64,000 nucleotides of DNA from Quercus robur. Taxonomy: Eukaryota > Streptophyta > Magnoliopsida > Fagales > Fagaceae. The DNA is taken from contig NC_065544.1 of the NCBI RefSeq assembly GCF_932294415.1, positions 17,087,351 through 17,151,350 on the forward strand, written 5' to 3'. Within the stretch, counting starts at the first letter, position 1. The number at the start of each line of letters is the position of its first letter. The notes beneath the pieces were generated by a model. It was not told where the DNA came from. It saw nothing but the letters and a program-made list of their open reading frames with translations, and did not search any database. The position numbers and the translations under genes were made by a program. Positions 1-64,000 of the stretch are shown here, one piece after another.

Positions 1-960
<960 letters not shown>

Positions 961-1200
961 TAGGGTAAATTCCATTTACACCTCCTGAGGTTTGGGCTAA
1001 TTCCAATTAAGTCCAAAACTTTTCAAAACTAACCAATTTGGTCTCTAAAGCCAATTTAGTCCCTAAAATAGTTGTGAAAAAATAACTAACTGTTTTAGGA
1101 ACAAAGTTGGTTTTAGGGACTAAATTGACTAATTTTGAAAAGTCTTGAACTTGGTTGACATTAACTCAAACCTCAGAGTATGTTAGTGAAATTTACCCTA
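961..1200. mobile_element. Fold-back MITE with TAGGGTAAATT ends
   Basis: A 240-bp segment whose two ends are inverted copies: it opens with TAGGGTAAATT and closes with AATTTACCCTA-type sequence, and the stem continues inward through the matching tracts around TTTAGTCCCTAAA and TTTAGGGACTAAA. It has no coding capacity. The flanks share TA-rich sequence, so the target duplication is ambiguous and the superfamily is not assigned. Confidence 0.75.
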
Positions 1201-1442
1201 AAATATATCTATAATTTTTTTCTCAAAAACAAATATATCTATAATTTTGTTAGAGATTGGATGAGGTCAAGCCAGTGTGGCTACGTGCTAGATAGGTTTT
1301 TGGTTTAAACATGTGTGCTTTTTGTACCATGTGTTTGCCATATATATAGTTTCTGTGCTTTTGTTGCTTTTAGTGAATTTATTTATTTATAAAAAAAAAA
1401 TTGACATAATAAATAATTAAAATATTGATAAAGACTCTTCTC

Positions 1443-1484
<42 letters not shown>

Positions 1485-2340
1485 TGATAAAGACTATTAA
1501 AATTTCAGTTAAATTAAAGTATTTTTATATAAGTATAATGAAAAATGTATAATGTACATTTGTTAAAAAAAATTATAAAAAATATATATTTTTAACCATG
1601 GAGTCTAGCATAAAGGATGTGCTTAGCTTGTGAAACAAATCAATAATCTATCACTTTGTTGCGATCAACTTGACCTAGATTGGAGACCAACTTGATCATT
1701 GTCTAATACTAACTGTAAGATAATGAACTAATTTGAGAATTTAGCATTAGTTTTAACTCTATTCATTAACATTCCTATTTAAAGGAAAAAGTGAATTAAT
1801 AATTATTCTCTTTCTCTTAGTTCCATTTTGGTTTTTCCACTTCAACTCTTGGAAGGAACATTATTTAGGAATTACCTTTGAAATGAGTATTGATTTTTCA
1901 AATAACAAAAGAGTTAGTATGGAAAGTGATATATTGGTTTTATCTCATATTTTTTATGAAGAGTTTGGAACCATTTTATTGAAGAATCAAAGAAAAATGG
2001 TCCAAATCTTATGCTGAAATTTTACAAAATAGGTAATATTTAAAATATATTTAAATTCAAGTTCCAATTGATTCAACCAATAAAATCACATTAAATATAA
2101 ATTTTCAGTTAATTCAATTTATAAACACAAAAAATCAATCATCACATAACAAAGGTCATAGTTTTAATTTCAAAATTCTAATGCACCTAACTTTAAAAAA
2201 GGAAAAAAAAATTTCTAAATTTTATATATAAAAAAAATCTCTAAATGAAATGATAGAGAAATTGCTTATCTTATAAAACTTGGCTCAAGAGAGCATAGGT
2301 ACCTTGAAAATTCCATAAAACTGTGATTATACCACGTGAC
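1201..2340. other. AT-rich intergenic sequence
   Basis: Nothing gene-like is seen. The stretch has an (AT)n tract near 1457-1484 and several A or T runs; it leads into the 5' region of the H-protein gene. Confidence 0.6.
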
Positions 2341-2514
2341 ATCGCCATCAAAAGCCACCACGGGCCACTCACCAACTTCTGCCTAATGGGTTTGTTGACA
2401 CATTGACCCACCACCTTAAACTATTTTCCATTCTCAATTTTGTCCCACATTTTGGCCTTCTATGTTTTAGTTTTCATTTGAGATACCAACAACCAAAAAT
2501 ATATAAAGAGAGAG

Positions 2515-2552
<38 letters not shown>

Positions 2553-2721
2553 GAGTTGAAGGTTGGAACACCCCCACCAACCCCTTAAACCCCACCAAGT
2601 ATTATTATAAGAGAAACAAAAAAATAGTGTAGTGTGTGACAGTGTGTCTGTGTTTGTTGAGGGCGAGAGTGAGAAAAAGCAGGGTTTTGTGTTTTTGGGT
2701 TCAAACTTCAAAGTTTCAAAC
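2341..2721 (+). promoter_or_regulatory. Putative promoter and 5' UTR of the H-protein gene
   Basis: This is the sequence directly before the start codon at 2722. It has a (TA)n microsatellite at about 2518-2550 and a TATA-like stretch (ATTATTATAAGAG) near 2600-2613, roughly 110 bases before the ATG. The segment from CCCCACCAAGTATT onward recurs upstream of the decayed copy near 30.25 kb, which shows the promoter region was duplicated with the gene. No transcription start can be proven from sequence alone. Confidence 0.45.
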
Positions 2722-5700
2722 ATGGCTTCAAGGTTGATGTGGGCATCAAGGGCTGCCTCTTACCTCAGGATCTCTGTGTTCCACAGAGGCTTTGCTTCTG
2801 GTATATATCAGACTTTACTTTGATGGGTTGTTCTTTATTTGCCTTTTGTATGTATATATCAAATCATAAAGGCTGAGATGTGGATTTGGATCTCTCATTT
2901 ATGTGTTAGTTAGTTAGTTAGTTAAAATGGTTGATCTATGATTCTTTGATCAGAATATTGGTTTTTGGAAATGGGGTTTGTTTGTTTTTGTCATTGGTAT
3001 CATATTTATTTACCAACTTTTGGTTGCTGAGATCAATGTTTTCTTGATTTTTGGAAATGGGTTTTGTTTGTCGTTGTCATTGGTTTCATATTTTCAACGT
3101 TTTGGACTTAATTACTGCAGAGATCAATGTGATCTTGAATCTGGGCATTCATATATCAATATACTCTCTCTCTCTGAAAGCTATACTTTTTATAGTGTGG
3201 TCAGTTTTTTGTTGTGCTGGAATTGTGATTAATGTTAGGCCAATTATTTCTATATATATATATATATATATTAATGAAAATGAAATCTAAACCATTGTAT
3301 GTCGCTTATAATTTGTTGAAAATTCAAACCCAAGTCTGATTGTTTTGAAGTAGTTGCTGTCAGTTTGGACGATGATCTGTGCTACAGTGGTGGACAGTGT
3401 GGTTCCAATATTGAGTTATTTGGACTTACAATTTGTGACAAATTAATGCATTCTGGTCATTTTCACATTGTTGCATGATTTCACATTCACAATCATAGAC
3501 CAGTACAAGAATATAGAAGCACATAGAATAACCTTTAGGTGTACCATTAGAACTTATAAGAGAGAGTTTTATTTGTCGTTAATGAGGCAATTGTTTACTC
3601 TTTACCATTGTTGAATGGTGAGATTTTCCAGACAGAATTTAAGCTTCAATCTTTATTTCCAGCGTAGATATCCTTTTATTCATATAAAAGCCAGTTGACA
3701 AGTTTGGATGGCTTAGAATCTTGCATAATATGACTACCAAGAAATGGAATGGGATTTCAAATCAAATAATTTTAATTACCTTCAACTTCAAGTAATGCAC
3801 TTTATTGGGTTATTGTTTATTAACAATTGATATGGATAATATTTTAGGGTTCCGCACACTATTTTTGTAAGAAAAGAGGAGGATGATTATGAAATACTAC
3901 CAAATTCAGAAAGTGAACTTGGCTTGTCAGTGGAGAAATATATTGATTAGTTTTTAATAAGTTTCAACATTAAAGGGTGTCCAAAATGATGTAATAAATC
4001 TGAAATCTTCATCTTAAATAATATTTTCGTAATCAATACATTTTTTGTTTATTGGTAATGGATGATTTTCTATTGGCATGCATTGTACTTGATAGATTTT
4101 GTCGCACAAACAGTGAACAGAACTATATGTTTGCATATCGTTATAGTCTTCCTATTATTGTTGTTGTTATGATCATCTATATTAAAATCATAGTTGAAAT
4201 TTCCCCTACATATTGTTGTGAAAACCGAAAAACTGTAATTTTTCTGATAATAAGCTCTGCCCCAATTCAACTCTTTCACAGATTCCTTTGTTCCTCTAAA
4301 TTTAAATGATCCTCACCAAGAAGAAGTGGCACTTGCAGCATTTTTTTTTTCTTTATTGTATACTTTTAGCTATTCTCAAAACATAATTATTTTTTCCTGC
4401 ACTAAAGTAGGTGTTATATTTTCTTTTGGCCCAAAGAACTCTAGCCCAAATGACACCTCCTCCCCTTGTAAGGTCATGACGGAGGTTAAGGTTGTGGGTT
4501 TAAGAGTAGACCCACTGAATTTGTGTAACTTATCAGTTATCAATAAAATTAAAAGTTGTCCTCTTTTTTATCTTATTAATACATTATGGTCAGTTTGAAT
4601 GGTATGCTAGTACTATGGTTCATCATTTGCACACGAAAGAGTTTATACAAAGTTATGTACAGCCAATGGGCTGTTATTTTTTTATGGTGGTCGTACTGAT
4701 TTCAAGGACCACTCCATCTCGATTTGAGTATTTACTCATGAAAAAGCAGCTTATTTAATGATAATGTTACCACAAACTACTATTATTTATGACACCCAAA
4801 CAGCATGTGGGGTGTCAAGAATATTGTAAAGAAAATGAAAAAGGATTTTGAATGCTTCTGCAAGCTCAATAAGCAACGTTCTTGATTTGTCAGAGCATTG
4901 CTCTGCTCGCTCACCCTCTCTCTCTCTCTCTCTCAATTCTTTTATTGGAGTTTTACTTTCTCATATAAAGTTATCCAATCAAATTTCCTAATCGATATAT
5001 CCTTGTAGAATAAAGATAGTTCTCCCCTATAAATGGTAATTTAGTTCATTGATTTTGTATCATTCAGCAAAATCTTTTCATTTCTAGATACAGAATCATT
5101 TTAGTTAATATTGATTTTGGAAATTGTGGAGATCAAATCTTTCTTGGATTCGTAGAAAATTGTCCTGCCTATTGTGCTTATACATTTCTTCTCCAATTTA
5201 CATGCAGTTGTGAAGGATCTTAAGTATCTTGACTCTCATGAGTGGGTGAAAGTTGAGGGGAAATCTGCTACTGTTGGTATAACTGACCATGCTCAGGATC
5301 ATTTAGGTGATGTTGTCTATGTTGAATTACCGGAAGTGGGGGCTCCTGTATCACATGGCAGCAGCTTTGGTGCAGTTGAAAGTGTTAAGGCTACTAGTGA
5401 TATTAACTCTCCTGTTTCAGGGAAAGTAGTTGAAGTAAACGAAGAGCTCAATAACTCCCCTGGTCTGGTGAGTATCCTTTTCTAATTTGAGTTTTGGTGC
5501 CTTATGTTATGTAGTGTCTCTTTTGGTCTGGATCAACTCAAGTAAATTCATAGATTGGAACAGTTGAGAAAAGATAACCATATTTTCTTTTTAATGGTTC
5601 ACTGAAACTGAATGTCTTGATGTTGTCAATCATCTAGAAGCTACGCTAGAGTTTCAGTACATTGCCAGCCAATCTGAACTTGCTTTTGCATTTGTTAAGG

Positions 5701-7246
5701 ATGTGATACCTGATGTTATGTTCGTTTATTGTACATGAGATTCCAAGCACAAGTGTTCTTGAGCTTTTTTTTTTTCCCCAAATCAAAGATTGTAGAGTCA
5801 GTCATGAAGCTTTACTAGCCACATAAAGCTGAGTCTCTTTATCTCTCTCTCATCTTTTAACCTTTTGGAGGTTCTTCATTTCTTAGCATGTGTTGAAACT
5901 TTGAAATGCGGTCCATCTTTACTTATCTCGGCTATATATATATATATATATATATTCAATACAAGTAGCTCAATCCAACACCTATCTTCTATTTATCAAA
6001 ACCCTCTGCTTATCCATGGCTCTCCCATTAAGGGGAAGAGGTATCACTGGGTGCAAATGCTTGTGGTAGGTCAATCCAACACTAGTTTTCTCCATGCTTG
6101 TGCTAGGTACCACTGCCTTTAAAATGTTACTAATCTTACAATTAAGTTTTCTTCTTTTCATTTCTGGTTTTCTCAATTGCTCTCATGATAGAATACTAGC
6201 AGGTAATTTCATGGTTCTGATAAAATACCTTGTGTGGCCTTTTCATAATATAAGAACTTGCTAAAAGTTGTTTTGATAGACGATATTCTAAAAAAAATCT
6301 GGTTTTCCAATTTCAAAATTGAATTTTAAGCTAATGCACCTAAGATTCATTTTTGGGGGTAAGAGAGGGGGTGGGGGGGTGTTTGAGAGGGGGCGAGGGG
6401 AGTTGTTATGAAGTGATTTGAACTGGGTCCAATCTTCATCTCTTGACATAAATGCTTCAATGAAACTTGTGTGAGGCTCGATCTTTGTCTCTGTTTGAAT
6501 GCTCTGGATTCAGAGAGGTCTGACCATGACCAAATTTTGCCTCCTGACTTGTGTGCTTGCAACCTGAAGGCAATTTACCATTGCATGTTGTCTTCATCTT
6601 GCCCTGCATGACTTGTCCCCATGGCTCTCTTTGTCAACTGTTGCATGGTACTTCTTTCCTTCTCTTTTGGGTAGGGCTTCTAAGACAAGTTTCGTTCTTC
6701 TTCTCTTCTTCTTATATTTATTATTTTTTAATTGCCTCCCCTAAAAAAATCCTCCTTTTCTATTTCACCTTACCTTAAATGGCCTATAGTTATATATAGT
6801 TCCTTCTAGTTCTAGTATGGAAGGTTTTAGGCAATGTCCCTGAGTAGCCAATATTTGGAAAAATCAAGGGCAGAATAGTCCATAAGGGCAACTCTCACGC
6901 TACTAAACTTATTGAGCTTAAGGTTGATACTAGTAGTCACCTGAATAAATTTATAGGTCTCTGAAAATGTAGGTTAACCATCTTCATTGTGTTAAAAAAT
7001 TCATTCACATTTCCAATTTCCTTTAATTGGTGAAGTTTGACTCTTTTTTTGCCATCAAGAGTATTTTCTTCCTTCATTTCGTTTATGCTTATTTCTGATG
7101 TAGCTATCTTGATGTAGATTAACTCAAGCCCATATGACAAAGGATGGATAATTAAGGTTGAGGTGAGCAACAATGGTGAATTGAACAGCTTGATGGATGC
7201 AGATAAGTACACCAAGTTCTGTGAAGAAGAAGATGGAAGTCACTGA
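2722..7246 (+). CDS. GDCSH: Glycine cleavage system H protein, mitochondrial (intact, 3 exons)
   Basis: Lipoyl carrier of the glycine decarboxylase complex; it shuttles the aminomethyl group between the P, T and L proteins in the mitochondrial matrix. Exons are 2722-2800, 5208-5467 and 7118-7246, with GT-AG introns in phases 1 and 0, giving 155 residues, the usual length for plant H proteins. Residues 1-26 form an Arg/Ser-rich targeting peptide ([18 protein letters not shown]...). The mature domain begins [13 protein letters not shown]; the lipoyl-lysine context ESVKATSD puts the modified lysine at about residue 87, and the end [10 protein letters not shown] is typical of the family. It resembles the GDH2 type of Arabidopsis as I remember it. 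The frame is open throughout. Two broken relatives lie at 30.9 and 36.5 kb, and a TPS remnant lies tail-to-tail downstream. Confidence 0.95.
4441..4552 (+). mobile_element. tRNA-derived SINE-like fragment in intron 1
   Basis: The stretch AGCCCAAATGACACCTCC followed by a GTTTAAGAGTAGACC-like box and an AATAAAATT end resembles plant SINEs with pol III A and B boxes. It is absent at the corresponding place in the two decayed gene copies. The B box looks degenerate and no clear target duplication was found. Confidence 0.4.
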
Positions 7247-8100
7247 GTGACTTGCCGCAATGAACTTTGGGTACTTTTGGGGTTGTCCATGGATAATCAC
7301 GATAAATTACACAATCCTCAAAGTGCTTGGTGCACATATCTCTCTTTCTATTTTTATCCAAACATGTGCTTTCACGGTTCTTCTTTTGTGGCCTAAGAGC
7401 TATAAATTTAGTGGATATCTTAAGCGAATAATCATTCTGGGTTTTAGTTTCATCTGTTGGTGCTGCTTAGGCAGGTTTGTGGTTTGAGAACCATTTTCAT
7501 AATATTCGTTTGAGTTGAATACTTATTCAACATATGGGATCTCATTTTCTTGATGCATGGAGAACGCTTTCATATTCACTTTCTCTAGTCAGTTACATGG
7601 AAGTTCAGAGGGTGGATGTCAAGGGATGCTAAAGAAATTTATATTCTTTGGAATTAAATCATTATGGCTAAATATTATCGTTCACTAATTGCAACCTGTA
7701 TTTCCATTTTACTGTCTTGTCTGTGGTGTCATTCTCCCAAATTTGGTGTTAAGTTTTAATGACCAAATCACATTAATTTATTCAATTATTCCATTTCCAT
7801 CTACTTCTTTTTCCCATGATATTTCACTTTGCCATTTGGGTTCTTCTTTCATTTTCTTACTGGTTTTCTCTCCAATTTGGAGGGATGCATTTTGGTGGAC
7901 CCAAATTAAAATTACCGGGTGCCACCATTTTCTTTTCTCCCTGTTTTCAACTCAATCAAATAAGGGCAAATAGAAATTTCTCCTCAATTTTCACCTCTAT
8001 CTTTTCCATCTTCCCTATTTTCAACCAATCCAAACATACTTTAGTGAGGGAGTTTAGGTCAACATGTATGAGGGAGTATTAGAACAATGGTTAGTGATTA
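7247..8100 (+). other. H-protein gene 3' flank, duplicated at 37.8-38.5 kb
   Basis: Contains the probable 3' UTR and downstream DNA. It is closely similar to 37781-38480, including the segment ending GTTTGTGGTTTGAGAACC, and it carries on into sequence that also flanks the TPS copies (GAGGGAGTATTA...). It therefore lies inside the duplicated block. No separate gene is seen. Confidence 0.7.
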
Positions 8101-8107
8101 AATTTAT

Positions 8108-8505
8108 GATAAAATTTGGTTACAAACTTGGTTGTAGCTTAAGGCTACAATTTCACTAAAAGGAATTAACATTGCTATATATTTTGAAATTTTAATCACT
8201 GAATTGCATGTTTTTTTACCCTTTTAATACAAGTCAAATTTTATATCAATTGGATGATATTTACTATATGATCTATAAACTTACTTTTTATGGATTATTT
8301 TATACTACAAAAATTTTCAATTTAAACAATTGATTAATAACATAGTTATCAATCTTTGATCTTTTTGAAATTTTGCAAACATGAAGAATATATGAAGAAA
8401 ATGTAATCTAATGGTGAATTTATCAAAATTCACATTTAATAAAAGAAATATTGAATGAAGTTGTAGCTTTAGGCTACAACCAAGTTTGTAATCAAACTTA
8501 TTGGA
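8108..8505. mobile_element. Fold-back MITE with TACAAACTTGGTTGTAGC stems
   Basis: The ends are inverted copies of about 45 bases sharing TTACAAACTTGGTTGTAGC and the following GGCTACAA tract, separated by about 300 bases of AT-rich DNA. The matching position in the block at 38.48 kb lacks it. The exact termini and target duplication are uncertain. Confidence 0.65.
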
Positions 8506-8976
8506 ATTGACGCGACCTCCCATTCATAAATTTGTACTTTTTTATCACCCTAAGCTTTTGGGATTGGCGTTACCTCCCATTTCAAAAATTAATTCATGTG
8601 TTTAAAAAAAAAAAAATTGGAATACACATCCTTGTTTTTTTAACTGGATTGTGAATTCAAATTGAGAACTCTCTTAAAATTAAAGTAAATAAAAACAAAA
8701 TCAACCAAAAGTGGGTTTATCGCTAAGAATATATAACCTTGTTGTTTAAGAATATCAAACCAAGACACTAATCAGTTTTTGATATAGATTGTGATCGAAC
8801 TTCAGATCTCTTATTCAACCATTAGAGATTTTACTAGTTAAGTTAAGTGTAATTATCATTTAATGATGATATTTAAGGCTAGGAGATTTGTATATAGAAT
8901 ATGAAATAAATGAATTTATTATATTAGAAAAATAGTGTTATTATATGGTCTGAAATGTGATGTGGAAGACATATAC
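8506..8976 (-). other. Remnant of TPS 3' flanking DNA
   Basis: The stretch around 8640-8700 (ACTGGATTGTGAATTC, then AAAGTAAATAAAAACAAA) matches the DNA downstream of the TPS pseudogene near 38.57 kb and of the intact TPS near 47.76 kb. In those loci a whole TPS follows; here the sequence passes directly to a TPS first exon, so the gene body has been deleted. Confidence 0.6.
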
Positions 8977-9084
8977 CTTGGAGTCATTAGAATAAGTGAG
9001 GAAATTCTCCCCAAAGGTTGGACAATTATTTGTTGAGCCATGAAGTACAATAGCATTTGAATTTTGGGTTTGAGTAGTAGCCAT
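8977..9084 (-). pseudogene. Isolated terpene synthase exon 1 remnant
   Basis: On the - strand an open 36-codon exon starts MATTQTQNSNAIVLHGS and ends at a GT splice donor (8976-8975). It aligns with exon 1 of the intact TPS at 51.8 kb: both share ATxQTQN, GxxFLxYSN and the same donor position. The RRx8W motif of the intact gene has been lost here (LHGSTNNCPTF in its place, one codon shorter). No other TPS exon follows before the hAT element, so this is a relic of a deleted gene. Confidence 0.85.
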
Positions 9085-9463
9085 TGAAACTTGATGAGAA
9101 ATTTGTTGAGATTTTTTTAGTACAGAAATTTGTCAAAATAATAAATTTTAAACTTAGGAAGAAAAATATCTTATCAAATAATTTATAATTAGTTTCACAA
9201 CACTTCCTTCAAAAAAAAAAAAAATCTCACAACATTCAAGTAGAATACACAAAAGAAATTCTTAATGAGAGGAAGTTCTATTAATACTGATGACATTGCA
9301 CAAACTTTGCTTCACTAATTATACCACTTTTCACTTCCACTTTTCTATGGTTGGGAAAAAGGTACTGTTGTAGCGATTATGTTTGTATTTGTGTTTGTGA
9401 TGATAATGATGTTGAGATTTGGTTGAATTTGTGTGTAAAAGTTTTGCTTGAATCTGTGATTTG

Positions 9464-9499
<36 letters not shown>

Positions 9500-9570
9500 A
9501 ATTTGGAACTACCCCTGAAGTCATGTGGCTAGCATGGACCAGTGGAAAAGGACATCAATCGATCCTTTTG
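9085..9570. other. Intergenic sequence with (AT)n tract
   Basis: Part of this is upstream DNA of the lost TPS copy. A microsatellite of AT followed by AC units lies at about 9464-9498. Nothing else is recognised. Confidence 0.5.
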
Positions 9571-9578
9571 GCACCACC

Positions 9579-12500
9579 CAAGGTCGGCTCAACGAATTTG
9601 GGGGGCCCTAGGTGAAAGCCTTAAACAGGGCCTTTTATTATATTTAATTATAAATTCATATATTGTTTTCAATTAAAATTTATTTTTCTTGCTTTTTGAG
9701 ACTCAAAATTACTAATTAAATTTTTGCATTCAAGTTACGCTAACATTTCATTTTCAATTGATGATATGACTAATCCACTTAATCTTTCTTGTGACATAGT
9801 TGATCTTAAATAGGATTTTATTAATTTTAATTTTGAAAAACTTCTTTCTGCGGAAGCAACTGTAACAGGTATAGTTAGTAATATTTTGAAAGTAATACTT
9901 GCATTTGGAAAAGATTCTAGTCAATTTATATAATTTAGTACATTAATTGGAGAGTTATCATTTATTTGCAAAACTTCTTTTAAAACTTTTAGTTTTGAAA
10001 ATAAATCTAAGCCATCAATATTTGAATAAGTTTCATGTGTGAAAAAACATTCAAGATTAAGACAATTTTTTTTCAAACTATCATCATCTAGTGATTTTAG
10101 TTTTTCAAAATTAAATAAAAAAACCAAAAATATTTTCATATATTTGAAATTGTTCAAACCTACTTTCAATTGAAGAAATAGCTTGATCTACTATATATAA
10201 AAAATAATCAATTCTAAAATATTCTTCATCGGATTGTGTTGTCTCATCATTGACATTCTCATCAAACTGTTTCTTCTTACAAATTATACGTTTTTCACGA
10301 AATATAGGCTCTATTTCCATTTTGGTTGCAGTTTCTTTAGATGAATTCATAGCAGATGTAAATCCATCTTCTCTATATTTTTTTAAAAAAGACATGAGAC
10401 CTTTTAATTGATCTATAGCAACATTAATATGTATGTCTTTCGATTGTAAATTTTTACTAACAGAGTTAACAGCAAATAATATATCATACCAAATAGTCAT
10501 AGCTAGCAAAAAATCAAAACTTTCAATCTCATATGTTGCTAAACAATCAGCTTTACTTTTTGTTTTGGGATCTTCACTCGTTTTTGCCAATTGTAACAAA
10601 ACATCTCTTATTTCTAGAACTTGAAATTTTATTGCTTTCACACTTTCAATTTGACTTTCCCAACGTGTTTGTGACAATGGCTTAAGAGTTAAACCTGTCA
10701 CATTATTTTGTAAAATTTTCCATCGCTTTGTAGAAGAAGAAAATAGTGTGTATATACGTTGTAATACTCCAAAAAAAGATATAGCTTTAGGACAAGAATT
10801 AGCCATATCACATAGGACAAGGTTGAGATTATGACAACCACATGGTGTGTAAAATGCTTTAGGATTTATATCAAGAATTCTTTTTTGTACCCCTTGATTT
10901 TTCCCTTTTATATTAGACCCATTATCATATCCTTCTCCACGTACATCATTAATATCAAGTTCAAGATTTTTTATTGCATTTATAATTTCATTGAAAAAAC
11001 CTTTTCCAGAAGTATTATCTACCTTTAAAAATTCCACAAAATGTTCATCTATTTTTATCAGACTTATTGAAATATCCATACATCTTAGTATGAGAGTCAT
11101 TTGTTCTTGATGACTTACATCGGGGGTACAATCAAATATAACTAAAAAGTATTTTGCTTCTTTAATCTTTTTTACAATTTTACTTTTAATTTCATTTGCT
11201 AATAATTGTATCACTTCATTTTGTATATTATGTCCAAGATAATGATTATAGATTGCACCATGTTAAATACGTCGAACATGTTCTTGCATTACTGGATCAA
11301 ATTCTGTAATCATTTCAATTATACTTAAAAAATTTCCGTTATTTTCTTGATAGATCTTTTCGTTTTTTCCTCGGAATGCCAAATTATTTTTACCAAGATT
11401 TTTTACCACCGCTATTATTCTTAATAACACTTTTTTCCAATGATCTTTCTCTTTCTTAATTTGTTCTTGGACATTTTTATCAATTGTTTTATTCTTCAAT
11501 AATCTTAGTTCTAAATCAATCCAAGTATTCATATTAGTAATATGCTCATTGGTTGTTTCGTGATTTTTAAGAATAGAACTAATATTTTTCCAATCCTTAG
11601 TTCCTCCATTAGCTAGTTGATTTGTCTTAGATTTTGAATAAAATAACTTGCAACAAAAACAAAATACTTTATCTAGGTCTTTTGAATACACTAACCATTT
11701 TCTATCATGTTTCTCCCCATTTGGTAATTTTTGAATATAATGCGTAGTAGAAAAATGTCTAGAGTTCTTATCTATAGGAAAGTTTAGATCATCAACTCTT
11801 ATTGGATAATTTTCTACTAACAAATCTCTTAATTTTATATCAATAGTTTTCCATTGACTTGGATAAAAAATATTTGTAGGAATATAATTAGGTTGATCAT
11901 TAATATTTTCACTCTCCTCTAAATTATTTTGAGCTTCATTATTAAGAATGGTGACGTTACATGTTTGAACATTATCATGACCACCTTCGTTATTATCATT
12001 TTGTTGTATATTTTCATTATCTTCTAACTCTTTTTGATGAATTTCTTGTTTATTTATGAAACCTTCACTCAAATTTTCTGCAAGATTTTGTTTTTTATTA
12101 GTAATAAATTTGTTCATAGCTCCTTTTTGAGATTCAATTAGTTCTTCTCTTTGTCTTATTATTTTTTTTTTTTTTTAGATTTTCATATCCAGATGGATAT
12201 TTTCTAGTAGACATTTGTAATTAAAAAATATTTATGAATAAATGAAACACAATCTATAATAAAAAAAAAATTACAATTTAACAAGAATAATATAAATTTA
12301 ATGGATAAAACAATAGAACCTAGTTTATCAAAAGCACAATTGTAGCTTTACTTAATATGATTACTTTACACTTTAAACCTGTACAAAAAAATTAAAATTA
12401 ATATTAATACAAAGTAAATTATTCTAAATTTATAATTTTGTTATCAATACTCATTTTTTTGTGTAGCAGTAAACCTTTTTTCTTTTATCAAAATGTGAAG

Positions 12501-13390
12501 GACTCAACTTGATTGGATCTACTAAGACTAGCCCACTATCCCTCCATGGCTCCATCCACTAAATCTGATTTTTTTTTTTTTTTTTTTTTTAAATTGTAGG
12601 ACTAGGATCATTGGATCAATACTTTAACTTCCATACCACTAAATCTGATTTCTTAAGGGGGAAAAAAAAAAAAAAAACAAAACAAAACAAAATGTGTAGA
12701 CTAGAAGTCTAGAATCAATACTTTTACTCTTTAATTGGGTCCATTCCATAGCCTTCTAGAGAAATCTTAAGAAATCAAAATTTAAGAGAACAAACAAAAA
12801 AGTGTAAAGAGTACAAGTGTACAACTAAACTAAAGTTTAGCCAAAAAGAAGAATAAAAACCCACCAGCAATGAGCAAACTCCTCTTCAAAAAAAAAAAAA
12901 AAAAAAAAAAAAACCAGACACCCAGCAACAAACTATGAAGAAGACAAAAGAGGCAAAGGAAGAGAAAACAAAAAAGAACCTGAAATGAAGATCTGTGAAC
13001 ACACCAAGTCTATTGCCAACACCAATTGATAAGTAAGTCAACTAAAAAGAGTGTTTTTTTTTTTAGGATCAAGATGGAGAGAGTCAAAGAGTGAGTGTTT
13101 TTTTTTTTTTTTTGCCTTTTTTTTATTTGTCTCTTCTTTCTGCCTTTTGTAATCTTTTCTTCTGCAACCTAAAGATTTTCTGCCTTTTGTAATCTTTTCT
13201 TTTGCAAACTAAAGATTTGGTGATGTGATTAGCCTTCATGTCACTTTAGTGTGAGAAACGGGCCTTTTTTTTTTTTTTTTCTTCAGATGAGAAAGCAATA
13301 TTATATAATATATTACTACTATTGGGGGCCCTCTTACAAGTGGGGGCCTTAGGCGGTGACCTAAATGGCCTATAGGTTCAGCCAGCACTG
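9579..13390 (-). mobile_element. hAT DNA transposon, full length with 8-bp target duplication
   Basis: A 3.8-kb element bounded by perfect 8-bp direct repeats GCACCACC at 9571-9578 and 13391-13398. The termini are imperfect inverted repeats: CAAGGTCGGCTCAAC at the left and, read inward, CAGTGCTGGCTGAAC at the right. Subterminal DNA at both ends has GGGGGCC-rich tracts. It encodes a ZMYM1/DUF4371-like hAT transposase on the - strand that carries several mutations, so the copy is probably no longer autonomous. The duplication being perfect suggests a fairly recent insertion. Confidence 0.93.
9735..12214 (-). pseudogene. hAT transposase (TTF-type zinc finger, DUF4371, dimerisation domain), mutated
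   Basis: The frame starts MSTRKYPSGYENLK at 12214. A TTF/ZMYM-type zinc-finger region follows around 11.6-11.8 kb (HYIQKLPNGEKHDRKWLVYS, then CFCCKLF and a later H-x3-H), then a DUF4371-like core (FDCTPDVSHQEQMTLILRC, about 11.1 kb) and the C-terminal hAT dimerisation motif (VASAERSFSKLKLIKSYL, about 9.8 kb), ending at 9735. Four lesions are visible: a frame slip in the A-rich tract near 12.17 kb, a stop near 11.264 kb, a frame slip near 10.12 kb and a stop near 9.92 kb. A functional relative would be about 800 residues. Family identity is firm; activity of this copy is unlikely. Confidence 0.9.
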
Positions 13391-13398
13391 GCACCACC

Positions 13399-14435
13399 CA
13401 AGGATAAGGTGCAACTTGGCAGACGTAAGAAGAAGAGAGAGAGAGAGATCCTTCGAAACCCAAAAACAAATATAGGATAAGCAAAGTTGGTACCATCATC
13501 AAGTGCTTTGAGTGTAAGAAGGGTTGGACGTAATAGCAAAACATGTCCTTTAAAATCCAAAAAAGACAAGGGTTTTTTTTTTTTTTTTTTAAAGAACAAA
13601 ACAGAAAAAGAAAAAAAAAGAAAAAAAGACAAGGTTAGTTTTGTTCTTTATGTTTTGTTTAATTTCTTGATGCTTATGTATATATTGTTTTGTTTGTTAT
13701 ACTGTGGGATACATTGTCTTACCAATGGTCAGAACTTCAAAAGACACCTACACCAAGTACAACTAGTGTTGGTGCATCACAAGTATGATGGTTACACAAC
13801 AATGAGAATTTATGCTTAATCCCCCTAAACTATTATTTATGCAAAATTTACATCCCACCTTTTAGTTAGCAAATTTAGACTCACTACAATAATCAAATGA
13901 CTGAATTGCCCCCATTTTAATCTCTTAAAACATCACTTGACCCTTATCTGTCAATCTTTTGCTTTCATCTGCTATAGAAGTAGTAATTTATTAGTTCCTC
14001 TCCAGTCTCTTGATTCCTTCAGTCCCTCTCAATTTCTCGGCTCACTCCCTCAGTTCCATATCCTAGTCCTAAAAAACACTTAGATTGAAATTACCCCAAA
14101 TTGAAAACCTGAACTCGGTCTCTCCCTAAATTCCAGTTTGTGTGAAGCAATGATTTTGTGTTTTCTTAGGTCATTTTTCTTCATTTCAACATACATGTAT
14201 GTGCATATGTCATAGGTAATATGAACTGAGGCAATAAGGCAGAGAGTGACTTGAACAAATTCATTATCCATGATTTTCATTCGATATTATCACTTGTCAG
14301 CTTCTATGACGATTGTAGCACAAAGCCCTGAAAAAATAAAAATTAATTAATTTTATAGTAATATTGGTTTCCAAATAATAAAAAAAAGATAGAAAACTAC
14401 TAGACATAAAGATATATAGCCAGGGTTTGACTTTG
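13399..14435. other. Intergenic sequence, nothing recognised
   Basis: A- and T-rich runs (about 13580-13630) and low-complexity DNA. No coding frame with convincing composition was found. Confidence 0.5.
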
Positions 14436-14727
14436 GGCCAAATTTGCCAAATAGCACAATTTTAACAAAATTTTAGGAGAAATGCATCTGGCTAAAGTTA
14501 TTTAGTTATGTAGCACATTTTTAAAACTCGAGTTTGTACGTCAAACTTGAGTTCCAAGCAGTTCGCGTGGCGCGCCAAGCAATAGAACTCATACTCCTTG
14601 GAACTCTGAGTTTCCCCGATTTTGAGTTGGAATTTGGATCTCAAGTTCCAAAAATGTGCTACATAACTAAATAACTTTATCGGGGTCCTAAAATTTTGCT
14701 AACATTGTGCTATTGACAAATTTAGCC
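14436..14727. mobile_element. Fold-back MITE, MULE-like, with GGCCAAATTTG ends
   Basis: A 292-bp palindromic element. The left end begins GGCCAAATTTGCCAAATAGC and the right end, read inward, begins GGCTAAATTTGTCAATAGC; the stem continues through the AAAGTTATTTAGTTATGTAG and ATGTGCTACATAACTAAATA tracts. The flanks carry an imperfect 9-base repeat (TTGACTTTG and TTTGCTTTG), which fits Mutator-like elements. The centre contains a CTCGAG-type motif also found in two other fold-back elements of the window. Confidence 0.75.
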
Positions 14728-15040
14728 TTTGCTTTGTGCTAGTAAAAATGTAGATGATAAAGATTGATAGATAATACACAAAGAAAGCTTTAATTTATCG
14801 TGATTCAAGCAGCATGGCATTGTGCAGAGCAAACAGCTTATCTAAAGCAATAAACATGTTTCCTTTGTACATTTTCATCATATTTGGAGTGAAGTTTTAT
14901 TTACCTATCAAAAAAAAAAAAAAATTCTTGGTATTGTTGTTTGTTACATGGATTAGAATTTTGTTTCTTGTTGGATTCTTGTAGGTGTTGGGTGGGGGGG
15001 GGGGGTCATCAATAATGTAAATTTTTTTTATTGGTGTGAT
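14728..15040. other. Short intergenic sequence
   Basis: Contains a G run at 14995-15006 and A/T runs. Nothing else recognised. Confidence 0.5.
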
Positions 15041-15048
15041 CTTGAAAT

Positions 15049-15632
15049 CAAGGTTTTCAGACCCGGACCGTTCATTGAACAGTAAAAGGGAGAGGTTCAA
15101 GGTTTTTGAGGTCAAACCGAGGTCGAACCGAGTTCGAACTGTGATGACGTCATAATTAATTTAATAATTAAGTAAAGCCTAAATATATATATTAAATTTA
15201 TAAAACTAGCAAAATTGACAATATATCTATATATGTGAGGGAAATTTAATGATTTTCAAGCATATATTTAATAATTAAATAAGAAAGTTAATAAAATAAA
15301 ATAATAACCATGAAAACATTAAAATTTATGATTAATTTTTGAAGTAAAGTTGAATATCTTTGAAAGATTTTAATTATAATTTTTTTTATTCATTGTAAGA
15401 GATGGATAATTTAATTAAGTAGAATAAAATTGTGTTAAGTTGTTTTTAAAAAAAAAATTGCTAAGGGGTTGGACCGTACGGTTCTCACCGGTTCGTGCGG
15501 TCCAACCCCGGTTTTAACGGTTCACGGAATTAACAAAAAATCCGGTTCTTTAGGCTTAAAAAACCGGTTTTCATCCCGGTTCCTGGTTTTCACGATCCGA
15601 CCTCCCGGTCCGGTCCGGTTCTGAAAACTATG
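15049..15632. mobile_element. Non-autonomous hAT element (584 bp)
   Basis: Flanked by a perfect 8-bp duplication CTTGAAAT (15041-15048 and 15633-15640). Its ends are inverted repeats: CAAGGTTTTCAGACCCGG at the left and, read inward, CATAGTTTTCAGAACCGG at the right. The subterminal zones are rich in CCGG and GGTTC motifs, as is usual for plant hAT elements. It has no coding capacity. Confidence 0.9.
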
Positions 15633-15640
15633 CTTGAAAT

Positions 15641-16429
15641 TTCTGTGTATGGCAAATAGGTGTTGAATTGTAAAAACGAGAGAAGAAATGAGGTTAGAAG
15701 CGATGAAGAAGGATGAAGATGTCAAATATGAAGCAATGAGATAAATTGAAACTCTGAAGTATCAATTGATGATGGATGTGGAAGTAGGCAAATACAAAGG
15801 AGTTGTGAATAAACTGAAGCTGGTGTGTTTATGTATTCTGGCAAAACAAAAGTAGCCGATGTTACCTTGATGCAACTTTTTGAATATTGATGTCCATGAT
15901 AATGGTGTATGAGTGTCTTAGAAAATGTAACTTTATGTTATATTTTGGTGTAAAAAAATAATGTAACTTTTTTATGTTAGCTTTTGGTTTACCTGACAAT
16001 TTAGCTTAATAATAACTTTGATAATCATTGGTTACCACCACCTACAAAATCTACGTCACCTAGGCAAACAACAACACCAATGATTAAGGTAGGTAAACAA
16101 CACACTACTGCATTTTATATAATCTAAATCCCAGTTATTAAGGCAACCAACAACAACAACATTGTATATAATCTAAATTCTAGAATTGTTTCTAAAAGAA
16201 TCTTTATCAAGCTTTGACATAATAAGTATTTTTTCTCTGCAATGACTTATATTTTCAAGTCTAACGAAATAGATATTCCCATAAGAGTTGCCCATGCTAT
16301 TGATGTAGCAATAGATAGATATATCACCTAAATATGCAATCTGCAAACATGCAGCACATAAAGTTGCAGAATTATATTCAGGACAAAAAAATAATTCTAA
16401 AATTATCTTTAGTTACAAAATCTATTTCA
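15641..16429. other. Intergenic sequence, nothing recognised
   Basis: An AT-rich stretch with no convincing reading frame or repeat. Confidence 0.5.
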
Positions 16430-16434
16430 CTTAA

Positions 16435-16918
16435 TGTAACGACCCCGCCCCAACTGTGTAGATATTGTCCACTTTGGAGCCCATACTCCTCATGGTTTTG
16501 TTCTTCCCCAGGTTGTGCTGGGGAAAAGGCCTCTACACATTGAAGGGAGGTCATTCCTTATAAACACATTCTCATGTGCTTCCCTAGGCGATGTGGGATT
16601 CCATGGAATGCAAGACCCCCCTTTTTGGGTCACTACAATCCACCCCCCTTACGGGCACACGTGTCCTCGCGTGTGGGGCCCACACTTTCGGCTAGGGCAT
16701 GGCTCTGATACCATTTGTAACGACCCCGCCCCAACTGTGTAGATATTGTCCACTTTGGAGCCCATACTCCTCATGGTTTTGTTCTTCCCCCGGTTGCGCT
16801 GGGGAAAAGGCCTCTACACATTGAAGGGAGGTCATTCCTTATAAACACATTCCCATGTGCTTCCCTAGGCGATGTGGGATTCCATGGAATGCAAGACCCC
16901 CCTTTTTGGGTCACTACA
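16435..16918 (-). mobile_element. TRIM (terminal-repeat retrotransposon in miniature), looks whole
   Basis: Two direct repeats of 203 bases each (16435-16637 and 16716-16918) enclose only 78 bases. Read on the - strand each repeat begins TGTAGTGACCC and ends CGTTACA, that is TG...CA. Two bases after the first repeat lies TGGTATCAGAGCC, a primer-binding site matching initiator tRNA-Met, and a purine-rich tract (AAGGGGGGTGGA) precedes the second repeat. A perfect 5-bp target duplication CTTAA flanks it (16430-16434, 16919-16923). The repeats differ at about 3 of 203 sites by eye, so it is young. It is non-coding and would depend on another element. Confidence 0.93.
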
Positions 16919-16981
16919 CTTAAAAGCTCTAGAATTATCACTACCAAATGTATGTGAATTACATAAAAAATATTATTGTTA

Positions 16982-17117
16982 GGATAAAATTTAGGTACAA
17001 TATTTTAAGTGCTGTTCTTCAGGTTTCCCACTTAATATTGAGCCATGTGGTTACTTAACAAAAAAATACACTTTCATCCCATGAGAAAAAATCTACACGA
17101 CAAAATCTTAAGAGGAG
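16982..17117. mobile_element. Left half of a MITE split by an LTR element
   Basis: The sequence from GGATAAAATTTAGGTAC through TAAGTGCTGTTCTTCAGG is inverted in the DNA that follows the LTR element (AACCTAAAGAACAGCACCTA, 22384-22403). The two halves make one MITE of under 200 bases that was split by the later insertion. ATTGTTA occurs at both outer edges as a possible target duplication. Confidence 0.7.
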
Positions 17118-17492
17118 TGATAAGATTTGTAATGAGGAGAATTGTAATTAGAGAATGAGTGGTGAGTAGTTATAGTTAGTTAGTTGTTGTGTTAGTGATA
17201 GTTAGTTAGTTACTGTGTGTTGTCATTGGCTGTTGTGATGATGTCATGGAAGTTAGTTAGCTTAGCTGGAGTTAGTTAAGAATGTGGAACTGTAATAGTA
17301 TAAAAAGGGGAGAAATAGAAGGTTGTAGGGGTCTTTGGATGCATAATATGAATTACATTCTCATTCCTATCTTCTCCTCTCTAATTCCCATCTATCTCTC
17401 TTATCTTCTTAATTCTCCTTCTCGAATGTTCTATCTCTCTTCCTCGTTACTCTATTCAATTCATTTCTTCACTGGTTACTAAGATCTTATCA
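17118..17492 (+). repeat. 5' LTR of the Ty3/gypsy element
   Basis: It begins TGATAAGATTTG and ends GATCTTATCA, matching the 3' LTR at 22003-22377 in length. It contains a TATA-like motif (AGTATAAAAAGG, about 17295-17306) in the position expected for the element's promoter. Confidence 0.95.
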
Positions 17493-17494
17493 AT

Positions 17495-17507
17495 TGGTAT
17501 CAGAGCC
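17495..17507 (+). other. Primer-binding site of the Ty3/gypsy element
   Basis: TGGTATCAGAGCC, complementary to the 3' end of initiator tRNA-Met, lies two bases after the 5' LTR. Confidence 0.9.
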
Positions 17508-17518
17508 ATTCTGCTACT

Positions 17519-20500
17519 ATGGTAGAAACCCGATCTTCTTCTTTCTTAAATGAAAAAGTCAATGCTCTATCATCGACGATCGAGCAACATGATCAAGAAT
17601 TCCGTATTGTTCATCAGAAATTGGATGCAGTCACAAGTTTGTTGCAGGCTCTATCAGAGACAGTGCAAGGTATTACAGAGGCTGGTAACGGTTGGCAACA
17701 GAGACGTCAATCATCTCCTCCAAGAACCTCATCTCCAATAGTGACAAACCCATAACAAGATTCTGCGATGATTCCTAAAGCTGTGAGATTGGAGTTTCCG
17801 AGGTTTAAAGGTGAGAATCCATCAGGTTGGGTGTACAAGGCCAATCAATTTTTTCATTTGTATAATACCCCGGTCAACCAAAAGATATTATTAGCATCAT
17901 ATCTTATGGAAGATGAGGCCCTGATTTGGTTTCAAGATGCAGAGGAGGCTGGTCTTTTTACTAGTTGGGAGGCCTTTGTTAGAGCATTGTACGTGAGGTT
18001 TGGTTCTTCTTCCTATGATGAACCTATGGAAAATCTAACAAAATTGAAGCAAGTGGGGTCTATATTTGCTTACAAGGGACAGTTTGAAGCCTTGTCCAAT
18101 CGAATTAAGGAACTATCCGAGAAGCATAGACTCAGCTGTTTCCTGAGTGGACTGAGGGATGAAATTAGATTACCAATTAGGATGCTGAATCCCCAGAATT
18201 TGAATGCAGCCTTTGGTCTTGCCAAAATACAAGAAGAATACATTTTTGCGTGCAAGAAGAATGTCAGACCATGGGGTGAAGTGTCTAAGCCTTCAATTTT
18301 GGGACCCCTACCAATCAAGAATGATTTGAAGACTACCAAACTACCAGTACAGAAGCTTACTGCTGTGCAGGTTGAAGATCGAAAGAAGAAGGGATTATGC
18401 TTCCATTGTGAGGATAAATGGTATATGGGACATCAATGCAAGACACCAAAGATTTTCCTTATGGAAGGGTTTCAACAAAACAACTTGGGAAGTGAGCAAG
18501 AGTTTCTTGATGAAGAAAGAATAGTGGGGTATGATGTTTCCACAGAATTGCAGCAACAAGGGGCAGGGTGTGCAGAAATCACTCTCTATGCCTTACTTGG
18601 AAGTCCTTCTCCAGGTACAATGAGAGTATGGGGTAGAATTCATCATCAAGATGTGCTTATCTTGATTGACAGTGGTAGTACTCATAATTTCTTGGATGTT
18701 TCTTCATGGTCATCCTTGAAATTGCCATTGTCAACTCAAGAAAGCTTCACAGTTAAAGTAGCTAATGGGGAAGTACTTAGAACACAAGGTGCTTGCCATG
18801 AGGTTAATCTCAGAATTCAAGGTCAAGAATTACAGATTGATTTGAATGTTTTATCCTTGGGTGACTGTGATGTGGTTCTTGGTACTCAATGCTTATGTAC
18901 TTTGGGACCAATTAAATGGGATTTCAAGAAGTTGGTCATGGAGTTTAGTCTTGGGGGTAAGGAAATTCTGTTTACAGGATTACAACCATCCGGTCTCACT
19001 CTTCAAGAAGCTGACCAATTCTTTAAACCAGTCATCAAGAAAGGACTCCTGCTGCAAATCATATCCTGTCCTACTCCTTCCACACCAGTGCAGCAACATG
19101 GGGCCATTACTGAGTTACTAAATGAGTTCAACAAGGTCTTTGAAGTACCTACTGCATTGCCTCCTCTCCGAGGACATGAGCATCAGATAGTCTTGAAGGA
19201 GGGCACTGAACCTGTTTGTGAGAGACCCTACAGGTATCCCTTCTATCAAAAAACTGAAATTGAAAAAATTGTTCATGATTTACTGGAAGCAGGCTATATT
19301 AGAATCAGTCATAGTCCTTTTTCATCACCTGTGTTGTTAGTAAGGAAGGCTGATGGAAGTTGGAGAATGTGTATTGATTATAGGTCTTTGAATAAGGCTA
19401 CAGTTAAGGATAAGTATCCTATCCCTGTTGTAGATGAGCTGCTTGATGAGTTGAGTGGTGCTATGATCTTTTCTAAGCTAGACCTTAGGTCCGGTTACCA
19501 TCAAATTAGAATGAAGGAGGGGGATATTCATAAGATTGCCTTTAGAACCCATGAAGGCCATTATGAGTTTCTAGTTATGCCATTTGGTTTAACTAATGCA
19601 CCATCCACGTTTCAGTCATTAATGAATAAGGTGTTCAAACCATATTTGAGGAAGTTTGTATTGGTATTTTTTGATGATATATTGGTGTATAGTAATTCTG
19701 TTGAGCAACATGTTTCTCATTTGAGGATGGTTTTGACTATGTTGCTTGATAACCAAATATATGCTAAGCAAAGCAAGTGTGTGTTTGGCTGTGAAGAGGT
19801 GGAGTATTTGGGGCATTTAATTTCAGGCCAAGGGGTTAGAACTGATCCCAAGAAGACTAATGCCATGCAAGATTGGCCCATTCCTACATTAGTAAAGGCT
19901 TTGAGGGGTTTTTTGGGTTTGACCGGATATTATAGGAAATTTATCAAGGATTATGGCTTTATTGCAGCTCCCTTGACTGCATTACTTAAAAAAGATGCCT
20001 TTCAATGGTCTCCACAAGCTACTTTGGCCTTTAATGCTCTCAAGGTGGCTGTCTCTACACCTCCTGTCCTGGCACTACCTGATTTTTCTAAACCCTTTGT
20101 GATTGAATGTGATGCTTCAGGAAAGGGGTTGGGTGCTGTTTTGATGCAGGGTAACAGACCTTTAGCTTATCATAGTGAAGTTCTGAAGGGTAGAAGTCTT
20201 CACTTATCTACTTATGAAAAGGAGTTTTTGGCTTTAGTGAAGGCAGTTAGGAAGTGGAGGCCTTATTTGGTTGGAAAGCCCTTCATCATCAAGACTGATC
20301 ACCAAAGTCTTAAGTATTTGCTTGAGCAGAGGATTGGAACTCCAACTCAACAAAGGTGGATTACTAAGTTGTTGGGGTATTCATTTTTGATAGAATATAA
20401 GCATGGAAGAGAAAATAAGGCTACTGATGCACTTTCAAGGAGACTGGAGGACTCAAACAGGTTGGAGGACTCTAATTTTGCCTCTTTTTTCCTGATTTCT

Positions 20501-21960
20501 TTTCCTTGTTCTTCCTGGTTGGACATTCTGAAGGATAGTTATAATACTGATCATGAATACCAGCACTTATTTGAAGCTTTGGCTGTTGAAGATTCTGCCC
20601 CTGCTGGTTTCACTCTTCATAATAGTCTTCTTTTTTATAAGGGTCGTATCTTCCTCAGCCATAGTTCACCATTGAAGCCTCTAGTGTTGCAGCATGTTCA
20701 CAATTCTCCTTGTGGTGGTCACTCGGGTTATTTGAAGACACTACATCGGGTGAGGCAGGATTTCTTTTGGAAAGGTATGGTTAAAGATGTCAAGCTTCAT
20801 GCCCAATGCTGTGAGGTTTGTCAAAGGGTGAAGGTGAGCACTTCCAAGCCTGCTGGTTTATTACAGCCCCTTCCTGTTCCGGATAAACCCTAGCTTGATA
20901 TCAGTATGGATTTTATTGAGGGGTTACCTAAGTCTCATGGTTCTGAAGTGATCTTCGTGGTAGTTGACAGATTGACTAAATTTGTCCATTTCATTCCCCT
21001 CTCTCATCCTTACACAGCTGCAAAAATGGCTACAGTTTTTATGAAAAATGTGTTTAAACTCCATGGTATGCCTAAGACTATTGTGAGTGACAGAGGTTCA
21101 GTTTTCACAGCTCATTTTTGGCAGGAGTTATTCAAGTTGTAGGGCACTGAGCTAGCTATGTCTTCAGCTTACCATCCTCAATCTGATGGCCAAACGGAGG
21201 TGGTGAATAGGAGCCTTGAACAATACTTGAGGGCCTTTGTTGGTGACAAACCTAATGCTTGGGCTGATTGGCTTCACTTGGCTGAGTATTGGTTTAACAC
21301 CAATTTCCATACTTCAACTAAGCTGGCCCCATTTGAGGCTCTTTATGGCATACCACCTCCCAGTTTGTTAGTTTATATTCCTGGTGCTACCCAAGTGGCT
21401 GCAGTGGATCATTTACTGCAGAACAGACAGGACATCATCTCCTTGCTGAAACATAATTTACTTTCTGCTCAAGCTAGGATGAAATCTCAGGCTGATTTGC
21501 ATAGATCTGATACAAGTTTTACTGTTGGTGATTGGGTTTATTTGAAGCTACAACCTTATAGGCAGCACTCATTGAGGTTGAAAGGTTTCAATAAGCTTTC
21601 TCCTAGGTTCTATGGACCCTTCCAAGTTGTGTAGAAGGTTGGTCAGGTGGCATATAAACTTGCCTTGCCTACTGATTGTTCTATCCACCCAGTTTTTCAT
21701 GTATCATGTTTGAAACTGAAGTTGGGATAAAATGTAGTTCCAGTTCCAACTCTTCCTTCTGTTACTTCTGCTGGTGTACTTAATCCTGAACCTATTGCCA
21801 TCCTTCAACACAGGACTAAACGGCTCCGGTCTAGAACTATCTCTGAAGTCTTGGTCCAGTGGCATGGTCATTCTCCAGAAGATGCTACCTAAGAATCCCT
21901 CTACAACTTGCAGCAGCAGTTTCCTCACCTTGTGGGCAAGGTTTTGTAATCGTTGGGGGG
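17519..21960 (+). pseudogene. gag-pol coding region of the Ty3/gypsy fossil
   Basis: Domains in order: coiled-coil N-terminus and gag (about 17.5-18.3 kb), a CCHC-like knuckle (CFHCEDKW, about 18.4 kb), an aspartic protease with the DSGSTHNF active site (about 18.67 kb), reverse transcriptase with FFDDILVYS (about 19.67 kb), RNase H (CDASGKGLGAVL, about 20.1 kb), integrase with an HHCC zinc region and catalytic core (about 20.7-21.4 kb) and a chromodomain-like end (about 21.8 kb). The copy is broken by about four disruptions overall; it is reported as one fossil region. Confidence 0.92.
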
Positions 21961-22002
21961 AGGTGGACCTTGGGGGCAAGGTCTTTTTAAGGGGAAGGGA
22001 AT

Positions 22003-22377
22003 TGATAAGATTTGTAATGAGGAGAATTGTAATTAGAGAATGAGTGGTGAGTAGTGATAGTTAGTTAGTTGTTGTGTTAGTGATAGTTAGTTAGTTACTG
22101 TGTGTTGTCATTGGCTGTTGTGATGATGTCATGGAAGTTAGTTAGCTTAGCTGGAGTTAGTTAAGAATGTGGAACTGTAATAGTATAAAAATGGGAGAAA
22201 TAGAAGGTCGTAGGGGTCTTTGGATGCATAATAAGAATTACATTCTCATTCCTATCTTCTCCTCTCTAATTCCCATCTATCTCTCTTATCTTCTTAATTC
22301 TCCTTCTCGAATGTTCTATCTCTCTTCCTTGTTACTCTATTCAATTCATTTCTTCACTGGTTACTAAGATCTTATCA
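22003..22377 (+). repeat. 3' LTR of the Ty3/gypsy element
   Basis: A direct copy of 17118-17492, preceded by the purine tract AAGGGGAAGGGA. It differs from the 5' LTR at about five positions by eye. Confidence 0.95.
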
Positions 22378-22382
22378 AGGAG

Positions 22383-22437
22383 AACCTAAAGAACAGCACC
22401 TAAGTACTGTATCAAAGTTTTGCCCTTATATTGTTAA
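22383..22437. mobile_element. Right half of the split MITE
   Basis: Inverted match of the sequence at 16982-17035; see the left half. It ends near TATTGTTA, which resembles the sequence at the outer left edge. Confidence 0.65.
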
Positions 22438-23574
22438 TGCCCTTATTCTTCTTCTTCTTCTTCTTGGACTGCACCCTTTGAATGGCCTTTTCCACAATTG
22501 GCACCACCACACGTTGATTGTTAGTACCACCACCAGTCGTTGAATCCCCAACACTTGTAGCAGCAACCACTGAATCTCCAGAACTTGCAGCAACCATTGA
22601 ATCTCCAGAACTTGCAGCAACAACCCCTGCTTCTCCAGCCCTTGCAGTTGTTTTAGTTACAGCAACAGCACTTGTAGTAGCAACAATTCCACCTCTAGCA
22701 CCTTGCTTTTTGTTAGCATTCATCTCATTCTGCATCACAACATTATATTAGTTATAGTTAAGTAAACAACAATCACATTAAACTATTATTAAACCTGCAT
22801 TATAACAATCACATTATTGTTATTAAACCTACAATATAACCTACAACTAGGGATGGCAATTGGACAGGTTGGGTAGCTTTTGAATTGGGTCATAAATGAG
22901 TTGGGTTTATAATTACCTGTTTAACCATTTATTACCCATTTAAAAAAATTTTAAATATCCACTACCCACCCGTTGAAGCAATTATAAAATTCATATTATA
23001 AATTTTCTCAGTACTACATAAATCATATGAGTTTTTTTTTTTTTTTTTTAGGCAAAACTAATTCACCTTTCTCTCAAAACTACCAAAGCTAGGAGAACAA
23101 AAATATGAGCACCGAAATTGAATCTAACTTGCAGATTTTCTTTTCTCCTAACTTTCTTGGCAACCAATAGAGGAAAAGTAAAAAAAAAATTATATCATAA
23201 GAATTGAGGAATTATTCTCAAATCTATCCATCTTGATCTAAAATGTGCCAACCACATAAAATTTTCAATCAAAAACAAATTCAAATTTTCCCAGAAAATA
23301 GTTTTCCTCAGTACAAATTGTGCCCTAAAACAGAGCAAAATAGCAAATACACAACCGCCAAACTAAACCTAATCTAACGATTTTTCCCTTTCCCCTAAAT
23401 TTTCGCTGCAACCAAACATAGGATTAGTAAAAAATTAAGAAAAATATTGAGTAATTACAGATTGGTAAGCGGATTTGAGTGTCTGAATCAGAGCACGACG
23501 TTTTGGATCCCTCCAATGTCGCTTTTGACGCCATGGAATCCGAATCATAGTTCAATGATTTGCCAACGATTTTC
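22438..23574 (-). CDS. Hypothetical two-exon frame with VAASSGDS repeats
   Basis: A tentative - strand gene. A first exon may begin with an ATG near 23566 (MKIVGKSLNYDSDSMASKA) and end near a splice donor around 23460. A second open stretch runs from an acceptor near 22736 to about 22412 (it would end inside the split MITE) and encodes an Ala/Ser-rich segment with imperfect VAASSGDS repeats and a basic KKKKKK tail. An Ac/hAT-like terminus (TAGGGATGGCAA) lies at 22852 inside the would-be intron, so this could be part of a degraded hAT element rather than a host gene. No family is recognised. Confidence 0.25.
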
Positions 23575-23960
23575 ATTCTATGATTTCCTTCTTTCTGGGT
23601 GAGTGAGTGAGGTTTTGTGGTGTGTTCGAAGAAAGGGGTTTAGATTTTGTCTGTTTGGTAGTTGAGAAAATGCCCAAGAAAATGAAGGAGAAAAGTTTCT
23701 GTTAGATGCAAGAAGCGGAGAAAGTGACGGCTGGTTAGCATTTTTTTTTTAGCATGTTGGGTTTTACGTTTTAGGCTTTTAGCTGTTTTAGATGGGTACT
23801 TGGTACTCAGTGGTTTAACCATTAAGATTTATTTAGTTGAACTTGAATTAGCCGTTTGTTCTTATCTATTTAATTCAAATATTTAATTGAATTAGGTTAA
23901 CAGAATTATTAAATGGGTCAATGGGTTAATGCGTTTAAATAGCAGTTTTTAGTTTTTTTA
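22852..23960. mobile_element. Degraded hAT-like element (only one end recognised)
   Basis: TAGGGATGGCAATTGG at 22852 resembles Ac-like hAT termini. Subterminal tracts rich in GGGT and ACCC units occur on both sides (for example about 22855-22970 and GGGTCAATGGGTTAATG near 23918). No matching inverted end was found, so the right boundary is a guess. Confidence 0.35.
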
Positions 23961-24317
23961 GAAATATATATAGATGAAAAAGTATGTGAAAATATATGTA
24001 ATATTATTTAAAAACTGAAAACATATATTTAGACACGTACCAAATGAACCGTAATTTCTGAAAAATTATCAATTCCCTAGTTTCATTTATTTCATAAGTC
24101 AAACATTAATACTTCGTGTTAAAACATAAAACATTTAAATAATAAGTGTTTGTGGAGTGTGGAGATAAGATAGAGGTTCAACTCTCTTATTTAAGAGAGT
24201 TTCACACATATATATACTTAGAATACACTTAGATTATATTAGTGTAAAATTTTTATTTTGTTTAAAAAAATAAAGAAAAATAAAGAAAGACAGGACACTG
24301 CACAAAATTAATGCTTA
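23961..24317. other. AT-rich intergenic sequence
   Basis: A short stretch near 24160-24250 (AGAGGTTCAACTCTC then CACTTAGATTATATTAG) resembles the 3' part of the SINE at 46.4 kb. Nothing else is recognised. Confidence 0.4.
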
Positions 24318-27300
24318 TTACAATATAGTAGGACTTACCGATAACTTATACCAACGATCTGTCAAAATCGTAAGGGATTCTGCGATACTTATCCCACAAT
24401 CTTTGATGTTTTTAGGATTGCCTAGCAATGATTTGAATTCTTCGTTACTAGGAACACTTCCAAGTAAATTCTGCAAAGTCAATAGAAAATGATAAGACAA
24501 ATGCTAGATAGGTACACAAGGAAAGAGGACAGGTAGGAATAGAATTTTGATGGAAGCATACTCGTGTTTCTTTAGACTTTCCTCTTTTCTTTTCTTTTTC
24601 GAGTCTGGATTGTCCTCTAATAAGCTGCTATAGGCACTTTCAAACATTCCTTTCAGATCGCCATCAGCATTCAGGGCATACTTGTGTAGAAAAAGTGCTA
24701 TGAACTTTAAAAACCTGAAATATTTTACAGATTTTATTATTATGAGTGGTATATGAGCGTGTATAGGCAAAAAGCAATTTACCAATCATAGTTACCTCAT
24801 TAAAAAATTGATGCAATTTGCACAACTATTCTCCGCTAACTTTGTAGATGTGCTGCAGACGTTGTCATCTTTGAATATCCCCTCCAATTTTCTGTATTTG
24901 AATTGATCTTGTCGAAACTTTGATTCCACTGTCTGCAATATGGAAGAACACTAATACTCACTCTTCCAACGGTGAATGACAGGGTCAATTTTGTTTAGTG
25001 GAGTTCCACTGGTGGTTGACTGGATTGTTCATTTATATTCTGTCAATGACATTTTGCTAGAGCTGATCTAATTAATGTAGGATATGACAAAAATAACAGA
25101 TGAGTATGCTTCGTGGAAGGTTTTAAGTTTGATAGAAGAAGAAATTAATAGAAGACTTCTGGAATAATAAATAATAGGATGCATTTGGCATGATATGGTT
25201 TGATGCTTCTCATAGGGCCAAGGTGGACCAATCATATGCTAGATGAGAAATTGCCATGCAAAATGAGTTGGCCATATGAACAAGAACACCGTAAGACTTT
25301 TCAGTAAAGTGCATTCAGTGCAATTTGTCCGCATAACATCACATTATTGATTTTTGGCTTAAATCTAGACCCATAATTTGAGCTTCAATAGTCAATAGGA
25401 TGATCTTACAAGAATTTGGTCCTTGATCATGGTCACAAGACTTGAAATGGCTTCACTTTTATCAGCCTTCATACCTGTCATATAGATATAGATAAGAGTT
25501 TGAATCAATACAACCTCGATCTCAAGGAATTCATATGCCAAAATGCATAGATATAGATAGAGTCTACTTCTTGCTTTTACCATCTGTCATATAAGTTTAA
25601 AGTTCAAACACCCGGTGAAGGAAGATTAATGAAGCAAACCATAATAAACTCAATTCTGTTTGTTTTCTATAGTAACTTGTTACATAGCTCTGTTCATCTA
25701 ATTTTGTCATTTTCCTAGTAGGCCATTTTAGGTTAAAAACATTACTTAAATGTGATTGCATCTTTCCTCACTTCAAAGAGGATGTTTTACATGGCACACA
25801 CACATCACAAAGTATCACCAAGAGATGAACTACCATACCTATAAGGGAAAGAAATAATCTGCAAATTTTCAAGAAATGCTCTGTTGCCAAATCATCATTC
25901 TCCAAGATGCAAAGCTTCAAAGTAGCTCTCCGTTTGCTGAGTAGATCTCCTCCATACTTCTCACTAATATATTAATATACAATTATCAATTAATTAGTAA
26001 AAGAAAACAAATGCTTTTTATTAAAGAATATCTCATAACTCAATCTGATGGATTTAACACCTTATTAATTTTGTTCTTCCAACAGTGGGTACATTTATCT
26101 ATTTACTAGGAAGGTATTCTTCAAGAGACCATATATATTACAAAATACTTTTGATACACATAAATCTACAAATATTGAATCATGTTTTTTACAATTAATT
26201 ATGAGAAGACTTACTTGTGTTGATCCCAAACATCTATTCCCTCACAAATCATAAGTAAGAACAATCTCATCCACAAATCTGGGAAGAAATACTTCAACTT
26301 TTTCCCAACTTCCTCTTCAGTTCTCTGTAACAATATAAACAAATTGCAGTGCATAGTATTTATAAAGTGATAAACACACATAAAAAAATGATAAAAAAAT
26401 ATTTTTACTAAAAATAGTCTAAGTATAGATAATTCTTTTATGATTATTCCATTCTATTCTCTTATGAACTCCCAAATGAAGCCTTATTACAAAGGGTAAT
26501 AATCAACTAATATTCATTTAATAATAATAATAAAAATAAAAAAGATACATAGATATATAAGAGTACATACACATTGCCCATCATCATTAATGTGTACTAT
26601 GACATTCCGAGAGTAATAAATCTGGCTTGATGCAGTATTTGGGTATTTTCTGTACTCGTACACATTCTTATATTCTTGATATTTCTCAACTTTTGTTGCT
26701 ATGTAATTTACTTCACTCTTTGGGTCACCTTTGTCCACGTACACCACCTTATATTCTTGATCTTTCTTCTTGAGTCTTTTCGCTTTCTGAACTTCTTCAT
26801 CTCTATATTGATCATCATAGTTAGTTCTCCATTTTGACGATTTTTTCTCAGAATTTAGCAACCGAAGTAATGATACTGGTAATTGCAATCTCTCTTTAGA
26901 CGTCAACAATATCGGATGATTTCTCAAATGAATAAGCTTGGACCTTTAAAAAGTAAAAGGTAAAAATAATCAGAAAAAAAATTGGCTTAAACATTGAAAA
27001 CATATTTTTATGCACATGAGAAAAACTATTTGTTTCAACATAAAATATTTCCCTTCAAAAAAAGTTTTCAACAAAAATTTTATGAGAAAAATAAGTTATT
27101 TACTTATTTTCAAGTGGAAGAAGAGTTTTAATTAGTTGATTTTGTTTGGTTGAAATATCTAACAGCATGAAGATAAAAGATCACTATCTAAAAAAAATGC
27201 ATTACCATTTTCTAAGATTTTATTGGTGTTTTCAAGTAATCCTAAAAATGTTTTTGTTGACTATGATTTTCAGTCTATTAAATATTGAAAAATAAGAAAA

Positions 27301-29231
27301 CTATTTTCAAGAAAATACTTTATACAAAGCCAAACGAATTTGAATGTAAATGAGTACTTACATTGGCATTGTTTTCATATGAGAGTAGAAATCGATCAAC
27401 TCCTTATTGTTAGGATCATTTCCCAATAAGCCTTCTAATTAATAGATTTTGTAATTGACCCCTTAGCTTACTCACTCCAAGTTCATTTGAGATTCTCATC
27501 AATTTGGCACGTCCATTTACAATGGCAATGTCCTGAATCTTTAGTAGTTCTCCAGTACTATATGCTTGATTCACCAATTGATTAACAGCAGCCATAATGT
27601 CCCTTCAAATATGAAATTAAAAAAAAGTGATCAAATAAATCATTAGATCATATGATAATTTTACAAAGATCATGAAAATAAATTAAAAGCTATTTTCATA
27701 CCTTACAATAATCTTATACTTATCATCCAATTGATAACAAGACCAAATCCTAGTATTTTTCTTTTTAAATTGGTCTAACGTGGAATCTATTTTCTCCATC
27801 ACTAGCCAAACTTTGGGATTACTTATAACCATGAGGGGAGAAACAAATTCACCACTTCTAAGTCCTTGGAGAAGGCTTTTGCTCATTTGAGCTTTTTCAC
27901 TATTATCAAATCGAATAAATGATACACAAGCACCACTCAAGGAGCCATGACAAACGTCTCCACCAGAGTTTGAAATTTCGTACTCAAGTGCTGCTCTTCC
28001 TTTTTCCTGTAGTAAATAGAGAAGAATCCCAACTTTCAAGTTAAAATATAAAGCAAAGCAACAATTTAGAGAGATGTAGTGAATACAAGATAAGTTAATC
28101 AATTATCAATATGCATTTAAAGAATGATTTATTATGATTTTTTTAGATATGCATTTTGGTTTAATTAGTATGATTAGAAATATAGATCAATATGATGGAC
28201 AGTCATATAAAAGTGGTCTAAATTTGAGTTACAAACATGTACGCGCATTTCTAAAAAAAAACTTTACCAAGATGAAGAAAAAACTACTATTTCATTTCAG
28301 GATTTTGATGTATAGTAAGAATGAAAGTAAAATCACACACATGCATAAAATAATTGTAATTTAAGAATAAGAAAAAAGTGGGGGGACTGTGAAAATGTCA
28401 ACTATAAAATTTAAGATAATTCTCAAAGTTTCCAAAAAAACAAAGTTAGTATTTTTTTTAGTACTTTTGTAATTTATTTGTATATGCTAGCAGTTATTGA
28501 AGCATCAGTTACGTTAACTGTAATAGGAAAATCAAAATCAATCATATCAGCAGGTAGTTACAATATATGAAATCTACCTAAATAAATACTATAGAAAGTT
28601 TACTTTTATATATTTATGCACATATTTGTATGTTTTGTGTAATATTTGGATCCGGGATGTTTATACATATATGCTTGTGCGTATAAATTTTTTTTTTTGA
28701 GAAGATTCTGCATATAATTTGGATATGGGATTTTTCTTAAATCTTTCAATCTATTTTTTCTTTATGTGACAAATTGTATAGCTTAATTTTTTTTTTCCTT
28801 TTTGAGGATAATAGGATTTGAAACCATGTTCGTAAGACAACATATGTAATAGCTAGATTTGCTAAAGATGTAAACGATGTCCACGTATATAGCATGTATT
28901 TTTTATAAAGTCTATGGAAGGGTTTGGCTGATTGGAATTTCTCTATGATTTTAAACATGTATTTTAAGGGTTTTAACTTTTAATCGGTAACATTCTTCCA
29001 TGAATATAAATAAAAGGTTAAGAATAAAAAACTTTAAATATCGGTTTCTAAATATGATGGATTGTTTACAAACTTATGCTATAATTAAACACTGATCTAG
29101 TAAAAATTAAAAACTTTTCTCTTTTATGCAATAGATGTAATACATTAATTTCTTTACCGATATTGAGTATATACTTTAGACTTCTTTACACAGGTCTAGA
29201 AGAGTGGCTCTAGAAGACTAGACCTGTGCTT

Positions 29232-29262
<31 letters not shown>

Positions 29263-29652
29263 GTTTGTAATTAATGGAGCATAAAAATAAATCTTACCAC
29301 GTTGGGTTCTGTCAATGAGCTTTTTGGTAAACCTGTATGTCAAGAAAAAAAAAGAAAAAAAAGATTCAAGTTTTTACACCATAAAGCAAGAATAATTGAA
29401 AAGAAATAAAATAGTGATAGAAGCATGGAAGATGAGTCTGAGCTTACTGGAAAATCCGGCTGACAAAGTTATCGAACACTTCGGCAATGGTGGAAATTCA
29501 TTATTCTTATTTTCATCACTTTGTAGTCTCATGCTTGGGGTTGGAGAGCTTGAATTATTATTTTTTTTGAGAAATGGAGAGCTTGATGTAGAATCCTCTT
29601 TTTGGGAACTCGAAACATTTTTAAATAGTGAGACATATAATTGACCCCTCAT
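24318..29652 (-). CDS. Unidentified multi-exon host gene (about 624 aa)
   Basis: Twelve exons can be chained with consistent phases: 29652-29448, 29332-29298, 28006-27702, 27602-27476, 27402-27362, 26943-26571, 26324-26215, 25963-25839, 25474-25410, 24932-24796, 24714-24516, 24470-24318. All junctions are GT-AG and no stop occurs in the chosen frame. The product starts MRGQLYVSLFKNVSSSQK, has a Ser-rich N-terminus, a central segment (ALEYEISNSGGDVCHGSLSG), a charged stretch (KAKRLKKKDQEYKVVYVDK), Cys/Leu-rich helices (KLCILENDDLATEHFLKICR) and a basic patch near the C-terminus. I do not recognise a domain. The 73-base intron at 27475-27403 and the last donor are the weakest calls, and the true C-terminus may differ. 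It lies between the Ty3/gypsy fossil and the H-protein pseudogenes. Confidence 0.6.
29186..29262. repeat. Short inverted repeat followed by poly(A), in intron 2 of the unidentified gene
   Basis: ACACAGGTCTAG is followed after about 20 bases by CTAGACCTGTG and then a run of about 26 A residues. It could be a hairpin at the end of a retroposed fragment; too short to assign. Confidence 0.5.
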
Positions 29653-30336
29653 TTTGGGTGCTGCTTTGCATTTGTTTGAGAAGAGAGCCTGGAACTAGAA
29701 AGAATCATAGATGGGTTACTTTACAATAGGTGGGTTTTAGTCTTCGGACATTTTTATTTTGATAAACTTCCCCATGAACGTCGTTGCTAGCATGGTACCT
29801 TTTATTTTTTTAATATAAAAAAATCCTTTGGCTCTTACTTACAGTTGGACGTGGAGCCCATGTTTCTAATGTTGGACGTGGACAGTGGACCCCATGTTTG
29901 ATTCTGTTCTTAAAGGTTAAAACGACGGTATTTTGGTTTTTTTGTTTTTTTTTTTTTTCATTTCCGTGCTTATGTTTTATCAAGACTGAAGATTAACGAC
30001 GCCTTTCCTGTTCCAAATTTCCAATTTTTTTTTGCAACTTGTCAATGAATTTTATTTTTTATTTTTTATTTTCTTTGCGTGTTTAAGTCAAAAAGTGGTT
30101 AATATTACTGTTAGATGATTTTGTTTTTATTAGGGTTCCTGGGATTATTTTATTTCATTGACCGTTTACTTCAATCAGCTTTATTTATTTATTTTTATTT
30201 TTATTTTTTAGTATTACAGAACACACAACCGCCTCCAAAATTCTTCTCTCCTAACCCCACCAAGTATTTTATTATAAGAGAAACAAAAAATATTTGAGGT
30301 ATTGTGCATAACATCATCCATCAGCCATTCAAAATA
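29653..30336. other. Divergent intergenic region between the unidentified gene and the H-protein copy
   Basis: Should hold the promoter of the - strand gene and the start of a duplicated block: the tract at about 30115-30190 recurs near 33755-33825 and the CCCCACCAAGTATT tract near 30254 matches the upstream region of the intact H-protein gene. No gene of its own is seen. Confidence 0.55.
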
Positions 30337-30813
30337 GTAAGTTAGGAACGTTTTCAAAGAATTAAGGAAACTAACATCTCGAGTTTTAAAAACTCGAGAT
30401 TCATATTATAACTCGAGTCCAAAAGACTCGTTTTGGGAGTGTGAAATGCCACATAGATCTCGAGTCTTTAAAACTCGATTTCCATGCAAAAAAATTTCAC
30501 CTATAGTGGCGTTTTCCTGCAAAAATTTTATTAAAGTACAGGTTTGGGGGGTCCTATAGTGGCGTTTTTAAGCCATATAGTGACATTTTATAGACCTATA
30601 GCGGCGTTTTTACTCAATTAATGGAAATAGAGTGTTTAAAACTCGATTTTCAGCCTGATTTTTTTATTTATCCACTTACAAATCGAGACTTTAAAACTCG
30701 AGTTTTATCTTGGAACTCGAGTTTTAGACACTCGAGATGCTAGTTTTCAAAATTGTTTTGAAACTTGACAATTAACTAAATTTTTTAATATTTATTGTTA
30801 TTTAGAAAAAAAA
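30337..30813. mobile_element. Fold-back element with CTCGAG-rich stem, candidate 9-bp target duplication
   Basis: A 477-bp insertion within the duplicated 5' region of H-protein copy 2, flanked by TTCAAAATA on both sides (30328-30336 and 30814-30822). Inverted stems carry AACATCTCGAGTTTTAAAA-like and CTCGAGATGCTAG tracts. The middle holds three spaced copies of CTATAGYGGCGTTTT. The 9-bp duplication suggests a Mutator-like element; the termini are degenerate. Confidence 0.7.
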
Positions 30814-30928
30814 TTCAAAATATTTAGTGTTGCATGTTTCTGTTGACTCTTGAGGGAGAGAGAAACAGAAAAATACAGGTTTCTTTTTTCTTTTCTTTTG
30901 GTTCAGACTTCAAAGTTTTCATTCAAAC

Positions 30929-32909
30929 ATGGCTTCAGGATCTCTGTGTTCCACCGAGGCTCTGCTTCTGGTATTTATCGGACTTTGCTTTGATGGGTTG
31001 TTCTTTATTTGCCTTTTATATATAAATCAGAAAGACTCAGATGTGGATTTGGATCTTTCATTTATATTTTTGTATTAGTTGCTTGAAATGGTTGATCTAT
31101 GATTCTTTGATCAGGATATTGGTTTTTGAAATGGTTTTTTTTTTTTTTCGTGCGTCACTGGTATCATATTTATTTACCAAATTTTGATTTTTATTAGTGC
31201 TGAGGTCAGTGGGTTCTTGAATCTGGATATTCATATATCAATATATTGTCTCTCTGTGTGAGGTCAGTTCATGTTGTGCTGGAATTGTGATTAATGTTAG
31301 GCCAATTAGTACCATAGATCATCTAAACTCTTAAGAACCAGTGGGTTCTTTTCATTGTGATATTCTTATTATTGTGAATTCTACTCAGGTTGAACAGTCT
31401 GCTTACAATATAGTTCATCTCAATTCATCATTTGCACGCACGAGTGTTTGGATAAAGTTATGTAAAGACAATAGGCTGTTATTTTTTAAGTGTTCATACT
31501 CTGATTTCAAGGACCTCTCCATCTCAATTCAACTATTTACTTATATGAAAAAGCAGCTTATTTACTACTATTATTTATGATGCTCCAACAGTATGTGAGG
31601 GTGTCAAGAGTATTGTAAAAAAAAAAAATGTAAAAGGGTTTTGAATGCTTCTGCAAGCATAACAAGCAACATTCTTCATTTGTCAGTGCATTACTCAGCT
31701 CTCTCTCTCTCTCAATTTTTTTATTGGAGTTTTTTTTTCTCATAAAGTTCTCCAATCAAATTTCTAATCGATATATCCATATAGAATAGAGATAGTTCTC
31801 CCATATAAATGATAATCTAGTTCATTGATTTTGTAGCATTCTGCAATATCTTTTCATTTCTAGTTACAGATAGACGTGGCAAAACGGGGGGGTCGGGTCG
31901 GGTTCGGGTCGGGTCAATCGGGTTTGCGGGTCAAAACGGGTCATTTTTAAAACGGGTCAATCGGGTTGCGGGTCAAACGGGTCGCGGGTTGAGTCGGGGT
32001 CGTGAGTCGGGTCGAGTTGACCCATATTTTTCAAACAATTTTTTTTTTTTTTTTTGGAAATAGATGCAATCTGTCAATTGTTTATGAGTTCCTTAATTGT
32101 GATTAGATTCTCACTAGTGATATTGTTACCAATTACCACTAAACACTTGAATTGATACCCAAATTTGGTGCAACTCCTGTTCCAGCTTTCTAGAAACTAA
32201 TCTTGGTATAATTTTCAATCTATTTAAAGTAGGAAGAGAAAATAAAGGTAGCAAGTAAAAAATAACAAACTATAATAGAGTACATAACATATTAAGTAAA
32301 AAAGAATAAGTAAATATTTTATAAAAATTACACCTCAATCTAAATCTACTCAACATTGGTAAACGTGGCAAAACGTGCGGGTCGGGTTCGGGTTCGGGTC
32401 GGGTCAAAACGGGTCACGGGTCAAAACGGGTCATTTTTAAACGGGTCAATCGGGTTACGGGTCAAACGAGTTGCAGGTCAAACGGGTCGGGTCAAAACGG
32501 GTCTGACCCGTTTTGCCATGTCTAGTTACAGAATCACTTTATTTAATATTAATTTTGGGAATTGTTGATATCATGTCTTTGTTGGATTCTTTGAAAATTG
32601 ACCTACCTATTGTGCTTATACTTTTCTTCTGCATTATACGTGCAGTTGTGAAGGATCTTAAGTATCTTGACTCTCATGAGTGGATTAACGTTGAGGGGAA
32701 TTCTGATACTTTTGGCATAACCAACCATGCTCAGGATTATTTAAGTGATGTTGTCTATTAAATTACTAGAAATGGGGGCTCCTGTATCACAGGGCAGCAG
32801 CTTTGGTGTGGTTGAAAGTGTCAATACTACTAGATATTTTCATATTTATTGTCCCATTTTTTGGGAAGTGGTTGAAGTAAACTAAGAGCTCAATGACTTC
32901 CTGGGTCTG
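30929..32909 (+). pseudogene. Glycine cleavage H protein pseudogene (copy 2)
   Basis: Exon 1 (30929-30970) has lost 37 bases relative to the intact gene and is out of frame. Exon 2 (32646-32909) keeps [13 protein letters not shown] but contains stops after DVVYX, indels (264 versus 260 bases) and replaces the lipoyl-lysine codon with asparagine (ESVNTT). The intron 1 acceptor is intact. Exon 3 is missing: homology with intron 2 of the intact gene ends near 33.73 kb, where the next duplicated block begins. A non-autonomous hAT element sits in intron 1. Clearly dead. Confidence 0.93.
31871..32524. mobile_element. Non-autonomous hAT element in intron 1 of H-protein copy 2
   Basis: Perfect 8-bp duplication GTTACAGA (31863-31870 and 32525-32532). 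The ends are near-perfect inverted repeats TAGACGTGGCAAAACGGG and, read inward, TAGACATGGCAAAACGGG. Subterminal zones are dense with CGGGTCAAACGGGTC-type repeats. The intact gene has the empty site (TTCTAGATACAGAATC near 5082), so the insertion came after the duplication. Confidence 0.95.
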
Positions 32910-32954
32910 GTGAGTCTCCTTTTCTAATTTGAGTTTCAGTGCCTTATGTTATGT

Positions 32955-32956
<2 letters not shown>

Positions 32957-32988
<32 letters not shown>

Positions 32989-33028
32989 TGGGAGGGGGGG
33001 GGGGGGGGGGGGGGGGGGAAGGGGGGGG
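32957..33028. repeat. Long poly(T) followed by long poly(G) tract
   Basis: About 30 T residues, then GTGGGA, then about 24 consecutive G residues, AA, and another G run. The equivalent place in intron 2 of the other two copies lacks the G run (copy 3 has a T-rich stretch). Such runs are prone to sequencing error. Confidence 0.9.
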
Positions 33029-33956
33029 TGTCTGGATCCACAAGTAAATTTATAGAATGGAACTGGAGAGAAAAGATAACCATATTTTCTTTTTCATTGT
33101 TGACTGAAACTGAATGTCTCTATATTGCCAATCATCTAGAAGCTACACTAGAGTTTCAGTACATTGCCAACCAATCTGAACTTGCTTTTGCATTTGTTAA
33201 GTATGTGATTCCTGATGTTATGTTCGTTTATTTTACATGAGAATCCATGCACAAGTGCTCTTGAGCCTCTTTTTTTTCTTTCCCAATCAAAGTTTGTAGA
33301 GTCAGTCAACAAGCTTTACTTACCACATTAAGCTGACTCTCTCATCTTTTATTCTTTTGGAGGTTCTTCTTTTCTTCGCATGTGTTGAAACATTGAAACA
33401 AGGCCGCTTTCTGATAGCCTGTTATTTCCTTTCCTACGCCTCCTTGTCTCTCTCTCTCTCCAATCTAAGTAGCTCAATCCAACACCTATCTTTTTTTTAA
33501 TCTAAACCCTCCGCCTATCTATAGCCTTCCCATTAAGGGGAAGAGGTGCCACTGGGGTGCAAATGCTTGTGGCAGGTCAAACCAGCACTAGTTTTCTCCA
33601 TGCTTGTGCTAGGTACCACTGCCCCTAAAACAATAATAATGTTACAATTAAGTTTTCTGCCTTTCAATTCTAGTTTTCTCAATTGTTCCTGTGATAAATT
33701 ACTTGCAGTTAAAGGCATAATATTATGGGTTTTATTATGCAATTGGGTTCAGCTTGATGGTTTTGTATTAGGGTTTCTGGGGTTAATTTATTTCATTGCC
33801 TGTTTAGTTTAATTGGCTTTATTTTTTATGACTCTTTTTGATTTTGGGATTTTTGAATTTTAGGGTTTTATTGGAGGAATTGCGATTGCCATCATTAGGA
33901 GTGGATCTTAGCAAGCCTCTGTACGTTTGTGTTTCTGTGTACAAGGGCATTTCCGC

Positions 33957-34889
33957 GGCCAAAATGGCCAAATGGCCATAAAATTGTAAGTATATAGTTA
34001 GTAGACCCAGTTTGTAAACATTACAATTTACTAGCATCTCGAGTCTTAAAGACTCGATTTTCATGCTCTAATTACATCCTATGTGGCATATTTTTCCACG
34101 TGGACACATAGAAATCGAGTCTCTACCCCTATAAATAGGACCAACTCAGACCAAACACCAGAGCATCAGAGGAAAAACCCAGAGAAAAAAAAAAAAAAAA
34201 AAAGAAAACCAGAAAAAGAAAGAGAGAGAAGATCGAGATCGGAGACCAGGTGTGTGTGGCATGACCAGAAACTGACCAATGACCCAGGCTTGCGCGAGAC
34301 CCAGGCGGCCTGGGGCTCGCGCTGGCCAGGGGCTCGCGCTGGCCTGGGGCTCGCGCGAGCCTGGGTCGCGTGCGGCCTGGGGCTCGCGCGAGCCTGGGTC
34401 GCGTGCGGCCTGGGGCTCGCGCGAGCCTGGGTCGCGTGCGGCCTAAGGCTCGTGCGAGCCCCAGGCCGCGCGCGACGCTGGCCGGCGTGAGCCCCAGGCC
34501 GCGCTGGTGAGGTTCTCTCTTTCTCTCCCTCTGATCTGATCTGAGTAGCGGTGAGTTTCTCTTTCTCTCCCTCTGATCTGATCTGATCTGCGTAGCAGTG
34601 AAGTTTCTTAAATTTGTTTTGGGTATTTCGGCATGTACAGACTTAGAATTTTTTTAAAAAATTTTGGGTTAGAAATCGAGTCTTAGAGACTCGATTTCCA
34701 GGTGGACACCCACATGGAAAAAATGCCACATCAGAACTGATCCAAGCATACAAATCGAGCCTCAAAGACTCGATTTATAGTCCCAAAATCAAGTCTTTAA
34801 GACTCGAGATGCTAGTAAGTTATAATGTTTATAAACTGGGTCTACTAACTATATACTTACGATTTTATGGCCATTTGGCCATTTTGGCC
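33957..34889. mobile_element. MULE-type non-autonomous element with GC-rich 33-bp tandem repeats
   Basis: A 933-bp element with perfect 9-bp target duplication CATTTCCGC (33948-33956 and 34890-34898). The termini are inverted repeats of about 100 bases beginning GGCCAAAATGGCCAAATGGC. Inside, a G-box-like CCACGTGGACAC and a TATA-like CTATAAATAG (about 34098-34138) precede a very GC-rich zone (about 34280-34500) with roughly three copies of a 33-base unit containing CTCGCGCGAG. No transposase is present. It sits where exon 1 of H-protein copy 3 should be. Confidence 0.93.
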
Positions 34890-34984
34890 CATTTCCGCTT
34901 ATATCATCTATTCCATCAAATTGAGTGATATACTACCATCCTGCAATGCACCAACATCAACATTAACCCAATGCCATATCAATT

Positions 34985-36410
34985 AGAAAAGCTGAGATTT
35001 GGATTTGGATCTCTCATATATGTATTAGTTAGTTAAAATGGTTGATCTATGATTCTTTGATCAGAATATTTCGTCTTTGGAAATTGGGTTGGTTTGTTTT
35101 TGTCATTGGCATCATATTTACCATGTTTTTTTTTCAATTACTGCTGAGGTCAATGGGTTCTTGAATTTGGGCATTCATAAATCAATATACTCTGTGTATG
35201 TGAAAGCTATACTTTTTATAGTGTTGTCAGTTTCTTGTTGTGCTGGAATTGTGATTAATCTTAGGTCGATTATTCCTATAATTTTTTTTTTCTTTTTAAT
35301 GAAAAATGTGACCTAAGCCATTGTCTGTCACATATAATTTGTTGAAAATTCAAACCCAAGTGTGATAGTTTGGAGGTAGTTGCTGTCAGTATGGACAATG
35401 ATCTGTTGCTATAGTGGTGGAAAGTGTGGTGCATATTTTTTTAATTAAATCATATGAAATATAGGACGTGTGATATCTCAAATGTAATATGATTGTTGAA
35501 CACACTAATACCATGATTATTATTTGACTTATTGAACACGCTTCTTTGAGATTTAAATTTGTCATGGGACTACTTATCAAAAAAAAAAAAATGTCATGGG
35601 ACTAAGATACTAGTGGCTCATTTTTTAAGAGAATTTCTAAGAACAAAGAAGGAATTGTATAGATGTGAAAGGGTTTTAAATGCTTCTGAAGCTTAACACG
35701 CCAAATTCTTAATTTGTCAGTGCATTGCTCATCTCTCTCTCTCTCTCAATGCTTTTATTGGAGTTCTGATTTCTCATAGGAAGTTATCTGGTTAAATTTC
35801 TAATTGATATATCCATATGGAATAAAGATGGTTCTCCAATACAAATGATAATCTAGTTCATTGATTTTGTAGTATGCAGCAATATCTTTTCGTTTCTAGA
35901 TATAGAATCACTTAAGGGGAAGAAGCTTTACTATAGTGGAGTGGTGTTGTGTGTGTCGGTGTAGTGGAGAGGCAGTGGATCACTTGTTGGTTCACTACAA
36001 GGTTGCGTACCAATTGTGGAGTTTTGCTTTGAGATCTTTTTGTGTCTTTTGTTTTACCTGAGAGAGTGGTTGACCTTTTGTTTGGGTGGTGTAATTGGTT
36101 GGGGAAGTACTCCTCGGGTATTAGGAACTTGGTGCCATTATGCTTGATGTGAACAATCTGGAGGAACAAAACAGGCGTACGCTTGAGGATTTGGAGAGTA
36201 TGGGGGACAAGCTCATTGCCTCATTTATAGACACTTTGTTTGATTGGTCTCATGCTTAGGGATTCACATCTAGTGATTCCATTCCAATGTTTTTAGAGTC
36301 TCTTTCTTGATGTACATAGCTTCTGTTTTTTTGGCATAATTATTTTGGCTACTTTATGCTTTCTTTTTTTAAATAAAGTATTCTCGTCTATCAAAAAACT
36401 AAATGTTGAG
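34985..36410 (+). other. Decayed intron 1 of H-protein copy 3
   Basis: Sequence from GCTGAGATTTGGATTTGG onward follows intron 1 of the intact gene (from about 2872), including the ATTCTTTGATCAGAATATT tract. It is interrupted by a LINE fragment at about 35.9-36.4 kb. Confidence 0.75.
35912..36408 (+). mobile_element. 5'-truncated L1-type LINE fragment
   Basis: The + strand encodes the end of a plant L1 reverse transcriptase ORF (VDHLLVHYKVAYQLW, then RTLEDLESMGDKLIASF and LFDWSHA) with stops, followed by the 3' tail typical of these LINEs (AATAAAGTATTCTCGTCTATC then A6). It lies in intron 1 of H-protein copy 3 and is absent from the intact gene's intron. Confidence 0.85.
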
Positions 36411-36467
36411 ATGGGATCTTTATTGGTTTATTAGAAAATTGATCTGCTTTCTCCATGTTACATGTGG

Positions 36468-37780
36468 TTGTGAAGGATCTTAAGTACCATGACTCTCATG
36501 AGTGGGCGAAAGTTGAGGGGAATTCTGCTACTGTTGGTATAACCGACCATGCTCAGGATCATTTAGGTGATGTTGTCTACATTGAATTACCGGAAGTGGG
36601 AGCTCCAGTATCACAGGGCGACAGCTTTGGTGTGATTGAAAGTGTCAAGGCTACTAATGATATTAATTCTCCCATTTCAGGGAAAGTGGTTGAAGTAAAC
36701 GAAGAGCTCAATGACTCCCCTGGTCTGGTAAGTCTCCTTTTCTAATTTGAGTTTCAGTGCTGTATGTTTTTTCTTTTTTTTGTTTGTCTTTTTTGTTTTG
36801 TTTTGCTTCTTTTTTTTTTTCTTTTTTTTTTTTTTGGGTGTATTGGGTCTGGATCAACAAGTAAAGTCATAGATTGGAACAGGAGAGAAATGATAACTGT
36901 ATTTTCTTTCTCATGGTTGACTGAAACTGAATGTCTCATAATTGAATTTTGTGCTAATGCACTTAAGATTTTGGGGGAGGAGTGGTTATGAACTGATTTG
37001 AACCATCTCCAATCTTCATCTTTTGACATCAATGCATAAACAAAACATGTCAGAGGCTCAAATTTTGTCTCTGTTTATTTAAATGCTCTGAATTCAGAGA
37101 GGTCTGACTATGAACAAATTTTGCCTCCTGAATTGTGTGCTAGCTATTATAGCTGGGTATATTTTACCATTTCTCTTTGTTCTTTTCATCTTGCCCTGCA
37201 TGTTTTGTCCCCATATCGCTTTTTGTCTGGTGTTGCATGGTTCTTCTTTCCTTTTGGGTAGGGCTTCTAAGTCAAGTTTCCTTCTTCTTCCTTAATTTTT
37301 TTTTTGTTACCTTAAATGGCCTATAGTTAAATATAGTTCCTTCTAGTATGCAAGTTGTTAGGCAATGTCCCTAGTAGCTAATATTTGGAACACAATCAAG
37401 AGAAGAATAGACCATAAGGGAAACTCTCATGCTACTAAACTTATTGAGCTTAAGGTTGATGCTGGTAGTCATCTGAATAAATTTATGTCTCTGAAAATGT
37501 TGGTTAACCACCTTCATTGTGTTAAAAAATTCATTCACAATTCCAGTTTCCTTTAATTGGTGAAGTTTGACATATTTTCTGCCATCGAGAATATGTTTCT
37601 TCCTTCATTTCTTTTATGCTTATTTCCGATGTATCTGTCTTGATGTGGATTAACTCAAGCCCATTTGACAAAGGATGGATAATTAAGGTTGAGGTGAGTG
37701 ATAGTGGTGAATTGAAGAGGTTGATGGATGCAGATAAGTACACCAAGTTCTGTGAAGAAGAAGAAGATGATATTCACTGA
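36468..37780 (+). pseudogene. Glycine cleavage H protein copy 3: intact lipoyl exon, lost splice acceptors
   Basis: Exon 2 (36468-36727) is fully open, the same length as in the intact gene, and keeps ESVKATND with the lipoyl lysine. Exon 3 (37649-37780) is also open and ends [14 protein letters not shown]. Yet exon 1 with the targeting peptide is absent (a MULE lies in its place), and both 3' splice sites have changed: CAG to TGG before exon 2 and TAG to TGG before exon 3, while the GTAAGT donor after exon 2 survives. An ATG at 36455 is in frame with exon 2, so an unspliced transcript could encode a 96-residue lipoyl-domain protein. Most likely a pseudogene that decayed at its splice sites first. 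Confidence 0.85.
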
Positions 37781-39206
37781 GTGACTATGGCCACGAAGAA
37801 CTTTGAGCAATTTTCATGTAGGGGTTGTTCATGGATAATCACGATAAATTACACAATCCTCGAAGTGTGTGGTGCACATATCTTTCTTTCTATTTTCATC
37901 CAAACATGTGCTTCCACTGTTCTTCTTTTGTTACCTAAGAGCTATAAATTTAGTGGATATCCTAAGCAAATAATCATTCTGGGTTTTAGTTTCATCTATT
38001 GGTGTTGTTTAGGCAGGTTTGTGGTTTGAGAACCATTTTCATAATATTCGTTTGAGTCGAATACTTATTTAAGATATGGGATCTTATTTACTTTCACTTG
38101 TTAGTTACATGAAAATCAGAGGGTGGATTTCAAGGGATGCTAAAGAAATTTATATTCTTTGGAATTAAATCATTATGGCTAAATATCATCGTTCACTAAT
38201 TGCAACCTGTATTTCCATTTTACTATCTTGTCAGTGGTATCATTCTCCCAAATTTGGTGTTAGGTTTTAATGACCAAATCACATTAATTTATTCAATTAT
38301 TCCATTTCCATCTACTTCTTTTCCTAGGATATTTCACTTTATCATTGTGTCAAAGCAATGATTCTGAGTTTGAATCTTGTCTCTATTTTACCTCTCATTC
38401 AAAAATTAAAAATTTCACATATTAGGTCTTACTTAGTGAGGGAAGCTTATACCCACGTGTGAGGGAGTATTAAAACAATGATTTGTGATTAAATTCATAC
38501 TTTTTATCAAGCTTTAGGGATTGGCGATACTCCCCATTTTAAGTATTAGTCCTTTTTTTTTTTTACTAGATTGCATATTCATATTGAGCTTAAAATAAAA
38601 GTAAATAAAAACAAAGCTAAAACTACAAACAAAAGTAAATATGGATATAAATATATGGACGAGAGAGCCTTGGTGCATTGAATAATCTCTTCACTATTAG
38701 AACACATGCACAAGTGGAAAGTAAAAGTAATGTAGAAAGGGAAATGCTAACGAATTCTAACGAATGTCCTTAAGGCATTCGTTAATAATCCATTTAAAGA
38801 AAGTTTTTATGGGAAAAGAAAAAAAAATTAATATTTTGACAGTTTTTCTCATTTTTCATAAAAGTGATGTCAAAATTTTCCTAAAATAGATTGTTAACTA
38901 ATGTCCCAATGGCACTTGTTAGCATGACCCATGTAGAAATAATACTCATAAGTTAATCACTTATTGAAACTATTACTTTTTTAAAGTACCAACACATACA
39001 TATATATTCCACGGAACACTTATTTAAAAGTTCAAAAGCATTGAGCTCCTAATTTTAAGAGTACTTTGGAGCTCACATAAATTTGTGATTCACTCTAGTC
39101 ACACATTTGTTTTATTATTTTTGACTTGGTAGGACATCAAACCTTTATTTAAGGAACCAACTTAGTTATAATTTTGTAGTCATATTGAGACATTGCATCA
39201 TTATCT
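37781..39206. other. Shared flank between H-protein copy 3 and TPS pseudogene
   Basis: The left part matches 7247-8085 (3' flank of the intact H-protein gene); from about 38300 the sequence also matches 47480-48200 and 63390-64000 (3' flank of TPS copies). This shows the tail-to-tail H-protein/TPS arrangement directly. It contains one MITE. Confidence 0.75.
38739..38930. mobile_element. MITE with 9-bp target duplication ATGTAGAAA
   Basis: Flanked by ATGTAGAAA on both sides (38730-38738, 38931-38939). The ends are GGGAAATGCTAACGA and, read inward, GGGTCATGCTAACAAGTG. The empty site is seen at about 47974 in the TPS flank copy. A relative lies at about 53.8-54.0 kb. Confidence 0.88.
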
Positions 39207-41547
39207 TCAAATTGATACTGGATCAACAAGCATTAAAGTGACACACTCTACCATCATTCCTCCAAGTTTTGTGTATGCATATTCATCTTTGTAAAGTAGA
39301 TCCATGACTCGTGCGAAATTGACAACATGTGTGAGGAAAGGTACTAGCACTTTAGTAGGTCTAATGCACTCTTTGTTTATATCCTTCCATGCATTCACAA
39401 TTTGTTTCTGAAATTCGGCATGCACCTCTTGCTTTGAGACATTATATTGCTTCTTGTAGTATTAGATGCCTAAGGTAACGTGCTCTCTCTTTTGCTCAAA
39501 CTGTAAAAAAAAATAAATTCCAAAATATATAATGTGTCATTTTTTCCGGGCCCAAATGGATTTGTGGTCCATTTGAAATGAATCCATTTCATATTTTAAA
39601 TAGTATAAATTAAAGGTGTATCTAATAACATGTTATTTAAAATTTTAAAATACACTACACTCTATACACTATTAGATTCAATAAAGTAAAAATTGAACAA
39701 TGAAATGAGTCCATGGACAAGGATCATATTCCTTGCAGTACCAAACTAATGTCTCATATGCCTTGTTGAAGTAAGGATACTGGGAGAAGAAAGAAGATAA
39801 TTATTCTGACTGAATTTGTATATCCTCTATATTATATATAATTTCAGTACATGTGGCATTGACAAGACTGCATGTGAAGAATCTCTTAATTGGAATAAAA
39901 TTTTGCAATGTATAGGGTTTCGCTGAGTCCCACATCACGCATATATTGGATTAATATGAGACTCATTAACAACTACAAAAAGCTTCAATTGTGATTAGAC
40001 TAATCTTTTTAGAGTACAACACAAATGTGACTAACTTTTTTCCTCAAGTCAATAATTAATGTTCCATGATTTTAGTCACAATCAAGAGCTAACATGTGCT
40101 TAATAAGATCCACTAACAATATATGCTAAATAACATTTGTGATATCTGAGAGTATGATACACTAACATACCTCATTGGAAACAATGTCATCCATTAGCCT
40201 GTTTCTGATTGATGCTGCAGTAACAATCTTTGGCTCCTTGAAGACCCACTCCAACACTTCCTTGGTCACGATATCTCCCATGCCAACAAAAGATTTGGTG
40301 CTAAGCATGGGGTAACCACAGGATATTAGTGCATTACTCATATATTCCTCCATTGTGGCAATATATTTTTCTTTCAACCATATGGCTTCTTCAAAGTAGG
40401 CTTGAACAAGTTTTTTCATATAGTTACATTAAAACATAAAATATAATGACTATAAAATGAACACATATGGGGAAAAAGTGGTTTCAAGTGAATTAATAGT
40501 GTCATACCGCAACTTTTGCATGGTGAATGTATAATTTTCCTTCTTTGCACATCTTTTCCTCAATTTCTTCAAAAACATCCAAGACTGCTTTATAACACAA
40601 CTTCATGTAATCTTTGAGTTGGTCTATGCAATTGATATACCACCTATAATTTAAACGTTGGAATGAAGTGTGTAATGTTGACATGGCACTGGATACATCT
40701 TTAAATTTAAAATATTTAGAATGAACCATGACATGAATCCATTTCAAATGAAGAGAATTATATAGGCTTTTACTAAACCTTTTAATTGCATCTGTGAAGA
40801 GCTCGAGTTCTTCATGTGTGCCATGTACGTCATATATGTCATCTATAATTGATGTCATGCAAATTGTTTTAGTTAGTATCCTTCTAGCAAGAGAGTATTG
40901 GGAATCAAAGTACACTCCCAATATCCAGAAGTATAACTCCACCACCTTGTCTTGTGCAAAAGACAAGTTTGTCCCAACATCTATACCTTTACACCGCCTA
41001 AATTATAATTTCAACAAAAATTGTCTAGTCAAATCATGTCTTATGAAAGTAATGATCATGAAATATATATAATAAAATACTCTCATATTTGCATATTTAG
41101 CTGCACTTTTATACTAACTAGCTTGTTACACCATGTATATGCATGGATACACTTAAAAATATACAATAAGATACATAATATAATTCCTATATATATATAA
41201 TTTAAATACTATTGATAATCATTTTTATATTTTGTTAACTCTTTAAAAAATTGTATAAGGATATTATTAGGTATAAAATATAAATTGTCATTTTTTTTAA
41301 TTATTGTGAAGCACTTTTTTTTTTTTATGATTTATTTATTCTAGACTCTTTGGTTTTTGTACTTAATAAGTCACTTGGATGAATGTTTATGATGTGGTCC
41401 CACATTTAATTATAAAATTAAGAAATAAAACTCTTTAATAATAAATAATTTAGGGCACATGACGCAAAATTGGAATTCTAATTTGGAATTCTAATTTGAG
41501 TTTTTTTTTTTTCATTTTCACTTATTATATATATATATATATATATA

Positions 41548-42936
41548 GGCGAAAAACACATTTTGGTCCCTACATTTTCAGCCGATTTCCGTTTTAGTCC
41601 CTAAGTTTTTTTTTTACCGCTTTTAGTCCCTCTCCTGAAAAACGCTTCCATTTTAGTCCTTGCCATTACATCAGAAACGGATATTGCAGACGTGGCAAAC
41701 AGCAAAGTTAAATAATAATAAACTAATGTCCACGTGGCCTAAATTAATAATAAAAAATATTTTTTAATGCCACATCAGCATCTAAATTAAAAAAATTAAT
41801 TTATTAATTTTAACTAAATAAAAAAAATTAAAAACAGAATTAAAAACTAAAAATCTTATGAATTGAGATCTAAGTGTGCCTTGAACAAGAACAACAAGAA
41901 CACAAACCCAGAAATTATTTAAAAAAAAAAACTAATCAAAGCCAGCAATTCCAATCTCAAAGCCAACCCACAACCACCAAAATAAAATCCACAACAACCC
42001 AGGCCAAGAAAATCAACCCACAGCCACAAACCCACTAATCACTCGATTGTTGATAATACTAAATAAGAAGCTATTTCTAACATTTAAGGTTACGATCTAT
42101 GGATGAGAGAGAGAGAGAGAGAGAAGAGAGAGGACCTGATGAGAGAGAGGGCCAAAGGAGGCGAGTTCTTTGTGGACGAGATCGCTGGTGGCGATGTGGG
42201 GGACGCCGAGGAGGGAAGAGAGGCGGCTGGCGTAGGTGCCTTTGCCGACGCCGGGGCAGCCGAGGAAAACCCACTAGACATTTCTGTCCTTTGGATCTTT
42301 GCGGCTTAGAGCAGTGGTGTTGTTGAAAGTGAAAGGAGAAGAAGGAGGATTGGTGGTCTCAGATGAAATGGCGGCTGAAGAAGAAGAAGAAGATATGAAT
42401 CTTCTGAATTAGTGGGTTTGTGGCTGTGGGTTGATTTTCTTGGCCTGGGTTGTTGTGGGTTTTATTTTGGTGGTTGTGGGTTGGCTTTGAGATTGGAATT
42501 TCTGGCTTTGATTAGTTTTTTTTTTTTTTTTATAAATAATTTCTGGGTTTGTGTTCTTGGATCTGGGTTTGTGTTCTTGTTGTTCTTGTTGTTCTTGTTC
42601 AAGGCACACTTAAATCTCAATTCATAAGATTTTTAGTTTTTAATTCTGTTTTTAATTTTTTTTATTTAGTTAAAATTAATAAATTAATTTCTTTAATTTA
42701 GATGCTGATGTGGCATTAAAAAATATTTTTTATTATTAATTTAGGCCACGTGGACATTAGTTTATTATTATTTAACTTTGCTGTTTGCCACGTCTGCAAT
42801 ATCCATTTCTGATGTAACGGCAGAGACTAAAATGGAAGCGTTTTTCAGGAGAGGGACTAAAAGCGGTAAAAAAAAAAACTTAGGGACTAAAACATAAATC
42901 GGCTGAAAATGTAGGGACCAAAATGTGTTTTTCGCC
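41548..42936. mobile_element. Pack-MULE carrying an adenylate kinase fragment
   Basis: A 1389-bp element with long terminal inverted repeats (41548-42039, 492 bases, and 42409-42936, about 528 bases) starting GGCGAAAAACACATTTTGG. The right repeat has an extra partial duplication of about 33 bases. It sits in an AT microsatellite, so a 9-bp duplication ATATATATA is compatible but not decisive. The 370-base centre carries part of a host gene rather than transposase. Both repeats contain GTCCACGTGGCC, a G-box-like motif. Confidence 0.93.
42136..42378 (-). pseudogene. Captured adenylate kinase exon 1 fragment
   Basis: On the - strand one frame reads SSAAISSETTNPPSSPF, then SRKDPKDRNV, a stop, [20 protein letters not shown] and [19 protein letters not shown], ending in CATCAG directly before a GT splice donor at 42135-42134. 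GCPGVGKGT is the P-loop of organellar (plastid or mitochondrial) adenylate kinases of the Arabidopsis ADK1 type; the usual residue at the stop is Gln. The exon boundary followed by intron sequence shows that genomic DNA, not mRNA, was captured. It is only the N-terminal part and cannot make an enzyme. Confidence 0.92.
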
Positions 42937-43386
42937 ATATATATATATATATATATATAGATTTGTGGCTGATTATAAGATGTCTTTGATTTATAGGTAA
43001 TAAAGGCTTTACATACAAAGTGGGACCAAGCTAATTGTCATGCTAACTTAAGACCCAGATGTGAAGCACGAATGAAAGATTCAGCCCAAAGTAAAGATCC
43101 AGCCCAAGCGTGAATTCAAGAGAAGACCAAAAACAAAGAAAGAAAAAAAGAAAAAGAAACCCAAGATTCAATCCAATATGGATGAAGTGTGCAAGGAAAC
43201 AAAACTCAAATCAAGCAATTCTTACATAGTCAACATGGTGGGCTTTAGGGTCCAAATCAATAATTGTATTGTTGTTGTGGGCCTCTTGATTTGTTCACCA
43301 AAACATCTACTTAGGAAGTACTTACTTTTGGGCCACGTTGGTTTTAATAATGAGCTTTTAGGTCTTAGCCATTCATGGGAATGTAA

Positions 43387-44066
43387 GAGTATCCACATCA
43401 GTGGAAAATTTTTTTCCATTTTGCACATCTAAAATATACTTTTTTTTATTTTATACACCTATTTTTGCAAAACACCCACATCAGTTTGTCTATTATATAC
43501 ATTTATTCAAATAAAATATTCATTTCTTTAATAGTGTCATCTCTCTCACAGACTCAACACAACCCACACACGGTCATCTCTCACAGACCCTAAACAACCC
43601 AAACAACCACACAGCCACCATCGGAACCCACACAACCCAAAGAACAACCTAACAGAAATAGCCCACCACAACAGAAAAATAACCAACAACCAACAGATCG
43701 GTAATGGGAAAAAATCAGAAATAAACCCAGCAACCAACAAATCAGCGATGGGGCTTGGTTCAGCGGCGTGGGTCGGCGAGAGAGTTGATCTGATGAAATG
43801 AGAGAGAGTGAGATGAGAAAGGAAATGAGAAAAAGAGAGTGAGGTGAGTCAAAGGTAGAGAGGAGAGAGAAAAAAAGAATAAAAAAATCATTTACACGGT
43901 GAATAGTAACCGTGCATATATGCACAGTTACTGTTCATTTACACAGCCATGGTGTATATTTACACATTTTTACAAAGACTAATGTTGGTGTTTTTTGGGT
44001 TAGAATATGCAAAATTGAGGACTTTTTGCATTTTACACATTTTTGCAACCACTGATATGGTTGCTC
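43387..44066. mobile_element. PIF/Harbinger-like MITE
   Basis: The flanking trinucleotide TAA (43384-43386 and 44067-44069) and the inverted ends GAGTATCCACATCAGTGG and, read inward, GAGCAACCATATCAGTGG fit the Harbinger/Tourist type. It is 680 bp and non-coding, with a GA-rich central zone. It is nested in the solo LTR. Confidence 0.82.
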
Positions 44067-45442
44067 TAAGTATAAATAGAGGGAAATAAGAAATATTGGG
44101 AGCAGCTAGAGGAGAGCTGAAACGCAGGCTAGAAGAAAGCTGAAATAGAGGACCGTGAAGGCTAAAACGCAGTAGCTGCATGTGGCTGTTTTCTTCACCC
44201 TTTCTCTATTCTAGTACTGTAATTTTTCTCTTTCATTCTAGTTAGCAGTTTAATTGTCTAATTTAATGTTCAATATTTATTTTTTGTGTTTTATTTCAAC
44301 TACCATGACTAGCTAAATTTTCAATTAAGGTTGAGGATGAAACCTTCTTAAAGATTATCAGTTTTATTTATGTGAGTTGATTTTTTCCAAAATAGTTGTT
44401 CTTTAATGATTTAAATTGTTCCTGCTTCATTACAATTAACTAAGATAGGATTCTTAATATGAGTTCAATCATGTTTTTCTCATGATTTTGGATTTATCTT
44501 AATTAATTGAATGCTTGATTTATTATTACTTGATTATAAAATTTGATATCTTTTGTGATTTGTTTAGTTATGGATACAATTGATGATTTGATTTTATACT
44601 TAGGAAGAGAAGAAGAGCATGCTTTAGATTTTTAAAATAATAATTTTAATGAGATATTTTCCATGATAGCAAGAATGATTTTTAGATTATCATGCAATAG
44701 TTGGAAAAAAATTAATGATCATAAATATATGCTGATATGATTTATAAGAGGGATTCCAAAACCTTAATTTCTTTCTCTAGATTGTTTAATCTCTTTACTA
44801 CTTTTGTATTATATCTTTTTCTTTGTTTAATTATTTTCTTAGCTTTATTTAATTTCAAAACAATCAATTTTTATTAAACTAAATTAGGATTAATTTGGTT
44901 AAGATTTGATTAATTTTCCTACATTCATACAAGTCTCTATGGGTTTGACCTCGTTCTTGTCAAGCTATACTTCGGTATGGTTCAAACACTTGCGAGTACT
45001 TTAAAATTTCACAACAGAAAGCTTAATTACAACACCAACATAGTGAGATATAGCTAATGAACTTACCTTGAGATATGGCTAAGTTCCTTCTAGTGTTGTT
45101 TTTGCAACATGTTAAAATCCAATTTTGCCAAGTTTAGTAGAACTTCATTACGTGAAGCAATTTCTTGGTAGATAGAAAAGTAATGTCTTGCCTCTACCCT
45201 TGGCAAGGATTTTCGAATAGGCCGATTTAAAGCATGACTTACTTGTGTGGCAAAAGGAGGGCTTAAATTAATCACCATCGATTCGAGGTGAGTGGTAGTA
45301 AACTTAGGTGTTTCATCAAGCATATCTTCTCCATGAACCCTCATGTGAGTAGCTTCATACAAGCTTAACACTCTTTGCACATCTTTAATAAGAGATTCCT
45401 TGAAGTTTCCCCTATTGTCCTTGAATTTATTGAAGACATCTA

Positions 45443-46367
45443 CTTTACCACCCTACACAAGACGTGCACTAACCATTAGTAGATGATATAAAACATGTTT
45501 TATGTTTTTGAAAGCGAAGAGTTCAATTAAACACTTGGCTTCATTTATCAACTAATAACAGTTTTAGGATTTTTTTTTTCTAAGGGGGCCAGTAAGAAAA
45601 TGAATCTTAGGTTAGAGATATATAAATTTTACAGTATATGTGGTTTTCTTATTACAAATTTTTCCATAGGATGTACTAGCAAGAGAATAAGAGATAAACT
45701 ACAAGTTCATTAAGCATATTGTTTTTTAATACAATGACTATACTGATTATTGTTACTAAAAATTAAATTAATCATATTAGTTTAGGACAATTATATGTTT
45801 ACATTGTACTAGCAATGTAAGATTTACATTATAGATTAAATAAATGTGTACAATTTTGTACACATTTGCAAGAAGTGTACAATATTATACACATTTGCAT
45901 AAAAGTGTACAATGTTATACATATTTGTTTAGAGGCAATGTAAATTTTACATTGATAATACAATGTAAATTAATAATTTTCCATTAGTTTATTTTAAATT
46001 TGTTAATATTTAAATGAGTTTTTTCTAAGTTTTAAGATGAACAAATTTCTACATTTATTGTTGGCTTACTATTTTTTATCCTCCAGATTTTAGATAAAAT
46101 TGATTTGTTGTGGGAATTTTTATTTTGCGTTTAAAAAGACCAAGATATTATTAAGAGGATTATATAATTTAAGCTTATTTCAGTTAGGCTTAAAAAAAAT
46201 TTAAGGCCAAGAAGTAAAAATTTTTATTTTATGAGGGTTAAATAAAAGTAAATAAATAAATTATATATTAAAAAAAAAAACAATTGCCAGCTCAGGGGTT
46301 CATTTGAACCCCTAAACTATACATAGCGCCCCCATTCAATCATATCGATCAATCTCTAAGTGTCAAC
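45443..46367. other. Residual TPS intron 2 and AT-rich DNA
   Basis: Starts as intron 2 of the TPS pseudogene (ACTAACCATTAGTAGATGATA resembles the tract upstream of exon 3 at 50.97 kb). TPS exons 2 and 1 are not found. From about 46280 it matches 62850-62950. It contains the palindromic tandem repeat listed separately. Confidence 0.6.
45840..45932. repeat. Tandem array of a self-complementary unit of about 28 bp
   Basis: Three consecutive imperfect copies of a unit like AAGTGTACAATATTATACAC plus ATTTGCA. Each unit is itself nearly palindromic (GTGTACAAT...ATTRTACAC). Flanked by inverted CAATGTAAATTTTACATTG-type sequence, so it may be the core of a fold-back element spanning about 45800-45975. 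Confidence 0.7.
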
Positions 46368-46379
46368 GTACATGTGCTA

Positions 46380-46535
46380 CACCATTGCGCACCCTTGGTG
46401 CGGTGATCACTCCACAAGTATAGGTGCTTGTAGGGTGTGAGGGGCAAGGGCAGAGTTTAAGTCTCCCAGAGTGAGCTTCATACACATATATTTAGGTTAG
46501 ACTAAAGTAAAATTCTATTTATCTCAAAAATAAAT
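46380..46535 (+). mobile_element. tRNA-derived SINE with 12-bp target duplication
   Basis: Flanked by perfect GTACATGTGCTA (46368-46379 and 46536-46547). The body has an A-box-like TGGTGCGGTGATC and a B-box-like GTTTAAGTCTCC, and ends in an A-rich tail (CTCAAAAATAAAT). A second copy in the same context occurs at about 62957-63113, so this insertion predates that duplication. Confidence 0.85.
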
Positions 46536-46554
46536 GTACATGTGCTATGGATAC

Positions 46555-47225
46555 TGATAAGGGTGTTTTTGGTAATAAAATTGAGGCCCATAGGAGAATC
46601 GAGAGGCCAATGACTTCAAAGAAATTGTCGGCTTCCTTAGGAATTGACGACCGTGAGGATAGTTCAAAAACAAAGCCGACAGTGCATCTCCCTACCTGGC
46701 AATCGGAGGATCCCCTAATTGATGGAATCCCCTAGTTGACGGGGACAAATACCAACGGGTCCCATATGGCCTTGCGTGGCCTTACGTGGCCTTACATGGC
46801 CCTACGTGGCCTTACATGGCCCTACGTGGTCTACACAGATACATTTATGGAAACATCTTGCGCATCATGCACAAAGACTCTACCACATGATTTTCACCTT
46901 CCCAAAATGGAGAATATCCCTAAGATTTTGATAGCATTAAATTCTCCCTCTCCCCATAAGGAAAATCCCCCTATTCTCGGGATATTGGGCTCTTCCCCAC
47001 CACTATATAAACAATAGTTCTCTTCCTTTCTAAGGTACGCAGAAAATCCCTAACTCTCTCACTATAGAGTTCTTAGAGATTTTTCATTCACTAACTTAAC
47101 CTTCAGAAGGTTTTTGGCCGGTACCACACTGGTGCCTTTTGTTTGGTTCTTGTTTTCTTATTCTGTAGGTATCCATCAACATGATCAGGAGCAATCAAAT
47201 CATTGACAATTTTCGTTCATCATCA
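46555..47225 (+). mobile_element. Solo LTR (671 bp)
   Basis: Begins TGATAAGGG and ends TTCATCATCA, flanked by the 5-bp duplication GATAC (46550-46554, 47226-47230). The sister locus near 63129 has the empty site. Inside are a tandem of about five GGCCTTACGTGGCC-type units (46767-46830) and a TATA-like CACTATATAAACAATAG near 47000. No internal region accompanies it, so it is a solo LTR fossil. Family unassigned; Ty3/gypsy is possible. Confidence 0.88.
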
Positions 47226-47230
47226 GATAC

Positions 47231-48202
47231 GTTGCATTTCTAATTAAGTTTGGAAAGTGTTGCTATAAATGCTTCATTATTCACTTCACCATTGATGACT
47301 TTTGTACTTGTTAATTAGCTAGTTAGTAAAACTTCCAATTTTCATGACTAGATTCACATGTTTAGATCATTAACAATTTTTTTTTTTTAAAAACAAATCA
47401 CATGCTTAATGTTAAAAAGATTACAAGAAACAATGAAATATTGTGAACGTAGTATTTAGTGACTGAATCACGTTAATTTCTTCAATGATTCCTTTTCATC
47501 TACTTTTTTTTCCTTGATATTTCATTATTATGTCAAAGCAATGATGTTGAGTTGAATCTTGTCTCTATTCTACCTCCTACTCAAAATTAAAAAAGTCATA
47601 ATTTAGGCCTCACTTAGTGCGGAGAGTTTAAATCGACATTGGTGAGGAGCTATTAGAATAATGATTAAGTGAATAAAATAACCTTTTTCTTATCACCTTA
47701 GGTTTTTGGGATTTTCAATATCTACAATTAAAAGAATTAATCGTAATTTTTTTATTGCATATTGAAATTCAGAGCTCAAATATAAACTAAATAAAAACAA
47801 GTTTAAAACTACAAAAAAAAAAAAAAGGATAAATATTATTATGTAGAAGAGACAAAGTGCGTTGTCGCATTGAATAATTTGTTCATTGTTAGAACAAATG
47901 CACAAGAAACATATATTAATTATTGTGGATTAACAAAGCAGAGTTCTACAAAATGGAACAGTATGAGAAAAGTAATGTAGAAATAATTCTCACACATTAA
48001 TCACCTATTGAAACAACATTTATTCTGAAAAAACATTGGGCTCCTAATTTTTAGAGTAATTTGGAGTACAAGTAAAATTTTCACGCTAAACACTTACACA
48101 TTTATTTTATATTGACTTCGTAGGACAGTTTATCAAATCTTTATTTAAGGAACCAACTTAGGTATAATTTTGTGCTCATATTGAGCACTGGCATCAATAT
48201 CT
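47231..48202. other. TPS 3' flanking DNA, duplicated at 63.1-64.0 kb and 38.3-39.2 kb
   Basis: No gene is seen. The whole stretch has a close relative at 63131-64000 and a more diverged one at about 38300-39206. Confidence 0.75.
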
Positions 48203-49744
48203 TCAAATTGGTACTGGATCAACAAGCATTGAGGTGATACCCTCTACCATCACTCCTCCAAGATGTGTGTATGCATCTTCATCCTTGTAGAGTAAATCCA
48301 TAACTCGTGCAAGATTGACAACACGTGTAAGGAGAGGTACTGGCACTTCAGTAGGTCTAAGACACTCTTTGTTTATTTCCTTCCATGCATTCACGATTTG
48401 CTTTCGAAATTCGTCATGTACCTCTTGCTTTGAGACACCATATTGCTTCATGTAACACTCAATGCCCGAGGCAACGTGCCCTCTCTCTTGCTCAAACTGT
48501 AAAAAAATAAATTCCCAAAATATGTAATAAGTGTCATTTTTTGTTAGGCCTAAATGGATATGTGGATCCATTTGAAATGAATCAATTTCTTGCTTTAAAT
48601 AGTAAAAAGTTATAGGTGTATCTAATACGGTGTTTTTTTAATATTTTAAAAGACCTAACAATTTACATACTATTTACTAGATTCAAAAACAAAATTTGAA
48701 CCATGTCATCAATTTGTAGGTGGATCTAATTCCTTGTAGTACTGAACTAGTCTCTCATATACATTATTGAAGTAAAAATACTGGAAAAAGTAAGAAGATA
48801 GTTATTACGAGTGAATTTGTATATTTTCTATAATTTTTGTACATACTGCACGTAGGAGGATCTTATAATTGGATTAAAATTGTGATGCCGCAAATTGATT
48901 GGATATTGATTAAGTGTGTGTCGTGCAGGTGTGTTGAGTCTAACATTAGATATATATTGGGTTGATTTGAGATTTATAATAACAACAAGAAACTTAATTG
49001 TGACTGGATTAACTATTTTAAGGTGTAGCACAAATGTGACATAATGATTTTTTTTTTTTTAAAGAATAATTAACGTCCCTTAATTTTAGCCACAATGCTC
49101 AATAAGATCCACTAATAATACGTGCTATATAACATTTGCTAAATGTACCTCATTGGAAACAACATCATCCATTAGCCTGCATATGATTGATGCTGCTCTA
49201 ACAATCTTTGGCTCCTTGATGACCCATTCCAATGCTTCCTTGGTCGCGATATCTCCCATGACAATAAAAGATAAGGTGCTAAGCGTGAGGTAACCACAAG
49301 ATATTAGTGCATTACTCATATATTCCTCCACTGTGGGAATATATTTTTCTTTCAACCATACGGCTTCTTCAAAGTAGGCTTGAACAAGTTTTTTCATCTA
49401 GTCACATTAACATATAAAATATTGATAACTATAAAATGAGAATTAATGGGAAAAAAAATAGAGTGGTTTCAAGTGAATTAATAGTGTCTTACTACAACTT
49501 TTGCGTAGTAAACACAGTATAATCTTCCATCCTTGCACATCTCTTCTTCAATTTCTTTAAAAACATCCAAGAGTACTTTATAACACAACTTCATGTATTT
49601 TGGGAGTTGGTCTATGCAACTTATATCCCACCTGAAATTTAAACGTTTGAATCATGTTTGCAATGTTGACTTATACCCCAAAACTTTAAAAATAGGGCAG
49701 GGCTGACTTCATGTATTTTGGGACTTAAGGCAATAACCAAATTG

Positions 49745-49793
<49 letters not shown>

Positions 49794-51812
49794 GATCAAT
49801 TCTGTGTGTGGAACACTATGAGTTTTATACTCTAAAACTTCCACATGAAAAAAACCAACAGTCAGTTATACATTAAAAGAAAATATATATTTTTATAAAA
49901 GTGGTAATAGTTTTAGCGTTTTAATTTTTAAAAACATTATTTTTCATCTATTGGTTAATATGGGCTTAATTAATATTTTTACAAGTAAAGATACATCCTT
50001 ATTGGTAAAGATACGACCTTGAAAAATGATATTCTCCATTCTAATAGAAATTGAGAAAATCCATTTCATGGTTACAATTTTATTTTTGTAATTTGATAGT
50101 GCATAGGGTACTCCATCATTTAAAATTTTAAATGTTGTCGTATTGGATACATCTTTAGATTTATAATATTTAATTTGAATCATGATATCAATCCATTTCA
50201 AATGGAGATGAAGAGGATCCTATATGCTTGCATTAAACCTTTTAATTGCGTCTGTGAAGAGCTCGAGTTCTTCATGTGTGCCATATGCATCATATATGTC
50301 ATCTATGATTGATGCCATGCAAATTGTTTTGGTAAGTATCCTTCGAGCAAGAGAGTATTGGGGTTCAAAGTACACTCCCAAAATCCAGAAGTATAACTCC
50401 ACCACCCTATCTCGTGCAAAAGATAGGTTTGTCGCAACATCTATACCTTTCCACCACCTAAATTACAATTTCAACAAAAACTAGTTGGTCAAATCATGTC
50501 TAATGAAAGCTTAATTACAACACCAATGTAGTGAGATATAGTTAATGAACTTACCTTGAGATATGACTGAGTTCCTTCTGGTGTTGTTTTTGCAACATGT
50601 TGAAATCCAATCTTGCAAAGTTTAGTAGAACTTCATTATGTGAAGCATTTTCTTGGTAGATAGAAAAGTATTGCCTAGCCTCTACCCTTGGTAAGCACTT
50701 TCGAATAGGCCGATTTAAAGCATGGCTTACTTGTGTGGCAAGAGGAGGGCTGAAATTAATCACCATTGATTCAAGGTGAGTGGTAGTAAACTTAAGTGCT
50801 TCATCAAGTATATCTTCTCCATGCACCCTCATATGTGTAGCTTCATAAAAGCTTAACATTCCTTTCACATCGTTAGTAAGTGATTCCTTGAAGTTTCCCA
50901 TATTGTCTTTGAGTTTGTTGAAGATATCTACTTTACCACCCAGCACAAGACATGCGTGAGCCATTAGTAGATGATATGAAAATAATGATGGAAGTGAATG
51001 CTTGATCATGAAAATTAACTTTTAGCTTGTTTAAGGATATGTTTGGAATGAAAAGAGAAGGAGGGAGAGGTGAGGAGAATAGAGGGGAAGGATTTAAGGA
51101 AGACAGAATACATTAAAATTTAGAAAATTCCAATCACCTGCTCCTTTCTCTTATCTCCCTCCATCCAAACATAGAGTGAGTTTTCTTAAATAAACAAATA
51201 ACCGACCAAAAGAGTGCTTACCACTTGGAATGTTATAACCTTGTTGTCTAAGTAATCGAAAATGAAGTGCAACGGTGTAAAGAGCATCATCACTTTCTTG
51301 GACATCACACGTATAATGATACTTGTGAATTTGTTGTAATACTTCATCAATCTCACCTTCAAAATGGTAGGACACTCCTAAGCGTTGGATTGCATCAATC
51401 AACTCCAACTTTTCTAGAAGATTATCGATGGGAGCCATCAACATCCTTTGCACTTCTTCCTTCAACCCTTGGACTTGCTCCGAGTAATCAATGGTTTCCT
51501 AAAGTTGGAAATCGAAATAAAATATAAACATGTTACCACTGTTTATAAGCATCTTTTGTCATTTAAAGATGATGTATTTTAAGACCATGACATTTGAATA
51601 TTGGCTAAGAAATGAACAGCAATTTATATTAGAATATTAATTTTATTATGTAGCCTAACATGTCAGGTGGAAGACATATATACCTCGGATTTATTAGAAT
51701 AAGAGAGGAAATGGTCTCCCCATAAGCTTGGACGATAATTTGCTGAGCGACGATGTACCTTAGCATCTGGATTTTGGGTTTGAGCAGTAGCCATGCAAAT
51801 TTGGTGAGACAT
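48203..51812 (-). CDS. TPS: Terpene synthase, TPS-a type (probably sesquiterpene synthase), intact, 7 exons
   Basis: Exons: 51812-51684, 51498-51222, 50930-50555, 50457-50239, 49631-49493, 49397-49149, 48496-48203; lengths 129, 277, 376, 219, 139, 249 and 294 follow the standard seven-exon TPS layout and chain without a stop into 560 residues. RRx8W is at 21-31 ([11 protein letters not shown]), RDR at 276-278, the Mg2+-binding DDIYD at 313-317, and the second metal motif DDVVSNEFE at 457-465. No plastid transit peptide precedes RRx8W, so the enzyme is probably cytosolic and uses farnesyl diphosphate; the product cannot be read from sequence. A second in-frame ATG (codon 7) is an alternative start and matches the start of the 9-kb remnant. 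Intron 4 is lengthened by an insertion. Confidence 0.95.
49640..50150. mobile_element. Insertion in TPS intron 4 with hAT-like edge and AT/GT microsatellite
   Basis: Intron 4 is 607 bases here but about 135 in the pseudogene. The extra DNA has GGGCTGACTTCATGTATTTTG, which resembles hAT subterminal sequence, and an (AT)n(GT)n microsatellite at about 49747-49793. Exact edges and class are unsure. Confidence 0.45.
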
Positions 51813-51926
51813 TTTGGGAGGTGAGAGAACAACTTAGTGTTGAAATGGTGCAATTAGCAAAAGCTTTAATGTATGCTTCTTGTCCTTCAAAAGACTGGCA
51901 TGAGAGGAAGAGCTTATGTGCTTAGG

Positions 51927-51934
51927 TATTTATA
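51927..51934 (-). promoter_or_regulatory. TATA box of the intact TPS
   Basis: TATAAATA on the - strand, about 115 bases before the first ATG, in the context CTATATCTATAAATACC. The surrounding 5' region (about 51813-51980) has degraded relatives near 55.5 and 62.7 kb. Confidence 0.6.
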
Positions 51935-51980
51935 GATATAGCTGAGGCATGCACTTTGGTTACGTTTGATAAGTCTATTT

Positions 51981-52421
51981 GAGAATGCATTCCTTCATTT
52001 TTTTTTTTTTAATAGATTATCTTTGGTGTTATTTTGGAACTTTTAATGAAGGTTGATTTATTTTTTTCAACCTTTAAGTAGGTACCTTGCATTAATTAAC
52101 CACAACCATAAAGCTTTATAATGATACAATTGACTTTTGTATTTTCTAATTTTCTAGAAGCATGTGAGCAAAACTTATGGCAATAAAATTGTGGTCGATA
52201 TGAAATTTGGAAGAGATTTCTTCAATTTTTCTTGGACTAAAAGAAAAATGAACAAACATATATCAGTGACAGCTCCTCCCCTTTTCTCTTCTATCTTTGA
52301 GTTGAGAATCATAGTTTTCTCCTTTCTGATGTCATCTGAATGATATATGTGAAGGTGGTTTACATGAATTTCATACTAAACTAAGTTAGTATAGGAATTT
52401 GAATGTAAAGATGTTAGAATT
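51981..52421 (-). promoter_or_regulatory. Upstream region of the intact TPS
   Basis: Contains a tract (CTTGCATTAATTAACCACAA to GGCAATAAAATTGTGGT, about 52085-52195) that is repeated near 62350-62465, upstream of another TPS-derived segment. It ends where the long palindrome starts. Confidence 0.5.
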
Positions 52422-52723
52422 TGTAATACCTGAAAGGAAAAAAAAAAAATTTAAAGGAGGGTATTTAAGTAATTTTCTTTTGTGGGGGTCAATTTTATAA
52501 TTTATAATTATAAGGGAGTTTTTAGAAAATAAGGTTGAAACCCTAGTTATATATAAATTTATTAAGTCAACGTACATTGAGAGATATTTTGAGAGAGAAA
52601 ACTACCCAAAGGACTGAAGTAGAGAAGGATTGACAACACCCTTGATGTAAAAGCTTAAGAAATCTTGTTCTTTGGTCAAATTTAGAATTTATGTGGTATT
52701 AGAGATTTTTTTTTTTTTTTTTT

Positions 52724-52877
52724 GAATTTTGCTAATGTGTGCCCTAAGGGCACACAATAATTAATTATTTTTAGAAAAAAAAATTTAAAAATTGAAAAAG
52801 TATTGACAATTTTTTCAATTTCTGAAAAAATATTTTAAAAAATAAATGACTTAAAGGTACACATTAACCGAAATTTT
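52724..52877. mobile_element. MITE in left palindrome arm
   Basis: Begins TTTTGCTAATGTGTGCCC and ends GGTACACATTAACCGAAAT, an imperfect inverted pair; absent from the right arm. Confidence 0.6.
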
Positions 52878-53794
52878 TTTTTTTTAATGTGGATATTTTG
52901 GTCAAGAAGTGAAACTATTTAACTATGTAATGAATTTTACGATTTGAACAGAAGAAGGGATTAAAATATATTATCGGTATCTGTACTGTTTCGTTAAAAG
53001 ACATTCTTTTCCTACGCCACTATTGCGTTAAGCATGGATGGATATGCAGAAAATTAGGTATGGTCACGGTGGTCCGGTTTTACACAATTTTTGCCTTCGA
53101 AAGTTGTACTTTTGGTAAATAGGAAAGTCGATGCAGCAGCAGCAACATCATATTGATGATGTAAGTGTGTCGGTATAGATGAAACAAGCCGCCTTAAACT
53201 TCTTTTTACTATTATATTTATTATATTTTGTTTATTGGTTTTGGTAGGGGTGAACAGGGAGTCGCTGAAGTCTGACAAGTCATAAATTATAGTGAAAAAA
53301 AAAAAAAAAAAAAAAAAGCTGTTTTTCCGTAAGGCACATGACCTACCTTGTACTTGGAATTGTCTTCATCTCAAAAGATGATAATCGGGGCAGGTGGCAG
53401 AAAAAAAAAACGTGTATATGAAGAAGAGTCCACGTGTTGCTCTTTTTTTTTTTTTTGAGAAACACGTGTTGCTCTTCTTCTACAAGTGACTTTTACCCTT
53501 TTTTTTTTTTGGTAAGCGACTTTTACCCTTATGCATTCTATAGGTTCCCTTCAAAAAAAAAGTCACTTGTAAAAGATGAGCAACACGTGGACTCCTCTTC
53601 AGATACACGTTTTTTTATTTTTCTACGTCTGCCACCGTTATCATCTTTTGAGATGAAGACAACGCCAAGTACAAGCTAGGCCATGTACCTTACGGTAAAC
53701 AGCCATTGTTTATTTATTTATTTTTCACTATAATTTATGACTTGTCAGATTTCATTGACTCCCTGTTCACTCCTATCAAAATCAAAAAAAAGAA

Positions 53795-53985
53795 AAAGAA
53801 AGCTTAACGAGTGTTTTTAGAAACATTGATTAATAATTCATTTAAAGAAAGTTTTTATGAAAAATAAAAAAAGTAATTAATATTTTAATAACTTTTTTCA
53901 TTTTCCATAAAAGTGATATCAAAATTTTCCTAAAACAGATTATTAATGATTGCCCTTAGAACACTCGTTAGTATAACCCTAAAAA
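53795..53985. mobile_element. MITE in right palindrome arm, relative of the 38.7-kb MITE
   Basis: Inverted ends CTTAACGAGTG and ACACTCGTTAG enclose TAATTCATTTAAAGAAAG and ATCAAAATTTTCCTAAAA, shared with the element at 38739-38930. Absent from the left arm. Confidence 0.75.
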
Positions 53986-54341
53986 AAATATAATAATAAA
54001 AAAGAAGTTTAAGGCTGCTTGTTTCTTGTTTTAGCCCTCATCTATACCGACACACTTACATCATCAATATGACGCTGCTGCTGCAGCATCATCCACTTTC
54101 CTATTCACCAAAAGTACAACTTTTGAATGCAGAAACTGTGTAGAACCGGACCACCACGACCATGCCTAATTTTCTGTATATCCATCTATACTTAACGCAA
54201 TAGTGGCGTAGGAAAAGAATATCTTTTATCGAAACAGTATTTTACGCCACCTCTTGACCATATGTTTTCTCTATCCCTTCTTCCGTTCAGATTGTAAAAT
54301 TCATTAGATATTTAAATAGTTTCACTTCTTGGCCAAAATAT

Positions 54342-54380
<39 letters not shown>

Positions 54381-54640
54381 CTAATACCACATAGATTCTA
54401 AATTTGATCAAACTTAATTCAAGGATATAGTCAATCATTCTCTACTTCAGTCATTTGGGTAGTCTTTTCTCTCAAAATATCTCTCCATGTACGTTGACTT
54501 AATAAACTTATATATAGCTAGGGTTTCAACTTCATTTTCTAAAAACTCCATTATAATTATAAATTATAAAATTGGCCTCACAAAAGAAAATTACTTAAAT
54601 ACCCTCCTTTTAAGTTTTTTTTTTTCTTTCGGGTATTACA

Positions 54641-55789
54641 TAATTATTGCTAATAGCTTAAACTTTTCAGATGATGGGTAAATTAACATGGTACTAAAAC
54701 AAGAGAGTCTTGAGTTTGATTCATTTTTTTACTCTACAATCAGTAATTTGTCACTTTTAACATCTTCATTTTTTAGATGCAAAACAGTTTGTCTTGGTTA
54801 CATACCTTATCTTATTATTTTATCCAAAAACACAAACAACTGTTATCAAGCCTATATTACATATGTACTTAATTAATAAAGTAGGTCTTTAGTGTGGCAA
54901 AAAGACATAATTTTTGTCACATCTGTTGTGGATGCTCTTACGTGTAAAAGAATAGTTCACAAAAGCCATTCTCTGTTATCTAGAATTATATGCCCATGTT
55001 TCTTATGTGTTTTTCTCACAAATTGAAATGTCAAATCCCTACATGTAAGTGGACAAAACCATGCACAAAAGGACATATTGAGCAAGTGGGAGATGACAGG
55101 TACATGTGCAATTTCACATTCAGAGTAAATATTTTTCTCCCATTATTATAAATAAAAAATAAAAATCTAAGAAAGTTCATGTCAAGATGATCAATTTGAT
55201 TTCTAAGTGTTAGTAATTAAGTCAGTTTGACCCAACCCATAGTGTATGGTCCATTGATTACTTGATAAGTGAATTTAAATTTGAGTTGCAATCTAAACTA
55301 ATCTTGATATGAGTTGTCAAGATAACATGGTGGAGTTGGATTTTTAGATGGATATTAGAATTGATTAAATGTGGTTGTGCTTATTTTTTAATATGTGATA
55401 AGATAATGTTATGACATGTTTGGATTGGAGGGTATAAAATTTTAGTTTTACACCACATTCTTATAGAATTTAAAATCTTTAAACATTAGCATGAATGAAA
55501 GAGCTATGCGCTTATACGTACTGATATTTATAAGTTATAACTGAGGCACGTACTTAGAACCTCCTTGCATGGATTTTTTTTTTTTTTTTTTTTTTGCTCT
55601 AATTAATTACCTTCCCACAATATTTTCCTTTTGGATTATCAAGTTGTATTTTCCTCCCACTCAGAACCCGTCAAACTCAAGCTTAATTTGCCTCAATATT
55701 AATATTGGAAAAGAAAGGAAAACTGTAACCTAATTTTCATCTTGTAATCAGAACAACTATATCAAGTTAACGACAAAAATATATGGTAA
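54641..55789. other. Intergenic DNA with TPS upstream remnants
   Basis: The tract near 55010-55110 (CTCACAAATTGAAATGTCA, CCATGCACAAAAGGACA) matches 62490-62600, and 55480-55560 (GCATGAATGAAAGAGCTATG) resembles the 5' region of the intact TPS. No exon is seen. Confidence 0.55.
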
Positions 55790-55794
55790 TAATA

Positions 55795-56896
55795 TGAAAG
55801 TTCAAAGAGTGTGTAAAACACCCTTGAACGTTTAGACCCACAATTACAAAATAACCAATTCAAGTTTTATGTCAAACAACTAGTGTGCGGAAAATGAATA
55901 AAAGTTATAAACAGAATCGGTAAACAATCTAAGCCAATTAAAATCACAATCCACAGCAGATAATAAAAGGCAAAGATAAAAGGGAAGGAAGATGCAAATA
56001 CAAGGACAACGCGCGATATGTTATCGAAGAGGAAACCGAAGCTCTCGGCGTAAAACCTCTCCGCCGCCCTCCAAGCGGTAAGTAATCCACTAAAAAATGT
56101 AGTTGGGATACATGGACAGTAATAGACCCTCCAAGCCTAATCTACCCAGTGCACCTAAGCCCTCCAAGCTTCTTGCTCCAATGAGGTTGCGCCGAACCTA
56201 TTTCTTTTCTAGTTTCCCGGATTCCGCTACTTGACCATAGCATCAACCAATGTAGATTGGTTCCTTCCTAACTGCTTCCTAGAACACCAAACAGCCCTCT
56301 CACAGAAATGGATATGGTGAGAATAGGTTTTGATAAAAGACCTCTTAAGGGTTTAACAATGGAGATGAAGAGAGTTGAGAAATTTGAAGAGACTCTTATG
56401 TAAAGATTGTAGATGAATCAATCTTATTTTACTCTAGGGTTTCTCTCTCAAAATTCTCTCTGGAAACTCTCTTTCTTTTGTGGGTATAAGGGGTATTTAT
56501 ACTAGGGTGAGAAAGGAATGTGAAACGTCAGGTTTTTCAAAACAGGGCTGGCTCGCGGCTTGGCCTCGCGGCTTAACTGAGTCGCGAGATCCAGCCGTGC
56601 GATAACAGAACGGCCAGTTGTCCTATTTTGTCCTGTAGTACTCCAGCTAGCATGACGCTTCAACTTCTGGCATGCTTGGCACGTGTGCTGCTTCTGGCGG
56701 CTTGCAGCCGCAAGTCACCCGCGAGATCCAACCGCGAGACTCTGTTTTCTTGCACACTCTTGAGCATTCAACACTCTATCTCACTCACTACCCTTACAAC
56801 AAATCCACCTAAATATAGGGTTACTAATTGCTGAAATACAAGCAAATTTGGCACGGAATAAAGTCAACAAAATGGTTGATTAAATTCAACCTTACA
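55795..56896 (-). repeat. 3' LTR of the gag-only element
   Basis: Direct repeat of 61155-62243. It ends next to the purine-rich tract at about 56897-56909. Confidence 0.92.
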
Positions 56897-59800
56897 ATCT
56901 CCCCCTTTGGTTATTTCGTGACAAAACCCTAAAACAGACTCTAGACTTAACATGTGAGTTGGGAACAGTTGAGCAAAACTCACTCACACCTAATTCTAGA
57001 AACTGTGAGGCACTTGAATCATATGAGCATGAAACTCCCAAAATACAACAATACACCATGATCATTGTATGCAGAAAACATGAAATGCATATGAAATAAG
57101 CATAAAGTGATCAAGCGAAGATGAAGTTAAGAAACAAATCATGGCTTGATCAAACAAGTAATCACTGCAAGGTAGTGACCACAGTGCTCATTCACACTTG
57201 GAATAAACACTTGAACATACAAGCTAACAAGAACAATGCAAGTTACTTGTATGCCCAACACTCAACCAATGCATAATACACCAAGTATATGTATCTACGA
57301 ACAATCCTACAAGGGTACAAGAGTGACAGTACTTAACAGGAAAATGCATGACATTTAGATAGAAGTACTGATTTAACAAAAATATAGAGGCTGCATAAAG
57401 CATGGTACAAACCATAAAGCCTACAGGAAATAAACCCTAAAAGCTTACAAAAGTAACATGGATACAAACCACAAAATACTAAATATAAACTTAAACAATA
57501 TAAACTAAAAGTGCTTGAAGTTTCTCCCCTTCAAAGTGATGAGAAGTTGTGATACACTTGGAACATATATACTTGTAACCTGAAACACTTACACAAAACA
57601 CATTAGACCCTCAAGGTAAAGCAAGTAATAAAATGACAAGTATAATGTAACAAGTAAATTGCGATCAAGTAAACATGATGTGAAACATGTGAGCAACTTG
57701 ATCATACACCAAAACAGTCATATAGAAATGACTATAATGATCACATAGCAAAGCAAATGATCATATGAATATGCATTCAATGAAGCACAATAGCATAGGG
57801 ATATATGCATGTTTAAAACAAAAACATGATGCGATGAGAACCACAAAGCATAACTCAAAGCACCATAAAGCCAACAAGAAAACAAACAGAACAAAGTTTT
57901 CTTATTATCTCAATGTCTTCTCCCTCTTGGTATATGCATATCTTCTATGGAATATCTCCCCCCCTACAAATGTGCATGAGAAATAGAATTTCTCCCCCTA
58001 AGGATGTGCACAAGAGTCATATAGAAATGACAAAACACTCCGGTATACTCTCTAAAGTATACTCTCCCCCTTTTTGTCAGGAATAGACAAAGGGTCAAGA
58101 AGAAACGAGGGCAAGAGATGGAGGTACGAACAATGATAATGATGCATGAGGGGCGCAAGATGAATGAGAAAATGAAGTTCAAACCTAAGACAATGTAAAA
58201 TGCTACAGAGCATAAGGTAGACATGACATGCTAGGATGAAGAAGCAAGGTCAAGACCAATGCATGAAAAATGCACATGTGGGGCATGTTAAATACACAAC
58301 CAATGAATCAAACATATTCCTAATAAGGAAACATGAGAATCCCCAAAATTTGGTACTCATTGGAGTCCAAACAAGCGAGAAAATGTCTAAGAGGCATTTT
58401 ATCAAACACCTAGCATGCATACTATGAATAATAATGTGAAATAATGCATGAACATCATGAAATCCACCCTTAATACATGTTCTTTCTGCCATAAGGGGCC
58501 AGCATCCAATGCAAATCAGCAAAAGAAACCAATCCCATGAAGAAATTTGACAAAAAAATAAGTTTTCCCAACCCCTATGATAAAAATCCCAACCAAGAGT
58601 ACAAAACTCTCCAAAACATAATCTAAGGATCAAAATTAATGAAAAGAGTTCATAATTATCTTAAAAATGTTAATGGAATGAAAAAAATCATTCAAATTGA
58701 TTGGGTTTAGATGTAAAAATATTGAAAGAGGGATTTAAGAGAAGATGGGAGAGGTTTAAAACAAGTTTCCCACGAAAAGCTCTTTAAAAAGCTGATTCTG
58801 GGCATTTCGTGACTGGCGAGTTGCGAGTGAGTCGTGAAACCATTTTGTGTAAAACTCGCAACTTAAACTCGTGGCTGCAAGCCGCCAAAATGAGTAGCCA
58901 AAACTGGCAGCTTGCTGGCAGCTCATGCAAGTAGCCAAAATGAGTAGCCAAAAATTCTGACACTTGTTTTTCAAAATAGAACATGTTTAAACAATGAAAA
59001 ACAAAGTAAGTACTAAACATGAACACAAAGAGTGATAAAAATCACTTCCAAAAACATATAAAATGATAAAAAAATCTTTTTGGATTAACCTATATATGAT
59101 TGAGCACACACACATCACATTTAGACAAGTACAATCTAACAAATGAATAAGATATTCATTAAACATTAGGCATGTGTGTTGTGTATGTGTATCAAATGTG
59201 GAATAATCCTTAGTTTAGAGTGAAACTTTAATAATCAATTCAATCAAGTCATACACAACTAGTACTAAGTCAAGTGGTCTATCTCAATTATAGAAATGAA
59301 CATATATGACCTCCCACAAGAAAATGATTACATACAATGAAGCTTTTCATTTGGCTTCTTTACAATTCATAACATTTGATTATTTTGAATCAAAACATCT
59401 CATTTTGAGATCGATGTCAGAAATTTGTGATATTTCAATTTGATGAACAAGCCTTTGGCTTTTTGGGCATCATACATTTTCATATAAGTTGCTTTCCCTT
59501 TTTCCTAGTTGAATATAAGTATGTGCTACAGCTTTTACAGCTCATTATCTCTTTTCATTTTGAGATTTACATTTATTGAGCTCTTTAAGTAATAAAAATA
59601 AAAGAGTGGGAAGAGATATAAGCACAAGTCTACGCATGTATCAAAACCAACATGACTATTGACTAATCATTCATGACAAGCTTGAAAATCGATTTACAAC
59701 AATCACACAAAGATGTCAAGATTTTTCCCATAAAGATATATGTGCAAAAATAACAAGCTAAGCTCGTAAATGCATAAAGCCATTTGTACAAAGGTACAAG

Positions 59801-60097
59801 GCCAAACTCATATGCGATATGTGCTCAAACATATACGATCAAACTTTTTGAATTTTTCACTTTTTATGAGGTTTTAGATTTTTTACTCACACAAAACTGA
59901 AATATAAAAGTAAGATAAAAAAAACAAAACAATGCATACAAATAAATGCAAGATGCACAAAATGCATGAAGATATGATATTTAATGCATGAAAGGTCCTA
60001 CAAAGATCGAAAGAATTAGATTAAGGACCAAAAGAGTAAAAGCTCAACCATAGGAACCCTTCCTCATCCAAACGGAAAGATTGTTTGGAATGAGTGT
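56897..60097 (-). other. Non-coding interior of the gag-only element
   Basis: About 3.2 kb without recognisable protease, integrase, reverse transcriptase or RNase H motifs in any frame I read; it has many short AT-rich frames. Confidence 0.65.
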
Positions 60098-61165
60098 CTA
60101 AAGAAAAGTGAGACGAGGGTTGGAAGAATGAGAACCAGAGATGCACATAGTCAAGGAGTTAAGAGCATTAAATATTTTCTTTAACAACATGCTATTTTCA
60201 CTCAAAACTAGTTTACTCTTTTTAGCACAACTTCCAAAAAGCTCAAGTTTTTCTTGTCTTTTGATTCTTTTAACAGCATGAAACTTAGAGCATTGAGGTC
60301 TTAGATGACCAAAGGCACCACAATGGTGACAAACAATGTGTTTAGGTCCACTAGGATTTTTGGGAAGGGATCTAGCAACATGGTTTTGTTCCCTCTTCAA
60401 CTTATGACATTGAGGTCTTATATGACCAATCACACCACAATGGTGGCAAGTTGGAACAAACTTAGATCCATCTAAAGCCTTAGGTTGAAACCTAAACGGA
60501 GGCTTTAACTTAACAGCCTTTCTCTCCACCTTTTGATTTCTTTTATGTGGAGGAATGTACACCGATTTGTCTTTTGAGGTAGAACACACAATAGGCACAA
60601 AATCGGGTACCACAACATAATTGCAACAAATATTGTCATCCCTTTTATCAATGGGTTCAGCAATCAAACACTTGGCATACATTTTAAGAGATTCATTTTC
60701 ACATTTTAACTCATCAACAAGTTTGTTAGACAAAACAAGTTTAGCATCCAAGTCTATATTCAAACATTCAAACTCTTTTAGATTTTCAAGAGAACCTTCA
60801 GCAAGTTTTTTATATTTCTCAACCAATTTGTTGGATTCATTGAGCTTAGCAATCAAATCATCATTTTCACAAAATAACTTGCTCAAATTCTTTTGAAACT
60901 TCTTAGCATTTTTCTTCAAGAGTTTGTCATTTGGAATATCAACAACATCAAATGATTCATGCAACATAGCATCACAATCATGAGGATCCACACTCATAGA
61001 GGCATTTTCACAAACACGTGACATGCTACATTTATCATCAACCAAATCATATAAAGAGGCATACAAAGCACAATCCATGACAAATAAACACAAGGGGTCA
61101 AGGATCACACTTAGGTATTTAAACCACAACAAGTGTATCCACTCTGATACCAATTGAAAGTTCAA
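60098..61165 (-). pseudogene. Partial gag of the gag-only LTR element
   Basis: The region encodes a Lys/Leu-rich coiled-coil-like segment followed by a basic stretch (PPHKRNQKVERKAVKL) and two zinc knuckles, CHHCGVIGHIRPQC and CHHCGAFGHLRPQC. The usual N-terminal gag domain is not present. It is treated as a fossil part of the element. Confidence 0.8.
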
Positions 61166-62243
61166 ATAGTGTGTAAAACACCCTTCAACGTTTAGACCCC
61201 CAATTACAAAATAACCAATTCAAGCTTTATGTCAAACAACTAGTGTGCGGAAAATGAATAAAAGCTATAAACAGAATCGGTAAACAATCTAAGCCAATTA
61301 AAATCACAATCCACAGTAGATAATAAAAGGCAAAGATAAAAGGGAAGGAAGATGTAAACTCAAGGACAACACTCGATGTGTTATTGAAGAGGAAACCGAA
61401 GCCCTCGGCGTAAAACCTCTCCGCCGCCCTCCAAGCGGTAAGTAATCCACTAAAAAATGTAGTTGGGATACATGAATAGCAATAGACCCTCCAAGCCTAA
61501 TCTACCCAGTGTACCTAAACCCTCCAAGCTTCTTACTCCAACGAGGTTGCGCCGAACCTATTTCTTTTCTAACTTCCCGGATTCCGCTACTTGATCATAG
61601 CATCAACCAATGTAGATTGGTTCCTTCCTAACTGCTTCCCAGAACACCAAACAGCCCTCTCACAGTAATGGATATGGTGAGAAAAGGTTTTGGTAAAAGG
61701 CCTCTCAAGGGTTTAACAATGGAGAGGAATAGAGTTGAGGAATTTGAAGAGACTCTTATGTAAAGATTGTAGATGAATCAATCTTGTTTCACTCTAGGGT
61801 TTCTCTCTCAAAATTCTCTCTGGAAACTATCTTTCTTTTGTGGGTATAAGGGGTATTTATACTGGGGTGAGAAGGGAATGTGAAATGTCAGGTTTTTCAA
61901 AACAGGGCTGGCTCGCGGCTTGGCCTCGCGGCTTGACTGAGTCACGAGATCCAGCCGTGCGATAACAGAATGGCCAGTTGTCCTATTTTGTCCTGTAGTG
62001 CTCCAGCTAGCATGACGCTTCAACTTCTGGCATGCTTGGCACGTGTGCTATTTCTGGCGGCTTGCAACCGCGAGTCACCCGCGAGACTCTATTTTCTTGC
62101 ACACTCTTGAGCATTCAACACTCTATCTCACTCACTACTCTTACAACAAACCCACCTAAATACAGGGTTACTAATTGCTGAAATACAAGCAAATTTGACA
62201 CGGAATAAAGTCAACAAAATGGTTGATTAAATTCAACCTTACA
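61155..62243 (-). repeat. 5' LTR of the gag-only element
   Basis: Direct repeat of 55795-56896; the primer-binding site lies immediately inside it (about 61143-61153, read on the - strand). Confidence 0.92.
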
Positions 62244-62248
62244 TAATA

Positions 62249-63689
62249 TTCTTATGAGTTTCAATCTCTCTTTAATTTTTTTTCCTTAAAAAAAAAAAAA
62301 AAAGAAGAAGTCATTTTCTCTCTCTTGAAATTTTTATCATCCACCTTAATAGGTATCTTGCATTAACCACAGCATGGTCCACAACTATAAAGCTTTATAA
62401 CCATATTTTTCTGACATTTTAGAATTATGAGAGCATATGTAACTTATGGCAATAAAATTGTGGTTGACAAGGAACTTGGAAGATTTTTACTCACAAATTG
62501 AAAGGTCATGGCCCTATACGTGTACATAGACAAAAACCCATGCACAAAAAGACAGATGGCCTCCCATTGAAAATCAGAGATGACAGGTTTATGTACGCTT
62601 CCATAGGTGACTCACAGCATTTTGGGGGGTGTAGATAAGGAGCAGTTGGCTTAAGCCTTTAATGGATGCCTCTTGTCCTTCAAACTCTAGCATGAAGGAA
62701 AAAGCTTATGCACTTATATGTACTTATATTTACAACCGAGGCTTGTACTTCTAAATAATGGAACCTTGCTCCTTGCATGGACAATTTTTTAACGATAACG
62801 ATACAATTGTATTTTCTGACTTTCCTGAAGCATGTGAGCAAAACTTATGGGTTATACAATTGCCAACTCAAGGGTTAATTTGAACCCCTAAACTATACAT
62901 AGCGCCGCCCATTCAATCATATCGATCAATCTCTAAGTATCAATGTATATGTGTTACATCATTGCGCACCCTTGGTGCGGTGATCACTTCACAAGTATAA
63001 GTGCTTGTAGGGTGTAAGGGGCAAGGGCAGGGTTTAAGTCTCCTGGAGGGAGTTTCACATATATATACACTTAGATTAGACTAAAGTAAAATTCTATCTA
63101 TCTCAAAAATAAATGTGCATGTGCTTCGGATACATTACATTTCTAATTAAGTTTGGTAATTGTTGTTATCAATGCTTCATGATTCACTTCGCTGGCATTG
63201 ATGACTTTTGTACTTGTCAATTAGCTAGTTAGTCAAATTTCCAATTTTCATGACCAGATTCACATGTTTAGGTCATTAACAAATTTTAAAAAAAAAAAAA
63301 AAAAATCATGTGCTTAATGTTAAAAAGATTACAAGAATCAATAAAATGTTGTGAACGTAGTTTTTAGTGACCGAATCATGTTAATTTCTTCAATGATTCC
63401 TTTTCATCTACTTTTTTTCCCTGATATTTCATCTACTTTTGATCCAGTGAAGTAATGATGTTCAGTTGAATCTTGTCTCTATTCTACCTCCTACTCAAAA
63501 ATTAAAAATGTCATAATTTAGGCCTCACTTAGTGCGGAGAGTTTAAATCCACATTTGTGAGGAGCTATTAGAATAATGATTAAGTGAATAAATAACTTTT
63601 TTTTATCACCTTAGGTTTTTGGGATTTTCAATATCTACAATTGAAATTCAGAGCTTAAATATAAACTAAATAAAAACAAGTTTAAAACT

Positions 63690-63725
<36 letters not shown>

Positions 63726-64000
63726 ATATTAAATGTGGAATAGAAAGAGTGCGTTGTCGCATTGAATAATTTGTTCATTGTTAGAATACATGCACAAGAA
63801 ACATATATTAATTATTGCGGATTAACAAAGCAGAGTTCTACAAAATGGAACCGTATGAGAAAGGTAATGTAGAAATAATTCTCACCCATTAATCACCTAT
63901 TGAAACAATATTTACTCTGAAAAAACATTGGGCTCCTAATTTTTAGAGTAATTTGGAGTTCAAGTAAAATTTTCACTCTAGACACTTACACATTTATTTT
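62249..64000. other. Duplicated TPS flanks: 5' remnant then 3' flank
   Basis: 62340-62780 resembles the 5' region of the intact TPS (CTTGTCCTTCAAACTCTAGC, GCTTATGCACTTATATG). From about 62850 it follows 46280 onward (SINE copy at about 62957-63113, no solo LTR) and then 47226-48170. In the reference locus TPS exon 7 begins within about 40 bases of the homologous end point. No exon lies inside the window here. Confidence 0.7.

Follow-up and report, generated by a model that had tools for sequence, protein, structure and literature searches.

A 2.2 kb near-palindrome of LTR sequence upstream of a Quercus robur terpene synthase gene, probably inserted in a single abnormal retrotransposon integration

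How did a 2.2 kb near-palindrome come to lie directly upstream of a terpene synthase gene of Quercus robur, and does it do anything there? The structure lies in a stretch of 64,000 nucleotides, hereafter the window (contig NC_065544.1, positions 17,087,351 to 17,151,350; G000:C40:17087351-17151350 in the genome of 786 Mb and 42 contigs that we searched). A preliminary description had reported two arms of about 1.05 kb with independent MITE insertions, some 0.6 kb before an intact synthase, and had proposed a regulatory or silencing element. Self-BLAST and global alignment over 52422-54640 confirmed that the near-palindrome is real, with a 5' arm at 52422-53494 and a 3' arm at 53558-54640 separated by a spacer of 63 bp. 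When the MITE-like inserts are removed, the arms measure 891 and 877 bp and are 88.5% identical (722 of 816 aligned columns; K2P 0.126), the 94 differences (11.5%) comprising 54 transitions and 40 transversions. Self-BLAST resolves the similarity into three inverted blocks, 52418-52707/54645-54376 (84.9%), 52887-53225/54347-53980 (81.8%) and 53231-53449/53789-53571 (84.6%). Arm similarity stops at the outer edges, TGTAATACC at the left end and GGTATTACA at the right; the self-complementary AATT of the flanks makes the BLAST blocks overrun these edges by 4-5 bases. The inserts are indeed independent, one at approximately 52705-52886 occurring solely in the 5' arm, with inverted ends visible in the sequence, and the other at approximately 53790-53995 solely in the 3' arm, with a further copy at 38758-38944 (79%). 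The structure is not an assembly fold-back, as had been argued from the arm-specific inserts; besides these, a second copy that has diverged on its own is present 135 kb away, and three sites are empty. The window had no match in Rfam at gathering cut-offs, the palindrome had none in a plasmid collection, which is not of plants, and one 21-base arm stretch had no exact match in viral_contigs or genome_contigs, which are not plant collections either.

The adjoining gene, at 48206-51812 on the minus strand, is apparently complete, as previously supposed, with seven stop-free exon pieces whose edges were set by eye. Terpene synthase domains of Pfam are matched by four of these pieces, and the best match among solved structures is (+)-delta-cadinene synthase, so that the product is likely a sesquiterpene synthase. 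Its start codon at 51812 places the palindrome edge (52422) 610 bp upstream, in agreement with the distance first given, the intervening upstream region being 51813-52421 (minus strand). Partial synthase copies occur elsewhere in the window, two exon matches among them containing stops. Older tandem fragments of the synthase promoter, split by both insertions, are found at 62244-62860, beyond an LTR element, and a tandem array with promoter sequence at G000:C40:17466040-17482240 contains 21 short matches to the synthase-promoter block, spaced mostly about 770 bp apart.

The origin of the arms became apparent from the genome search, in which the palindrome had at least 160 matches (40 of 3499 candidates scored), including six direct-orientation pairs 4-7 kb apart that are LTR-like. 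From these matches 19 regions were chosen and fetched beside the second palindrome, and all 19 contain the outer block of the arms, the inner block or both. In 7 of the 19 LTR starts shown (the second LTRs of L010, L011 and L012, the 3' LTR of L015, and L016, L019 and L028), the arm-start sequence is immediately preceded by a polypurine-tract (PPT)-like stretch, ATAAGTGGGGGAGAT (ATAAATGGGGGAGAT in L016), such as precedes the 3' LTR of a retrotransposon. Protein evidence comes from a relative at C6:39093122-39100251 (L014), which has in common with the arm the outer 280 bp only. This element has LTRs of about 2.1 kb that are 92% identical, an LTR end GTGACA followed by a primer-binding-site (PBS)-like TGGTATTAGAG, a perfect 5 bp target duplication AATAT and, in frame order, matches to RVT_1 (1.3e-27), Integrase_H2C2 (6.3e-17) and SH3_Tf2-1 (8.3e-28); for the chromodomain that marks the integrase end of chromoviruses, a Chromo match (7e-5) reaches 23.1 bits, below the cut-off of 25.1. 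L010, which has both inner and outer blocks, has one frame of at least 120 aa, located past its second LTR start. In L010, L017, L020, L021 and L025 the LTR sequence runs on past the turn-around point of the palindrome, and on the 5'-arm side of the palindrome itself LTR sequence proper extends to about 53544, beyond the arm limit at 53494. Since the LTRs of the relatives are longer and continue past the turn-around point, each arm is the first part, with the U3 end outward, of a longer LTR of a Ty3/gypsy-type group that is widespread in the genome; both arms come from LTRs of one low-copy subgroup. The 5' arm reads rightwards (plus strand), away from the synthase, whereas the 3' arm, the first part of a second, inverted LTR, reads leftwards (minus strand), in the direction of the synthase. 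The outer part was also considered as a short LTR in its own right that would stop at the PBS-like TGGTATTAGAG near 52693; this was rejected, the LTRs of the relatives extending far beyond that point.

Ty3/gypsy elements whose LTRs start with TGTAATACC, which may be Tekay/Del chromoviruses, resemble the locus and its relatives in the LTR start, the preceding PPT-like stretch, the PBS-like stretch and the 5 bp duplication. They differ from the palindrome in having direct LTRs that flank an internal region with PBS and PPT, whereas the palindrome consists of two partial LTRs, inverted and joined, with no internal region. Its ends are nevertheless those of an LTR insertion, of the form TG...CA (TGTAATACC...GGTATTACA) and enclosed by a 5 bp duplication that agrees at 4 of 5 positions (GAATT/TAATT). 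We also considered a MITE, that is, a DNA-transposon derivative with terminal inverted repeats of under about 0.8 kb, and rejected it for a structure of 2.2 kb with arms of LTR sequence. A foldback or long-terminal-inverted-repeat DNA transposon of the Mutator-like kind would explain the overall shape, and an inverted repeat at 41526-42959 of the window does resemble such an element; with a duplication of 5 bp, where Mutator-like elements typically make one of 9-10 bp, and with arms that match LTRs having PPT and PBS in other copies, this explanation of the palindrome is very improbable. The inverted repeat at 41526-42959, the second long one in the window, has arms of about 530 bp at 91% identity, lies between TA microsatellites and encloses a fragment with similarity to adenylate kinase (Pfam ADK 1.2e-6); it has the look of a Mutator-like element that captures genes and has TA repeats as its target.

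The target site indicates how the arms arrived. The left duplication, GAATT, occupies 52417-52421 and the right one, TAATT, 54641-54645, with one mismatch between them, which counts against a single integration. A search with the left flank gave 39 matches (34 of 34 candidates scored), from which eight loci, including both filled sites, were compared, the other 31 matches being mostly short. Three close promoter paralogs of the same cluster, L041, L042 and L043 (C40 near 17370748, 17458594 and 17551048), are free of the palindrome, and all three read GTTAGAATTATTGC (GTTA-GAATT-ATTGC) and match from flank to flank as GATGTTAGAATT-ATTGCTAA. The two filled sites instead read GATGTTAGAATT-palindrome-TAATTATTGCTAA, that is, GAATT-palindrome-TAATT. 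Three more distant left-flank loci (L044-L046) have no palindrome arms, and a paralog at 62330-62557 was rejected as an empty site, the flanks of the palindrome being missing there too. The surroundings of the empty sites vary: L041 has the first synthase exons in normal order, L042 almost no synthase exon alongside, and L043 (G000:C40 near 17551048) a rearranged synthase copy whose exon 3 match has the opposite orientation to those of exons 1 and 2. One 5 bp duplication enclosing both arms argues for integration in a single piece; the inverted LTR pieces would thus have entered the target GAATT as one unit with a U3 end at each side. The alternative, that two separate LTR elements inserted nearby in opposite orientation and a later deletion removed all between their LTR 5' parts, is disfavoured because independent elements would leave unrelated outer flanks, whereas in comparison with all three close paralogs the outer flanks are one target duplication around one empty site; moreover, neither arm is preceded by a PPT-like stretch. 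Inverted pairs of related LTRs do exist, which speaks for this alternative, as at G000:C3:37944712-37955853, where two LTRs of about 2.3 kb each face U3 outward and enclose a nested 5.9 kb LTR element (LTRs 99.6% identical), with a PPT-like stretch before the right LTR.

The second filled site, at C40:17274800-17277099, 135 kb away, lies within a segmental duplicate that covers at least 44244-62846 of the window, and its palindrome is likewise upstream of a synthase gene, with all seven exon matches free of stops. The duplicate is about 97% identical from 49800 onward and about 90% further left; the step falls at 49770-49800, inside the synthase gene, and could be an edge of recombination or conversion. 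Between window and second copy the arms differ by 43 substitutions in 2084 positions, about as much as the adjoining LTR element (125/6410) and less than the 5' part of the gene at 49800-51812 (68/2013); the right flank (11/1152) and the promoter (2/606) have changed less than the arms. The two palindromes are one event, copied by later segmental duplication. Their centres differ, the second copy having a duplication of 125 bp and the window copy an extra stretch of about 30 bp, which would fit instability of a palindrome centre. An LTR retrotransposon at 55795-62243 of the window has LTRs of 94.1% identity and is bounded on either side by the 5 bp duplication TAATA; it contains a PBS-like TGGTATCAGAG and, on the minus strand, a zinc-knuckle frame. 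A direct repeat of 384 bp at 17110-17493 and 21995-22378 (97.9% identical), with TGGTATCAGAG at 17495, is probably a young LTR element.

Whether the two arms descend from one template or two was addressed with trees of 16 sequences, four of which are the palindrome arms from both filled sites; copies whose inner-block matches are weaker or partial (e.g. C37:30497717, C4:6730195 and C1:51330731) stayed outside. In the inner block the arms are sisters (UFB 96), which argues against two separate elements, and the AU test there rejects a grouping of L010b with the 3' arm (0.037) or with the 5' arm (0.005), whereas the SH test rejects neither (0.149 and 0.128). The outer block places the 3' arm with L010b (82), arms as sisters staying possible (AU 0.169). 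In the full-arm tree support is 87 and 88, and the 3' arm with L010b survives the AU test (0.167), a result that favours two separate elements, as does the raw distance, each arm being nearer L010b (0.079 and 0.105) than the opposite arm (0.126). Derived states common to the arms alone number seven, compared with five for the 3' arm and L010b and one for the 5' arm and L010b. Given the empty sites, the history of two insertions and a deletion is quite unlikely.

For dating, the window was compared with the second copy (gene body 29/1213, 2.4%; near right flank 5/364; promoter 2/606) and with the closest empty copy, L041 (gene body 49/1186, 4.1%; right flank 8/232; promoter 9/606). Had the arms been identical at insertion, L041-scaled divergence would be expected to reach at most about 3.6% by the gene body, 5.2% by the right flank and 9.3% by the promoter, the last value resting on two substitutions. 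Scaling by the gene body of L043 gives 5.1%, and the promoters of the more distant L042 and of L043 give about 17% and 23%. Two templates are favoured because the arm divergence of 11.5% looks above the post-insertion expectation; the arms were likely already different at integration, two related templates having been joined rather than one, with the qualification that gene conversion among paralogs could disturb all such dating. The region 51813-52421 is itself far more alike between the filled copies than the gene body is, which could reflect constraint or conversion.

We therefore consider it probable that the palindrome arose by one abnormal retrotransposon integration, most simply of a palindromic cDNA bounded by two U3 ends. 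During reverse transcription, DNA begun at the U3 edge would run into the LTR; about 0.9 kb in (inserts excluded) the growing DNA would turn back, on itself or on a sister molecule; and copying back to the U3 edge would yield a palindrome whose two termini are both U3 ends, which integrase could then insert. Plain snap-back of one molecule fits less well than two templates, given the divergence of 94/816. At the turn-around region (53495-53557), about 14 bp missing from other LTR copies end in an A-run, the palindrome reading CTATAGGTTCCCTTCAAAAAAAAA and the other copies CTATAGGTCTTATCC or similar; the match of A-run and TTTT at this point is weak evidence in AT-rich DNA. A search with the 323 bp inner block gave at least 44 matches (40 of 43 candidates scored), and among the matches listed the only opposite-orientation pairs within 3 kb are the palindrome and its segmental duplicate. 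On this evidence the palindrome is a rare accident of known machinery. Among the papers listed, judged by title and start of abstract, none described a palindromic U3-U3 LTR insertion, which does not imply that no such report exists.

With regard to function, the preliminary description had drawn attention to G-boxes at the centre. CACGTG is indeed present there three times (53431, 53463 and 53584; 13 times in the window), but the motif is LTR sequence, found also in L017 and L020 and replaced by CACATG in L010 and L021. The three central occurrences are one LTR motif multiplied by the inversion and by a local duplication with a T-run in the 5' arm (about 53436-53468), which bears the second CACGTG. 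The expectation of a long hairpin, if the locus is transcribed, was borne out by folding, the two strands giving predicted energies of -1180 and -1166 kcal/mol with 757 and 750 arm-to-arm pairs, compared with -381 to -650 for five other 2219 bp stretches of the window; with inserts set aside, the longest exact stems measure 33 bp. A TATA-like stretch directed inward, identified from the letters, is present in each arm, and that of the 3' arm reads toward the synthase.

The proposed silencing element, taken as sequence-matched silencing of the synthase, is not supported. The best match of any palindrome 21-mer to the synthase exons (edges by eye) covers 17 of 21 positions, a level much like that of six shuffled controls. 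For the same reason it is scarcely credible that the locus is an inverted duplication of synthase sequence making anti-synthase small RNAs, as in the model of a young miRNA or hairpin gene: it has in its favour the position and the hairpin shape only, whereas its exon homology is no better than that of shuffled controls, its arms are LTRs, and of the seven arm 21-mers that recur elsewhere in the window the five displayed are TA repeats. Other members of the LTR family are a different matter, since 437 of 3110 arm 21-mers, counted on both strands, have an exact match in other family loci that were fetched, and silencing in trans is therefore possible. If transcripts through the arms folded or paired, Dicer-like enzymes could make small RNAs from them, which could guide methylation of the palindrome and of further LTR copies in the family; any effect on the synthase would come via spreading chromatin marks, the synthase being a neighbour and not a sequence target.

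Several known systems bear on this scheme. Mu killer of maize is a dominant locus that silences its parent transposon family; its description (PMC3440606) questions the read-through hairpin first proposed and prefers antisense transcripts that start within the locus, to which a long hairpin might contribute; the centre of the locus was not sequenced. In Mu killer, two copies of one transposon end (TIRA) face outward and each extends about 1.3 kb inward to an inverted junction, and here, similarly, the same element end lies at both outer edges, both being U3 starts. Mu killer differs in being derived from a DNA transposon and including transposase gene sequence, whereas the palindrome consists of LTR pieces placed by a retrotransposon-type integration; furthermore, silencing has been demonstrated for Mu killer, whereas for the palindrome it would be a prediction. 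The resemblance in anatomy to Mu killer makes it plausible that the palindrome gives small RNAs against the LTR family. Among gene-proximal inverted repeats of Arabidopsis, 486 of 634 are reported to make 24-nt siRNAs (Arce et al. 2023, as cited in the review PMC12595863); these repeats likewise lie within 3 kb of a gene and are largely transposon-derived, being particularly MITEs of the MuDR family, whereas the palindrome is LTR-derived. In sunflower, according to the same review, a 260 bp MITE 600 bp upstream of HaWRKY6 was reported to give siRNAs and loops (PMC12595863); like the palindrome, it is an inverted repeat inserted some 0.6 kb before a gene, and it differs in being a 260 bp MITE and not a 2.2 kb LTR palindrome.

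Transitions between the arms have no wobble-compatible bias on either strand (30 vs 24, P 0.50), and we rejected selection for hairpin pairing for lack of any sign of it in these transitions. At seven usable CpG sites the arms keep six and four, and the other LTR copies two to six; a CpG pattern of poor outer and rich inner blocks was rejected as a methylation trace, the same trend in other LTR copies marking it as a family trait. Inter-arm transitions at cytosines are more frequent in CG context (12/65) than in CHG (7/76) and CHH (35/399), a mild excess and a weak hint in favour of a function. For an inert relic that neither yields RNA nor has any effect, we see an even balance: the single event, the decaying arms, the absence of pairing-keeping substitutions and a CpG retention like that of other copies favour it, nothing speaks directly against it, and it is compatible with the single-integration origin. 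To be set against it are two stop-free synthase genes downstream and near-perfect stems, of a general type reported in the review PMC12595863 to make 24-nt RNAs in Arabidopsis. An active small-RNA role for the palindrome is a tentative and somewhat doubtful proposal. The fullest version, a natural LTR counterpart of Mu killer in which a palindromic cDNA from two related templates, inserted by integrase, now gives small RNAs that silence its family in trans and its marks tune a duplicated pair of synthase genes, is unlikely.

From the empty sites it seems that the machinery of a retrotransposon is able to integrate a palindrome that presents one and the same LTR end at either side. If true, this would represent a direct route from ordinary retrotransposition to a double-stranded-RNA locus, of the kind able to start family-wide silencing, and the gene cluster, with two promoters that carry the palindrome and close ones that do not, offers a natural comparison.
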